Source: Arcobacter sp. EP1 (lineage in GTDB: Bacteria > Campylobacterota > Campylobacteria > Campylobacterales > Arcobacteraceae). From it: a DNA stretch of 57,349 nt. Below, one piece after another: positions 1 through 57,349 of the stretch. Each line of letters begins with the position of its first letter. The first letter of the stretch is position 1. Position numbers and translations under genes: made by a program. The notes beneath the pieces are model-generated. The model had not been told where the DNA came from. It saw only the letters and a program-made list of their open reading frames with translations, and did not search any database. The stretch spans positions 225,030-282,378 of the forward strand of contig LPNY01000021.1 of assembly GCA_001655195.1 (NCBI GenBank), in the 5' to 3' direction.

Positions 1-192
1 CGTATCGGTATCAGTATCGGTATCCGTGTCAGTATCTGTATCTGTATCCGTGTCGGTATCAGTGTCTGTGTCTGTATCAGTATCTGTGTCAGTATCGGTA
101 TCAGTGTCAGTATCAGTGTCGGTATCTGTGTCTGTGTCCGTGTCGGTATCAGTATCTGTATCCGTGTCCGTGTCAGTATCTGTGTCTGTGTC
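1..192 (-). repeat. (Thr-Asp)n coding repeat, 32 units visible
   Basis: On the minus strand every codon pair is ACN-GAY, giving 32 consecutive Thr-Asp units that continue past the window edge. All four Thr codons and both Asp codons are mixed, so the DNA is not a perfect microsatellite. This suggests selection on the peptide and also limits slippage. The opposite strand reads as Ser-Val in another frame, which is a by-product. Confidence 0.95.
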
Positions 193-795
193 ACCCTCTG
201 GGTTTCCACCATCTGTTTCTAAGAAGGTTACATCATCATCAGTAAGTTCTAATCTATCTCTAGCGACTAACGCATTATCTTCAATTAAAGGAGAATCATT
301 AAGTCCAGGAGTAGCAGAACCATCACCTTCACCTCCACCAGCTGCAGCTGCATCAAGTGCTGAAGTTAAAGAACCAAAGTCATCAATAATAATACCATTA
401 GTATTACCTTCATCTAATGCAGACTGTTCTAATGTTGCTCGTAAATCATCAAGAATTTCTTGCCCATTAAAATCATTATTAGCTAAAGCTGCCTTGATGT
501 CTTCTGTTCCATCAAGATCGTTTGCAACGGCAACTGCTGATATTTTATTAACATCATCAGGATTATTTGCAGTAATAAGATCAACCATATTTTTAAACAG
601 TATTTCTACAGGTTTACCGTCTACCTGCACAAATAAGTTAATTGATTGTTCCCCCTCTGCGAGGTTAAAGTAGTACTCTCCATGATTATCATCAAAGTAG
701 AACTGTTGTCCCTCTTCTGGGTTAATAACCATATTCTCCGTAACTTCTATCTGTTCAACACTTCCGTCGGCGTTTCTGACATAAAGTAACATCAT
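1..795 (-). CDS. N-terminus of a large type I secreted repeat adhesin (partial)
   Basis: The gene runs off the left edge; 265 codons are visible. ATG at 793-795 (a second ATG follows directly) sits behind the ribosome site AAGGA. Residues 1-200 form a compact acidic domain without a signal peptide. Residues 202-265 are an unbroken Thr-Asp dipeptide repeat. A run of four Ala followed by Gly (residues 149-153) resembles the di-alanine LapG cleavage site in the N-terminal retention module of LapA-type adhesins. Absence of a Sec signal, the repeats, and a complete type I secretion system upstream on the same strand all fit a large RTX/LapA-like adhesin. The C-terminal secretion signal and calcium repeats would lie outside the window, so the family is inferred, not proven. 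A TATAAT-like -10 at 912-917 could give it its own promoter. Confidence 0.75.
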   Translation of the reverse strand, partial: MMLLYVRNADGSVEQIEVTENMVINPEEGQQFYFDDNHGEYYFNLAEGEQSINLFVQVDGKPVEILFKNMVDLITANNPDDVNKISAVAVANDLDGTEDIKAALANNDFNGQEILDDLRATLEQSALDEGNTNGIIIDDFGSLTSALDAAAAGGGEGDGSATPGLNDSPLIEDNALVARDRLELTDDDVTFLETDGGNPEGDTDTDTDTDTDTDTDTDTDTDTDTDTDTDTDTDTDTDTDTDTDTDTDTDTDTDTDTDTDTDTDT

Positions 796-978
796 AAGAT
801 CCTTTTTTGACACGATTTTACTAATGATAACAAAAGAAAGTCTTCAAAAAGTTTCTTAATAATTAAATTTATAGTATTATTTTTTAGTTTTGTGTTCTAA
901 AAAAAAGAATAATTATACAGACTGTTAGTGATTATTTGGGAATTAGATAATTTAATATATTATAAATTATTTTTTAGG

Positions 979-1806
979 CTACTCTTCTAACTTTGGAATA
1001 ATAATTTTAAAAACTGCCCCATTTTGAATATTCTCAACATCTAGCTTTCCATTCATATTATTTTCTACAATTAACTTAGACATAAATAAACCTAGCCCTG
1101 TACCATTTTGTTTTCCATAGGTAAAAAATGGTTCAAAAATTTTAGTGATTGGGTCAATATCTATTCCACCCGCATTATCTGCAATAGAGACAGTAACTAT
1201 GTTTTCTTTTTCTTCAATTATAATTATAATTCTCGGTGACTCAATATTACGTTGGATGAGAACATCTTTAGCATTATTTATGATATTAACAAGTACTTGT
1301 GCATACTCATTTTTATAGCCTGTAAGAGTGGGGTTTTTTTTGACAATAATATCCAAATGAATTTCATGAGCTTTTAAAGCAGATGCCATGATATTAACAG
1401 AAAGATTAATTTGATCCGATATTTTAAATTTAACTTTCTCCTTATCAGAAGCAAAGAAATTTCTAAAGTCATCAATGGTACTTGACATATACTTTGTAAT
1501 CTCATTCAATTTAGCAATAGATTCCAAAACCTCTTTATTCTCCACTTTACCATGAAATTTTATTTGTCCCTCTATGGGAATAAAAAGTGAGGAAATTTCC
1601 ATAAGTGGCTGTCTCCATTGATGAGCAATATTTGCTATCATTTCTCCCATACTTGCAAGCTTGTTTTGTTGAAAAAGAAGCTTGTCTTTTTCACGACTTT
1701 TATTAACTTCTTCTTCAATTTTTCGTTCAAGCTGTTCATTAATAAGCTCCAGCTTTTGGGTATGTTCTTCTATATTTAAAAAGTCATCAATTTTTGTTTG
1801 TTTCAT
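979..1806 (-). CDS. Soluble sensor histidine kinase (HQWRQPL type)
   Basis: A 275-residue kinase with no membrane segment. Residues 1-50 form a charged coiled coil. The H-box HQWRQPL has the phospho-acceptor at about H62. It is followed by a dimerisation helix, an N-box around NIINNAKD, and G-boxes ADNAGG and GTGLGLF. The start ATG is one base after the TAA stop of the phnW gene and has no clear ribosome site of its own, so it is probably translationally coupled and belongs to the phosphonate operon. It lacks a sensor domain, so its signal must come from the coiled coil or a partner protein. No response regulator is adjacent. The fold and activity are clear from the motifs; the role is inferred from position, between AEP synthesis and the adhesin gene. 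Confidence 0.9.
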   Translation of the reverse strand: MKQTKIDDFLNIEEHTQKLELINEQLERKIEEEVNKSREKDKLLFQQNKLASMGEMIANIAHQWRQPLMEISSLFIPIEGQIKFHGKVENKEVLESIAKLNEITKYMSSTIDDFRNFFASDKEKVKFKISDQINLSVNIMASALKAHEIHLDIIVKKNPTLTGYKNEYAQVLVNIINNAKDVLIQRNIESPRIIIIIEEKENIVTVSIADNAGGIDIDPITKIFEPFFTYGKQNGTGLGLFMSKLIVENNMNGKLDVENIQNGAVFKIIIPKLEE

Positions 1807-1807
1807 T

Positions 1808-2899
1808 TTATTTAGTTATATACTTTTTTAGTAATTTGCAAAATAGTTTTATATCATCAACATTTATTTCCCCGATATTTGCTACTCGAAAAGTATTAAA
1901 CTTTTCTACTTTTCCAGGATAGATAGTAAATCCTTTATTAAAAAAGTAGTCATGCATATCATTAAAATTAATATGTTCTGGGATAAATATAGAAGTAATT
2001 ATCTTTGAGTGATACTCATCATCAACAAGATACTTTAAATTCATCTTTTTTAATTCACATGTAAGTTTCTCCCATGACTTAGAATATCTTTTATATCTAT
2101 TCTCTATACCTTCTTCATTGCATTCAATAATAGCTTGTTTTAAACTATATAATGTTTGTACAGGAGGTGTAAAACGCATCTGATGCGAGTCTAAAAAGTT
2201 TCTATACTGAGCATATAAATTTAAATAAAAATTTCTTTCTTTAAGGTCTTTAGATTGTTCTATTGATTTTTTATTTGCAATTACAAAACCAATACCTGCC
2301 ATACCTTGAATATTCTTATTAGAACTTGCACATAAATAGTCAATATTCTGCTCCTTCATATTAATAGGAATTGCAGCATAGGAACTCATTGCATCTACAA
2401 TAAATGCTAATTTAAATTTTTTCGCTATTTTCCCTAAATCATGTAAGCTATTTAATAAACCGGTAGTTGTTTCATTATGAACAACTGCTAAGTGAGATAT
2501 AGATGGGGTTTTTGAAATAGTTTTCTTGAGTTTTTTTAAATCAATAGGCTTGATTGATGAACTTTTAAATTCAATATAATTGATACCGTAAGATTGCACA
2601 ATTTGGCACATTCTTTTTCCATACGCTCCATTATTAACAATTAAAACTGTTTTATCTTGAGGAATAACACTACTTAAAACAGACTCAACAACTGCCGTGC
2701 CACTACCTCCAAATAGAACCGTAGTATACAATTTTGGCTTTGCAACAATCTTAGTTAATGCTAAAGAAACATACTCCATTAAATCACCAAATTCTTTCTC
2801 TCTTGGACAAATATCAGGAACAACTTGTGCATATTTCACACTATCTGTTGTTGTAGCAGGACCTGGATTTAATAATACATTTCGTTTAATTAATTTCAT
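1808..2899 (-). CDS. phnW: 2-aminoethylphosphonate--pyruvate transaminase
   Basis: A PLP-dependent fold type I aminotransferase of 363 residues, the usual PhnW length. It starts with the family signature LLNPGPATTT, and the likely PLP lysine is K195 in SSNKNIQG. PhnW interconverts phosphonoacetaldehyde and 2-aminoethylphosphonate using alanine/pyruvate. Next to PEP mutase and phosphonopyruvate decarboxylase it should run in the synthetic direction, making AEP. The ATG overlaps the PntC stop (ATGA), with AAGGAAAG upstream. No phosphonoacetaldehyde hydrolase (phnX) is nearby, which argues against catabolism. Confidence 0.93.
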   Translation of the reverse strand: MKLIKRNVLLNPGPATTTDSVKYAQVVPDICPREKEFGDLMEYVSLALTKIVAKPKLYTTVLFGGSGTAVVESVLSSVIPQDKTVLIVNNGAYGKRMCQIVQSYGINYIEFKSSSIKPIDLKKLKKTISKTPSISHLAVVHNETTTGLLNSLHDLGKIAKKFKLAFIVDAMSSYAAIPINMKEQNIDYLCASSNKNIQGMAGIGFVIANKKSIEQSKDLKERNFYLNLYAQYRNFLDSHQMRFTPPVQTLYSLKQAIIECNEEGIENRYKRYSKSWEKLTCELKKMNLKYLVDDEYHSKIITSIFIPEHINFNDMHDYFFNKGFTIYPGKVEKFNTFRVANIGEINVDDIKLFCKLLKKYITK

Positions 2900-3618
2900 G
2901 CTCTTTCCTTAATTTTTGGTAATATCTGAGAAAGTGCTCTAATTAAATGATTTTCATCATCTATTTCACACCAGATTAAATTTTCAATTTTTTTTACATA
3001 AAAAGGGGTCTCGTTAGAAGTCTTTACCATAATATACTCATAATCAATTTTGGGGTTATCTTGATTTTCAAAAGCACTGCACATTAATTGATACCTAAAT
3101 TGAGAGACTTTAGAAATACCAACTAGCTCTGCAAAAATAGATGTTAACTCTTCTTTATTTTTTGACATTTTAATCAAATTACATCGCTCATCAGTTTCAA
3201 TATAAACTTCATCATTTGAGTATGTCGTTCCACTGGCTAAAATTGCGTCACTTTGTTCTTCACTCAAAAGGTATTTTAATGCAGATACTTCATACAATAA
3301 ATCACTCTCCAGAAGAATAAAATCATCCTTAACAAGATCTTTCATATTATAAAGGGTATACATACTACTTGTAGTCTCATATTTATCACTTTTTATACAA
3401 GTAATTTGAGGATATATGTCAGCTAATCTTTCATAAAACTCACTTAAGTATCCTGTGCCAATATAAATTTTTTCAAAACCACAAGAAATAAGGTTCTCAA
3501 TACTTCTAATGATTAATGATTTACCTTCTATTTCCAAAAAACCTTTTGGTTTTTCTTTGGTACGTTCCTTCAAACGGCTTCCTAAGCCAGCAGCTAAAAT
3601 AACAGCTGTTTTAACCAT
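2896..3618 (-). CDS. pntC: CTP:2-aminoethylphosphonate cytidylyltransferase
   Basis: A 240-residue nucleotidyltransferase of the GT-A-like sugar/choline-phosphate cytidylyltransferase fold. The N-terminal nucleotide-binding signature is LAAGLGSRL followed by KPKGFLEI, and an ESDLLYE segment resembles the metal-binding region. In this context the expected reaction is CTP + AEP to CMP-AEP + PPi, the activation step before AEP is attached to a lipid, glycan or other acceptor. LicC-type phosphocholine cytidylyltransferases are close relatives, and only the phosphonate neighbours favour PntC. It overlaps the upstream decarboxylase gene by 8 bases and has a GGAG ribosome site 7 bases before ATG. 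Confidence 0.85.
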   Translation of the reverse strand: MVKTAVILAAGLGSRLKERTKEKPKGFLEIEGKSLIIRSIENLISCGFEKIYIGTGYLSEFYERLADIYPQITCIKSDKYETTSSMYTLYNMKDLVKDDFILLESDLLYEVSALKYLLSEEQSDAILASGTTYSNDEVYIETDERCNLIKMSKNKEELTSIFAELVGISKVSQFRYQLMCSAFENQDNPKIDYEYIMVKTSNETPFYVKKIENLIWCEIDDENHLIRALSQILPKIKERA

Positions 3619-4741
3619 TAATAAACTCCATTAATCTCTTTTTCACTTCAAATGGTTTTACTTTGGGTCGTCCAAGATTCTCTTTCGTTCCTTTTTTCAC
3701 ACGAATATATACAAATGTCAATGAAGGATTCTTCATCCAACTCAAAATTACCTCTTCAAGCTCTTTAAGATTATGTACATAAATACTTTGCTCATAACCT
3801 ACACTTGATGAAACTTGAACAAAATCAATGTTACTTGATACTGTAAACTGTCCACCTGTTGAATCATGTATGTTATTATCAATTAAGATATGTAGCATAT
3901 TTTTTGGTGAATAATAGGCATTTGTAGCTAGATTTCCCATACGCATAAGAAGGGCACCATCACCATCGATTGCAATTGTATTTTTATTGCTATTCAACGC
4001 AATTCCTAGCCCAATCGAACTAATACTTCCCATACTTCCTACCATATAAAGATTATTCTTTGCATCATCTATTTCATAAAGTTCTCGACCGGTCTTACCC
4101 GTAGTTGCTAGAAGAACTGTATTTTCACACTTTGTTTTACTTATTGTTTCTAATACATTTAATCTCAATGGTAAACTATCTTCTTGAGACTTATTGATTT
4201 GTAGTTGATTAGCAACTTTATTAATCACTTGTTCTTTTAAATCAACTTTATCAAAAGTGCCTTTTTTTACCACGAAGAAAAAAGACTCATCATTTAGTAT
4301 AGCTTCATCAGCTCGAGCTAACTGTTCTAAAACCTCATTAAAATCTGCACTTAAATACTCCCATTTTACATTCATGAGTTCTAACATTTTTTCAGTAATC
4401 GTCCCCATCAATTCATGTTGTGGTTCATCAGAAAGTCCAGGTTCACCCCGAAGACTGACGAAACCTAAAACAGGTAATTGAAAAGAGTAGTTTAGAGAAG
4501 TTATAGGAGATGTTGCATTAGTTAATCCACTATTTTGCATAAGAACAACCGACTTTTTACCGGCTAAATATGCACCTGCACTTGTTGCTACAGCATCACC
4601 TTCATTAGCACTCATTACATAATCACATTCATTAATAGCATAATTAATTAAATTATTTAAAAAACTACAAGGAACACCACTATAAAAATCAAACCCTAAT
4701 TTTTTAAGCTCATCGCCAAACTTATAGGTATCAAGTGCCAT
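3611..4741 (-). CDS. aepY: Phosphonopyruvate decarboxylase
   Basis: A 376-residue thiamine-diphosphate enzyme. The N-terminal half has FYSGVPCSFL and the ANEGDAVATSAGAYLAG region (ThDP-activating Glu). The C-terminal half has the ThDP/Mg motif beginning IDGDGALLMRMG (about residue 256) and ending near the double Asn of LIDNN. Length and motifs match Ppd, which converts phosphonopyruvate to phosphonoacetaldehyde and CO2, the irreversible step that pulls PEP mutase forward. The ATG overlaps the upstream stop by one base (TAATG), a typical translationally coupled junction. Confidence 0.93.
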   Translation of the reverse strand: MALDTYKFGDELKKLGFDFYSGVPCSFLNNLINYAINECDYVMSANEGDAVATSAGAYLAGKKSVVLMQNSGLTNATSPITSLNYSFQLPVLGFVSLRGEPGLSDEPQHELMGTITEKMLELMNVKWEYLSADFNEVLEQLARADEAILNDESFFFVVKKGTFDKVDLKEQVINKVANQLQINKSQEDSLPLRLNVLETISKTKCENTVLLATTGKTGRELYEIDDAKNNLYMVGSMGSISSIGLGIALNSNKNTIAIDGDGALLMRMGNLATNAYYSPKNMLHILIDNNIHDSTGGQFTVSSNIDFVQVSSSVGYEQSIYVHNLKELEEVILSWMKNPSLTFVYIRVKKGTKENLGRPKVKPFEVKKRLMEFING

Positions 4742-6042
4742 TACTTTGTTCCTGGAATTAGTTCTAAAATTGATTTAATTGACATACAATCTGGCTCTGC
4801 TTCCAAGGAACGTTTATGTTTTAAAATTGATTTTGCAACATTCATCATTCCAGGATAAGCAGCTCTTAGCATATGGTTTGCATAAATTACAATATTCACA
4901 CCAATTTTTGCAAATTCATCAGTTGTAACTGAGTTAAATGAGGTTGGTACAACAACAATTGGTGTTGATAAATCTTTTTCTCTAAATCTTGTTACAAACT
5001 CAATAATTTCTGCAGGGTCTTTCAATCTTGAGTGAATCATTATTCCATCTGCACCCGCTTCTACATAAGCAAATGCCCGTGATAAAGCATCATCCATTCC
5101 CACTTCTAAAATTAAACTCTCAATACGTGCAATGACCATAAAATCTTTAGTAATTTGTGCTTGTTTACCCATTCTTATTTTATGAGAAAAATTTTCTATA
5201 CTATCTTGTGTCTGTGCTACATCATTTCCAAAAAGTGAGTTCTTCTTTAATCCCGTTTTATCTTCAATAATAACAGCACTAACACCTGTTCGTTCTAAAC
5301 TACGTACTGTAAATTCAAAATGTTCTGGCTTACCACCAGTATCTGCATCATAAATAAGTGGTTTTGTTGTTACTTCAAATATTTCATTAATTGTTGTAAG
5401 ACGCGCTGTTGTATCGACCGCTTCTATGTCAGGTTTTCCTTTAGAGGTAGAATCTGTCAATGAACTTGACCACATTCCATCAAAAGAAACAACTTCTCCA
5501 TCTTCAACTGTTTCAGTAGCATTTTCAGCAATAAGACCACTAAGAGCATTATGAATTTCTAATATTTTCACGACAGGTTTCGCTTCAATAAGTTTTCTTA
5601 AACGTGATTGTCTAGCAGTAGATGTTATTCCAAGTTTAGCCATTTGTTCTTTGATATGAATATCATTAATCTCTTTACTATAAGGAATTTCAACCAAATC
5701 TCCCCCACTCTCTTTCAATACATTAAGAACTTCTTCTCGATACTTTTTTTGAGAATTACTTTTCCAATCATCTCCATGAACAACAAAATCTGGTTTTAAA
5801 AGTTGAATATTTTCTTTATAACTTGCTGATTTTTGAGGTATAACATTTGCAACCATCTTAAGGTTTTCTAAAACATCTTTACGTTTTTCATAGTCTAAAT
5901 AAGGAACATCATTTAACTCACCACAAGCTTCTAGTGTTAATAAACCAACCGTTACTTCTCCAAGTTTTTCTGCCTCTTTTAATACATTAATATGTCCGGC
6001 ATGTAATAGATCTGCAATTAAACTTACATAGACTTTTTTCAT
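4741..6042 (-). CDS. aepX: Nucleotidyltransferase--phosphoenolpyruvate mutase fusion
   Basis: A 433-residue two-domain protein. Residues 1-130 are a TagD/GCT-like cytidylyltransferase domain with the HAGH motif at 14-17. Residues about 155-430 are PEP mutase of the isocitrate lyase superfamily. They carry the diagnostic motif EDK-x5-NS (EDKTGLKKNS, starting near residue 259), which separates true mutases from lyases and hydrolases, plus YDADTGG for the metal site. It makes phosphonopyruvate from PEP, the entry step of C-P bond biosynthesis. The N-terminal domain is an established but poorly assigned fusion in this family. The PntC fold is unrelated, so this operon encodes two nucleotidyltransferases. 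Ribosome site AAAGGG, five bases before ATG. Confidence 0.93.
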   Translation of the reverse strand: MKKVYVSLIADLLHAGHINVLKEAEKLGEVTVGLLTLEACGELNDVPYLDYEKRKDVLENLKMVANVIPQKSASYKENIQLLKPDFVVHGDDWKSNSQKKYREEVLNVLKESGGDLVEIPYSKEINDIHIKEQMAKLGITSTARQSRLRKLIEAKPVVKILEIHNALSGLIAENATETVEDGEVVSFDGMWSSSLTDSTSKGKPDIEAVDTTARLTTINEIFEVTTKPLIYDADTGGKPEHFEFTVRSLERTGVSAVIIEDKTGLKKNSLFGNDVAQTQDSIENFSHKIRMGKQAQITKDFMVIARIESLILEVGMDDALSRAFAYVEAGADGIMIHSRLKDPAEIIEFVTRFREKDLSTPIVVVPTSFNSVTTDEFAKIGVNIVIYANHMLRAAYPGMMNVAKSILKHKRSLEAEPDCMSIKSILELIPGTK

Positions 6043-6067
6043 TTATTCCCTTTCTTTGTTAACGCTT

Positions 6068-9000
6068 TTAAATGTTAAATTTTTTTTCAAATGACCCAAG
6101 TTTAAAACTTGGTTCCCCTATAATTAGAACCATATCATTAGATTCTATCTGTTTATCCAATATAACTTCAATTTCATTAACCGTTGTTGCATGGACATTA
6201 AAATCAATTTCTCTATTAATAATATCCATACTTACTTTAATATTATCACCTAAAGTTACAATATTTTGTATAACTTCTGCCTCATTGATAAATTTTACTA
6301 ATTCAATATGCTGTTGTTTAATATAATTATTTGATTTTTCATTTATTAAATCTGAAATAACAACTATAAGTTTACCCTTGTATCCAATATTAATACAATC
6401 TTCAATCGCAGATTTAAATATCTCTAAATTAATCTTATGCGCATGTAAATAAAGAGAAAAGTCTATCTCTTTGTTTTTTAGCCTATGAAATGTACCTGAG
6501 GTGGGTAAAGATAAACAGTTATCAAACATAGAAGCTGCTAATTCAATATCATAACCTAAATTATAGGCTGTCAACAATGTTCCCACACTCATTAAGGGTA
6601 AGTAAGATTGATATGAACCAATTATATAATTTAGACGATGACCCAGAATATCTACTTCAACATTCCATTTCATTTTTTCTCGATTAAAATCAGCTTTTAT
6701 TAAACGTCCAATATCCTCTTTTTCTGTGCCATATGTTTGAATTGCAATATCACGTCGTTGCATTATTGCATCCATTAGTTTATCTAAATATGGTGTTTGT
6801 GAATTAATAATACATAATCCCCCATCTTTTATTCCATCAACAATTGCTGCATGAGCACCTATTTCATCATCAATTAACCCATAATCTTCTATGTATCTTG
6901 TATCAAAATTTGTTATCATACAAACATCAGGAAGTATCGCTTTTGAACGATGTCGAACAGGATTAACTCTTGTTGAAATATCAACTTCATTAATCTCAAG
7001 ATTATCGGTTAATCTTAAGTTGGCAAGTGATGCCATAATATGTGCTGTTTTATTATCACTGTCCATTAATGTATGTACATTTATCTGAGCCTTTAAAATT
7101 GAAACCAAAAGGCTTTTTGCAGCTGTTTTTCCATATGAACCTGTTACGGTAACTGCTTTACAATTAACTTCTTTTCGCACAGCTTTAGCGACATCATAAA
7201 GAGCATCATCAACATCTTTCACATATAAAGCAGGTAATGATGAACTACGTGCAATATCTATATTATCAACGACAATTGCAAGAACTCCTTCTTGCGATAA
7301 ATATTCAATATATTCTAAAGGGCTTTCATAGCTATGATGACTCCACGAAGATAGATTTCTAAAAAAGAATAATTGATTTAACTCCTTACTCTCTTCTACC
7401 GTAATAGCTTCAAATCGTAATTTTTCAACCTTTTCACTCAGCACATTCATCCATGTTCCCTTCGTGATTTGGGTTAAACGAGCAGGTATTAAATAGAGAT
7501 AATGAGCGCGATAGTCCCCTTTCTCTTTTTGCATATCAAATATTAAGTCAGCATAAGGAGATAGCCTTGATATAACGCCTTTAGAGAGTTTTTTAAAAGA
7601 CTCAATAGCTTCTAATTTTGCATCCTTAATTGAATAATCATAAATCACAGCTTCTGGATTTTCTAATAAAAGTTTTGTATTCTCTATTCCACCTTTTATC
7701 TCTTGAGCAAACTCTTCAACTGATAACTCAATATCAATATTTGGATCATATAAAATTGCGGCTAAAAATCCATTAAAAAGCAGAAGATGATTCATTAATA
7801 ATGCTATTGCAATTCGTCCATTTCCATCAGGGAAAGGGTGCAAAATTTCAATATTTCGTGCAATTCGTGAAATTGCAATAAGCTTCTCATCATCACTTTT
7901 AGCACGCTTTATTTCTTCATTATACTCATGGATAATCGCATCTAATCGTGAAGCAAATCCTCTTTGTATAAAATGTTTCACCTCATAAAATTTATCTAAA
8001 TCACCATCTTCATGTAAGGCATCTAGTTGCTCTACGGTAAGAGAAGGATACCAAGGTCTAAATCGTAGTCTTTTTTTATGTTGTAATGTTGAGAATATTT
8101 CTTCAGCACTAAACTCATCAGCAGGCTTTTCAAATCCACGAACATGAAACAATGGCGTACCATCACCCTTTCTCATATTAATTATTTCTTGGATACTGTT
8201 CAAAGTTGAATATCGTGCATAGATATTCAATCCTGCTTCTAAAAAACGCATATCTCCAGGTGTTGATTTTGGATTACTTGTAATAACATTCTTCATAATA
8301 AGCCCATGCAAATTTCTAACATACGAAGGTTGTAATCCTTCTGTCAGATCAAAATTATCAAGCATGTAAGCATATGCTTTTAACAAAGCAGGAACGGAAC
8401 CTCTTTCATTATTTTCATAACCAACCCAACCTTCATACTTTTTATGAAACCTTCCATCTACAAAGAAACGAAAAAATTGACGATGATCAAATTTTGCCAT
8501 TTTAGCTAATGCTTCCATACCCTTTTTTAATAATAAAGGATTTCTCTTTACCTTATTTGTGTTCTGAATCATTTTAATTTTTCCTAAAATATTAGCTTCA
8601 TTATTTTCTGTATAAAACCAAGGATTACCTATCTCTTTAAATAACAATTTTATATCACTTATTTCTTCACGTTTAGTTAGGAACTTCAATATACTGGATA
8701 CATCTTCACTTTTTTCAGCTGAACATAATACAACTTGACCGTTATTCGCATACTTTTTTATCTCATCAAGGTGTTCAAATGGCACATTTTGATGGGTTTC
8801 ATTCCACTCTTTCTTAACAATTTTATCCATGGAAAGAGAAAATACACAACGCAAAGGTAAACTGCTAACTTTTTCAACTAAGTTTTTTATTTTTTTAATT
8901 GAATAACTACTATCAATTTCAAGCACTAATACTTCTGGTAAATACTTTATATCCGCAGTTAATAAATCTAATAGCTCGCGAATATTTGTATACTTATATC

Positions 9001-10639
9001 TATTAAAAGTTTTTGCATTTAAGGATATTCCCCACTGTTTGACTATCTCTTTTTTAATGAGTTTTTGCATGCACAAAGCAGCATTTAACCATAATTTTTT
9101 CCACTCTCTACGCTTACATAAACTATATTCTAGACCTTCTAAAACAAAAGTATCTAAGCACTCTATTCTTAAATCTTTCACTATATCTAAAACCGTTTTT
9201 TCTAAAAATACCGGCTGTATGGAATAACCATAAAGTAAATCTTTTTCTGTGACAATATGAGTCATTGATAATTCTTCATCAATCCACTTTGTATAGTTTC
9301 TTTCATCCTCTAAATCATAAACACAAGCCCCACCTTTAGAGAGTAGCCATGGAGATTTTATCATTGGTATTTGATCTTTTAATAGTTCCATTCCTTGATA
9401 TACAATGCGCTGGGTTTTACGAATGGAGCTATTAGTAGAAATACTTATTATTGGCACCATATATGTCATGGCCTCAACGATAGTACTTATAGTTGAATCA
9501 GTAAAACGTCTCATATCCAAGCCAAAGACTACTCCATCATCAAGTGCACAGTTGTCTTTTTGGAATAAGTAGTGATTTACCGCTTTTCGCGACTTGATTG
9601 CAATCTTACACGCATTTGCACGATCACTATTTGAGCCCAAACAATTTTGAGTAGCAATACGATTTAAGTTACCTCCACCATGTCTATAAATACCAACATC
9701 CTCATCAAAAAGCCAAAGGCCACCTCGCCAATTTGCTTCATGTAACCATACTTTACCATTATTATCAATCGCCATATCCAAAGCAATTTCTTCTGAACTA
9801 TTATTTGACAAGTCATCTAATTCTCGGGTGATTTTAATAGCGGCACTAAACAATTCATCATAAACGGTATGAACATTTTGTTTATATTTATACTTTAAAA
9901 AAGCATCTAAATCTATATTCTTAGAACCTGCATCACGGTTTGCTATAATACTTTTTTGTTTTGCAAGTAAGGACATTAGCGTATTACACGTATGCCAATC
10001 ACCATCTTTGCCCTTACTTACAATCACACGTACATTAAAATAACGTTCTCCAGGTCCTGTTCCTGCTGCAAACTGCTGCAACATATATTCTCGTGATGCA
10101 TCAATAAACTTTGATTTAATTAATGCTTTAAAAGCCTTTTCATCTAAACAGGTAACTTGACCATTATCATTGATTTCAAACTCATTATCAATCATTTTAA
10201 CAAAAACAATTCCTTGCCCTAACCGACCAGTAGAAGGTTTAAATAATCCATTTCCCCAAACTTTTATTTGCTTAAATATTTTTTGAACATTGTGTACAGT
10301 AATGGTTTTAGGAATATATTCAGAAGTACTTGGCAAACGACTAAGAAAGTCTAATTGGTCATCTTTTTGAACAATAAAACCTAAAGAGTAAGGAACTAAA
10401 TCTAATATTTTATCACTTTTACCTTTTCGCTCAAAGTTACGAATTGCATCTGGAAAACGAACTCTTTTTTCTCTCCATTGTCCATTTCTCCACGTCTCAC
10501 CTAGGATAGTTCTTGTTTTGAAATCAATATCATTATTTGTAAAACGTATGAATTCTGCACCCTGTACTGCAACATCTGCAGCTATTGCATATGCCCATTG
10601 TCCAATTCCGCCACGATCTAAAAACCCCAATAATGCCAT
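6068..10639 (-). CDS. Giant ATP-grasp / AKR-like / Fic / MurF-like fusion enzyme
   Basis: A 1523-residue protein whose whole architecture I do not recognise. Residues 1-330: YheC/YheD-like ATP-grasp, with the nucleotide-binding segment LFKPSTGRLGQG near 132-143 and the metal-site segment LDMAIDNNGKVWLHEANWRGG near 285-305. Residues about 365-680: degenerate TIM-barrel-like stretch resembling aldo/keto reductases (weak call). Residues about 715-990: Fic domain with HPFPDGNGR at 934-942; the motif's usual last Arg is Ile945. Residues about 1010-1523: MurF-like ligase with P-loop TGSYGKT near 1165. The usual MurF Asn-x3-Ala-His segment is altered, and the C-terminal domain looks short. No signal peptide or membrane segment, so cytosolic. 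ATG overlaps the ribosome site region of the preceding gene's end. It lies directly before the PEP mutase gene, pointing to peptide-like ligation plus transfer chemistry linked to AEP. Confidence 0.85.
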   Translation of the reverse strand: MALLGFLDRGGIGQWAYAIAADVAVQGAEFIRFTNNDIDFKTRTILGETWRNGQWREKRVRFPDAIRNFERKGKSDKILDLVPYSLGFIVQKDDQLDFLSRLPSTSEYIPKTITVHNVQKIFKQIKVWGNGLFKPSTGRLGQGIVFVKMIDNEFEINDNGQVTCLDEKAFKALIKSKFIDASREYMLQQFAAGTGPGERYFNVRVIVSKGKDGDWHTCNTLMSLLAKQKSIIANRDAGSKNIDLDAFLKYKYKQNVHTVYDELFSAAIKITRELDDLSNNSSEEIALDMAIDNNGKVWLHEANWRGGLWLFDEDVGIYRHGGGNLNRIATQNCLGSNSDRANACKIAIKSRKAVNHYLFQKDNCALDDGVVFGLDMRRFTDSTISTIVEAMTYMVPIISISTNSSIRKTQRIVYQGMELLKDQIPMIKSPWLLSKGGACVYDLEDERNYTKWIDEELSMTHIVTEKDLLYGYSIQPVFLEKTVLDIVKDLRIECLDTFVLEGLEYSLCKRREWKKLWLNAALCMQKLIKKEIVKQWGISLNAKTFNRYKYTNIRELLDLLTADIKYLPEVLVLEIDSSYSIKKIKNLVEKVSSLPLRCVFSLSMDKIVKKEWNETHQNVPFEHLDEIKKYANNGQVVLCSAEKSEDVSSILKFLTKREEISDIKLLFKEIGNPWFYTENNEANILGKIKMIQNTNKVKRNPLLLKKGMEALAKMAKFDHRQFFRFFVDGRFHKKYEGWVGYENNERGSVPALLKAYAYMLDNFDLTEGLQPSYVRNLHGLIMKNVITSNPKSTPGDMRFLEAGLNIYARYSTLNSIQEIINMRKGDGTPLFHVRGFEKPADEFSAEEIFSTLQHKKRLRFRPWYPSLTVEQLDALHEDGDLDKFYEVKHFIQRGFASRLDAIIHEYNEEIKRAKSDDEKLIAISRIARNIEILHPFPDGNGRIAIALLMNHLLLFNGFLAAILYDPNIDIELSVEEFAQEIKGGIENTKLLLENPEAVIYDYSIKDAKLEAIESFKKLSKGVISRLSPYADLIFDMQKEKGDYRAHYLYLIPARLTQITKGTWMNVLSEKVEKLRFEAITVEESKELNQLFFFRNLSSWSHHSYESPLEYIEYLSQEGVLAIVVDNIDIARSSSLPALYVKDVDDALYDVAKAVRKEVNCKAVTVTGSYGKTAAKSLLVSILKAQINVHTLMDSDNKTAHIMASLANLRLTDNLEINEVDISTRVNPVRHRSKAILPDVCMITNFDTRYIEDYGLIDDEIGAHAAIVDGIKDGGLCIINSQTPYLDKLMDAIMQRRDIAIQTYGTEKEDIGRLIKADFNREKMKWNVEVDILGHRLNYIIGSYQSYLPLMSVGTLLTAYNLGYDIELAASMFDNCLSLPTSGTFHRLKNKEIDFSLYLHAHKINLEIFKSAIEDCINIGYKGKLIVVISDLINEKSNNYIKQQHIELVKFINEAEVIQNIVTLGDNIKVSMDIINREIDFNVHATTVNEIEVILDKQIESNDMVLIIGEPSFKLGSFEKKFNI

Positions 10640-10640
10640 C

Positions 10641-12476
10641 TTACATCCCTACTTTATTAAAGTTAAGTTGATTATAAACTCTTAATAAGCTCATGTTGGA
10701 AGAAAACTCTTCTATTTCTTCTTCTAAAATATCTTCAGATAACACAACAACATTAAAGTTCATTTCATGCAGCATTTTAAGGGTTAACAAATCTGCTGTC
10801 TTCATTCGTGTTGCAATAGTGGTAAAGTATTTACAGTTTTTTGATAATAACTGGAGTTTTTTTAAGAGTTCAAAAGCAGGTTTATTTCTTACATTAAAGA
10901 AAATAACACCCCATTGTTTAGCTTGTCCTAGATGACACATCTTTTCAAACCATTCAATCATATTGTTTAAAGCTTTATCTTGTTCACTTTGATTTAAACC
11001 TCGTAACCCTAGTTCAATATCTTCTATCCACATCAAATCTAAGTTATCTCCTCCAACAAGATAAGGTTCGATCTGTTCATACTGTTTTTGTAGTAACGGT
11101 GGACGAATGGAGCGCATATACTCTGTTTCTGACCAACGAATAATACCCGTGCCAAGATAGTCTTCTAATGCAAGTATACTTTGACGATACCCTTGAACTC
11201 TATCATTTAATGCAAAGCCAACCCTAAAAGACAAAAACACATTTCGTTGGTCTTTAGCTTGACATATATCATGTATAAATTGACGACTCCCATGCCCAAT
11301 ACTTACATCAATCCATTGCGTATTATTTTCTAAAATTGTATCACACTCTATTGGCTTTAAAATTTTTCGAGATGTTATTCCATAAGGAGGAATTGTTTTA
11401 TCTTCTTTGTGCTTGGATTCTAGTTTTTTTCTTTTGGAAGAAATCTCTTGTTCTTTCATTAAACCTTGAGAAAACTGTACTATATTTCTATAAAATTCTA
11501 AATGCCTTCCTGGAGCACTATATCCAATGGTCCGTGGTTCGATATTTACTAATTTTGGCATGAGCTTTTCATCTAATAAAAATTTTAAACCAATAGAACA
11601 CGGAGCACCCTCTATTAACTCCTCAAGTCGTCGAGCAATACATACAGATAAACGTTGCAGTTTCAAATTTATATGTAATCCTCTTTTATATCTAGAAGGA
11701 AATTGAAAATAAGTGACATCATCCATTAATAGTGGTGTACCTATGAACTCTCCACCTGAACATAATGAAGCAATAGGTCCACGAGTAGAGTGTATACCTC
11801 TTACTATTGGCGAAAGCCAAGAGCCATCAAAACGTTGTTGAACGACTAAATTAAAAGCTATTGATCTTTTTTCCTTTGACAAAGCCTCTACATAATCTTG
11901 GATAAAGTATCCATCTAAATCTAAATCATTTAAAAAAACTTCTAGCTCTTTTAAGGTTAAAAGTCTCTCTTCATAAGGTAGAGAAATTTTCCACTTATGT
12001 CCTTTTTTAAAAATAACAATAATTTTAGGTTGGATTGTATTATTTTTTGATTTTATAATGATTTTTTTTGATATTTTCAAAATCTCTTTTATTTCAGAAA
12101 AACTACTTATTCCTTTAATAGGAACAATAACCTCTTTAAAATCATCATCTTGTATTAATAACTGAAGTAATTCATAACTATTTTGATCAATTCTTTTATT
12201 ATGTGGTAGCTTATTTAGAAGTAATTTCTCTTCTTTAGAGCGTGAGCTATTTGGAAGTGTAAAATCTAAAAGAACGTCAGGACAAAAAGGTTCTTTAATA
12301 TCAATCCAATCTCCCTGTATACACTCTTGGGCAAAAATCTTTAAATCACTTTGAATATTTTCACTTAAAAAACGTACAAAGTTTATGCTCTCTAATAACA
12401 TAGGCCCAACTAATAAATCTGAACGAACTTTAGAAAAATTATCTTCTTTACTATAAAGCATCCCAACTGTTATCAT
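10641..12476 (-). CDS. ATP-grasp (YheC/YheD-like) protein with AKR-like C-terminus
   Basis: A 611-residue cytosolic protein. Residues about 100-345 look like a YheC/YheD type ATP-grasp: a lysine-rich nucleotide-binding region, then IAFNLVVQQRFDG, GGEFIGTP, and the metal-binding end KLVNIEPRTIG near 307-317. Residues about 375-600 follow an aldo/keto reductase plan: a strand plus GHGSRQFI, then LSFRVGF, then NLDLMWIEDIE, then a helix and QWGVIFFNV. The usual catalytic Tyr/Lys are not obvious, so this part may be non-catalytic. The arrangement parallels the first half of the downstream 1523-residue protein, suggesting duplication. The two genes are one base apart. ATP-grasp enzymes form amide or ester bonds from acyl-phosphates; the substrate here is unknown. 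Confidence 0.75.
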   Translation of the reverse strand: MITVGMLYSKEDNFSKVRSDLLVGPMLLESINFVRFLSENIQSDLKIFAQECIQGDWIDIKEPFCPDVLLDFTLPNSSRSKEEKLLLNKLPHNKRIDQNSYELLQLLIQDDDFKEVIVPIKGISSFSEIKEILKISKKIIIKSKNNTIQPKIIVIFKKGHKWKISLPYEERLLTLKELEVFLNDLDLDGYFIQDYVEALSKEKRSIAFNLVVQQRFDGSWLSPIVRGIHSTRGPIASLCSGGEFIGTPLLMDDVTYFQFPSRYKRGLHINLKLQRLSVCIARRLEELIEGAPCSIGLKFLLDEKLMPKLVNIEPRTIGYSAPGRHLEFYRNIVQFSQGLMKEQEISSKRKKLESKHKEDKTIPPYGITSRKILKPIECDTILENNTQWIDVSIGHGSRQFIHDICQAKDQRNVFLSFRVGFALNDRVQGYRQSILALEDYLGTGIIRWSETEYMRSIRPPLLQKQYEQIEPYLVGGDNLDLMWIEDIELGLRGLNQSEQDKALNNMIEWFEKMCHLGQAKQWGVIFFNVRNKPAFELLKKLQLLSKNCKYFTTIATRMKTADLLTLKMLHEMNFNVVVLSEDILEEEIEEFSSNMSLLRVYNQLNFNKVGM

Positions 12477-12486
12477 TATTACTTCT

Positions 12487-14313
12487 TTATTTCATTTCAT
12501 TATATAATCGTGCAAAAAAACAAGCGGTATGTTGTACAGAATCAACCCTCACCCATTGGCGTGTTAATTTGAATCTAAAACTATCAATACTTTTTTGAGG
12601 ATATTTATGTGCAAATGTTGATTCTTTTGTATGTAGTGTATGCATTAAACCTTTTGCACTCAATAACATTGCTTGCATTATTTTTTCTGCTTCTTCATCA
12701 CGTTTCAAATATTTTGCTAGATTATATGCAGCAATTATCCCTTCACAACGTGAACCATCATGATAAACATGGTCACCATAGTTATAAAAGAATCCTCCAA
12801 TATAATCTCGTGTTGTAGAAGATGTATTATCTTTTGTATACATTTTTTCAATCATTGTATAGGTATCATCAAATACAAATTGAATATAAGACTCTTTTTT
12901 TAGACTATCAACTTTAACCCATTCTTCAATTGCCTGCATCAACCAAGCATCAGCTGGTAATTCAGGAAAAAGGTGGGGATACTTAACAGGTCGTTCATGG
13001 ATTAAGAAATCAAGGGCTAATTCAGATTTTTGAGCAATCTTAGCTTTAAAATCTTTTGGTATACGGTTAAAACTACGATAATACATCGCTAATCCAAGTA
13101 AAGCTTCTCCAGGATAATAAAATGAAAAAAGTTCCTCTTTTAATTTTCCAGTAGGATTTATAATTGGTTTTCCGTTATTCACAAGAGGATGAATATAATA
13201 TCCTATCATTTCACCATCACTATCAATGCGAGATAATATATGTCGAACAAGCCCTGTAATATACTTGTTATAGGATTTATCCCCCGACATTTTATAGTAA
13301 TGCATCATGGCAATTAGTCCAATACCAGCACCACCAAGCTTTGACTTTCTATTAAAGAAAGGGAAACAGGCAAATCGTTCATCAACTTCATGAGTTTTAA
13401 ATGTTGAAATATAAAAATCTATAGATCTCTTAGCAGCAGATAGATACTTTTTATCTTTAGTTAGTTCATAAGCTCTCAACAGTGTAACTGTTCCACCACA
13501 ATGACGCAAGATATTATTATATAAAGGATTTTTCATATTCGGATGTGCAAAATCAACAACACTATCTTTAATCCCATCATAATAGTATAAAAATCGTCCA
13601 TCATCATACATATTATCCATCATCCAATCAACACTCTTTAGCATACTTTCATAGACAATTCCTTTATCAAATGGGACATTTTCAGGATAACCTCTATATA
13701 GTTTAATGACGCTGTTTTCGTAACTAATATAAGCAATTGATTCAATCAGTTTATACTCAATAGGTTCACGTCGCATCAAATGAACACGCTCAATAATCTT
13801 ATTTGTTTGTCGCGCGATTGGTGTTTTTTTCGACATAAAGTTCAGTACTTGCTTAACACTCATAATACTATGTGTTATTGCATCTGTTGGCATAAAATAA
13901 CGCAAATTCCCTTGATATGAGTACTTCAGTCCATACAATCCTGGTTCAAATCTATTTTCATTAAATTTTAAAACTGTCAATCTTCTTATATCTACTTCTT
14001 TTTCAGAAGTAACCATCTCAAACATTATTCTGCACTTAGAACCATCTTCAAGTGCGAAATCATTAAGTTTCATATTTTCATTTAACTTTAAAACCACACG
14101 TATAATAGTTTTCTCAAAAGTTTCTCGTTTTGATCCCCAACGTAAAAGCTTATTACCTTCTTGGAACAAGGTAATATATATTTGTGAAATTTTGGGGTTA
14201 AATTCTTTTTGAATATTTTTCAATGTAGGTAAATGAATTGCACTGCGATTAATCAAAGCTTCACGTATTGAATTAATAAGTAATTGTATCTCTTGGTTTG
14301 TATCTTTATTCAT
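12487..14313 (-). CDS. AMMECR1-like domain fused to an alpha/alpha-barrel protein
   Basis: A 608-residue cytosolic protein. The N-terminal ~190 residues resemble AMMECR1: paired strands, then EPGLYGLKYSYQG and FMPTDAI followed by VLNFMSKKTPI, in the place of the family's LP..-fL..l..K end. Residues about 205-605 form repeated helical hairpins with aromatic and Gly-rich turns (YDDGRFLYYYDG, GGAGIGLIAMM, FYYPGEALLGL, YHDGSRCEGI), typical of an (alpha/alpha)6 toroid as in glycoside hydrolases, uronate epimerases or lanthionine-type enzymes. I cannot assign a reaction. Its place between type I secretion genes and the ATP-grasp genes, with 10 bases to the next gene, makes it part of the same pathway. 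Related AMMECR1 domains have suspected roles in small-molecule or radical chemistry. Confidence 0.65.
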   Translation of the reverse strand: MNKDTNQEIQLLINSIREALINRSAIHLPTLKNIQKEFNPKISQIYITLFQEGNKLLRWGSKRETFEKTIIRVVLKLNENMKLNDFALEDGSKCRIMFEMVTSEKEVDIRRLTVLKFNENRFEPGLYGLKYSYQGNLRYFMPTDAITHSIMSVKQVLNFMSKKTPIARQTNKIIERVHLMRREPIEYKLIESIAYISYENSVIKLYRGYPENVPFDKGIVYESMLKSVDWMMDNMYDDGRFLYYYDGIKDSVVDFAHPNMKNPLYNNILRHCGGTVTLLRAYELTKDKKYLSAAKRSIDFYISTFKTHEVDERFACFPFFNRKSKLGGAGIGLIAMMHYYKMSGDKSYNKYITGLVRHILSRIDSDGEMIGYYIHPLVNNGKPIINPTGKLKEELFSFYYPGEALLGLAMYYRSFNRIPKDFKAKIAQKSELALDFLIHERPVKYPHLFPELPADAWLMQAIEEWVKVDSLKKESYIQFVFDDTYTMIEKMYTKDNTSSTTRDYIGGFFYNYGDHVYHDGSRCEGIIAAYNLAKYLKRDEEAEKIMQAMLLSAKGLMHTLHTKESTFAHKYPQKSIDSFRFKLTRQWVRVDSVQHTACFFARLYNEMK

Positions 14314-14370
14314 TTTGTCTCTTTGGAATAAAATTTAATTATTATATAGATAAAAAGTTTCTAAAAAAGT

Positions 14371-15720
14371 TTATCGTTCATGAAATGCATTCTGTTTAGT
14401 TTTTAAGATAGGTTTTAAAAGGAAATCTAAAATGGTTTTTTTACCTGTTACAATATCAACGCTTGCAATCATTCCAGGGATAATTGGTAATCTTTTTCCA
14501 TTTTTTTCTAAGTAATTACGTTCTGTTTTAAGAATAACACGATAATAACTTTGCCCATCTTTTGATTCTTTATCAACAATACTATCTGCTGAAATCTCAA
14601 TAATTTGCCCCTCTAATCCACCATAAATTGAAAAATCATAAGCAGTTAATTTAACCATTGATTTTTGACTTGGATTGATAAATGCAATATCTTTAGGGTC
14701 TATCTTAGCTTCTACTAATAGATTGTTACTAACTGGAACAATCTCTATAATATCCGTACCCGATTGAATAACTCCACCAATTGTATTTTGATTAATTTGT
14801 TTAATAATACCATCAACAGGCGAGCGAATAACTGTTTTAGCAACTTTATCCACATCAGAGATAAGTTTTGCCTCTAATTTATTGATTTCACCTGTGGTTT
14901 TATTTAATTCCCCTGCTGATTCTGATTTAAATGCATTTATTTTTTCTTTAATTCTATTTTCTGCTTCATTAATAGCTAGTTTTGAACGAGAAATAGAAAG
15001 TTCTGCTGTTTCTAAATCTCCACGAGTCTGGTTATACTCTTTTTCAGCATTAAGTAAATCATAATTAGATTTTACACGCGACTTTACAAGTCTTCGTATC
15101 GTTTTACGCTGTTCTTTAATAAACTCTAGATTTCGTTTTAAGTTTCGAATAGTACTCTCAATCTCTTTTAGCTCTTGTCGTTTTTGTCCAAGTTGATTAC
15201 GAAGCACTCGAATAGATGATTTTAATTCGTTGACACGTTTTATAAAAAATTGATTTTCAACCAAATCATAGCGTGATTTATCTTCTAAAATTCGATTAGG
15301 GAAGATGATTTTAGGCATAGTTTTATTAATATCAATATTTACTTCAGCCTGAAGCCGTGTTCGAATAGCAAGTAATCCTAAATAAGCTTGTAAACTCTCC
15401 TCTAAAGAGGCTTGAAAACGTGTTGTATCTACTTTGAGTAACGGGGCACCTCTTTTGACAGTTTCACCCTCTTTAACTAAAATCTCAGATAGAATTCCTC
15501 CATCAAGAGACTGTATCCTTTGAATTTTTCCAGAAGGAATAATTTTTCCATTTCCACGTGCAAGTTCATCTATCTCTGCAATTGCAGCCCAAAGGATACC
15601 TACTGTAACAATACTACATATCATTACGAAAACAAAGATAGATATATTTGAAGCCCGCTCGTTTGAATAAGCGTACATAGTACTAACGTATCTTAAATCT
15701 TCGTCTTTATTGGTACTCAT
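14371..15720 (-). CDS. Type I secretion membrane fusion protein, HlyD/LapC family
   Basis: A 449-residue periplasmic adaptor. There is a short cytosolic N-terminus, one membrane helix at about residues 27-47 (IFVFVMICSIVTVGILWAAI), a lipoyl-like half ending GGILSEILVKEGETVKRG, a long coiled-coil hairpin (about 130-270) rich in Lys/Glu/Arg, the second lipoyl half VIRSPVDGIIKQI, and beta-barrel domains. It joins the inner membrane ATPase to the TolC-like channel. The ATG overlaps the ATPase stop (ATGA), so the two are translationally coupled. Length and order match LapC/PrtE proteins that export large adhesins. Confidence 0.93.
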   Translation of the reverse strand: MSTNKDEDLRYVSTMYAYSNERASNISIFVFVMICSIVTVGILWAAIAEIDELARGNGKIIPSGKIQRIQSLDGGILSEILVKEGETVKRGAPLLKVDTTRFQASLEESLQAYLGLLAIRTRLQAEVNIDINKTMPKIIFPNRILEDKSRYDLVENQFFIKRVNELKSSIRVLRNQLGQKRQELKEIESTIRNLKRNLEFIKEQRKTIRRLVKSRVKSNYDLLNAEKEYNQTRGDLETAELSISRSKLAINEAENRIKEKINAFKSESAGELNKTTGEINKLEAKLISDVDKVAKTVIRSPVDGIIKQINQNTIGGVIQSGTDIIEIVPVSNNLLVEAKIDPKDIAFINPSQKSMVKLTAYDFSIYGGLEGQIIEISADSIVDKESKDGQSYYRVILKTERNYLEKNGKRLPIIPGMIASVDIVTGKKTILDFLLKPILKTKQNAFHER

Positions 15721-17878
15721 TGCCGTTTACCTGTTAGTTGTTTAAGTACTTCTTCTTTTGTATCATCAATAACAATATTACCATCTTCAACAATAATAAT
15801 CCTATCCACAAGCTTTAACAAAGATGTTTTATGAGTTACGATAATTAGTGTTTTATCCCCGATGACTGTTTGTATTCTATTTAAAAAGAGTTTTTCTGTT
15901 TGCTTGTCCATAGAGTTAGTTGGCTCATCAAGCATTAATATATTCGGATTTGAGATAAGAGACCTCGCTAATGTTACAGCTTGTCTTTCACCACCGGATA
16001 AGCCTTCACCTCGTTCACCTACTTGTAAATCAAAGCCCGCTTCATGTTTTCCAATGAAATCACTTACTCCTGTGATATTTGCTACTTTTAGAATCTCTTC
16101 ATCTGTTGCGTATTGCTCACCAATAGTAATATTATCTTTTATTGATCCCATAAATAAAAATGGCTCTTGTGGTACCATACCTATAGAACGCCGTAAATCG
16201 ACTGGGTCAATTTGTCTTGTATCAACACCATCAACTAAAACGGAACCTGATGTTGGTTCATGCAAATTTAAAATAAGTTTTAAAAGTGTTGATTTACCAG
16301 AACCAATTTTCCCTAAAATCGCAACTCTTTCACCTTGTTTTATTTTAAGATTAATTGTTTTAAGTACTTTAAATTTTTGACTAGGATATGAATATTCAAC
16401 ATCTTTTAACTCGATGGTTCCATGTAGGTTTGGCCGAGAGATATAAGCTTTATTCTCTTTTTCAACTGGCATATTCATAACTTCATCAAGATTTTTTATT
16501 GCAAGTAGCGTTCTATCAAACTTAACAAACATACTCACCATTTTAGCTACTGGAGAAATTGCTCTACCATTTAACATCATAGCTGCAATAATAACCCCCA
16601 TAGTAATTTCACCTTCACCTGCTAGATGCACACCAAAAGTAACCACAGCAACCTTAGAAAGTGTATTTAAATAACCAGTAAGATAAGTTGTTATTTGAGA
16701 AAGGTGATGAGATTTTTCTGATTTTTCAACAGTTTTTACAATAGACTTATCCCAGTGCGTTCGCATTCTGTTTTGAGCACGAATACTTTTGATAATTTCT
16801 AGTCCAGTAACCGTCTCAATAAGCGTTGTTTGCTTTATTTGCTCTTCTTTTACAGCCTCTTCAACAACTTTTTTAAGAGGTCTTTGCATATATAATGCAA
16901 TGATTATGGCAATACCAACTGAAGCTAAAGTAACATACACTAAAGGGCCACCTATAAAAAAAATAACACCTATAAAAATAATTGTAAATGGGAAATCCAC
17001 AAAAACAGTAACAGTAGCACTAGTAAAAAATTCTCGTACACTTTCAAAAGACTGTAAACGAGCAACAAATTGCCCCGTCGAAGCTGGTTTAGAATCAATT
17101 TTTATATTTAATAAGTGATCAAATATTTTATTAGACATAATAACATCAGCACGTTTACTGGCAATTCCCAAAAAATGACTTCGTAATATTTTCAGTACAA
17201 GATCAAAGGTAATCACAATTAAAATACCAATTGCAAAAGCCCAAAGAGTTTCAATAGCATTATTAGGCAAAACCCTATCATAAACATTCATCGTAAATAA
17301 TGGTACTGCTAAAACAAACATATTAATAAAAATAGAAACAATAATAACCTGTCTATAAATTGGAAAATTTCTTTTCATCGTTCCCCAGAACCAAGACTTT
17401 GGATTATCAATTAAAACATTATTATCAACACGGTTTTTAAAGTTATATTCCGGTTTAATAATTATACTCTCACCCATATATTCTGATTCAAGCTTTTTCA
17501 ATGAAATTCTAGTCGTTCCTTTGCTAAGTCCCGGAATAATAACATCAGCAGTATCGGTTTTAAGATTATATGATAAAAGAACACAATGTCGATCATTAGC
17601 TAAAAAAAGAACAATAGGAAGGGCAAGTTTTGTAATATTTCGAAGTTTTCTAGAAACTATTTTTTGGCTTAATCCTATACGCTCTGATGCTTGGCAGAAC
17701 ATATCATAGTTCATTGAAGTATTATGGATAGGAAGCCCATAAATTAAAGACTCTCGAGAAGTCTCTCTCTCTCATAATATTTTGCTAAAAATAAAAGACA
17801 CTCTAAAAGAGAGTCGACGGTTCTTCTCTCTTTTAAGTTATTTAAACTATCATTATCATTTAAATTATTTTCAGCCAA
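15717..17878 (-). CDS. Type I secretion ABC ATPase, LapB type, frameshifted near the 5' end
   Basis: The 665-codon open frame beginning at ATG 17714 lacks a ribosome site and starts in the middle of the N-terminal C39-like domain. The residues just upstream in that frame (ESLIYGLPIHNTS) are typical family sequence but run into a TGA at 17772-17774. The missing N-terminus lies in another frame: TTG at 17876-17878, six bases after AAGGG, encodes VDSLLECLLFLAKYYERE and stops at 17744-17746. The frames meet in a (GA)6 tract; losing one GA unit restores one ORF of about 720 codons. Downstream: six-helix ABC membrane domain (about 135-420), Walker A GKIGSGKST, signature LSGGERQ, Walker B ILMLDEPT. 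The C39-like domain lacks catalytic residues, as in LapB/HlyB. Either phase-variable, recently broken, or a sequencing error. Confidence 0.88.
17762..17773 (-). repeat. (GA)6 tract at the frameshift in the secretion ATPase gene
   Basis: Six GA units on the coding strand, about 35 codons after the TTG start. With six units translation from 17878 terminates after 44 residues; five or eight units would put the downstream frame in register. A short dinucleotide tract inside a surface-export gene is a classic slipped-strand site, although 12 bp is at the low end of length for fast switching. Confidence 0.8.
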
Positions 17879-17910
17879 TACATGCCCTTAAGATAGCAGT
17901 TTTTTATCTA

Positions 17911-19641
17911 TTAATTATATCGAATATACTTTATATAAAGCTTTCTATGCTTCTCTAAGATATCAATATATGGACGATGAACTCTAATTATTTCTGGATC
18001 AAGTGCATCATATGCAGCTTGTGCTTCTGCTCTTGTATCAAATCGTTTATAGATAACTTTGTTATAGAGTTGATTATCATTAAAAATCTTATACACATAG
18101 CCTTCAGATCTATCTAATAATCCACTGGCAAACACATCTGCACCTTTATCACTAATATAAGTGGCCATATTTAATGTATATTGCATATCTTGTTGTAAGA
18201 ATGCTGGTACATCTGCCATTGGTTCAGGTTCTTCTGGTAATAAATTCTCTTCTTGAGGAGTATCATCTACTAATTGCGCTAATTCATCATCCACTTTTGG
18301 CTCAGGGGCAGGTGCTACTTTAACAGGTGCTGGTTCAGTACAATTTTGATCTGCCATACCAAGAATAGATCGACTTAAAATTGAGAAAGTATACATTAAA
18401 TTGTAATAGTTATCTAAAAGAGCAAATTCTCTATTTCGTAAACTTTTTACTGATTCATAAAGTTCTGTTTCTGCATTTAGTATATCAACAAATGTTCGAG
18501 TTCCCGCATCAAACTCTTCTTTATACACTTTTACAATATTTTCATTAGCTACCACATAGTTTTTTAATACTTCAATTCTGTCTTTATTTTTGTGATACTC
18601 AAAAAAGAGATCTTTTGTTGTTGCAACAATTTTTCTCGTTACTCCCTCTAAGTCCTCTTTAGACTCTTTTAAAAATAACTTTTCTTGTTCACTTTGATTT
18701 TTATCTTTTCCACCATTAAACAAATTCCAATTTAAATTTAATCGCGCAATTAACTCTTCTTGTGTTCCATTTTCTGGTAATTTTAAATCATCATCAAAAC
18801 TCCCTTGTAACTCAAGAGTTAAATTTGGTAAAAAGCTTGCATCTGCGATGGCAATATTTTCTCGTCGTTCCTTAATCTTTTCAACTTGTTCCAAAATCTC
18901 AAAGTTTTGTTTCACAGCTATTTCAATGGCTTCTTGTAAAGTATCAGGGATAATCATTGGATCCATCTTTGGTCGACATACATAGCCATCAATTTCATCT
19001 GTTCCAATATATCTGATTAATGCATTACTTTGCTCTTTAGCTAAAGTTTGTTCTTCTAAGAACTGTTCTGTTACAAGATTTAATTTCGAACTTACTTGAT
19101 AGGTTTCAAGAATCTCACCACTAATATCCTCTTTTTCTTTTGCCGTAACTAAATTGTCTTCATTAGTTTGAATCATATTATTCGTTAGTTGTAAAAGTTC
19201 CCTATATTGGACTAAACCATCATAAGCATCAACAACGTTTAGAACAACTGTTTCAATATTTTGTGTTGTTTTGTATTTATTTCCATCTCGAATATATTTT
19301 GCTTTGTCAACTTCAGCAGGTGTTAATCCTCCATCATAAAGCATTTGTTCCAGTTTTAAATTAGCACGATAACCATCTTTAGTAGAATGTCCTTCTACTG
19401 TTCCATCATCACTATCACTTTCTGTTTGTGATTTTTCTAAATATGCACTTAAATCCACTCTAGGGTAATAGTCACTTTGCTTATCATCCACATATCGTTT
19501 GTATGCTTCTTGATTACTTCGTTCAGCCATAATTTCAGGATTTGTATCCAAAGCTAGTTGAACACTCTCTTTTAAGGTCAAAGCACTCAAGCTTGAACTA
19601 CATAATAATAACCCTGATAAAATAATACTCTTTTTTAACAT
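17911..19641 (-). CDS. TolC-family type I secretion outer membrane protein with C-terminal extension
   Basis: 576 residues from the ATG at 19639-19641, which has GGAG seven bases upstream; a longer in-frame start at 19659 lacks a good site. Signal peptide LKKSIILSGLLLCSSSLSA. Two outer-membrane efflux repeats follow, each beginning with the LKESVQLALDTNPEI / LQEAIEIAVKQNFEI helix, with conserved YDGG and FNGG turns. After a Pro/Glu-rich linker (about 455-490) the last 90 residues resemble a SPOR-like fold (YVYKIFNDNQLYNKVIYKRF, then TRAEAQAAYDAL). It is the outer channel for the adjacent ATPase and adaptor and the first gene of the long operon. Confidence 0.9.
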   Translation of the reverse strand: MLKKSIILSGLLLCSSSLSALTLKESVQLALDTNPEIMAERSNQEAYKRYVDDKQSDYYPRVDLSAYLEKSQTESDSDDGTVEGHSTKDGYRANLKLEQMLYDGGLTPAEVDKAKYIRDGNKYKTTQNIETVVLNVVDAYDGLVQYRELLQLTNNMIQTNEDNLVTAKEKEDISGEILETYQVSSKLNLVTEQFLEEQTLAKEQSNALIRYIGTDEIDGYVCRPKMDPMIIPDTLQEAIEIAVKQNFEILEQVEKIKERRENIAIADASFLPNLTLELQGSFDDDLKLPENGTQEELIARLNLNWNLFNGGKDKNQSEQEKLFLKESKEDLEGVTRKIVATTKDLFFEYHKNKDRIEVLKNYVVANENIVKVYKEEFDAGTRTFVDILNAETELYESVKSLRNREFALLDNYYNLMYTFSILSRSILGMADQNCTEPAPVKVAPAPEPKVDDELAQLVDDTPQEENLLPEEPEPMADVPAFLQQDMQYTLNMATYISDKGADVFASGLLDRSEGYVYKIFNDNQLYNKVIYKRFDTRAEAQAAYDALDPEIIRVHRPYIDILEKHRKLYIKYIRYN

Positions 19642-19757
19642 TATAAAACTCCAGAACACAGATGTGATTTAAAATTATTGGTCCGCCCCACAATAAGTAT
19701 TTATAATATTATTTCAATGCTTAATCCTAGATAAACAAAAGCAAAATACTTCACTTT

Positions 19758-19775
19758 AATAATAAATTTATTATT
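19758..19775. repeat. 18-bp AT palindrome in the divergent intergenic region
   Basis: AATAATAAATTTATTATT is a perfect inverted repeat between the type I secretion operon (minus) and the response regulator gene (plus), 33 bases before the regulator ATG. It could be an operator read by the divergent regulator, or simply an AT-rich chance palindrome. A GC-rich block (TGGTCCGCCCCACA, 19679-19692) stands out in the leader of the secretion operon. Confidence 0.4.
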
Positions 19776-19808
19776 TTTTTATTATGATTTAGTGATTATG
19801 AGGGGAAA

Positions 19809-20516
19809 ATGTTAACAAACAATAAAGAGATATTAAAAAACCTTACTATTTTGTACATTGAAGATGAATATAATATTCGTGAAAATATGAATAGAACACT
19901 AAAGCTATTTGTAAAAAATGTACATGCTTGTGCTACGGCAGAAGACGCCCTTGAAGTAATAAAAAGTAGTTGTATCGATATTGTTATCTCTGATATTAAT
20001 TTGCCAGGTATTACTGGAATAGAGTTAGTTAAAAAAATACGCTCTTTTGATGAAACTATTCCTATTATTCTCTTAACTGCACATATGGACACAGAGTATT
20101 TATTTGATGCCACAAAATTAAAACTTGTTGATTATCTTATTAAACCCATTGATTTTACTATGTTGCAAGAAGCTTTAGACAAAGCTACTAGTGAGCTTAT
20201 GAAGCAAGGACGTTATGAAATTACATTTCTCAATAATACAAAATATAACCTACAAAAAAAAGAACTCACTTGTATAACGAGTTGTCAGAACCTTGCTTTA
20301 ACTCATAAAGAGATACTTCTTTTAGAGTTTCTTTTATTAAACAAAGAGCGCGTTGTTCATACTGATGAACTTAAAGATAATATTTGGGAAGATGCTTTTG
20401 AAGCCACTGATTCAGCATTAAAAAACCTACTCAATAAACTTCGTAAAAAAATAGGTAAAGAATCAATCACTAATATTTCGGGTGTTGGATATCGTCTAAT
20501 CTTACCTGATAACTAG
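19809..20516 (+). CDS. OmpR-family response regulator
   Basis: 235 residues. Receiver domain about 10-128: acidic pair in YIEDEYN, phospho-acceptor Asp in VISDINLPG, Thr in LLTAHM, Lys in LIKPID. A C-terminal winged helix follows (about 140-233; LTHKEILLLEFLL, then KNLLNKLRKKI and GVGYRLIL). It is divergent from the type I secretion operon and has no cognate kinase next to it. The orphan kinase at 979-1806, at the other end of that operon, is a possible partner (inference). Ribosome site AGGGG is very close to the ATG. Confidence 0.9.
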   Translation: MLTNNKEILKNLTILYIEDEYNIRENMNRTLKLFVKNVHACATAEDALEVIKSSCIDIVISDINLPGITGIELVKKIRSFDETIPIILLTAHMDTEYLFDATKLKLVDYLIKPIDFTMLQEALDKATSELMKQGRYEITFLNNTKYNLQKKELTCITSCQNLALTHKEILLLEFLLLNKERVVHTDELKDNIWEDAFEATDSALKNLLNKLRKKIGKESITNISGVGYRLILPDN

Positions 20517-22999
20517 CTTTTCTTTAAAGGTTTTAAAACTACTAACAGTCGTGGAAGTAGTAACAAGGCAGAAGCTAAAATTGTTATCATAACAACTACA
20601 GTTAATATCCCAAAATAGATTGTTGGTATTAAATTAGAGAGTATCAAAATTGAAAAACCAACCATAACAGCTAGTGAAGTATAGGTCATAGCATAACCAA
20701 TTGAAGCGTGAGAACGGCGCATTGCTCCAATATAATCATGATCTTTTTTAAACTCTTCTTTAAATCGGTGGATATAGTGTATCGTATCATCAACACCAAT
20801 TCCTATTGAAATAGCAGCTATTGTAATAGTCATAATATCCAATGGAATATTCCCAAAGCCCATCACAGCAAAGACAATTCCAATAGGTACTATATTTGAA
20901 ACAATAGCAATAAATGCTAATACAAAAGATCTAAAAAGAACTAAAAACATGACAAATAAAATAATAACCACAAATCCCAAAGTTTTAATTTGAGAATCAA
21001 ACAAGGATTGAAGCATGTTATTATACAACACCATTAAATTTGAAATATTGATAGTATCATTAGGAACTAAAAGCTTTAACTCTTTATTGATACGTTTGAT
21101 AAGCTCATCACGACGAAGTTCATCATTAGAATCCACAATACGCATAGAAAAGCGCACTTGGTTATGTTCAATATTAATATAAGGTGAAAGAATAATCTTT
21201 TTATACTCTTGGGGTAACTCATTGTATAATAAAGCCAATTTAAAACTATCTAACTCTTCATTTTTATTTAATAATTTTCCTATTTTTAATAGTGTTGCAA
21301 AGGATTGAATATTTCCTACTTCATCAATACTAAGAAGATAATCATGTACCTTTTTAATCTTTTCCATCTTATCAGGAGTAAACCAGTACTGTGCATCATC
21401 AGAATTTTCTTCAAATTCTTCATCAAATGAGTCAAACTCTTCGTTATTTTCAGTCTCGTTATTCACTTGTTTATCAGGTAATTCTTGAATAACAGGATCA
21501 CTGAATGTCAAAACAACATCTAATGGAGTAGTTCCCCCAAGTTGTTTATCAATGACCTCCATTCCTTTATAGATTTCTGTATCTTTTTTAAAATAGTTAA
21601 TAAATGAGTTTTCAACAATCAATAAAGAAGCTCCAACTAAAGATACCCCCATTAATAATAGTGTTCCAATAAAAATAGTTTTATTTCTATATTCTACAAT
21701 ATTAGCACACCAGGCAGTTAAACTCATCTCTTTTTCAAATTTTATATTAGGTTTAATCACAGTTAATTTAACTAACACCGCAGGAAAAACAACAAAGGAA
21801 ATGAGCAAAGATAATGCAATCCCAACACTCATCATCCAGCCTAAATTCATAACAGGTTGAATATTGGAAAACACTAACGAAGAGAACCCTGCAATAGTAG
21901 TAATAATTGCAAAGAATGATGGATTTAATTTAGAAAGCATCGTATTTAACACAAGCTTTGTCTGTGATGCATGACGATACTTTACACTCAACTCACGATA
22001 CCGCACGATTAAATGCAGTACAATAGAAATCGTAATAATTAATTGCATTGCAATAAAATTAGATGAAATAACCGTGATTTCCCAACCAAAAAACCCTAAA
22101 GCACCTGCTGTTGAAATCACGGAAAGAAAACAGATAAAAATAGGTAAAAAAACCCATCGAATTTGTCTAAAAATCACCCACAAAATTGCAATTAAAATGA
22201 GTACTAAAGTAGAGCCATAAATAATTAAATCACTACGAACAAAGCCCACAATATCATCCGCTATCATAGTAACACCACCTAAAAACAGCGTTGCTTTACT
22301 TTGATATTTTTTCATAATGGCACGAACATTTTCTATCGTGTTATGTTCCATAACACGATGAGCATCGCGATACTCTTTAAATTCTTTTTTGACTTTTTCA
22401 AGTTCCACCAACTCTTCTTTAGTGGCTAATTTTTCTCTTTTTTTAGTTTGTAGCAGATTTCTTTTTTCAACAAAAGCGTGATATTTTTTATCATGTTTTA
22501 GATTAACAATAATTGCTGTTGTTTTAAAATCAGTACTAACCAAATTGTTTTTATACAAAGGTGAAGTTAGAAACTCTTGTTTAACCAAGGCTTTATTAAC
22601 ACCTTTACTCTCCAAAGTTTTTATATCACCAACCAGCTCTTTTATTGCTCGAACTGGAGACTGAAGAAGTGGCACATTTAGAATTGAAGTTATACTATGT
22701 ACTTGTTCTAATTTTTTTAAATCATCTGAGAGTGCAGCAATAGTTTGTAAAGATTCAGAAGAAAGTAGTTCTGCTTTAGGCGCGTATGTTACAACTAAAA
22801 AATCAGAAGTTTCATACCGTTTACTCATTTGTCGTGCGAACTTTAAATCTTTGTCATCTTCTAAAAGTAGGGTTTCAGCAGAAGCATCAATTTCAAGTTT
22901 TGTAGCAAAATAACCAAGAATTGATATACCCATTAAGAGGGTAATTAGTACTCCAAGAGGGTACTTAAATATTACATGAGTATAAAAATTCTTTATCAT
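20513..22999 (-). CDS. RND/MMPL-family transporter of the Mla-linked type
   Basis: 828 residues with two repeats of one helix, a large periplasmic domain, and five helices. The second half has the GIGVDDTIHYIHRF motif typical of HAE3/HpnN-like RND proteins. The second periplasmic loop has a strongly acidic insert (EEFDSFDEEFEENSDD). It overlaps the stop of the convergent regulator gene by 4 bases. With MlaA and MlaC encoded upstream in the same operon, it likely moves lipids between MlaC and the inner membrane, replacing the MlaFEDB ABC transporter used in Escherichia coli (inference from context). Confidence 0.85.
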   Translation of the reverse strand: MIKNFYTHVIFKYPLGVLITLLMGISILGYFATKLEIDASAETLLLEDDKDLKFARQMSKRYETSDFLVVTYAPKAELLSSESLQTIAALSDDLKKLEQVHSITSILNVPLLQSPVRAIKELVGDIKTLESKGVNKALVKQEFLTSPLYKNNLVSTDFKTTAIIVNLKHDKKYHAFVEKRNLLQTKKREKLATKEELVELEKVKKEFKEYRDAHRVMEHNTIENVRAIMKKYQSKATLFLGGVTMIADDIVGFVRSDLIIYGSTLVLILIAILWVIFRQIRWVFLPIFICFLSVISTAGALGFFGWEITVISSNFIAMQLIITISIVLHLIVRYRELSVKYRHASQTKLVLNTMLSKLNPSFFAIITTIAGFSSLVFSNIQPVMNLGWMMSVGIALSLLISFVVFPAVLVKLTVIKPNIKFEKEMSLTAWCANIVEYRNKTIFIGTLLLMGVSLVGASLLIVENSFINYFKKDTEIYKGMEVIDKQLGGTTPLDVVLTFSDPVIQELPDKQVNNETENNEEFDSFDEEFEENSDDAQYWFTPDKMEKIKKVHDYLLSIDEVGNIQSFATLLKIGKLLNKNEELDSFKLALLYNELPQEYKKIILSPYINIEHNQVRFSMRIVDSNDELRRDELIKRINKELKLLVPNDTINISNLMVLYNNMLQSLFDSQIKTLGFVVIILFVMFLVLFRSFVLAFIAIVSNIVPIGIVFAVMGFGNIPLDIMTITIAAISIGIGVDDTIHYIHRFKEEFKKDHDYIGAMRRSHASIGYAMTYTSLAVMVGFSILILSNLIPTIYFGILTVVVMITILASALLLLPRLLVVLKPLKKS

Positions 23000-23002
23000 T
23001 GA

Positions 23003-23596
23003 TTATAAGGTTTTTAGTAACTCATCAAAAGATTTTGTTTGTAAGAAACTTGCGAACTGTTTACGGTAAGTTTGAATAATACTCACCCCAATAATATCCA
23101 CATCATAAATAAACCATTCACCACTTTTCGCTTTATAAAACTTATAGTTTATTTCATAAATCTCATCTTTTCCAATAACATTTGTTAAGAGTTTAATTCG
23201 GTTCTTTTTTACCTGTTTTGCATCAAGAATTTTTATCTTTTCATCCGTATATAAATCGAGTTTATCAATATATGATGCTTTCAATTTTTTTTCAAACAGT
23301 TGATAAAAAGAGGCTTTTTGGTCATTTGATATTTTTTTCCACGTTTTTCCTAAAGAGATTCGAGACATAAGTTTATAATCAAAAACTTCATCCATAATTG
23401 AAAAAATCTCTTTAACTTTATTTTCTTTTTGATTCTCTTTATTTTGTAAAATTGACAATACTTTATCAATTTTATTCTCCATAACAGAAGCGATTTTATC
23501 TTCTTGTATCGCCCAAGCGGAAGATGTAAAAAAACATCCTAAAATAAATACTGTAATTAGCTTTCTCATTGTAAACAAGATTCCACTTTGTTTCAT
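23003..23596 (-). CDS. mlaC: MlaC-like periplasmic phospholipid-binding protein
   Basis: 197 residues from ATG 23594-23596, chosen because AAGGA stands eight bases upstream and the start follows the mlaA stop by four bases; an upstream in-frame ATG at 23641 would overlap mlaA. The signal peptide core is LITVFILGCFFTSSAWA. The mature part matches the MlaC/Ttg2D (toluene tolerance) pattern: VFDYKLMSRISLGKTWKKIS, then FYQLFEKKLKASYIDKL, and GEWFIYDVDIIGVSIIQTYRKQF near the end. It carries lipid between the outer membrane MlaA and the inner membrane transporter. Confidence 0.88.
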   Translation of the reverse strand: MKQSGILFTMRKLITVFILGCFFTSSAWAIQEDKIASVMENKIDKVLSILQNKENQKENKVKEIFSIMDEVFDYKLMSRISLGKTWKKISNDQKASFYQLFEKKLKASYIDKLDLYTDEKIKILDAKQVKKNRIKLLTNVIGKDEIYEINYKFYKAKSGEWFIYDVDIIGVSIIQTYRKQFASFLQTKSFDELLKTL

Positions 23597-23600
23597 TATC

Positions 23601-24389
23601 TTATTCCTTAATCTCATTTTCTCGTTTTTGTTCATACACATCCCTTAAAAATGGGTATAAATCTAACGCATCTTTTTTAATATTTTCATACTCACCTAAG
23701 TGTAGTGAGGTTTTATTAGTTACATTAAGCGCTTTTAACCCAATTGATTTTTCTAAGTTATTTGGGATTTTCCAATCATTTTGCGTAGAAAAGGTTGGAT
23801 CTGCAAAACTATCAACGCTTAGCCCTACGATATCTCTTACATTTGAGGGTCCCAAAAATGGTAAAACCACATGAAATCCAGGGCCTATTCCATAGTAACC
23901 TAAGGTTTGACCAAAATCTTCATCATGCTCTTTCCATCCCAATTCGCTATCAGCCACATCCATAAGCCCTAAAATACCAAAGGTTGAATTAACAACAAAT
24001 CGTCCTAACTCTTCCATTGAGTTCTCAAATTTAAGTTGTAAAATATTATTGACAAAACGAATAGGAAACATCAAGTTATTAAAAACATTTGAAATACCTT
24101 TTCGTGCAATTTCTGGAACAACGTAAGCATATCCGCGAGCAGTTGGGTCTAATACATAGACATAAAAGCCATCATTAAATGAAGTCATTGCTCTATTGTA
24201 TCCACTTAAAGGATCAGAAACTTCTTCATCTGCTGATGCAAATTCATCATCAAACTCATCTCCTGCTTCTTCACTCTCAACAACTTTAACACTTTGAGTT
24301 GAAACAGTATTCTCTTGTGTTACATTTGACTTATTAGCACATGCAGTAAATGTTAAAAGTATTAATATCAATGAAATTATTAATCGCAT
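23601..24389 (-). CDS. mlaA: MlaA/VacJ-family outer membrane lipoprotein
   Basis: 262 residues from ATG 24389 (GAGGGG five bases upstream); an earlier ATG at 24407 adds six residues. Lipobox LTFTAC gives lipid attachment at Cys. An acidic linker (GDEFDDEFASADEE) precedes the VacJ core: DPLSGYNRAMTSFND, YVVPEIARKGISNVFNNL, and DFGQTLGYYGIGPGFHVVLPFLGPSNVRD. MlaA removes misplaced phospholipid from the outer leaflet of the outer membrane. First gene of the mlaA-mlaC-RND operon. Confidence 0.93.
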   Translation of the reverse strand: MRLIISLILILLTFTACANKSNVTQENTVSTQSVKVVESEEAGDEFDDEFASADEEVSDPLSGYNRAMTSFNDGFYVYVLDPTARGYAYVVPEIARKGISNVFNNLMFPIRFVNNILQLKFENSMEELGRFVVNSTFGILGLMDVADSELGWKEHDEDFGQTLGYYGIGPGFHVVLPFLGPSNVRDIVGLSVDSFADPTFSTQNDWKIPNNLEKSIGLKALNVTNKTSLHLGEYENIKKDALDLYPFLRDVYEQKRENEIKE

Positions 24390-24532
24390 ATTAACCCCTC
24401 TTTTCAAAATAAAATGAATTATATTATAATTTCACAAAGTTATCTATTAATAATAATCACAATCCTATCAAAGCGGATTCAACCTATAACCATTCTAAAC
24501 ACTTTAATATTTAATAATAAAAAAATTGTGTA

Positions 24533-25828
24533 TCACTCAGAAGTTAATGTAGTAAGATACAAAGACTCTAACAATTTTTCACTTTTTTGAAGTTTTTGCA
24601 AGTTTTCATCACTCTGCTCATTTTTATATCGTTTCTCGTTGTCTAAATAGATTGACTCTGCAACTTGCATAGCAGTTAGTCCTTGTTTATTTGTTCTGTT
24701 GATATTAACACCCTCATGGGTACTTAAAAACTTCACATAGTTTATATTAGCAGTTATAACAGCGTGGTGTAACAAGGTATTTCCATTCACATCTGCTTCA
24801 TCGATATTGTACCGAACCCGTTGTAAAAGTTTTTCAAAAGTATCAACTCTTATTTTCTGTTTATTGGTCAAGACAAATTGTAAATAATTTTTACCATTCA
24901 GCCGTTTATTGATATCAAAATTAAAGTTATCCATCAAAAAAAGCACTGTTTCATTCTGTCCGTATTTTAAAGCTAGGGATAATGCATCAAAATTATAATA
25001 GCGTTGTTTAACATTTCGTTTTTGTACCACATCATAAATTTTTGCCCCATGTTTAACTAAAAACTTCAACATCAAAACATCACCATTTTTTGCTGCTTTT
25101 AAAAATGGAGTAAAGCGTTTAAATTTTTCATTAACGTTGATACCACTTTTGAGTAAAAACTCCAAAAGGTGGTAATCTTTATTATCAATCTCTTCGAAAA
25201 ATACTTTTGTTAGGTTTGATTTATTAGCACCCATTTTTATCATATCAACAACAAAAATTTTGATAATTTCACGGTGAGCATTCATGCTTGCAAAGTTAAT
25301 AGCATTCTTCCCTTTAAAATTCTTTTGCAAAGGATCAAACCCGTAAGATAAAAGTAGCTTAACAACTTCAACTTTACCTTGAAATGCAGCCCAAGACAAA
25401 ATTGTATTGCCATCATAATCTTTTTGAAAAACCGCTGCTTTATTCTTTTTATAAATTTGTTTAATTGCATTAACATTACCCGTTAAAGCTGCTAAAAAAA
25501 TAGAAGGGTAAATTTTTTTTTCACCTGTTTTCTTTTGTATCATCTCATGTTCAATTAAAAGTTTAAATGCTTCTGGAGTTTCATAGGCTCTTAAATAAGC
25601 ACCAGCATTAACTAATAACTTTATAATCTCTTCATTATCTTGTAAAATTGCCAAAGACAAAGGGGTAAAACCATATTTTGTATCACGTATATTAATCTCT
25701 TTATTACTATGAAGCGCTTTTAATACACCATCAATATTCTCATCAATGATTGCTTGGATAAGCGGTGTTCTTCCAAAAGAAAAAGTGACAAATAAAAAGA
25801 GAAGAACAAGGGGTTTAACAAAAGGCAT
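24533..25828 (-). CDS. Secreted ankyrin-repeat protein
   Basis: 431 residues. A signal peptide (PLVLLFLFVTFSFG) precedes about ten ankyrin repeats; clear ones read YGFTPLSLAILQDNEEIIKL, DGNTILSWAAFQGKVEVVKL and NGNTLLHHAVITANINYVKF. It is periplasmic or exported. No enzymatic domain is visible. It sits between the mla operon and a Cache kinase on the same strand with over 30 bases on each side, so membership in an operon is not clear. Confidence 0.88.
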   Translation of the reverse strand: MPFVKPLVLLFLFVTFSFGRTPLIQAIIDENIDGVLKALHSNKEINIRDTKYGFTPLSLAILQDNEEIIKLLVNAGAYLRAYETPEAFKLLIEHEMIQKKTGEKKIYPSIFLAALTGNVNAIKQIYKKNKAAVFQKDYDGNTILSWAAFQGKVEVVKLLLSYGFDPLQKNFKGKNAINFASMNAHREIIKIFVVDMIKMGANKSNLTKVFFEEIDNKDYHLLEFLLKSGINVNEKFKRFTPFLKAAKNGDVLMLKFLVKHGAKIYDVVQKRNVKQRYYNFDALSLALKYGQNETVLFLMDNFNFDINKRLNGKNYLQFVLTNKQKIRVDTFEKLLQRVRYNIDEADVNGNTLLHHAVITANINYVKFLSTHEGVNINRTNKQGLTAMQVAESIYLDNEKRYKNEQSDENLQKLQKSEKLLESLYLTTLTSE

Positions 25829-25864
25829 TTAGACTCTTTATATAATTTTTTTTATTATAATATA

Positions 25865-27772
25865 TCATTGGTTAAATTCTAAAGGCAATTTAATCATAAA
25901 TTTTGCACCAACCAACTCTTTATCTTCATACACAAAAGAGGTATTACATGCAGTTAAATCTCCCGACATATGAATATTAATAATCTGCGATGACATATAC
26001 AAGCCTATTCCAGTACCCCGGCTTTGATGTTTTGTGGTAAAATATGGCTCAAAAATTCGTTCCATATTCTCTTTCAAAATACCCCCTGCACTATCTTGTA
26101 CTGTAATCCAAACATATTTTTCTTCTTTAAATGCTTTGATTAATATAACACGAGGTTGATTTTCCAGTTTTACAAGTTCATCACGGGCATTATTCACTAA
26201 ATTTAGTAAAACTTGTATCAACTCATTTTCTAAATTAATCAACACAATATCTTGAATATCTTTATGTACTATAATCTCTTTACTTCTAAGTTGAGTATCA
26301 AGAAGACCTACCGTTTTATCAATTAAATCACTTACTAAAAATCTATTTCGATTTTTGTCACTTTTAAAAAAGTTTCTAAAATCATCAATGGTATGAGAAA
26401 GATACTGAGCAGATTGGGTTATTTTATCCACATTAAGAATGAAATTCTTGTCCGTTAAAATATCATGCTCTTTTTCAAACTTTAAACCCGTAGAAGCAGT
26501 TGTAATAGTAGACAGAGGTTGTCTCCATTGGTGAGCAATATTTCCTATCATTTCTCCCATTGCTGCCATTTTAGATTGTTGAGAAAGCATATCATGTTGT
26601 TTAATATTTTCATCTAATCGGTTATCAATTTCATCTTGGTATTTTTGAAATTTTTGTTCTAATAGCCTTGAAACATAAATAGAAAATCCAATCAACGCAC
26701 CAGTTAGAAGTAAACAAACAATCAAAATATTTTGTACATTACGTGTAAAATTTTTATTCAGCTCTTCTTCTTTTATGGAAACAGCTAAATCGGTGTCATC
26801 TTTATAAAAACCTTCCCCTATTGCCCAATCCCAACCTTGAAGTCCTTTTACATAGCTTATTTTAGCAGTAGGAATACCCGTTTCTGGTTTTTTAAAGTGC
26901 ACATATGAGAGGAACCCCTCTCCATTTTTGGCCACATCAAGGATTTGTCTTACTTCATTTTTTACTTTGTTTATTTTAAATGCATTTTTACCTTGAAGCT
27001 CCAATTGAATATGACTTAAAAAATTTCCTTCATAATCAATCACAAAAACATAACCATTTTTTCCATATGTTAAATTATCCACAAAATCTAGTACCCGTTC
27101 TTGTACCTTTTGTGTATGATCAACCACATACTCTCCTGTACCAATAAACCAATTAAAAGGTTTAAAAGTTTTGAAAAGTCCTGTTTTTTTATACTGCGTT
27201 TTTTTATCTCCTGGTTTAAACCAATACCAGTCATAGTAGGTTTCATCTTGATTTGACAAAATCTTCTTCATCTCCTGCAAAAGAAAAGTTCCCTTAGCAT
27301 CTTGATAATTATATAAATCTTTTCCCTCTAAGTGAGGCAAAGTAGGATGCAGTACGTTCATGCCCTCTAACGTGTAAATAAAAAAATAACCTCGACCATC
27401 ATTAAAGCGAATATTACGCAAGGCATCTTTTATCATTTTAATGACTTCTTCTTGACTCTTATGTTTATTCTCGTTGTAGATAGTCTCCATTATCCTATAA
27501 GCACTCGATATGGCACTTGTCAACTCTTTTTTTAAATCATCTTTGGTATTTTTTTGAGTATTAATAATATATTCATGAATACGGTTAATTTTCTCTTTTA
27601 TTCGTGCCTTATTTGCATTATTGTACTCATTAACTAAACGTGTTTTTTCCTCTTCAAAAGTCTGTTTATTTTCAATAAATAAAAAAATGGTGATAATAAT
27701 TCCTAAACAGATGATAAATAAAGGGGGTGTATATTTTATAATTTTTAAAATCTGTTGTTCATTTTTATACAT
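25865..27772 (-). CDS. Cache-domain sensor histidine kinase (HQWRQPL type)
   Basis: 635 residues from ATG 27772 (AGAAGG seven bases upstream). Membrane helix at about 18-34, periplasmic part about 40-345 with two Cache type 2-like modules (GRGYFFIYTLEGMNVLHP and GKNGYVFVIDYEGNFLSH), second helix about 350-368, coiled coil, H-box HQWRQPL, N-box LVNNARDE, G-boxes DSAGG and GTGIGLYMS. Cache type 2 modules commonly bind small carboxylates. No regulator is adjacent. It is one of four kinases of this H-box family in the window. Confidence 0.92.
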   Translation of the reverse strand: MYKNEQQILKIIKYTPPLFIICLGIIITIFLFIENKQTFEEEKTRLVNEYNNANKARIKEKINRIHEYIINTQKNTKDDLKKELTSAISSAYRIMETIYNENKHKSQEEVIKMIKDALRNIRFNDGRGYFFIYTLEGMNVLHPTLPHLEGKDLYNYQDAKGTFLLQEMKKILSNQDETYYDWYWFKPGDKKTQYKKTGLFKTFKPFNWFIGTGEYVVDHTQKVQERVLDFVDNLTYGKNGYVFVIDYEGNFLSHIQLELQGKNAFKINKVKNEVRQILDVAKNGEGFLSYVHFKKPETGIPTAKISYVKGLQGWDWAIGEGFYKDDTDLAVSIKEEELNKNFTRNVQNILIVCLLLTGALIGFSIYVSRLLEQKFQKYQDEIDNRLDENIKQHDMLSQQSKMAAMGEMIGNIAHQWRQPLSTITTASTGLKFEKEHDILTDKNFILNVDKITQSAQYLSHTIDDFRNFFKSDKNRNRFLVSDLIDKTVGLLDTQLRSKEIIVHKDIQDIVLINLENELIQVLLNLVNNARDELVKLENQPRVILIKAFKEEKYVWITVQDSAGGILKENMERIFEPYFTTKHQSRGTGIGLYMSSQIINIHMSGDLTACNTSFVYEDKELVGAKFMIKLPLEFNQ

Positions 27773-27895
27773 CAATAAACCTTCTATATGTTCGTAGTTC
27801 TACTTATATAAAAATAGCACAAATTTAATAAAATTAACAAACCAAAATGTAAATTTAATAGTTATTGGGGAAATAAAATAGATGTTATAATAAAG

Positions 27896-27971
27896 TGGAG
27901 GAGCTAGTCGGACTCGAACCAACGCATACAGGATTTGCAATCCCGGGCATTACCAACTTTGCTATAGCTCC
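27896..27971 (-). tRNA. tRNA-Cys (GCA)
   Basis: Cloverleaf with acceptor pairs GGAGCTA/TAGCTCC, anticodon GCA in the loop between GGGAT and ATCCT, T-loop GGTTCGAGTCC, discriminator U73 as cysteinyl-tRNA synthetase requires, and encoded CCA at the 3' end. It is last in a Leu-Ser-Cys cluster. Confidence 0.95.
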
Positions 27972-28025
27972 AACCAAGAAGTAATCATTTTAACAATGAA
28001 ACGAAAAAATGATTTTTGTAAAAAA

Positions 28026-28114
28026 TGGCAGAGAGCAAGGGATTCGAACCCTCGGAGGTATGACCCTCGCCGGTTTTCAAAACCGGTACATTCGACCAAC
28101 TCTGTCAACTCTCT
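28026..28114 (-). tRNA. tRNA-Ser (UGA)
   Basis: Acceptor AGAGAGT/GCTCTCT, anticodon TGA between CCGGTTT and AAACCGG arms, long class II variable arm (CGAGGGTCATACCTCCG), T-loop GGTTCGAATCC, discriminator G73, encoded CCA. Confidence 0.95.
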
Positions 28115-28127
28115 ACAATTATAATAG

Positions 28128-28214
28128 TGGTGCGAATGGTGAGAATCGAACTCACACTCCGAAACCGGAATGGGATTTTAAGTCCCACGCGTCTACCTAT
28201 TCCGCCACACTCGC
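28128..28214 (-). tRNA. tRNA-Leu (UAA)
   Basis: Acceptor GCGAGTG/CATTCGC, D-arm GGCGGAATAGGTAGACGC, anticodon TAA between GGGACT and AATCCC, class II variable arm, discriminator A73, encoded CCA. First tRNA of the cluster behind the promoter. Confidence 0.95.
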
Positions 28215-28261
28215 ACTATTTGGTAGATTTAAAAAAGATGTCTTTCTTAAATTGGAGTGGA

Positions 28262-28290
28262 ATTATATAAAAAAAGTTTACCTTTGTCAA
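28262..28290 (-). promoter_or_regulatory. Consensus sigma-70 promoter of the tRNA cluster
   Basis: On the minus strand TTGACA (28285-28290), a 17-base spacer and TATAAT (28262-28267), all exact consensus. It lies about 48 bases upstream of tRNA-Leu and should drive the Leu-Ser-Cys transcript. Confidence 0.9.
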
Positions 28291-28358
28291 GAGTTTTAAC
28301 AAAAATATTTAAAATTTCTGCTATAATTTTTAAAATTTATTTTTAACAAGGTAATAAT

Positions 28359-30047
28359 ATGAGAAGTGATGAAGTAAAAAAAGGCTTTGATAGGGCTCCC
28401 CATCGGTCTTTGTTAAGAGCAACAGGTTTACAAGATGAAGATTTTGACAAACCATTTATTGGAGTAGCAAATTCTTTTATTGAATTAATTCCAGGACACT
28501 TTTTTTTAGATAAAGTATCAGCGATTATTAAAGAAGAGATTAAAGCAAATGGTTGTGTACCATTTGAATTTAATACAATTGGGGTCGATGATGGTATTGC
28601 TATGGGACATGATGGTATGTTATTTTCACTACCTTCAAGAGAATTAATCGCAAGTTCTATTGAAACAGTAATGCATGGACATAAACTAGATGCAATGATT
28701 GCAATTCCAAACTGTGACAAAATTGTTCCAGGTATGATTATGGGTGCATTACGAGTAAATGTTCCTACAATATTTGTATCGGGTGGTCCAATGGAAAAAG
28801 GGTATACTAAAGATGGTACACCTATTGATTTAGCAACAGCATTTGAAGCAGTTGGTAAACACGAAGCTGGTGAAATGAGTGATGAAGAGCTACATGATAT
28901 TGAATGTAATGCATGTCCAAGTGGTGGTTCATGTTCTGGTATGTTTACGGCAAACTCGATGAATACACTTATGGAAGCTATGGGTATTGCACTACCAGGA
29001 AATGGAACAATCTTAGCTTTAACTCCAGAAAGAGAAGAGTTATATAGAAAAGCAGCTAGAAGAATTTGTGAAATTGCAAAAGACAATGCCTCTAGAGAAA
29101 AATTTAAATTAAGAAATATTTTAAATGAAAATGCAGTAAGAAATGCATTTGCGGTTGATATGGCTATGGGTGGTTCTTCAAACACTGTATTACATATGTT
29201 AGCAATTGCAAGAGAAGCAGAAGTTGATTTTAATTTAGAAGATATTAACAAAATCTCTAAAAGAGTTTCTCATATTGCTAAAATTTCTCCATCTTTATCT
29301 ACCGTTCATATGGAAGATATCAACAAAGCTGGTGGTGTAAACGCAGTTATGAAAGAGATGACTAAACGAGGTGATGATATTTTATTAGACAATCCTACTA
29401 TTTCAGGAGAAACTCTTTTAGAAAAAATTGCAGATTCATATATCAAAGATACAAATATTATTCATACTATTGATAATCCATACTCTGAAGTTGGGGGATT
29501 AGCTATTCTTTATGGTAACTTAGCGCAACAAGGTGCTGTTATTAAAACTGCAGGAATTACGGGGGAGAGAGTTTTCACTGGACGTGCTGTATGTTTTGAT
29601 GGACAACCAGAGGCAATTGCAGGTATTGTTGGTGGAAAAGTTACTCACGGTGATGTTGTAGTTATTCGATATGAAGGTCCAAGAGGTGGTCCTGGAATGC
29701 AAGAGATGCTTGCTCCTACCTCACTTATCATGGGAATGGGAATGGGTGATACTGTTGCACTTATTACTGATGGTAGATTTAGTGGAGCTACAAGAGGAGC
29801 ATCAATTGGTCACGTATCTCCAGAAGCTGCAGAAGGTGGAATGATTGGACTACTTAAAGATGGTGATGAAATTCACATTGATGTTGACCAATACATTTTA
29901 TCAGTAAACTTAAGTGATGAAGAAATTGCAAAAAGAAAAGCAGAGTTTACACCACTTAAAAAACCACTCACATCTAAATGGTTAGGACAATATAGAGCAC
30001 TTGTTACAAATGCAAGTTCAGGAGCAGTTTTAAAAACTGACCTTTAA
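28359..30047 (+). CDS. ilvD: Dihydroxy-acid dehydratase
   Basis: 562 residues, usual length for bacterial IlvD. It converts 2,3-dihydroxy-3-methylbutanoate and -pentanoate to the 2-oxo acids in valine/isoleucine synthesis. Visible signatures: [23 protein letters not shown] and [21 protein letters not shown] (Fe-S cysteines), [20 protein letters not shown]. Ribosome site AAGG seven bases before ATG; a TATAAT box lies at 28322-28327. Housekeeping; no other ilv gene nearby. Confidence 0.97.
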
Positions 30048-30060
30048 TATATCATCTATT

Positions 30061-30110
30061 TAAGCTTGAAACGATAAAATGACCTTATGGGTTATTTTAT
30101 CGAAGGCTTA
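30061..30110 (+). other. Strong hairpin between ilvD and the next kinase gene
   Basis: A 13-bp stem (30072-30084 with 30090-30102, one G-T pair, 5-base loop) is extended by an outer 5-bp stem (30061-30065 with 30106-30110) across a small internal loop. It is followed by A residues, not T, and ends four bases before the ATG of the kinase gene, which lacks a ribosome site. It may separate ilvD from the kinase or control the latter's translation. Confidence 0.6.
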
Positions 30111-30114
30111 AAAA

Positions 30115-31959
30115 ATGTTTACCACTATTAACTTCAAAAATAAACTACTTTTAGCATTTATCTTCTATGGACTAATGCTCTCATTTGTTGCCCTTACAAC
30201 TATTTATGCTATAAATGCCTCTAATATAAAACACAGTAGTATCAAAAAAGCAAAAACAAAAGCCCAAGAGAAATCAGAACAACTCTATAACTACATTTAC
30301 AATATTCACGATAAACTTTATGCCATCAAACACTCGCGAACCTTTCAGCGCTTTTTAGAACACAAATCAAGTTTTGTCCATACCCAAGAGCTTTTTTTAA
30401 ACATTGCTTCCACTTCTAAAAATATCATGCAACTGCGTTTTATTAATAGTAAAGGGAAAGAAATTATTCGAATTGATCGAAAAAATATTGGAAGTATTCC
30501 AAAAGCTATTCCTTTTGAGCAATTACAAAACAAATCTCAACGATACTACTTTAAAAATATTATAGCCATAGACAACAATAGAATCTGGCACTCAAAGATT
30601 GACTTAAACATTGAAAATGGCAAAGTTCAACGCCCATTACAAGCCGTTCTAAGAGTAGGAGTTCCTATTTTTCATAACGAAGAAAAAAAGGGAATCCTTA
30701 TCATTAACGTATTCATGAACAATTTTTTAAATGAATTTGCAAAATCTGCTGATTATAATATTTTTCTTATTGACCAATACGGTTACTTTATTTCCCATAA
30801 TAACGCTAACTACATGTGGTCAAAATATAAACAAAAAGAGTACACCTTAAAAGATATCCTTACAAAAGAGTTTGATACTATCTTACTAAAAAAAGAATAC
30901 ATAGGAGAAACTATTTACTCCAAACGGCTTAATCTTTTTGATACAACACACAATACGGTTATTGTTCAACCTAAATACTTTAAAGTCCAAGAAGAGATAT
31001 ATACCCACATTAAACAACTTATTTTTGTACTCATAGGTCTCATTCTTTTATCTTTTCCTTTTGCTTACATTTTTGCAAAAACGCCAACACGACTAAAAGA
31101 TGAAGTGGATGAGCTTAACCTCACACTCGAAGACAAAGTAATCCAAAAAACCTATGAACTCACTGAACTCAATCGTAATCTAGAAAATCGCGTTCAAGTG
31201 GAAGTCGAAAAAAATAGCAAAAAAGACAAACTACTTTATCAACAAAGTAAAATTGCATCTTTAGGTGAAATGTTAGGGAACATTGCCCATCAATGGAGAC
31301 AACCTCTCTCAGCTATTTCATCAGCCGCAAGTGGCATAAAACTGCAAAAAGAGATGAAAATTTTAGAAGAGAATGATTTAAATGATGCCATAGAAGGGAT
31401 TTTAAAAAACAGCCGATATCTTTCCAAAACTATTGATGATTTTAGAAACTTCTTTAAAACAGACAAAAATCATGAACACATTCAACTTGATAGTGCACTA
31501 CAAGATGATTTAAATATTCTAAAGGCTACTTTAAAAAACAACTATATTGAAGTTATTACCAATTTAGAAAAAAACATTGAGATACTGACTCTAAAAAATG
31601 AACTCACCCAAGTACACTTAAATATCATCTCTAATGCAAAAGATGCTTTACTAGCTGAAAAAAATCAAAATTTAACCCAACGTTATATTTTTATTGACCT
31701 TAAAAAAGATGAAAATATGGCAATTATTAGCATCAAAGACAATGGTGGTGGTATCCAAGAGTCAGCTTTGGAGAAAATTTTTGAGCCCTACTTTACAACC
31801 AAACACAAAAGTCAAGGTACAGGAATCGGACTTTTTATGTCAGAAGAGATTATCGTTAAACATCTAAAAGGCTCTATAGAGGCAGTTAACACAACCTACT
31901 CCTACAAAGAACATCTTTATAAAGGAGCTATGTTTATTATTAAACTCCCTTTGAAATAA
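30115..31959 (+). CDS. Sensor histidine kinase with periplasmic sensor domain
   Basis: 614 residues. Helix at about 10-31, periplasmic double Cache-like domain to about 300 (IMQLRFINSKGKEIIRIDR; YNIFLIDQYGYFISH), second helix about 305-325, long coiled coil, H-box NIAHQWRQPLSAIS, N-box IISNAKDAL, G-boxes DNGGG and GTGIGLFMS. The ATG has no visible ribosome site and directly follows a hairpin. It ends 97 bases before htrA, so it is probably a separate unit. Closely resembles the kinases at 25865 and 37325 in the catalytic half. Confidence 0.92.
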   Translation: MFTTINFKNKLLLAFIFYGLMLSFVALTTIYAINASNIKHSSIKKAKTKAQEKSEQLYNYIYNIHDKLYAIKHSRTFQRFLEHKSSFVHTQELFLNIASTSKNIMQLRFINSKGKEIIRIDRKNIGSIPKAIPFEQLQNKSQRYYFKNIIAIDNNRIWHSKIDLNIENGKVQRPLQAVLRVGVPIFHNEEKKGILIINVFMNNFLNEFAKSADYNIFLIDQYGYFISHNNANYMWSKYKQKEYTLKDILTKEFDTILLKKEYIGETIYSKRLNLFDTTHNTVIVQPKYFKVQEEIYTHIKQLIFVLIGLILLSFPFAYIFAKTPTRLKDEVDELNLTLEDKVIQKTYELTELNRNLENRVQVEVEKNSKKDKLLYQQSKIASLGEMLGNIAHQWRQPLSAISSAASGIKLQKEMKILEENDLNDAIEGILKNSRYLSKTIDDFRNFFKTDKNHEHIQLDSALQDDLNILKATLKNNYIEVITNLEKNIEILTLKNELTQVHLNIISNAKDALLAEKNQNLTQRYIFIDLKKDENMAIISIKDNGGGIQESALEKIFEPYFTTKHKSQGTGIGLFMSEEIIVKHLKGSIEAVNTTYSYKEHLYKGAMFIIKLPLK

Positions 31960-31964
31960 ACCTA

Positions 31965-32003
31965 TTAACAATTAGTTAACATTTTATTAGCAAATAGTTT
32001 ACA
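31965..32003 (+). promoter_or_regulatory. Direct repeats (candidate OmpR-family operator) and -10 of htrA
   Basis: TTAACA at 31965-31970, TTAACA at 31976-31981 and TTTACA at 31998-32003 lie on an 11-base register, the spacing OmpR-type regulators use. A TATAAT -10 follows at 32013-32018 and the htrA ATG at 32057. Likely binding by the operon's own regulator is inference. Confidence 0.5.
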
Positions 32004-32056
32004 TAGTTTCTTTATAATTTTAATATATATAAAAATTTTACAAAAAAGGATTTACA

Positions 32057-33484
32057 ATGAAATTATTCAATAGTAAGCTTTTGCTTTTAGCATCACTTCT
32101 AGTCTCATCACTTTATGCAGAATCTATCAATTTTAATATGGTTGAAAAAAACCCAACACGAATAGCACCCAATAGTGCCAACCAAATTTTATCATTTAAT
32201 GATAGTATTAAACACTCAATTAACGCCGTTGTTAATATCTCAGCAAAAAAACATGTGAACCAAAATGTAGGAAGACTTCCTCAAGAGATGTTTAATGACC
32301 CTTTCTATAGACGTTTTTTTGGTGATCAATTTGGTAATCAATTTAAACAAAACAAAATTCAAAGAGCTTTAGGTTCAGGAGTAATTGTTTCACAAGATGG
32401 TTATATTATAACCAATAATCATGTCATTGAAAATGCCGATGAAATCACAGTGACTCTGTTAGGAAGCAGAACTGAATATAATGCAAAAGTTGTAGGTAAA
32501 GATGCCGATTCAGACTTAGCTGTTATAAAAATCGAAGCTAAAAACCTCAAACCAATTAAACTCGGATATTCCGATGACTTAAGAATAGGAGATGTGATTT
32601 TTGCTATTGGTAATCCATTTGGAATTGGGGAAACCGTCACCCAAGGAATTATTTCAGCACTAAATAAAAATAACGTTGGTATCAATCGATATGAAAACTT
32701 TATTCAAACAGATGCATCCATCAATCCAGGGAACTCAGGAGGTGCACTTGTAGATAGCCGTGGAGCATTAATCGGTATTAACTCTGCAATTATTAGTAAA
32801 TCAGGTGGTAACAACGGTATTGGTTTTGCCATTCCAATTAACATGGTTAAAAATGTTGTCACCAAGTTAGTTCGTGATGGTAAAGTAACACGGGGTTACT
32901 TAGGAGTTGTTATTGAAGATTTAAACAAAAACTTAGCCCAAGTATACAAACATAAACAAGGTGCCCTTATCTTAGATGTAGCCAAAGATACACCGGCACA
33001 ACAATTTGGTCTTAAACGTGGAGATTTAATCTATGCAATCAATGGTAAAAAAGTTAGAAATAGAGCAGGATTACAAAATCATATTGCTTCATTTAAACCA
33101 AAAGAGAAAATTGTTCTTCATGTTGAACGAGACAAAAAAGAGCTAAAAATTCCAATTGTTTTAGGGAGTCGTCAAGGATTAATTGTTTCACAAAATGTTA
33201 ATGGTAATATCTTAGGAGGTTTAAACCTAAGTGAGCTAAATGAGCAACTTATCAAACGATATCGATTGCCTCGAACCGTTTCTGGGGTTTTAGTTATGGA
33301 TGTTGAACCAAATTCAAAAGCGGAAAAAGTAGGTTTTCAAGCAGGGGATGTTATCATACAAATTGAAGATATTGAAATCAAACGTTTTCCAGATATGCAA
33401 CAAGCCATACGAAAATATAACAATCAATACAAACGTGTTTATGTTAACCGACAAAACCAAACTATAATACTTGTTATTAAATAA
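32057..33484 (+). CDS. htrA: Periplasmic serine protease/chaperone HtrA (DegP/DegQ)
   Basis: 475 residues. The signal peptide ends LLVSSLYA. The protease domain has catalytic His in ITNNHVIENAD, Asp in DADSDLAVIKI, and Ser227 in NPGNSGGALVD. Two PDZ domains follow (about 270-365 and 375-475). It degrades or refolds misfolded envelope proteins. Ribosome site AAGGA six bases before ATG. It heads a three-gene operon with the cprRS-like two-component genes, the arrangement of Campylobacter. Confidence 0.95.
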   Translation: MKLFNSKLLLLASLLVSSLYAESINFNMVEKNPTRIAPNSANQILSFNDSIKHSINAVVNISAKKHVNQNVGRLPQEMFNDPFYRRFFGDQFGNQFKQNKIQRALGSGVIVSQDGYIITNNHVIENADEITVTLLGSRTEYNAKVVGKDADSDLAVIKIEAKNLKPIKLGYSDDLRIGDVIFAIGNPFGIGETVTQGIISALNKNNVGINRYENFIQTDASINPGNSGGALVDSRGALIGINSAIISKSGGNNGIGFAIPINMVKNVVTKLVRDGKVTRGYLGVVIEDLNKNLAQVYKHKQGALILDVAKDTPAQQFGLKRGDLIYAINGKKVRNRAGLQNHIASFKPKEKIVLHVERDKKELKIPIVLGSRQGLIVSQNVNGNILGGLNLSELNEQLIKRYRLPRTVSGVLVMDVEPNSKAEKVGFQAGDVIIQIEDIEIKRFPDMQQAIRKYNNQYKRVYVNRQNQTIILVIK

Positions 33485-33495
33485 AAGGATATGCC

Positions 33496-34170
33496 ATCAC
33501 TAAAGTTTTGATGATAGAAGATGATTTGGAACTAGCCCAAATCATCACTGATTACCTCCGTGCATTTGACATTGATGTTACCAATACTGATAGCCCATAC
33601 AATGGGCTATCAATGTTAGCAACCAATAAAGAGTATCGTCTTCTAATCTTAGATTTAACCTTACCAGAGATTGATGGTCTTGAACTCATCCCAAAAATTA
33701 GAGAAAAATCTGAAATACCTATTATCATATCCAGTGCTAGAGATGATATTTTAGATAAAGTTATGGGCTTAGAACGAGGTGCAGATGATTATCTACCAAA
33801 ACCTTATAATCCAAGAGAACTTCAAGCACGTATCAAAGCAATTTTAAAACGTCTTGCCCCAGTAACACCCCAGGTGACAACAAAAAAAACATTTATGTTA
33901 AACCTTGAAGATATGAAAATATCCTTTCAAGAAACGCTACTTGATTTAACCATGGCGGAGTTTGATATTCTTAAACTGCTCATTCAAAGAAATGGCGGTG
34001 TTGTAGCTAGAGAAGACTTTATTTATGACAGTGATTATATTGAAGATGAAAGTAGTTTAAAAAATATTGATGTAATGATTTCTAGAATCCGTCACAAAAT
34101 TGCTGATATTGATAAAGAAAAAACCTATATTAAATCAGTTCGAGGAATAGGATACCAACTTATTTTATGA
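33496..34170 (+). CDS. cprR: CprR-like OmpR-family response regulator
   Basis: Receiver domain (acidic pair EDD, phospho-Asp in LILDLTLPEIDG, Lys in LPKPYN) and a C-terminal winged helix ending KSVRGIGYQLIL. The start is unusual. The ORF's first standard start is TTG 33508 or ATG 33511, 18-21 bases after the ribosome site AAAAGGA and cutting into the first beta strand. Family sequence (TKVLMIEDD) continues upstream to an ATC at 33496-33498, which is six bases after the ribosome site. I give the ATC as the biologically likely start, with TTG 33508 as the conservative alternative. Operon with htrA and cprS; probably controls htrA. Confidence 0.88.
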   Translation: MTKVLMIEDDLELAQIITDYLRAFDIDVTNTDSPYNGLSMLATNKEYRLLILDLTLPEIDGLELIPKIREKSEIPIIISSARDDILDKVMGLERGADDYLPKPYNPRELQARIKAILKRLAPVTPQVTTKKTFMLNLEDMKISFQETLLDLTMAEFDILKLLIQRNGGVVAREDFIYDSDYIEDESSLKNIDVMISRIRHKIADIDKEKTYIKSVRGIGYQLIL

Positions 34171-35405
34171 AAAATGTCTCTATCTCAACGTTTATCAATG
34201 TCATTTTTATTTTAGCCCTGAGTGCTATTTTATTAAGTTTTCTTTTCTTTATTAAACTAGATGAAGAAAAATTTGAAAATGAACGAAAAGATAGATACAC
34301 CTTTATTTCTAACAATCTCTTAACGGGATTTAATTTATACCCAACAAAAGAGTACCTACAACAACTCTACAGTCAGTTTCAAGTAGGACCTATAACCAAT
34401 AGATTAGAACATCTAAACATTATTAATAATGGAAGAATGTTATCCCTAAAAAACTCAGCCCTTGGACGAACGCGTATTTATAAATATGATGATAATTACT
34501 ATATTTATGTGCAAAAACGCAGTTACAATATTTTATTAAAAGATATTAAAGATAGACCCTACAATCGAAGTATTGCCCTGATTTTATTCATTCTATCAGC
34601 CACAATTTTTTTAACACTTTTTATTCTTTTACGAAAAAAACTCTCCCCACTTAAAAAGCTAGATAAGCAGATTCAAAAGTTTTCAAATGGGGATAGTAGT
34701 ATTAAATTAGAGTTTGATCATGATGATGAGATAGGAAAGATTGCAAAGAGTTTTAATCAAGCAATTACCAACATCAACCATCTAACCAATTCAAAATCAC
34801 TTTTTATGCGTAACATGATGCATGAACTTAAAACACCCATTACAAAAGCCATGTTTATTGCAGAAGCCCTACCTGAAGATAAAAACAGACAGACTCTACA
34901 ACGTGCTTTTGAACGTATGGATTCTATTATCAAAGAGTTAAGTACCGTTGAAAAAATCTCTTCGAGCATGAACGTTTTATATAAAGAGAAAACCAATTTT
35001 TTCCATATTTATAACAACACTTTAGAACTGATGCTAATCACCTCAGATAATATTTCTGCCAAGATTCACGACTTTAAACTTGAAGTTGATATCTATCTCT
35101 TTTCAATTGTCTTAAAAAACCTCATTGATAATGCCATTAAATTCTCACCCAATCATCACGCAACTCTGCTTGCAAGTAAACGTCGTATTGATATTATCTC
35201 CTTAGGAGAAAAGCTTCAACATGATTTAGATTATTATACTGAACCTTTTGCCCAAGAGGAGAAACGAAGTGATGGATTTGGATTAGGTCTTTATATTGTA
35301 AAAACTGTTTGTGAGTTACATAACTTTAAATTTACCTACCACTATAAAGATGACAGAAATATCTTTACAATTGATATGAGTAAACGTTTTATCCAAGAAA
35401 AATAA
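34167..35405 (+). CDS. cprS: CprS-like sensor histidine kinase
   Basis: 412 residues. Helix at about 8-28, short periplasmic domain about 30-135, second helix about 138-157, HAMP linker, H-box MMHELKTPITKAM, N-box NLIDNAIKFSPN, G-box GFGLGLYIVKTV. It belongs to the ArsS/CprS branch with a compact ATPase domain. Its ATG overlaps the cprR stop by 4 bases (ATGA), so the pair is coupled. In Campylobacter the system affects envelope stress and biofilm state; the same role here is inferred from synteny. Confidence 0.9.
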   Translation: MKNVSISTFINVIFILALSAILLSFLFFIKLDEEKFENERKDRYTFISNNLLTGFNLYPTKEYLQQLYSQFQVGPITNRLEHLNIINNGRMLSLKNSALGRTRIYKYDDNYYIYVQKRSYNILLKDIKDRPYNRSIALILFILSATIFLTLFILLRKKLSPLKKLDKQIQKFSNGDSSIKLEFDHDDEIGKIAKSFNQAITNINHLTNSKSLFMRNMMHELKTPITKAMFIAEALPEDKNRQTLQRAFERMDSIIKELSTVEKISSSMNVLYKEKTNFFHIYNNTLELMLITSDNISAKIHDFKLEVDIYLFSIVLKNLIDNAIKFSPNHHATLLASKRRIDIISLGEKLQHDLDYYTEPFAQEEKRSDGFGLGLYIVKTVCELHNFKFTYHYKDDRNIFTIDMSKRFIQEK

Positions 35406-35407
35406 GG

Positions 35408-35827
35408 TTAAAGAGGTACCTCTTTCATTGCCTCTAACCAATTACGCGTAAAATGTTTTTTAATATAACTCTCTTTATGAGGGACTAAACACCCTGAACA
35501 GTTTTGATGGATATAATCTTCTCCAATAAATTGTGCCCCGTCTTTACTATCAATATTACAAATAGAAAAAAGCATTTTTTCACCTTGTTTTTCAATACCA
35601 TCCACATTAAAACGAAAATTAGGGCAAGCACAAAAATAACAATTCAATGCTTCCATATCATGGCACTTTTTATTGTCCTTATATAACTTACAAAAATCAG
35701 GCTCTTTTTGTACCATATTATCAAACCTAAAATACTCAATAACCTCATCATCACTTAAATCAACTAACTTTTCTAAAATCTTTGCATGCTTTTTAGCATG
35801 TTCATCAAACCACTCTTTATATGTCAT
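35408..35827 (-). CDS. Cysteine-rich small domain protein linked to cobalamin genes
   Basis: 139 residues with an ordered cysteine set: CKLYKDNKKCHDMEALNCYFCACPNF and HQNCSGCLVPH, suggesting a metal or Fe-S site. This matches the cysteine-rich small domain family often found beside cobyric acid synthase. Its start overlaps the 3' end of cobQ by 11 bases, so it is co-translated. Function unknown. It converges with cprS, two bases apart, with a palindrome AAAGAGGTACCTCTTT at 35410-35425 at its end. Confidence 0.82.
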   Translation of the reverse strand: MTYKEWFDEHAKKHAKILEKLVDLSDDEVIEYFRFDNMVQKEPDFCKLYKDNKKCHDMEALNCYFCACPNFRFNVDGIEKQGEKMLFSICNIDSKDGAQFIGEDYIHQNCSGCLVPHKESYIKKHFTRNWLEAMKEVPL

Positions 35828-37217
35828 CTTTTATCTCTTCTATTATTTTTTCCACATCAAGTTGCAACGCATGTGCATTCACAAAAGTCTCGATGGACTC
35901 TTTTTTATACCTTTGAAAATCAAACCCTTGATAATTTGGGTTGATATGTTTAAAATAGCCTGTTCGAAAGTTATCATTATCCAAAATACCATGAACAAAG
36001 GTTCCTTTGAAGTTCTGAGAACTGTACTCCAAGGCAAAATGTTCACTTTTCCCATGATGAATCTCAAACCCATCTACTTCATAACCAAAAAGTTCATAAC
36101 TGCTTTTTTTCAATACCTTCATCTTTTCAAAAATAAGTTTATCAGGTACTATTCCAAACCCCTCTTCTTTGATAGGTTCACTATTTTCTATTGAAAACTT
36201 ATCATGCAGTTTCTCAAACATCATCTCGTACCCACCACAAATGGCAAAGATTGATTTTTTATACTCTTTAATTCGCGCAAATAGGCCAGACTGTTTTAAC
36301 CACTGTAAATCTTTGATAACCAGTTTTGAACCAGGAAGTATCAAACAATCAAATTTTTCCAGTGAAATATTACTATGAATAAACTCCACAAAAATCTCAC
36401 TATCGGCAATCAAAGGCTCAATATCATTATAATTACTCATAGTAGGATAAGCAATCACTCCCACCTTGATTTTTGCTTCTGGTTTCTTTTGCACAAAGTT
36501 TTCTAAACTAGCACTATCTTCAAAGCCTAAATTAAAAGGAACATAGGGCAATACACCAAGGACTGGAATACCAAACTCTTTTTCAATAATCGTAACGCCT
36601 TTATCAAAAAGTGTTAAATCCCCTCGAAATTTATTAATAACAACACCAATAACATTGTTACGTAAAGCTTCAGGAAGTAAATGATATACCCCATAAATAG
36701 AGGCAAAAACACCGCCCTTTTCAATATTTGCCACTAAAATAATTTTGGTATTGTACTCTTTAGCAATAAAGATATTGGATAAATCCTTATCCATTAGATT
36801 TAGCTCAACGGGACTGCCTGCACCTTCAGCTATTACACAATCATATTTTTCATCTAAATAATCATAACATCGTTTTACAGCTGGTTTAAGAATATCCAAC
36901 TCTCGGTAGTATTCTCTAACATCTTTATTTTCAACAACCTTACCTTCAACAATCAAAGAAGCGGCATTTCCTCTTCCAGATTTCAATAAAACAGGGTTTA
37001 AATGATAAGAAGTTGGAACATCTAACACTTCACTTTGAAAGTACTGTGCAATGGCTATTTCACTACCATCATCACAAACTTTAGCATTATTAGATACATT
37101 TTGTGCCTTGAAAGGTACAACACTATATCCTCTATCTTGTAAAATTTTGGCAATTACAAAGGTCAGTGTGCTTTTTCCGGCATCACTACTGGTTCCAAAA
37201 ATAGAAATATTTCTCAT
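35817..37217 (-). CDS. cobQ: Cobyric acid synthase
   Basis: 466 residues. N-terminal dethiobiotin-synthetase-like ATPase with P-loop FGTSSDAGKSTLTF and EGAGSPVELNL; C-terminal glutamine amidotransferase with nucleophile Cys in ICGGYEMMF and His in IHHGKSEHF. It amidates four side chains of adenosylcobyrinic acid a,c-diamide using glutamine and ATP. It is separated from the other cob genes of this window by the 37.3-40.4 kb insertion. Confidence 0.95.
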   Translation of the reverse strand: MRNISIFGTSSDAGKSTLTFVIAKILQDRGYSVVPFKAQNVSNNAKVCDDGSEIAIAQYFQSEVLDVPTSYHLNPVLLKSGRGNAASLIVEGKVVENKDVREYYRELDILKPAVKRCYDYLDEKYDCVIAEGAGSPVELNLMDKDLSNIFIAKEYNTKIILVANIEKGGVFASIYGVYHLLPEALRNNVIGVVINKFRGDLTLFDKGVTIIEKEFGIPVLGVLPYVPFNLGFEDSASLENFVQKKPEAKIKVGVIAYPTMSNYNDIEPLIADSEIFVEFIHSNISLEKFDCLILPGSKLVIKDLQWLKQSGLFARIKEYKKSIFAICGGYEMMFEKLHDKFSIENSEPIKEEGFGIVPDKLIFEKMKVLKKSSYELFGYEVDGFEIHHGKSEHFALEYSSQNFKGTFVHGILDNDNFRTGYFKHINPNYQGFDFQRYKKESIETFVNAHALQLDVEKIIEEIKDDI

Positions 37218-37324
37218 CTACCACCGTCTATATTTTTTTGTATTATAGCCAAACTAATATCAGTACATGGATAGCTTTAAGTGGATATTTGATATTTTAT
37301 ATTAACCATACAAAAGAGTCATAA

Positions 37325-38743
37325 GTGAAAAATAAAATTGCATACAAACTAATATCGTATATATTTTTAATTAGTCTTATCATTACTTCTGTATCTATTT
37401 ATTTTCAAATCAACACAATTTATAACAATCAACTCCACGAACTAGATAAAGATTTACAAACGATCAAAGAGAACCAACTCCCTGTACTTTCGCAGGCTTT
37501 ATGGAATATTGATAACAGTACTGTCAATATTTTACTTGAGAGTCTTCTCAATGATAAACGTATAACTGCTACAAAAATTGTAGAAGAAGATGGCAAGACA
37601 ACTGAGTTTGGAAGATACAAAGCACAAAATAGCACCACAAAAAGTTTTACTATTACAAAAAAAATTAAAGATAAAAATCAAGTCTTAGGGAAGCTCTATA
37701 TAACAATTGATTTAAGTCCTTTACATAAAGAACTTAAGGGCTATGCAATTACGACAATTCTAACAGAGTTTATTAAAATCTCTTTTATTGCTTTTCTCAT
37801 TATATTTGTTGTTAAAAAACTCCTAACCAATAACCTTGAAAAAATGGCAAACTATGCAGAAAAACTCACTTTAGATAATTTAGATAAACCCTTAGAAATA
37901 AAACAAGAATCAAAGAATTCCCATAATGAACTGGATATTGTATGTGATTCAGTAAACACTATGAGAATTAATCTTCTTGATCAATTACAAAATAGTAGAC
38001 AACGAGACCAGATTCTTGCACACCAATCAAAAATGGCAGCTATGGGAGAGATGATTGGGAATATTGCCCATCAGTGGAGACAACCTCTTTCAGCTATTTC
38101 TACAATATCATCAAGTGTTAAATTTCAAAGGGAGATGGGACTTTTAGGAGATTCAGATATTGATAAATCAATGGATTCTATTACAAAAAGTGCTCAATAC
38201 TTATCCTCTACCATTGATGATTTTAGAGATTTTTTTAAGCCCACAAAAGAAAAGATCTATTTTAATATAGAAGATACCTTTGACAAAGCACTCTCAATTA
38301 CTTCCCACCAATATTATAACAACTCCATTACTCTTTTTAAAAATATTGAAGCTATTCAAACCTATGGCTTTGAAAATGAACTTATTCAAGTTATTATCAA
38401 TATTTTAAACAATGCAAAAGATGCTCTAGTCTCAAAAAAACAAAAAGAGAACCTTGTTTTTATTGATGTTAACGTGGAAGATAAAAATATTATCATAAAA
38501 ATAAAAGACAATGCAGGTGGTATACCAAAAGATACACTGAGTAAAGTTTTTGAACCCTATTTTACAACAAAAGGGCAATCCCAAGGAACAGGTATTGGTT
38601 TATACATCTGTGAAGAGGTGATAAAAAAACATATGGACGGTTTAATCTATGTTCAAAATAGCACCTATGATTATAATGAAACAACTTATACAGGAGCAGA
38701 ATTTACAATATCTTTACCGCTGAAAGAATCTGATAGTGTTTAA
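37325..38743 (+). CDS. Sensor histidine kinase with small periplasmic domain
   Basis: 472 residues from a GTG start. Helix about 8-25, periplasmic domain about 30-145, second helix about 148-165, HAMP-like linker, coiled coil, H-box NIAHQWRQPLSAIS, N-box ILNNAKDAL, G-boxes DNAGG and GTGIGLYICEE. Its end overlaps the next gene by 8 bases, and that gene encodes a secreted ligand-binding-like protein, so the two probably form one sensory unit. Confidence 0.92.
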   Translation: MKNKIAYKLISYIFLISLIITSVSIYFQINTIYNNQLHELDKDLQTIKENQLPVLSQALWNIDNSTVNILLESLLNDKRITATKIVEEDGKTTEFGRYKAQNSTTKSFTITKKIKDKNQVLGKLYITIDLSPLHKELKGYAITTILTEFIKISFIAFLIIFVVKKLLTNNLEKMANYAEKLTLDNLDKPLEIKQESKNSHNELDIVCDSVNTMRINLLDQLQNSRQRDQILAHQSKMAAMGEMIGNIAHQWRQPLSAISTISSSVKFQREMGLLGDSDIDKSMDSITKSAQYLSSTIDDFRDFFKPTKEKIYFNIEDTFDKALSITSHQYYNNSITLFKNIEAIQTYGFENELIQVIINILNNAKDALVSKKQKENLVFIDVNVEDKNIIIKIKDNAGGIPKDTLSKVFEPYFTTKGQSQGTGIGLYICEEVIKKHMDGLIYVQNSTYDYNETTYTGAEFTISLPLKESDSV

Positions 38744-39599
38744 AACGAAACTCCTTTTATCAATTTTTCTTTTCCATACGCTTCTTCTCACACACCTTTA
38801 TGCCACTAAAACAAAAGAGGAAATAGTTTGGTTTCAACACCAAAGACCCCCGTGGATGATAAATGAAGGAGAGTATAAAAACCAAGGTTACGGAGATAAA
38901 ATACGCCAAATATTTGAAAAAGAGCTTTCCCAATATAACCATCAAACTATAGCTATTACCCCTACGCGATTTTATAAAGAGGTTAAAAAATACAATAATT
39001 TGTGTTATGGTCCCGTGATTAAACTCAAAACTATCAAAGGTCTTTTTTATTGGAGTAAACCGTTATATATTATGCCAACGCAACGTATTATTGTTCTAGA
39101 AGAGACTTTTAAAAAACTAGGATCACCCAAAGAGCTCTCAATGAAACAACTATTAGCAAACAAATCCTATACCTTTGGTAATATTGCCGACATAAAGCAC
39201 TATCCCTTTGATCTCAAGACTTATCGAAAACAAAAAAATGTCGTAACACTAAGAAACTCAGGAGCAACAAATAGTTTAATTGCAATGTTACAAAAAAAAC
39301 GCATCGATTGGATGTATGATTTTCCACTCTTTATTTCATGGCACAATAAAAGTTCCAAACAAAAAAAATTTTACAACTATCGAACCATTAAAGTCAAAGA
39401 AGCAAAAAATGCCACTAAAATAATTGCTTTCATGAGTTGTATAAAAAATGAGTTTGGAAAACAGACCATTGAACAAATCAATCAGAGTCTAACACAAAAA
39501 ACAATTCTCGATATTCGTACTCTTGTACGATCATGGCAACTAGATGAAATCAACACCAACGAGTTTAATAAACTTAACAAAAAACTCTTTGGTTTTTAA
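38736..39599 (+). CDS. Secreted solute-binding-like protein (TIGR02285-like)
   Basis: 287 residues, GTG start inside the 3' end of the kinase gene. The signal peptide is LLLSIFLFHTLLLTHLYA. The mature part begins IVWFQHQRPPWMINEGEYKNQG, then GYGDKIRQIF, the pattern of the TIGR02285 branch of family 3 solute-binding proteins. There is a single late Cys pair region (LCYGPVI, MSCIKNE). No transporter genes adjoin, so it is more likely a ligand receptor for the overlapping kinase than a transport component. Confidence 0.78.
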   Translation: MFKTKLLLSIFLFHTLLLTHLYATKTKEEIVWFQHQRPPWMINEGEYKNQGYGDKIRQIFEKELSQYNHQTIAITPTRFYKEVKKYNNLCYGPVIKLKTIKGLFYWSKPLYIMPTQRIIVLEETFKKLGSPKELSMKQLLANKSYTFGNIADIKHYPFDLKTYRKQKNVVTLRNSGATNSLIAMLQKKRIDWMYDFPLFISWHNKSSKQKKFYNYRTIKVKEAKNATKIIAFMSCIKNEFGKQTIEQINQSLTQKTILDIRTLVRSWQLDEINTNEFNKLNKKLFGF

Positions 39600-39601
39600 A
39601 A

Positions 39602-39949
39602 CTAAAGAAAAGTAATCTCATCCTCTTGTGTTGTAATCATACACAAAAACTCATAGTCCTCACCATGACATGCTTCATAATAGTGAGGCTCTCCTGCTGG
39701 AATATATAAATAGTCACCCGCTTTTGCATGGTACTCTTTGTCTCCAATAACAACTTTAGCACTCCCTTTGAGTGCCACTTGTTGGTGAGCAATTTTATTA
39801 ATATGATTGGGCATCATTCCACCCGCTTTTAGTGTTAGTTTTCGAACAATAAAATCTTTTTCTTGTTCAGGACTTAATACTTGAATATACGCTTCATTTG
39901 TTTTTGGAATAGGGTTTGCTTCGTAAGTTTCTATTTTAGTACATGCCAT
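39602..39949 (-). CDS. Small cupin-domain protein
   Basis: 115 residues forming a single cupin barrel: motif 1 around GGMMPNHINKIAHQQVALKG and motif 2 around AGDYLYIPAGEPHYYEACH, with likely metal-binding His residues. Strong ribosome site AGGAG. The substrate is unknown; single cupins of this type act as binding proteins, isomerases or dioxygenases. Faces the TIGR02285-like gene, two bases apart. Confidence 0.85.
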   Translation of the reverse strand: MACTKIETYEANPIPKTNEAYIQVLSPEQEKDFIVRKLTLKAGGMMPNHINKIAHQQVALKGSAKVVIGDKEYHAKAGDYLYIPAGEPHYYEACHGEDYEFLCMITTQEDEITFL

Positions 39950-39979
39950 ATCTTTCTCCTAAGTTTTTATGTATTATAA

Positions 39980-40429
39980 CTAATTTAATTCGCAAGAGTC
40001 GATAATAAATGTAACGGGTCCATCATTGTGAATCTCTACATCCATCATTGCTGCAAACTCACCTGTTTGCGTATGGATACCCACCTTTTGTACTTCTTGA
40101 ACAAAACTTTCATAGAGTACTTTAGCAATATCAGGTTTTTCACTACTATCAAAACTAGGACGCCGTCCTTTTTTCACATTACCAACAAGGGTAAACTGTG
40201 AAATAATTAATGCTTCACCATTAACATCTAAAAGGGATAAATTCATTTTTCCTGCATCATCTTGAAAAATACGAAGGTTCACTATCTTTTGAACCAGTTT
40301 ATTGACATCCTCAATAGTATCACCCTTTTTTACTCCAAGAAGAATATTTAATCCCTGCCCTATTTGACCAACAACTTTCTCATTAACGGTTACACTAGAA
40401 CTGCTTACTCTTTGTATTACTGCTATCAT
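39980..40429 (-). CDS. dtd: D-aminoacyl-tRNA deacylase
   Basis: 149 residues, normal length. Catalytic Gly/Ser region SQFTLVGNVKKGRRPSF and the cross-subunit Gly-cisPro motif in NDGPVTFIID. It hydrolyses D-amino acids (and Gly-tRNA-Ala) from mischarged tRNA. The ATG overlaps the stop of the upstream gene (ATGA), with GGAG upstream. Confidence 0.96.
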   Translation of the reverse strand: MIAVIQRVSSSSVTVNEKVVGQIGQGLNILLGVKKGDTIEDVNKLVQKIVNLRIFQDDAGKMNLSLLDVNGEALIISQFTLVGNVKKGRRPSFDSSEKPDIAKVLYESFVQEVQKVGIHTQTGEFAAMMDVEIHNDGPVTFIIDSCELN

Positions 40430-41031
40430 CTAAACTCCAAACTCTCTACTACCAACTTCTTATTTTGGAAGGGGTCTATAACTGCTTTAATTTCATCATA
40501 TTTATATTTTAATGGAAAACCAATTTTAGAACCCTTTGCCGTGCTCTCTAAAATATAATAAGGCTGTTTATTGATATAAAGTGCCTTTTTATTTTTCAAT
40601 TTTTTACTAAGCTTAACAATGACAAAAATATGTTTTGGAACTAAAACAAAATAGGATTCATACCCTTTTACCTTTAAAAGAGAAATCAAGAGATTTGATT
40701 TGTCATCACAATCTCCAAAATTTTGCTTCACTACACTTTTTGCCCCACGTGCAATACTCTCATTTATTTTATATGGAATTGCCGTAGTAAAGTCAAGCAT
40801 TATTTGTACTTCACAACGTTCATCACCTTGGCACTTTTTTGTCAAATGAGTTGCTAACTTTAAAGTATAATCATCAATCTTCACTTGATTTACATAAGTA
40901 GAGCCATCAATATCAATAAACTGATTTTTAACGATAAAAAAAGAGTTATACCCTAAATAAATCACATAAACAATAAAAACAGTACTTATGCACAAAGAGA
41001 AGTATCGTAAGAATTTGTTATCAATTAACAT
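40426..41031 (-). CDS. Membrane-anchored transglutaminase-like protein
   Basis: 201 residues. One N-terminal helix (YFSLCISTVFIVYVIYLGY) anchors a periplasmic domain with a transglutaminase-like Cys in FGDCDDKSNLLISLL, His in PKHIFVIV, and an acidic residue in YILESTAKG, the order of the family's catalytic triad. It may be a cysteine protease or a pseudo-enzyme. The ORF overlaps the preceding aminotransferase gene by 7 bases and dtd by 4. Role unknown. It resembles LapG only in the general Cys-His-acid pattern. Confidence 0.75.
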   Translation of the reverse strand: MLIDNKFLRYFSLCISTVFIVYVIYLGYNSFFIVKNQFIDIDGSTYVNQVKIDDYTLKLATHLTKKCQGDERCEVQIMLDFTTAIPYKINESIARGAKSVVKQNFGDCDDKSNLLISLLKVKGYESYFVLVPKHIFVIVKLSKKLKNKKALYINKQPYYILESTAKGSKIGFPLKYKYDEIKAVIDPFQNKKLVVESLEFR

Positions 41032-42026
41032 TTAAAATCCATGGCCTCTTTAAGTATCATAATCTCTTGTGATGATTTCACTGAAAAACAGGCAAAACTT
41101 TCATCCATACCATCAAACAGGGTACAATCTCGAATTAAAATCTTATGCTTTTTTAACTTCTCTTGCAAAGTTTTTACCGTTATTGACTTGAGTTTAACCA
41201 GAACGTAATTACTACTACTCTCGTAGATAAATTCCACACAACTAGAATTCTGAAGAATTTTCTCAAGTTCGATACGATTTTTTGTAATGACTGCTTTACT
41301 TATTTTTTTGAAACTATTATCTTCTAATGCAATTTGTAAATAATGTGAATCAAACTGTGAGAGTTTCCATGAGGGCTCTATCTCTTTTAATTTTTTAATG
41401 TTCATTTGAGTTGAAATAAGTGCTGCAATACGAATACCTGCACTTGAATAAAATTTACTCATTGATTTTAAAATATAGAGTCGTTCATATAAAGATAAAT
41501 ATTCAAAAACCGATGTTCCTTCACAAAACTCTAAAAAACTCTCGTCAATTATTATTGTACACTCTTGAGATATCCAATATTTCATTAGTTCATACATATC
41601 ATAATAAGTGCCATCAGGAATAGAAGGATTGGCAAAAATAATCAGTGCGCCTTTTTTCACAGGTAAAAAGATATTTTCAAAACGATTAATAGTATGAAGT
41701 TTATATCCAAAATGTTGACACGCTTTTTTATACTGTAAAGAAGTAGGAGTATAAATAACACAGTCATCAAGGTTTAAATATTTTAAAAGAGCATAAATAG
41801 CTGCACTGCCACCATTATATAACTCTAACTCACTTACTTTTATTTGATAGTTGTGTGCGATTTTTTTATAGAGTTTTTCATAGGTAGGATATAGACTAAT
41901 GTCTAAAGCATTAAAATCAAAATTGACTTTAGGTTTTAAAAAGTTGATGTTAGAGTAAAAATCAATAATTTCATTGACATTACATCCTAACTCTTTTGCA
42001 AAACTTTTTAATGGATTTGATTTCAT
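41025..42026 (-). CDS. CobD/CobC-like class I/II aminotransferase
   Basis: 333 residues from ATG 42026 (an in-frame TTG at 42035 would overlap cobS). HisC-like PLP enzyme: ELYNGGSAAIYALLKYL, ANPSIPDGTYYD, IIDESFLEFC, likely PLP lysine in ILKSMSKFYSSAGIRIA, and a late SFACFSVKS segment. Position after cobS and cobU favours L-threonine-O-3-phosphate decarboxylase or an equivalent that makes the aminopropanol linker of cobalamin. Confidence 0.82.
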   Translation of the reverse strand: MKSNPLKSFAKELGCNVNEIIDFYSNINFLKPKVNFDFNALDISLYPTYEKLYKKIAHNYQIKVSELELYNGGSAAIYALLKYLNLDDCVIYTPTSLQYKKACQHFGYKLHTINRFENIFLPVKKGALIIFANPSIPDGTYYDMYELMKYWISQECTIIIDESFLEFCEGTSVFEYLSLYERLYILKSMSKFYSSAGIRIAALISTQMNIKKLKEIEPSWKLSQFDSHYLQIALEDNSFKKISKAVITKNRIELEKILQNSSCVEFIYESSSNYVLVKLKSITVKTLQEKLKKHKILIRDCTLFDGMDESFACFSVKSSQEIMILKEAMDFKC

Positions 42027-42027
42027 T

Positions 42028-42783
42028 TTAAACAACTACTATTGCAATGTTTAAAAGTAGCAGTTCTGTTGTTTCAATAGAGAAACCAATACAATCACCA
42101 TTTAAAAAGCCAAACTGTTTTTTTAAAATACGTAATACAATCATCGAAAATATTAATGCGCTTACCAATAAAATTAAACTATTTTTCACATCAATAAGAT
42201 AAATCAGCACTGCCCCATAACAAACTATTGCCAAGCCAACAACAAACATCGTTGCAGATTTTTTCAAGGTTTGTGCAAAAATTGAACCCTCATGAAATTC
42301 AAATATCTTTAGATTTGAAAGTACCGTTAAACGACTAAGCATCAAAGCCGCAACAAAAAGGAAAAACTTCTCATCCAAAAGTAAATAAACAATGGCAGCT
42401 AACTTTAAAAGAACGAAACTAAAAGTAGCTATTGCACCAATAGAACCTACCTGTGGCTCTTTCATGATGGCATAAACGTCTTTATTAGAGTACTTTGCCA
42501 TCCATGCATCGCTTACATCTGCAACCGCTTCTAAATGTAAAAAACCATACAGTAATAAATACGTAACTCCAGCCACAAATATTGCATACAGTGGGGCAAA
42601 TAAGCTGTTAAGAAAAAAAGCAAAATAAAGAGTTAATACAGCTAATATTGCACCAATAAAGGGTAAAAAAAATAACATGGCACTATAGGTTGTGTTATTG
42701 AGTTGATACTCTTTTTTAAATGTTGGTATCACCGTAAAATACGAAAAACAGAACAAAAATCCATCAGTAATTGAACGTATCAT
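42028..42783 (-). CDS. cobS: Adenosylcobinamide-GDP ribazoletransferase
   Basis: 251 residues, polytopic membrane protein. Conserved region LHLEAVADVSDAWMAKYS then IMKEPQVGSIGAIA corresponds to the family's HLDGxADxxDG...MKDSxxGxxG. It joins adenosylcobinamide-GDP with alpha-ribazole(-phosphate) at the inner membrane. Eight bases after cobU and overlapping the aminotransferase start region. Confidence 0.94.
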   Translation of the reverse strand: MIRSITDGFLFCFSYFTVIPTFKKEYQLNNTTYSAMLFFLPFIGAILAVLTLYFAFFLNSLFAPLYAIFVAGVTYLLLYGFLHLEAVADVSDAWMAKYSNKDVYAIMKEPQVGSIGAIATFSFVLLKLAAIVYLLLDEKFFLFVAALMLSRLTVLSNLKIFEFHEGSIFAQTLKKSATMFVVGLAIVCYGAVLIYLIDVKNSLILLVSALIFSMIVLRILKKQFGFLNGDCIGFSIETTELLLLNIAIVVV

Positions 42784-42790
42784 AATAATT

Positions 42791-43282
42791 TCACTTTCGT
42801 TTTATCTCTAAACCAAACTTTGCTTCATACACTTCATCGCAAAGATTAACCAATGTTTGACCAATAATCCCTGTCATATCTACAAATCGTCTTGACTCTT
42901 TATCCATAGGAATCACACCACTATTAGTATCATTTAAGACAAAAATGATATTTGTATCCAGTGAACAGATTGCTTTTAATTGTGTAATTAATTGTTCTTC
43001 ATTCTTTTGAAGATTATTAAAAAGCCACATGGAGATACAATCAATAACATAGGTATTTCCTTCTTTAATAACTGCCGTTAAATCATGACTCTCTTCAATA
43101 GTATCAAAGGACTCAATCCTATCTTCTATGTGCTTATTGATACGCTGTTGCATTGAACTATCATTGTAAGAGTTATCATAGGTTGCTACATAATAGGGTC
43201 GTTTTGTTGTTAGTTCTATAGCTTTATTGGATGCTAAATTACTTTTACCCGATTTTTGACCACCAAAATAGAGAATTTTCAT
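42791..43282 (-). CDS. cobU: Adenosylcobinamide kinase/guanylyltransferase
   Basis: 163 residues. P-loop YFGGQKSGKSNLAS, then YVATYDNSYNDSSMQQRINKH containing the guanylylated-His region, VIDCISMWLFNNL, and FVLNDTNSGVIPMDKESRRFVDMTG. It phosphorylates adenosylcobinamide and transfers GMP to it. Two bases after the stop of marC. Confidence 0.95.
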   Translation of the reverse strand: MKILYFGGQKSGKSNLASNKAIELTTKRPYYVATYDNSYNDSSMQQRINKHIEDRIESFDTIEESHDLTAVIKEGNTYVIDCISMWLFNNLQKNEEQLITQLKAICSLDTNIIFVLNDTNSGVIPMDKESRRFVDMTGIIGQTLVNLCDEVYEAKFGLEIKRK

Positions 43283-43284
43283 GG

Positions 43285-43890
43285 TTATGTATCCAAGCCT
43301 AAAAAGTTTTTAATACCCGTGAAGATGATTTGGGCTGAAAGTGCCGCTAAAAAAAGCCCTGTAATTTTTGAAATCACAAGCAGACCTTGTTTTCCCACAA
43401 GTTTTTCAATAATAGAAGCACTATATAACATCATACCAATTACAATCACCGCACAAACTAAAGCGATGCTACCCACAATCAATGATGACGTACTCTCAAA
43501 AGATGCTCCCATAACCAATAAAATACCAATGGTTCCAGGTCCAATTGTTACGGGAATTGCCAAAGGAACAACCGCTATTTCACTCAAGGCTTTTTCTTGT
43601 GCCTTAGCACTCTCTTTATTCCCTTTAACTAACTCTACTGCTGATAAAAACAACAATGCCCCTGCACCAATACGAAAGGCATCTAAAGTAATACCAAAAA
43701 CTGAAAAGATATGTTTTCCAAAATAGAGCAATACTAAACTGGTCACAATAACCGCAACCGTCACTTTAATAGCCAAGGCTCTTTTTTCTTGAACCGTTGC
43801 TTCATTTGTCATTGTTAAAAACACAGACAACACAAAAAATGGCGTCATAATAAAAAACATTTTTAAAAAAGTTGAAACAAAAATATCCAC
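43285..43890 (-). CDS. MarC-family integral membrane protein
   Basis: 201 residues, about six membrane helices; family segments DAFRIGAGALLFLSAVELVKG and VPLAIPVTIGPGTIG. GTG start with AGGAG five bases upstream (an out-of-frame ATG overlaps it). Function of the family is unknown; the old multidrug label has not held up. It sits between cobU and cobT in one transcription direction, perhaps only as a passenger. Confidence 0.92.
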   Translation of the reverse strand: MDIFVSTFLKMFFIMTPFFVLSVFLTMTNEATVQEKRALAIKVTVAVIVTSLVLLYFGKHIFSVFGITLDAFRIGAGALLFLSAVELVKGNKESAKAQEKALSEIAVVPLAIPVTIGPGTIGILLVMGASFESTSSLIVGSIALVCAVIVIGMMLYSASIIEKLVGKQGLLVISKITGLFLAALSAQIIFTGIKNFLGLDT

Positions 43891-43903
43891 ATCTTCTCCT
43901 ATA

Positions 43904-44968
43904 TTAAACTAAAAATGCCTCAATTTGAGTGATTAAGTCCTCTTCTTTTAGACCATTAACCGCTGCATAACACAGTGCTGCTCCTGCACCCACACCCTCT
44001 TTTGCCTCACCTTCATCATAAAGTTTTAGCGCAGGATGAGAACTTTTTGAAAAGTCAAAATCACTTGCATAGGCATTAATAGGAAAATTTAACATCTCTA
44101 AGAGTGCCTTAATATCAGACCCTTCATCTTGGTAAACCCATTTAGTTGTACATAAAGCGATGTTCGAAGAATCAAACTCTCCTCCCATAATCTCAACTAA
44201 TGAATTTACTAACAATAGGACTGATGCCATTTGTGTTCCACCTGCAAGTACTACTTTGGCTTGTTGTGCATTGAGTCCTAAAATGAATCCTGCATTAAAA
44301 ATAATCATATTATCACTAACATTGCTGAGTTTATCAAAAATATCCATTTGCTCGTTGACTTTTAAAAGTGCTTCTTTTATCGTCTCTTGTTTCACATTAG
44401 TTGGAGCTTCTTTAAATGAACTGGCAAATTTTCCTTCCACTGCATAACCTAATGCTTTGGCTGTTGCTTGTGCAGTTGTAGTTCCAGCTGGGACACTCTC
44501 AGCTAAAATAATATAGTCATTTTTTAAAGTAAAGTTTTTACCAAACTCTAAACCTTTTTGGAAAAGTTCCATAGCATTAATATTTGCTCCACTATTAATA
44601 GCATTGCTTGGTTCAATATCAAACTCATGTTGTTTAAAGTAACTTAGTTTTGGAGCTACTTCCAATCCTAAGTTTAACAGTTCAATATCTTTAAAAGGGT
44701 TTTGTAAATGCACCGCTCGTGTAATTAAAGCTGGTGTTGGCACACCTTTTGGTGTTTCAGGTACACCATCTAAAGATCTAACCTCTCCTGCACAAACAAA
44801 TTCACTATCTAATGTTGGTGTAAGATAAATTTTTCCAGGAATACCCGCTTGAGTAATTCCTTCTATTTCGTAAGTTTTTGTGTTGGATAGAGCTAAAAGA
44901 AACGTCGTCTCTTTACCGCGTAAGTGTTCTAAAAAATCGGGGGTTCCTAAAATTGTTGTAAAATTCAA
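43904..44968 (-). CDS. cobT: Nicotinate-nucleotide-dependent phosphoribosyltransferase, CobT-like (TIGR00303 type)
   Basis: 354 residues from TTG 44968, six bases after AGGA. The sequence does not look like the classic enterobacterial CobT but fits the archaeal/cyanobacterial branch: GVPTPALITRAVHLQNPF, ESVPAGTTTAQATAKALGY, NAGFILGLNAQQAKVVLAGGTQMA, and GVGAGAALCYA. It activates the lower-ligand base as alpha-ribotide for nucleotide loop assembly. Neighbours cobU, cobS and the aminotransferase support the assignment. Confidence 0.88.
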   Translation of the reverse strand: MNFTTILGTPDFLEHLRGKETTFLLALSNTKTYEIEGITQAGIPGKIYLTPTLDSEFVCAGEVRSLDGVPETPKGVPTPALITRAVHLQNPFKDIELLNLGLEVAPKLSYFKQHEFDIEPSNAINSGANINAMELFQKGLEFGKNFTLKNDYIILAESVPAGTTTAQATAKALGYAVEGKFASSFKEAPTNVKQETIKEALLKVNEQMDIFDKLSNVSDNMIIFNAGFILGLNAQQAKVVLAGGTQMASVLLLVNSLVEIMGGEFDSSNIALCTTKWVYQDEGSDIKALLEMLNFPINAYASDFDFSKSSHPALKLYDEGEAKEGVGAGAALCYAAVNGLKEEDLITQIEAFLV

Positions 44969-45046
44969 TATACTTCCTAATAGTTATCCAAGGAAGTGCC
45001 ATATCACAAAAGCACTACCTTTTTACGAAGTATATCAAATATGTAC

Positions 45047-46780
45047 TTATTTAAAATATTTATTAACGATGTTTAAAAAATCTTCTGGGTTTTTATAACC
45101 TACAATTTGAGAAGCTTTAATCTCTTTGTTATTACTATCCCAAAAAATAAGTGCAGGAGGTCCAATCACACCAAAACGTTTTTGTAAGGCTTTATCATCA
45201 GCAGTATTATCAGTTACATCAGCTTTTAAAAGTGTAAAAGTTTTAAGTTTACTAATAACCACTGGGTCTTTAAAAGTAATACCTTCTAACTCTTTACATG
45301 ACACACACCAATCAGCATAAAAGTCCAACATGACAGGTTTAGTAGAGGCTTTAATAGCCGCATCTAACTGAGCAATATTTTTCACTTTTTTCCATTGAAG
45401 TTCTTGGGAAGTTATGGAACCAACAACTGTTTTAGAAGTCATTTTAGCTAATGGATCAAGAGGATTAGTAGCACCACTAACAGCACCTACAAAAATCAGA
45501 ACTCCGTAGATTAAAATCACTGCTGTAATAAGTCTAGCAATAATGTGTTCAAAAACTTTTAAATATAACGCAGCACCAATCAATAGAAGTGCCCATAAAT
45601 ACATCACAACAATTGCAGGTAAAACTCTATCTAACATCCATACAGCAACCGCTAACATCACAATTCCAAAAACTTTAGACACTGAATCCATCCAACCGCC
45701 AGGTTTTGGCATAAATCGTCCTGCTCCAACACCTATAAGTAGTAATGGTGCACCCATTCCTAAACTCATCACAAACAGAGCTGCCCCACCTAAAAAGGCA
45801 TCACCAGTTTGTCCAATATAAACAAGTGCTCCTGCAAGAGGTGGTGCAACACAAGGTCCAACAATCAGCGCAGACAAGAATCCCATAATTGCAATTCCTA
45901 ATACACCTTGTTTCTCTTTACCATCAGTTGATTTATTAATTTTACTTTGCAAACTTTTTGGTAGTTCAAGTTTAAAATATCCAAACATTGAAAAGGCTAA
46001 TGCCACAAAAATAGCAGCAAATACAACTAAAACATAAGGGTTTTGTAATGCAACTTGTAAGTTTGCTCCAAACAATCCTGCAAGAACCCCTGCAAATGTA
46101 TATGCAGCGGACATTGATAAAACATAAACAAGTGAAAGGAAAAAACCTCTTGAAGCTGTTAGTTTCCCATTATCACCTGCTTTTACAATAATTGAAGAAA
46201 GAATAGGAATCATTGGGAAAACACAAGGAGTTAAAGATAATAGCAATCCAAAACCAAAAAATGTTGCTAATACTAAAAGAAAATTTCCACCTTTTAAGGT
46301 ATTTGCAATAGTATCCGTTTCGTTAAGTTCATTAGCTTGTGTACTTACCGGAGTAGTAGGTTGTTTCGCACTAGCTAAATTGAGAGTTTTATTCTCTTTC
46401 ATAGGAGCATAACAAAGACCCGCTTTTGAACATCCTTGAAATTGTACTTGCACTTCAAAAGAGCTTGCGTCAACTTTTTGTTTTAAAAGAGAGAATGGTA
46501 TTTCTATAGTTTGATCACCAAAATGAACAATAAACTCTTCATATTGAACAGGTTCAGGTAAATTGACCTCTTCACTGATATCTATTTTTTGAGGTTTAGT
46601 GATAAATACTTTTAGTTTTTCATCATAAAGATAGATATCTTTACCTAATTTTAATTGAAAAACGAGCTTATCACTCTGTTGTTCAAATGATGATTGGAAT
46701 GCCTCTTCAGGTGTTAAAAACTTTTGCTCAATGGCAAAAGAGAAAACCGTTATACATACTAATAAAAAAAGTTTTTTCAT
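45047..46780 (-). CDS. dsbD: Thiol:disulfide interchange protein DsbD
   Basis: 577 residues. Signal peptide, N-terminal DsbD-alpha domain with FQGCSKAGLCYAPM (active Cys pair), eight-helix core with LTPCVFPMIPI and VGPCVAPPLAG cysteines, and a C-terminal thioredoxin domain with CVSCKELEG. It carries electrons from cytosolic thioredoxin to periplasmic substrates, probably including the adjacent thioredoxin-like protein. Ribosome site AGGA. Confidence 0.96.
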   Translation of the reverse strand: MKKLFLLVCITVFSFAIEQKFLTPEEAFQSSFEQQSDKLVFQLKLGKDIYLYDEKLKVFITKPQKIDISEEVNLPEPVQYEEFIVHFGDQTIEIPFSLLKQKVDASSFEVQVQFQGCSKAGLCYAPMKENKTLNLASAKQPTTPVSTQANELNETDTIANTLKGGNFLLVLATFFGFGLLLSLTPCVFPMIPILSSIIVKAGDNGKLTASRGFFLSLVYVLSMSAAYTFAGVLAGLFGANLQVALQNPYVLVVFAAIFVALAFSMFGYFKLELPKSLQSKINKSTDGKEKQGVLGIAIMGFLSALIVGPCVAPPLAGALVYIGQTGDAFLGGAALFVMSLGMGAPLLLIGVGAGRFMPKPGGWMDSVSKVFGIVMLAVAVWMLDRVLPAIVVMYLWALLLIGAALYLKVFEHIIARLITAVILIYGVLIFVGAVSGATNPLDPLAKMTSKTVVGSITSQELQWKKVKNIAQLDAAIKASTKPVMLDFYADWCVSCKELEGITFKDPVVISKLKTFTLLKADVTDNTADDKALQKRFGVIGPPALIFWDSNNKEIKASQIVGYKNPEDFLNIVNKYFK

Positions 46781-46836
46781 AATAAGTCCTACTCCTTAAT
46801 ATCTTGATATTTTATACAATGTTTTTAAATCAAATC

Positions 46837-47199
46837 TTAATGAAGGTATTTTTTTACATTTGTTTTGATCTCTTCTAAGCTTTTTAGCCCAACTTGTGAT
46901 ACTTTAATTTCACTATTTTTCACATACACTAAAGTAGGAATACTTTGAACACCAAAACGCTCAACTAGCTCTCGTTGTTGATCAATATTAACTTTATAAA
47001 TAATTGTATCATCCGTTCGTGTCTCTTCAAATTTGTTTAATGACTTCTCAATAACTTTACAAGGCGGGCACCATGGGGCATAAAAGTCAACAATAACGTT
47101 TTTATCTTTTAGTTTTTCATCAAAATTATCAATAGTTAAATGTTCAAAAGCAAATAAGGAACTTATACTAAAAAGCAAAGCGAGTAAAATTGTCTTCAT
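46837..47199 (-). CDS. Periplasmic thioredoxin-like protein
   Basis: 120 residues from ATG 47199 (AAGGA seven bases upstream; a TTG at 47202 is the alternative). Signal peptide TILLALLFSISSLFA and one thioredoxin domain with active site APWCPPCKVIEK and cis-Pro in VQSIPTLVYV. It is likely reduced by DsbD, encoded directly downstream on the same strand. Confidence 0.92.
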   Translation of the reverse strand: MKTILLALLFSISSLFAFEHLTIDNFDEKLKDKNVIVDFYAPWCPPCKVIEKSLNKFEETRTDDTIIYKVNIDQQRELVERFGVQSIPTLVYVKNSEIKVSQVGLKSLEEIKTNVKKYLH

Positions 47200-47340
47200 C
47201 AAATTTTCCTTAACACCTAGAGTGTTTTCTTTATTTTTATGAATTATATTTAAAATTTGTAAATTATTTGTTTAGTTAAAGTATTAATTTAATCAATACA
47301 AGTTAATATAAGTTTTTTTTATAATAAAGGTAACTTAAAA

Positions 47341-47694
47341 ATGAGTGAATTAATTGATATTTATCCAGAAGAACTTCTAATAAAACAAAAAGAGAATGTT
47401 GTTATGTTTGATATAAGGCGACCAGATGAATGGGAGACTACAGGAGTGATAAAAGGAGCAATTCCTTTAACATTTTTTGATATGTTTGGTAATCATGATG
47501 TAGTAAACTGGATGCACGATTTTCAAAAATATGTTACTAGTAAAAATCAGGAGTTTATTCTCATTTGTGCTCATGCAAATCGTACAAGAACTATTGGTAA
47601 TTACTTAATTGATAGTGGATACAACAAAGTGAGTCATTTAGCTGGGGGAATGGCACTGTGGGAGCAAGAGAATAAAGAGACGATTAATATTTAA
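47341..47694 (+). CDS. Rhodanese-domain sulfurtransferase (active)
   Basis: 117 residues, single cytosolic rhodanese domain: MFDIRRPDEWETTGVIKGAIPL, active loop LICAHANRTRTIG with the persulfide Cys, and VSHLAGGMALWEQ. Transfers sulfane sulfur; substrate unknown. The 3' end overlaps the convergent gene by 11 bases. Confidence 0.92.
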   Translation: MSELIDIYPEELLIKQKENVVMFDIRRPDEWETTGVIKGAIPLTFFDMFGNHDVVNWMHDFQKYVTSKNQEFILICAHANRTRTIGNYLIDSGYNKVSHLAGGMALWEQENKETINI

Positions 47695-48085
47695 TCACTC
47701 TTCCATCTTCATTCATCCACGATTGAATTCCACCTTGTAGGTAAAAAATATATTTATACCCAAACTTTTTACTTAAAAGTTTAGATAATTTATAGGCTTT
47801 TCTTCCCTTATCACTTACAAGTATAAATGATATATTTTTATTTTTTACAATACGTCTAAAAACACGTAACCATGACTCTATATCATTGGAGTTTGCATAG
47901 GTTATTTTATAGGCACTGGGAATAATTCCAGTCTCATTCCATGCAAACTTTTCACGAATATCAACAATGACCATGCGTTTTTTCATATACCGGCTAAGTT
48001 CAAAATTATTAATACTCGTAAATGAAGCTTCTAACTCAACGAGTGTAAAAATAAAAAAGAGAAGTGAAAAAATTACTTTTTTCAT
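47684..48085 (-). CDS. Exported rhodanese-like protein without the active cysteine
   Basis: 133 residues with signal peptide VIFSLLFFIFTLVELEA. The fold markers remain (VDIREKFAWNETGIIPSAYKI; YLQGGIQSWMNE) but the loop reads LVSDKGRKAYKL, with Ser where the catalytic Cys should be, so it is probably a binding or structural protein. The first Rhodanese-like gene lies tail-to-tail with it. Confidence 0.88.
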   Translation of the reverse strand: MKKVIFSLLFFIFTLVELEASFTSINNFELSRYMKKRMVIVDIREKFAWNETGIIPSAYKITYANSNDIESWLRVFRRIVKNKNISFILVSDKGRKAYKLSKLLSKKFGYKYIFYLQGGIQSWMNEDGRVIKY

Positions 48086-48103
48086 CTAAACCTACTACTA
48101 TTG

Positions 48104-48328
48104 TTATGCTTTATTTGCTTTAGCTTTTTGAAGCTCTTCAATTACTGCATCAACATTTTCGTATGGAATATGTGCTTTCCATTCAACATCTTTACCATTT
48201 AGTGCAATTCCAACACTAACAACATCATTTGTTCCTGCACCATAAGGTTCAGTGATATCTGAAATTTTAATAACACCTTTTTTTGTTCCATGTAAAGCGA
48301 TTGACGATAACTCTGTAGTTGTTGACAT
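48104..48328 (-). CDS. Small conserved-looking protein of unknown function
   Basis: 74 residues, no signal or membrane segment. Beta-rich first part (GTKKGVIKISDITEPYGAG, VVSVGIALNGKDVEWKAHI) and a C-terminal helix rich in Ala, Glu and Lys. Good ribosome site AAAGGA before ATG and normal composition support a real gene. I do not recognise the family. Confidence 0.75.
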   Translation of the reverse strand: MSTTTELSSIALHGTKKGVIKISDITEPYGAGTNDVVSVGIALNGKDVEWKAHIPYENVDAVIEELQKAKANKA

Positions 48329-48408
48329 ATTATATCCTTTTAAATTATTTACCTTATTCTAAAAAAACAAACCTTTTAAAGTGTTAAATTATTTTTTATA
48401 CTTATTTT

Positions 48409-50859
48409 TTATAACTCTTTTTGAGGTGCAGAAAAATAGTAACCTTGGAATTCATCTATACCTAACTCTAACAATAGGTCAAATACCTCTTTACAGTGAA
48501 CATATTCAGCAATTGTTTTCATACCCATAGAAGATGAAAGAACAACAATTGATTTAACTAACTCATAAGAGTCTCTATCCGTATGAATATCTTTAACCAA
48601 AGAAGCATCAATTTTTAGAAAATCTGGACGAATTTCCATAATATGACTAAAGTTTGAATATCCTGAACCAAAATCATCAATTGCAATACGAACACCAAGT
48701 TTTCGATATTTAACAATGAACTCTTTTAGAATATCATAGTTAGCAATACTATCACTCTCCAAAATCTCAAATACAATTCGTTTGCAATCTTCTTCTTTGA
48801 TAGTTGAGAATTTTTTATCTAAAAAGATTAAAAAATTTGTATCGTTAATATCTAAAAAACTGATATTAATAGAGATGTCTTTATCCGTCTTACTTAAAAT
48901 ATCTAACCCTTTGGAAATAACCAACGAAGATATAGCAATATACTGTTTTGTTCGAACAGCAATATCTAAAAATTTAAAAGGAGAAATATACTCTGTCTTA
49001 TCATCAAGAGTCTCTTCCATACGCATAAGCGTTTCATATTTAATAATCTCACCTTTTTGATTAACTATGGGTTGAAAGAAAGGAACAATATGATCAAAAA
49101 CAATAGCATCTTTGATTTTATTTCGCCAATAAATTGTATTTTCAATCATTCGTTTTGTATCAATCTCATTGTTATAAACAATATAACTGCTGTTGCTTTT
49201 TTTAGCTTTACGTAGTGCAATGTTAGCCTTTTTAAGAGGTTGGTCTTGGCAAATTGCAATTCCCAAAGTAATATCTAAATACAGATCAATACTCAAATCA
49301 TTGATATAAATAGATTCTTTTTTAATATTGTTAATAATAGTATGAATAAAGACTTCAAAATCATCAAAATTGAAAAGTTCATTTAAATAGAGTATTGCAT
49401 AAGCATTTCCGTAAATACGATAGGCTTCTGAACTGTTTTTCTCACTAAGTTTTTGTAAGTAATAACCAAATTTGGTTAAGACTTCATTCCCAACTCGATA
49501 ACCATATAGTTCATTAATATCGTCAAAATCGTTGATATCAACCAAAATAACCGTAGCAAAACTATCTTTTTTAACCTGTTCTAAAAAAGAGTATCGATTT
49601 TTTAATCCTGTTAATTCGTCGTAGAGTAGTTTGTGACGTAATTCCTCTGTTCGTAGGTTTACCTTTGACTCTAAATTTTTAATATTGTCTTCAATATTAT
49701 CAAGCATAAAGTTAAACTGCTTTGATAGAATCCCTATTTCATCCTGGGAATCAATCTTATTACGTAATGAAAAATCTCCATCTTTAATTTTTAATGCATT
49801 ACTGGTCAAAGAGTGTAATGGTTTTACAATAATTTTATTGGCAATATACAGCCCAATAAATACCATAAAAACCAAAATAAGGATAATTACTTCTAAAATC
49901 GCTACGTTCAACTCTTCAGCTTTTGTATAAAGTTCATCTTGATTTACTGTCGCTACAAGATAATAGTCAAAATAGGGATTATACTTTGCCCAACTAAGGC
50001 GTTCATTGCCATTCATCAGTTCACTAGAAGAAGCTGATTTTTTAATTTTTAATAATTGACTTCTATCAAATGCTTTATGCACTTGTAAATACTTATCTTT
50101 ATTAACTATGATATCTTCTTTATTTACAATGTAAAAGAAACCATTTTCAAGAACTTTAATGTTTTTAAGAATCTCTTTAAAACTTTTTTTAGCAAGTTCT
50201 TTTTGCACACCAATCTCTTTATCAATATTATCCATATAGATGCCAGAAGAGATAATCAACCCAAAAGGTTCAAAATATCTACTATAAGTTAACTTTTCAT
50301 AAGAGATCGGCTCTTTTGCTTTTGGCCACATATAGCTACTAAAACCTGCACCAGTTTTTTCGACACTTTTTATAATATCTTGCGTAACATACTTGCCATT
50401 TACATCCGTCATATAATACATATTTGCTTCTAAAAGTACAGGATTGGGGTGATAAAAATAGGTACCTTGTTTATCTAACACAAAAATATAATCATCCACA
50501 TGACCATATTTTATTTTTGAAATGGTTTTAAAAGCGCTTCCTATTGCTTCTTCTTTTGAATAGATTCCTAATTTATAATCAGCATGATAACTCTCTAAAA
50601 TATCATAAGAAGTATTCGTAATGCGTACAATATTCTTTTTATAGTTTTCGATTGCTAAGGCATGTGTACTTTTAAGTTTTTCTGACTCAACATTGATAAC
50701 ATTATCAAGTCGTTCTAATTGATTTTGAATATTTTTATATTCTGAGGTGTAGAAATAATTTGTTATTTTTGGAAAGATAAAAAAATACGTAGCAAGTAAA
50801 AAAATCGTTACAACAACAATGAGTAATGCTGTAATTTTATTAAAAATAGTATTTAACAT
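48409..50859 (-). CDS. Cache-HAMP-GGDEF-EAL signalling protein
   Basis: 816 residues. Helix about 10-30, periplasmic part with two Cache type 2-like modules (DDYIFVLDKQGTYFYHP and NGFFYIVNKEDIIVNKD), second helix about 325-345, HAMP about 346-400, then GGDEF and EAL. In the GGDEF domain the signature is YGNAYAIL, so diguanylate cyclase activity is lost. EAL reads KYETLMR, and later motifs INIS, FEILES, IDDFGSGYS and FLKID are kept, so phosphodiesterase activity on c-di-GMP is likely. Confidence 0.92.
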   Translation of the reverse strand: MLNTIFNKITALLIVVVTIFLLATYFFIFPKITNYFYTSEYKNIQNQLERLDNVINVESEKLKSTHALAIENYKKNIVRITNTSYDILESYHADYKLGIYSKEEAIGSAFKTISKIKYGHVDDYIFVLDKQGTYFYHPNPVLLEANMYYMTDVNGKYVTQDIIKSVEKTGAGFSSYMWPKAKEPISYEKLTYSRYFEPFGLIISSGIYMDNIDKEIGVQKELAKKSFKEILKNIKVLENGFFYIVNKEDIIVNKDKYLQVHKAFDRSQLLKIKKSASSSELMNGNERLSWAKYNPYFDYYLVATVNQDELYTKAEELNVAILEVIILILVFMVFIGLYIANKIIVKPLHSLTSNALKIKDGDFSLRNKIDSQDEIGILSKQFNFMLDNIEDNIKNLESKVNLRTEELRHKLLYDELTGLKNRYSFLEQVKKDSFATVILVDINDFDDINELYGYRVGNEVLTKFGYYLQKLSEKNSSEAYRIYGNAYAILYLNELFNFDDFEVFIHTIINNIKKESIYINDLSIDLYLDITLGIAICQDQPLKKANIALRKAKKSNSSYIVYNNEIDTKRMIENTIYWRNKIKDAIVFDHIVPFFQPIVNQKGEIIKYETLMRMEETLDDKTEYISPFKFLDIAVRTKQYIAISSLVISKGLDILSKTDKDISINISFLDINDTNFLIFLDKKFSTIKEEDCKRIVFEILESDSIANYDILKEFIVKYRKLGVRIAIDDFGSGYSNFSHIMEIRPDFLKIDASLVKDIHTDRDSYELVKSIVVLSSSMGMKTIAEYVHCKEVFDLLLELGIDEFQGYYFSAPQKEL

Positions 50860-50924
50860 AACTTCACCAATTATAAGTTTATTTAATTATATCACAATAA
50901 TTGGTGAATTATAACTTATAGAAT

Positions 50925-51728
50925 TTATTTAATAATTTTATCACCAAAAGCAATTTTTTGAGTGGTTAAGTCAAGTAATTCAACGCTATCTTTTTCCCAA
51001 ACCATAACAACCGTTGAACCCATTTTAAAGTAACCTAAACAGTCACCTTTTGTAATCTCAAGGTTTTCATATTCATAAACTTTTATTTCACTAACATCAC
51101 TATTTGTTTCAACAGCACTCTCAAATTCAAATACCATTTGACCAACATTAAGTGCACCAACAAAAACCATATAAAAGAGTTTGTCATTTTTATCAAAACA
51201 CTCTAAAATCACCCGTTCATTTTGGCAAAAAAGATCAAGTTCCATATTTAAATATTTAAAGTTTACTGGATAAAGTTTACCTGGAACATGAATAAGTTTT
51301 GTAATTTTAAATGACGTTGGTGCATGATATCGGTGGTAATCTTTTGGAGAAAGATAAAAGTTCATGAAACTTCCATCAATAACTCTGTTTACATTCTCAC
51401 CCACATGAAAAGTTAAAAGTTCTTCAACATTATATTCCATACCTTTAATCTGAAGTAACGTCTGTTTATCTAATTTACCACAAGCACTAACAAGTGAATC
51501 TGTTGGTGAAATCACAACATTTTCATCTTCATTAATCTCTCTTGGTATTGCTAACTCTCGGGTAAACAAATCATTTAGCGATTTATAGTGTTTGGCATGA
51601 CGAAACTCGCTCATATCTAAACCTAAAAACTTCACATAACCGTTGTTAATAACTGATTGTATAAATGACGGGAACTCTTTTTTGGCAAATTTCCCAAAGT
51701 ATTGTGAAATTATGTTTGTAATATGCAT
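50925..51728 (-). CDS. psd: Phosphatidylserine decarboxylase
   Basis: 267 residues. Self-cleavage motif MGST in YFKMGSTVVMVWE near the end (usual form LGST), catalytic DSLVSACG and FYLSPKDYHRYHAP segments. Makes phosphatidylethanolamine in the inner membrane. Ribosome site AAGGA. Its product is the ordinary counterpart of an AEP phosphonolipid, if the AEP pathway at 2-6 kb feeds lipids. Confidence 0.95.
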   Translation of the reverse strand: MHITNIISQYFGKFAKKEFPSFIQSVINNGYVKFLGLDMSEFRHAKHYKSLNDLFTRELAIPREINEDENVVISPTDSLVSACGKLDKQTLLQIKGMEYNVEELLTFHVGENVNRVIDGSFMNFYLSPKDYHRYHAPTSFKITKLIHVPGKLYPVNFKYLNMELDLFCQNERVILECFDKNDKLFYMVFVGALNVGQMVFEFESAVETNSDVSEIKVYEYENLEITKGDCLGYFKMGSTVVMVWEKDSVELLDLTTQKIAFGDKIIK

Positions 51729-51894
51729 GATTATCCTTAAGCTATTAAAAACGGTATTCTATCTAAATATCACTTTAAATTATTTGTTACATTTTAAATA
51801 TAAGTCATCAAATAAAAAAATTTGATACTCTTCTATGTAGAGAAGCCTTTATTATTAAAGCTTCAAAGACGTATATACATTAAAAGGAATATAA

Positions 51895-52143
51895 ATGCAT
51901 AGAATTTTTATTGAACACGAGTGCGGTTGTTTTAAAAAAAGTAATTTAGAGAATAATATTATATTAGATACAAAAGATGATGCTTTATTACAAGCATTAA
52001 ATATGTCAAACACAATGAACAGTGACTTTTGTGGAAAACATGAATTTCAAGTCATTGAAAACAACAATAACTTTCTAATAGGAATTAAACAAACACCACA
52101 AAAATCTAGTGGATGCTGTGGTGGTGGATGTGGTACACACTAA
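51895..52143 (+). CDS. Small Cys-rich protein with CCGGGC tail
   Basis: 82 residues, cytosolic. An N-terminal ECGCF, an internal Cys in DFCGKHEF, and the C-terminal run SSGCCGGGCGTH. The spacing suggests binding of metal, an Fe-S cluster, or a sulfur-transfer role. Ribosome site AAAGGA eight bases before ATG. Family not recognised. Confidence 0.78.
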   Translation: MHRIFIEHECGCFKKSNLENNIILDTKDDALLQALNMSNTMNSDFCGKHEFQVIENNNNFLIGIKQTPQKSSGCCGGGCGTH

Positions 52144-52169
52144 TTAGTAAGCAAAAGCTTACTAATTAG
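52140..52169. terminator. Perfect 13-bp hairpin shared by two convergent genes
   Basis: CTAATTAGTAAGC, loop AAAA, and the exact reverse complement. The stop codons of both convergent genes lie in the stem region, fitting a bidirectional transcription stop, although clear T-runs are missing on both sides. Confidence 0.7.
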
Positions 52170-53274
52170 GTATCAACATAATTAAACTACCTTTTTCTTT
52201 CATTCTACCCGCATATTTTTCTGCCTCTTTTGAAAAACCCCAGAAGAAATCAGCACGAATTTCACCTTTAATAGCTCCACCTGTATCAGCTGCAACCATT
52301 AGTTGATTTATCTCTTTTTTTGTCACTGGATTTTTAGTATTAATAAAAACGGGCATCCCTAAAGGGATATATCGTCTATCAACTGCCAAATTTCTTTTCT
52401 CAGTTAACTCCGTACCTAAACTACCCATAGCACCATGTCGTGTTTTAGCAAAGAAAACATAACTAGGATTTTTATTTAATACTTCATCAACTTTTGAAGG
52501 GTTATCTTTAAACCACTTTTTCATACCTTGAACAGATCCGCTATACCCTGTCCCATAACCAATATACTTTTTTCGAATCATATATTTACCAATCGAGGCG
52601 TATTGATGTCCATTTTGATTAGCAAACCCAACATTGATTGTTTTTCCACTATCTAATTGCACTTTTCCAGAACCTTGTATCTCTAAAAAGTATAAATCTA
52701 CTTTATCATCCACATAACAAATAACTTCCAAGTCTTTGTTTTTTGCCATAGTTGCACGAGAATTATATGGTACTAGTTTTTTACCAACAACACGACCTCT
52801 CATACGATATTTTTTTGTATCTGGGTAGACTTTTCGTAAATCAACAGTGATTAAATCTTTTGGTGCTTTGTAAATAGGGTATTTATATTTATTCGTCTTT
52901 TTTAAACTTCCAAATAGTAATGGTTCATAATAACCAGTAATGGTTCCTTTATCATTTCCTTTTGCGCTTCGTAGTTTATAAGGAGTAAAGTTTTGAGTAA
53001 AAAAGTTTTGAGCATCAGTCGCTTCAAATGATTTTTGACAAATAGTTTTAAAGAGCTGATAGCGTTTTGCTCGTTTACAATCTTTTTGAAAAACTTTTAA
53101 TGCAAGATCTAAATTATCTTCTTGAAAACCTTTAATATCATCAAATTTCAGTTCTTCTAGTTGAGCCTTTGAGATTTTATTAAATGATTCATATTTTGGA
53201 GTACATCCAGTAATAATAAAAAGTAAAAATAATGTAAATATTGGGAATAATAACTTTTGTGAGATATGTTGCAT
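52162..53274 (-). CDS. mltA: Membrane-bound lytic murein transglycosylase A
   Basis: 370 residues. Lipoprotein signal with lipobox IITGC. MltA core: GTITGYYEPLLFGS, KYPIYKAPKDL, YLEIQGSGKVQLDSG-like segment, SLGTELTEKRNLAVDRRYIPLG, and the C-terminal 3D domain VAADTGGAIKGEIRADFFWG with conserved Asp residues. Cleaves peptidoglycan glycan chains to 1,6-anhydro ends at the outer membrane. Confidence 0.95.
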   Translation of the reverse strand: MQHISQKLLFPIFTLFLLFIITGCTPKYESFNKISKAQLEELKFDDIKGFQEDNLDLALKVFQKDCKRAKRYQLFKTICQKSFEATDAQNFFTQNFTPYKLRSAKGNDKGTITGYYEPLLFGSLKKTNKYKYPIYKAPKDLITVDLRKVYPDTKKYRMRGRVVGKKLVPYNSRATMAKNKDLEVICYVDDKVDLYFLEIQGSGKVQLDSGKTINVGFANQNGHQYASIGKYMIRKKYIGYGTGYSGSVQGMKKWFKDNPSKVDEVLNKNPSYVFFAKTRHGAMGSLGTELTEKRNLAVDRRYIPLGMPVFINTKNPVTKKEINQLMVAADTGGAIKGEIRADFFWGFSKEAEKYAGRMKEKGSLIMLIPN

Positions 53275-53340
53275 AATCTACCTTTAGAATTTTTGATATT
53301 CTACCATGAAAGAGCAAAATTCATCTTAAGGACAGAGACT

Positions 53341-53622
53341 TTATTGTTGAGGATGAACCTCTTTAAGTCCACAGGCTTTACATCGATATTCAATATCTTT
53401 AACCCCAGAACAGCCATGATTTTTCAAAACCCGTGCAGTTATCACTTCTGACTTAAAAACTGTTTTTGTTGCTTCATCCATAAAACTACGGGTTTTTTCT
53501 CCACAACTAGGACACTCTCCATCATTGAGTTTATTGACACGAGAATTTTTCGTTTTAAAGTAGAGTAATACAGAAAAAATAACAATTAAAAATGTTAGGA
53601 GTAAAAATAGAAGTGTTTGCAT
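53341..53622 (-). CDS. Small membrane protein with a zinc-ribbon
   Basis: 93 residues. One N-terminal helix (LLFLLLTFLIVIFSVLLYF), then a cytosolic part with CPSCG and CKACG pairs that would bind zinc. No clear ribosome site next to the ATG. Located 11 bases before dnaK's stop on the downstream side, possibly at the end of the hrcA-grpE-dnaK transcript. Function unknown. Confidence 0.75.
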   Translation of the reverse strand: MQTLLFLLLTFLIVIFSVLLYFKTKNSRVNKLNDGECPSCGEKTRSFMDEATKTVFKSEVITARVLKNHGCSGVKDIEYRCKACGLKEVHPQQ

Positions 53623-53633
53623 GAAGCAGAGAT

Positions 53634-55529
53634 TTACTCTACTTCAGCATCGATAACATCGTCATCGTCTTTTTTAGCTTTTTGGTTTGGTTGAGCACCA
53701 GCAGCACCAGCTTGATCTCCACCCTCTTTTTTATACATTGCTTCTGCTAATTTATGAGAAACTTCAGTTAATGCTTTAACTTTCTCTTCAATTTGCTCTT
53801 TAGAAGCATTTTCATCTTTTAATAACTCTTCTAATTCAGCTGCAGCATCTACGATTGCTTTAGTCTCTTCTTCAGAAACTACATCTGGATTCTCTTCTAA
53901 TGTTTTCTTAGTTGAATGTAATAAAGCATCAGCTTGGTTTCTGATTTCAATTACTTCTTTTTTCTTCGCATCTGCTTCTTTGTTAGCTTCTGCTTCATTT
54001 ACCATTTTTTCGATCTCTTCATCAGATAATCCAGATGAACCAGAAATAGTAATTTTATTCTCTTTACCAGTTCCTTTATCTTTAGCAGAAACATTTAAAA
54101 CACCATTTGCATCAATATCAAATGTTACTTCAATTTGAGGAACACCTCTTGGAGCTGCTGGAATGTCAGAAAGTTCAAACATACCTAAAGATTTGTTATC
54201 TTTAGCAAATTCTCTCTCACCTTGCCCAACATGAATTGATACAGCTGGTTGATTATCTTCAGCAGTTGAGAATACTTGAGATTTTTTAACAGGAATTGTA
54301 GTTCCCTTTTCGATTAACTTCGTTAATACTCCACCTAAAGTTTCAATTCCTAATGATAAAGGCGTAACGTCTAGTAATAATACATCTTTAACATCACCTT
54401 TTAATACACCCGCTTGAACAGCAGCACCAGCAGCAACTACTTCATCAGGGTTAACACCTTTGTTTAAGTCTTTTCCAAAGAAATCTCTTACAACTTCATT
54501 TGCTTTAGGAAGTCTAGTTGAACCACCAACCATAATAACTTCTTCGATTTCATCTTTATCTAATCCAGCATCATTCATAGCTACTTTAATGTGATCTAAT
54601 GTTTCAGTAATTAAATCTTCAGTCATTGCTTCAAATTTTGCTCGTGTTAATGATTTAACTAAGTGAACAGGACCAGCGTTACCCATAGAGATAAATGGTA
54701 AGTTGATTTCCGTAGACTCAGCAGATGATAACTCTTTTTTAGCGTTTTCTGCTGCATCTTTTAATCTTTGAAGAGCCATCTTGTCATTTTTAACATCAAA
54801 ACCATTTTCAGCTTCAAACTCGTGAGCTAACCAATCAATAATTGCATTATCAAAATCATCTCCACCTAAGAATGCATTACCATCAGTTGATAATACTTCG
54901 AATGTTCCATCACCAATCTCAAGAGTAGTAACGTCAAATGTACCACCACCTAAGTCATAAACAAGAACTTTTTCTTCACCTTTTTTATCTAAACCGTATG
55001 CTAAAGAAGCAGCTGTTGGCTCATTGATGATTCTAAGTACATTTAAACCAGCAATCGTACCAGCTTCTTGAGTTGCTTTTCTTTGTGCATCATTAAAGTA
55101 TGCAGGAACTGTAATAACTGCATCAGTAACAGGTGCACCTAAATACTCTTCTGCATCTGCTTTTAATTTTCCTAAGATTTTTGCAGAGATTTCTTGTGGA
55201 GTATATACTTTATCAGCAATTTCAACAGCAGCTGCACCGTTTCTATCAACGATTTTATATCCTACTTTAGTTTGTGCTTCTTGGGCATTCTTTTCATCCA
55301 TCATAAGACCCATAATTCTTTTTACAGAATAGATTGTCTTTTCAGGGTTTGTAATTGCTTGTCGTTTTGCAGGATCACCTACTAAAACCTCACCTTTATC
55401 AGTAAATGCTACAATTGAAGGAGTTGTGTTTTTACCCTCTTTATTTGGGATAACTTTCGCTTCTCCACCTTCATAAACTGCCATACACGAGTTTGTTGTA
55501 CCTAAGTCAATTCCAATAACTTTACTCAT
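53634..55529 (-). CDS. dnaK: Hsp70 chaperone DnaK
   Basis: 631 residues. N-terminal ATPase [34 protein letters not shown] and [13 protein letters not shown]; substrate domain with [16 protein letters not shown]; acidic C-terminal end [11 protein letters not shown]. Strong ribosome site AAGGA. Last core gene of the CIRCE-controlled hrcA-grpE-dnaK operon. Confidence 0.98.
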
Positions 55530-55600
55530 ATTTTTTCCTTATCATTTTTTTATTAATTTTTAATTTATTTAAATAGTTTTGTGACTTCTCGGTCATAAAT

Positions 55601-56170
55601 TTATTTTTTACAAATACTTACCATTGCAGCACGTAAAAGTCTATCTTTGAACTTGTACCCTTTTTGAAGTCTTTGAACTATTTGTCCATCTTCATGATCA
55701 GGGCTATCTACTTGCATTACTGCATCGTGAAAGTTTGGATCAAACTCACCATCTGTTTCAACAACAGAAATATCATGCTTTTCAAAGGCAGTATAGAAGT
55801 TTTTAATGGTTAATTCTACACCCTCTTTTAATTTTGTTAATAACTCTTCAGCAGGTAATTCATTTGCTGCTTCTTCAGCTGCTAATGCCATTTCTAAAGT
55901 ATCAATTGGTGCTAATAAATCTTTTGCAAATTTTTCAGATGCATAGTCAATAGCTTGATATTTCTCTTTTTCTAATCGTTTTTTAATATTTTCAAAATCA
56001 GCATGAACTCGTAAATATTTATCTTCTGATTCTTTTAATTTTGCTTCAAGTTCAGCAATAATATCTGCTTCACTTTTTTGTGCTTCTTTTGTCTCTTCAG
56101 TAGTTGTCTCTTCTGATGTTGATTGTTCAACTTCTTCTTGATTTAACTCTTCTTTTGTTTCTTCACTCAA
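55601..56170 (-). CDS. grpE: DnaK nucleotide exchange factor GrpE
   Basis: 189 residues. TTG start, six bases after AGGAG; no closer ATG. Acidic Glu/Thr-rich tail (1-40), long coiled coil ([20 protein letters not shown]), and GrpE signature [38 protein letters not shown]. It releases ADP from DnaK. Confidence 0.97.
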
Positions 56171-56179
56171 TGTCTTCTC

Positions 56180-56971
56180 CTAAACCATACTTATTTTGTT
56201 ATAAAAAAATTCATAATCTTTTGAAAGTTCACCAACTACAAGCATTTTTGTATCCAGATCCCCTAATTTACAGTGATGACAAATAGCAATGTACCCTTCT
56301 GGTACAATTCTATCAAAGTATAATCCCTCTTCACAAGAATCTAAAATATTCCCTTTTAAAAAGTCATTAACTGTTTTTTCATCAAAGTTATATCGAAGTG
56401 CTAATGAGAAAAATTCTTTTGTATTATAAATATGAAAGTTTTTATTTTGTAGATATTGATTTACTTGTTCATAAATTTCTAACGCGCCAACTTGCTTAGA
56501 GATACTTACAATATGTGCTAACTCTAAACTAATCATATCACTTAAAAATCGATACAAGGCATCTGAATATTTTATGGTTACAGCAAAACTTGTAAACTCC
56601 AAAATCATATACCTATTTTCAACATTTAAAATATTTTGTAAAACATCAGATTTTTGTTCTTGAATAAAAACAGATAATCCAATCTCATTTGCTAAATAAT
56701 CGATTGCTTTTTCATCAACGTAATCGAGTTTAAAATTTAGTTTATTTAACCAATATTGTCTTAAAGCCTCTGTGGTTGGTGTTCGACCAGAACTCACATG
56801 TTCTTGGGCAAGAAAACCTTCATCTCCTAACTTCTTAAAGTAACCTCGAATAGTTGCAGGAGAATAAGTAATATCATACATTGATTTTAATTGGCTTGAA
56901 CCAATTGGTTCACAATGCTCGATATACGCTTTAATAATAGATTGTAATAAAAACTCTTTTTTGTCAATCAT
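56180..56971 (-). CDS. hrcA: Heat-inducible transcription repressor HrcA
   Basis: 263 residues, shorter than Bacillus HrcA (about 340) but normal for Campylobacterota. Winged helix with IEHCEPIGSSQLKSMYDITYSPATIR, then FLAQEHVSSGRTPTTEALRQYW. It represses its own operon through CIRCE; the operator lies 21 bases upstream of the ATG. Confidence 0.95.
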   Translation of the reverse strand: MIDKKEFLLQSIIKAYIEHCEPIGSSQLKSMYDITYSPATIRGYFKKLGDEGFLAQEHVSSGRTPTTEALRQYWLNKLNFKLDYVDEKAIDYLANEIGLSVFIQEQKSDVLQNILNVENRYMILEFTSFAVTIKYSDALYRFLSDMISLELAHIVSISKQVGALEIYEQVNQYLQNKNFHIYNTKEFFSLALRYNFDEKTVNDFLKGNILDSCEEGLYFDRIVPEGYIAICHHCKLGDLDTKMLVVGELSKDYEFFYNKISMV

Positions 56972-56991
56972 AGTTTGCCATCTTTATTATT

Positions 56992-57018
56992 TTAGCACTC
57001 AATATACTGAACTGCTAA
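56992..57018. promoter_or_regulatory. CIRCE operator
   Basis: TTAGCACTC, nine-base spacer, AACTGCTAA: one arm exact and the other 7 of 9 to GAGTGCTAA. Lies between the -10 box and the hrcA start, where HrcA binding blocks transcription. Confidence 0.9.
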
Positions 57019-57022
57019 AAAG

Positions 57023-57051
57023 ATTATACTATATGAGTCTTCAAATGTCAA
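57023..57051 (-). promoter_or_regulatory. Consensus sigma-70 promoter of hrcA-grpE-dnaK
   Basis: TTGACA (57046-57051), exact 17-base spacer, TATAAT (57023-57028) on the minus strand, directly upstream of CIRCE. Confidence 0.92.
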
Positions 57052-57060
57052 GTCATTTTT

Positions 57061-57300
57061 AGCAATAGAGATACAAAAGTGCTAATTTACTTTTTAACAC
57101 TTGATAGAAGTCCAATAAAGTCATGATTTAATGGCTTTTCACAAATAATATAGTTTCTAAAGTTAAGGAAAATTCAATTTACATAATGCTACCTTTATTA
57201 AATGTAATTATTAGGTTATTTAGGTGTAATTTATTACTGTGTAACATAATCCTTTGTACAGTAATCATTACAATCATACATAATAAAATAAGGAGAAAAG
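57061..57300. other. Intergenic region between the hrcA promoter and the last gene
   Basis: No complete gene found. On the minus strand, 57087-57167 reads LNFRNYIICEKPLNHDFIG and LLSSVKK then stop, which resembles the C-terminal end of a response-regulator receiver domain and may be a gene remnant. An inverted repeat ATTACTGT...ACAGTAAT (57233-57240, 57258-57265) precedes the last gene. Confidence 0.5.
57233..57265 (+). promoter_or_regulatory. Inverted repeat upstream of the terminal gene
   Basis: Eight-base arms ATTACTGT and ACAGTAAT are separated by 17 bases, about 35 bases before the ATG at 57301. A dimeric repressor site or attenuator hairpin are both possible; no regulator family is identified. 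Confidence 0.4.
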
Positions 57301-57349
57301 ATGAGAAAATTAACAGCAGTAGCATTAGCAGGGGCACTAAGTGTACCAA
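57301..57349 (+). CDS. Start of a secreted protein (partial)
   Basis: Sixteen codons, MRKLTAVALAGALSVP, the charged start and hydrophobic core of a Sec signal peptide, behind the strong ribosome site AAGGAG five bases before ATG. The gene leaves the window, so the product is unknown. Confidence 0.75.
   Translation, partial: MRKLTAVALAGALSVP

Follow-up and report, generated by a model that had tools for sequence, protein, structure and literature searches.

An AnkX-like Fic domain fused to a Mur ligase as a candidate transferase for CMP-aminoethylphosphonate in Arcobacter sp. EP1

CMP-aminoethylphosphonate (CMP-AEP) is widely made by bacteria, and the steps that follow its synthesis have been called enigmatic (PMC6697681). 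A 57,349-nt stretch of Arcobacter sp. EP1 contig LPNY01000021.1, hereafter the window, raises the question of whether a Fic domain encoded beside CMP-AEP genes could be the enzyme that uses this donor, as the original prediction for this locus held. The pathway claimed to lie beside the Fic domain is complete. Four genes on the minus strand encode a cytidylyltransferase (motif HAGH) fused to a PEP mutase (motif EDKTGLKKNS; 4741..6042; Pfam, NCBIfam and sequence), a phosphonopyruvate decarboxylase (3611..4741; TIGR03297), a 240-aa PntC-like CTP:AEP cytidylyltransferase (2896..3618; PDB search and contact residues) and the 2-aminoethylphosphonate aminotransferase AepZ/PhnW (1808..2899; TIGR03301); the PEP mutase, decarboxylase and aminotransferase all exceed curated cutoffs. 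Among solved structures, the 240-aa enzyme is closest to PntC of Treponema denticola (6pd1; E = 7e-64), which has been shown to make CMP-AEP (PMC6697681), and Glu104 and Glu194 of the window protein match Glu104 and Glu196, the AEP-amine contacts of the T. denticola enzyme. Within the cassette, the cytidylyltransferase joined to PEP mutase and the PntC-like one have distinct folds. Another genome (G263, L090:5803-10025) has a related CMP-AEP cassette, with PntC and AepZ fused, in a surface polysaccharide locus that lacks Fic; the PEP mutase fusion, PntC and AepZ of this cassette are 78%, 67% and 69% identical to those of the window, whose cassette may have been recruited from a locus of this kind.

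Beyond what had been described, the Fic domain does not stand alone; it sits between an ATP-grasp and a MurF-like ligase domain in a 1523-aa fusion protein (6068..10639, minus strand, as are all features of this paragraph; ORF, Pfam and NCBIfam). From the N-terminus, this protein consists of a YheCD-like ATP-grasp domain (residues 90-308; 9716..10372; PF14398, E = 3e-32), a middle region, the Fic domain with its insert (residues about 708-1010; 7610..8518; Pfam, NCBIfam, PDB search and predicted fold) and a MurF-like ligase domain with the P-loop TGSYGKTAAK (residues 1109-1516; 6092..7315; Pfam and NCBIfam). Pfam places the Mur ligase middle domain at residues 1165-1317, and NCBIfam widens this to the MurF-like region. 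A second YheCD-like ATP-grasp protein, of 611 aa, is encoded at 10641..12476 (Pfam), and a relative of it adjoins Fic in two other loci (L053 and L054). The Pfam Fic model (PF02661) matches residues 902-949 with 27.8 bits against a gathering score of 24 (E = 4.6e-6). The Fic motif, HPFPDGNGRIAI (residues 934-945; 7805..7840), corresponds residue by residue to H934-P-F-P-D938-G-N940-G-R942-I-A-I945, in exact agreement with the predicted retention of H934, D938, G-N-G and R942 and replacement of the final Arg by Ile945. The catalytic His and phosphate loop, H-x-F-x-(D/E)-x-N-x-R, are represented by H934, F936, D938, N940 and R942, and these motif residues are invariant across 25 family sequences. 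By contrast, the second Arg of the AMPylator motif (GNGRxxR) is missing, its place being taken by I945 in the window and by S, A, I, V or L in 25/25 relatives.

Most characterised Fic proteins transfer a nucleotide. Given that H934 and the Fic core are intact, the domain could be an ordinary nucleotidyl transferase, an AMPylator or UMPylator, and serve to control the Mur or ATP-grasp activity of the protein it is part of. We regard this as very improbable: the final Arg is lost throughout the family, a search of residues 691-1040 of the 1523-aa protein for the inhibitory (S/T)xxxE(G/N) motif gave no match, similarity specific to AnkX spans the whole domain, including the region of the insert, and Fic is linked to a cytidylyltransferase, as described below. 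We likewise detected no ATP-type Fic family signal, which, with an inhibitory motif, the original prediction would have counted against itself.

AnkX of Legionella pneumophila (PDB 4bep, 4ber, 4bes, 4bet, 6sku) is a phosphocholine transferase. The NCBIfam AnkX model (NF043028) matches residues 716-1010 of the window protein over model positions 12-301 (E = 3.9e-30), at 104.7 bits against a full-length cutoff of 1400; no ankyrin repeats follow the Fic domain, and the C-terminal third of the protein is a Mur ligase, such that the protein is not a full AnkX equivalog. In a PDB sequence search, the closest solved structure to residues 693-996 is AnkX (E = 1.4e-22), with the next Fic protein at E = 0.019, and a profile built from five relatives widens this gap among solved structures (E = 1.6e-36 for AnkX, 2.6e-4 for the next Fic). 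As had been proposed for this domain, we also predicted its structure. An AlphaFold2 model made with 25 family sequences (mean pLDDT 86.4, pTM 0.88) retrieved eight AnkX chains at E of 1e-10 or below with Foldseek, followed by a match at E = 0.03. VIA-align superposed model residues 1-316 on AnkX 1-308 with Z = 23.8 (274 residues, 3.2 Å), well above every other Fic protein, the best of which was human FICD (Z = 12.3 over 192 residues). In the predicted fold, the extra residues aligned to AnkX include its insert region, residues 110-179 of AnkX (PMC7228754); by collinearity with AnkX, the equivalent insert of the window protein would occupy about residues 805-890 (7970..8227, minus strand). In AnkX this insert has been described as a CMP domain, which helps to hold CDP-choline the other way round and so makes phosphocholine the group that is transferred (PMC4177925). 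Taking the pocket positions of AnkX from PMC7228754 and PMC4177925, we found that E931 and N967 are the counterparts of AnkX E226 and N262, which lie close to the bound donor and from which it could be tethered; they are conserved in 23/25 and 24/25 sequences, respectively.

AnkX and the window domain thus have in common a Fic core with insert, the motif HPFxDxNGR, an N-terminal signature (FVDGRF...GW.GYE) and loss of the final Arg, which is also missing in AnkX. They would be expected to share their chemistry as well, in which CMP leaves and a phosphoalkyl group is transferred, although for the window protein this is a prediction. Unlike AnkX, the window protein has no ankyrin repeats after Fic and is not a secreted effector; its Fic domain is flanked by ATP-grasp and Mur ligase domains and belongs to a biosynthetic operon, its predicted donor is CMP-AEP or another CDP-amine, and its target is not a host GTPase. 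Judging from sequence, the window protein is not AnkX, but probably works as the Fic domain of AnkX does. Elsewhere in the genome, the AnkX model gave ankyrin matches that proved to be to the repeats only; one 431-aa ankyrin-repeat protein (24533-25828), encoded about 14 kb from the gene for the Fic protein, is probably unrelated to the AnkX repeats. A second AnkX-like Fic, stand-alone and divergent (HPFVDANARVF), is encoded near another Mur ligase in an Arcobacter-type genome (G088, L040:4976-5932).

When the whole 1523-aa protein was searched against plasmids and genome contigs, it returned generic Mur/ATP-grasp matches or nothing, and an alignment of the Fic domain was used instead. This search identified 20 loci in Burkholderiales, Methylococcaceae, Oceanospirillum, other Gammaproteobacteria, Magnetococcales, Desulfobulbus and Sulfurimonas, in addition to Arcobacter-type relatives. 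After removal of duplicates, the family comprises 24 genomes from three phyla (Campylobacterota, Pseudomonadota and Thermodesulfobacteriota), and all 24 carry a fusion of Fic with a Mur ligase. The N-terminal ATP-grasp domain is also present in the Burkholderiales copies, which are nearest by sequence (55%). A LicC/PntC-like cytidylyltransferase occurs in 23 of the 24 genomes, on the same contig as Fic and 2.0-16.4 kb from it in 21 of them and on another contig in two; in most genomes it is accompanied by an aminotransferase, and one genome (G052) additionally has a CPT-like kinase. The association extends to presence and absence: among 397 Campylobacterota genomes, the cytidylyltransferase (counted at E below 1e-75) is found in 6/6 genomes with Fic and 4/391 without (Fisher p = 4e-11, with related genomes treated as independent).

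The sole genome without a LicC/PntC-like enzyme is a Halieaceae MAG, in which the Fic-Mur gene is next to genes for a PEP mutase, a decarboxylase, an aminotransferase-like protein and a 135-aa cytidylyltransferase. Together with the window, this is one of 2/24 genomes with a linked phosphonate-type PEP mutase; other matches were weaker and distant. The phosphonate genes in both loci occupy the place of the donor cassette of relatives. The two Fic domains do not group in the Fic tree, which would suit two separate donor swaps; support near the window is modest. The idea that the family is always paired with phosphonates was thereby ruled out, and AEP is likely a minority donor in the family, given that only two of the 24 loci have a linked phosphonate-type PEP mutase. 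Overall, AnkX-specific homology, an AnkX fold with insert, the missing inhibitory motif and near-universal cytidylyltransferase linkage across the 24 genomes strongly support, at the level of sequence and model, an AnkX-type Fic whose predicted donor is a CMP/CDP-linked phosphoalkylamine rather than ATP. This part of the original claim of a CMP-AEP-dependent transferase is upheld, and AEP itself draws on the two phosphonate loci; from gene context, AEP is the likely donor in the window organism.

Is there another enzyme that could use this donor? As had been noted for the window, no classical CMP-AEP transferase was recognised: LicD, TagF-like (PF04464) and Stealth transferases were absent from the scanned window proteins, of which only CobS, encoded in a cobalamin cluster, is broadly of the CDP-alcohol-transferase type. 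Neither LicD (PF04991) nor PF04464 was detected in the whole genome, and no dedicated AEP transferase was found in the 32 kb scanned beyond the left edge of the window, where one just outside it would have spoken against a role for Fic. Among 12 Fic genomes tested, LicD was absent from all 12 and PF04464 from nine, including that of the window. In the four Campylobacterota genomes that have the cytidylyltransferase and lack Fic, the same aminotransferase-cytidylyltransferase pair lies beside a TagF-like PF04464 protein (three genomes) or a Stealth protein (one genome), and no relatives of these proteins were found among the ORFs of Fic loci. The simplest reading of this exchange is that Fic fills the slot of a CDP-X phosphotransferase. 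An alternative possibility is that CMP-AEP is used by another, unrecognised transferase of the locus, and that Fic has a different CDP-linked donor or a different job. The scarcity of PEP mutase in the Fic-Mur family and the Fic-less CMP-AEP cassette of G263 would fit this, and several conserved proteins in the loci of relatives belong to no known family and could be transferases. Nonetheless, we consider it unlikely, given that the genome lacks LicD and PF04464, that no other candidate emerged among the scanned neighbours, and that phosphonate genes replace the donor cassette of relatives in both phosphonate loci.

The gene neighbourhood also suggests an acceptor. The window begins within the gene for a putative type I-secreted adhesin, the N-terminus of which is encoded at 1..813 (minus strand), with an (Asp-Thr)n tract at positions 1-192 that runs off the edge; the gene continues for about 10 kb outside the window, and in the assembly Ns interrupt its tract. 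Also on the minus strand are type I secretion genes for an HlyD-like adaptor and ABC exporter (14371..17714) and a gene for a TolC-like outer membrane protein (17911..19659). Two relatives with single-contig genomes have putative secreted proteins with perfect Asp-Thr tracts, one of 2471 residues or 1235 dipeptides (L043:344-7756, minus strand) and one of 1485 residues or 742 dipeptides (L045:5564-10018, minus strand). Within uninterrupted tracts, Asp is encoded by a mixture of both its codons and Thr by a mixture of three or all four, all four being used in the tracts of these two relatives. This rules out simple DNA slippage products and suggests that what is maintained is the peptide rather than the DNA repeat. 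Either (Asp-Thr) tracts or (Asp-Thr/Ser) tracts, the latter pattern also admitting a few other codons, occur in 17/24 Fic genomes; the remaining seven show no tract, and most of these are fragmentary assemblies. In the 397 Campylobacterota genomes, (Asp-Thr) tracts are present in 5/6 genomes with Fic and 5/391 others (p = 2e-8, again treating related genomes as independent), and in three loci (L053, L054 and L056) the tract-bearing ORF is directly upstream of the Fic operon. Our literature searches returned no account of Asp-Thr tracts.

A 608-aa protein (12487..14313, minus strand) is a further companion of the tracts. Its predicted fold combines an N-terminal Foldseek match to 1zq7, an AMMECR1-family protein, with a C-terminal alpha/alpha barrel like that of AGE/GH76, a likeness that does not decide its reaction. 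It is 48-62% identical across distant loci and conserved in most Fic-Mur and Asp-Thr loci. A relative is fused to a Mur ligase in a single 1811-aa ORF (G049, L049:1-5433). Two genomes (G417 and G396; L110 and L111) have no Fic-Mur gene and nevertheless encode Asp-Thr tracts, the 608-aa protein and type I secretion components. The tract therefore does not require Fic, and it is accompanied more steadily by the 608-aa protein than by Fic, which is an addition.

The best explanation of the whole, to which we assign a probability of roughly 70%, is that the Fic domain is an AnkX-type phosphotransferase with CMP-AEP as donor, the product of which ends up on a type I-secreted Asp-Thr/Ser protein. 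We propose that H934 acts as general base, and that the phosphate bridge is bound by the D938/N940/R942 loop together with Mg2+ and the cytidine by the AnkX-type insert, such that the phosphoalkyl group would be transferred instead of the nucleotide and CMP would leave. With CMP-AEP from the adjacent genes, a hydroxyl would gain an aminoethylphosphonyl ester; relatives would use a CDP-linked phospho-amine made by the aminotransferase and the LicC-like cytidylyltransferase. The fused Mur and ATP-grasp domains may add amide-linked groups in the same pathway, and the product would decorate a cell-surface, type I-secreted protein with an (Asp-Thr/Ser)n tract before export.

The adhesin is a plausible acceptor, and co-occurrence lends the Asp-Thr tract circumstantial support in this role. 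A competing proposal, which differs in the acceptor step only and to which we give little short of an even chance, is that the same chemistry acts on a small peptide or polymer built by the fused ATP-grasp and Mur domains, one of whose hydroxyls would receive AEP or a phospho-amine, rather than directly on the adhesin. Indeed, the fusion of Fic to Mur and ATP-grasp ligases suggests such a peptide intermediate, which is equally compatible with the data: the Mur fusion is family-wide, the ATP-grasp fusion occurs in the window and in L053 and L054, and more Mur, LPG_synthase_C-like, PGA_cap-like and ATP-grasp proteins are encoded around Fic. Against this, in several lineages the same loci also encode Asp-(Thr/Ser) proteins and type I secretion components, and the strict alternation of carboxylate and hydroxyl in the tract would suit the amide ligases and the Fic transferase together. 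Returning to the secreted protein as acceptor, we suggest, tentatively and at odds well below even, that poly(Asp-Thr/Ser) of up to about 2500 residues, made on ribosomes and secreted by the type I route, is the backbone of a protein-templated zwitterionic surface polymer, in which Fic would esterify the alternating hydroxyls of Thr/Ser with aminoethylphosphonate or phospho-amines and the ATP-grasp and Mur ligases would amidate the alternating carboxylates of Asp.

Parts of this scheme resemble known pathways. Surface tailoring by Pnt and Lic systems, with PntC or LicC and LicD-type transferases, likewise uses CTP-activated AEP or phosphocholine (PMC6697681); unlike those systems, the window genome has no LicD-type transferase, and Fic appears to replace the final transferase. 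For the Type A flagellar glycan of Clostridioides difficile (CD0240-CD0244), a LicC-like cytidylyltransferase is proposed to make a CDP-amino acid, from which a phospho group would be moved to a protein-linked acceptor (PMC10714395). This is comparable to the Fic-Mur loci, except that the proposed final transferase of C. difficile is TagF-like, whereas the Fic-Mur loci have Fic and no TagF-like protein. Staphylococcal Ser-Asp repeat proteins, modified by SdgA and SdgB, are also surface adhesins with long tracts of Asp-hydroxyl dipeptides, and are densely modified (PMC3794999). They are, however, Gram-positive cell-wall proteins modified by glycosyltransferases, whereas the Fic-Mur loci have Asp-Thr tracts, type I secretion and a predicted phospho(no)-amine modification. 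Our literature searches returned nothing joining Fic with aminoethylphosphonate and nothing on Fic-Mur systems; a search on AnkX returned the known effector and reviews.

If the main reading is correct, a Fic transferase would be one of the steps that follow CMP-AEP synthesis, and Fic domains would have a role in phosphonate transfer. AnkX-type phosphotransfer would go from a single known effector to a biosynthetic family in at least three phyla, linked to perfect Asp-Thr repeat proteins. Should the tentative zwitterionic polymer also prove real, AnkX would be derived from this surface-biosynthesis family or share an ancestor with it.
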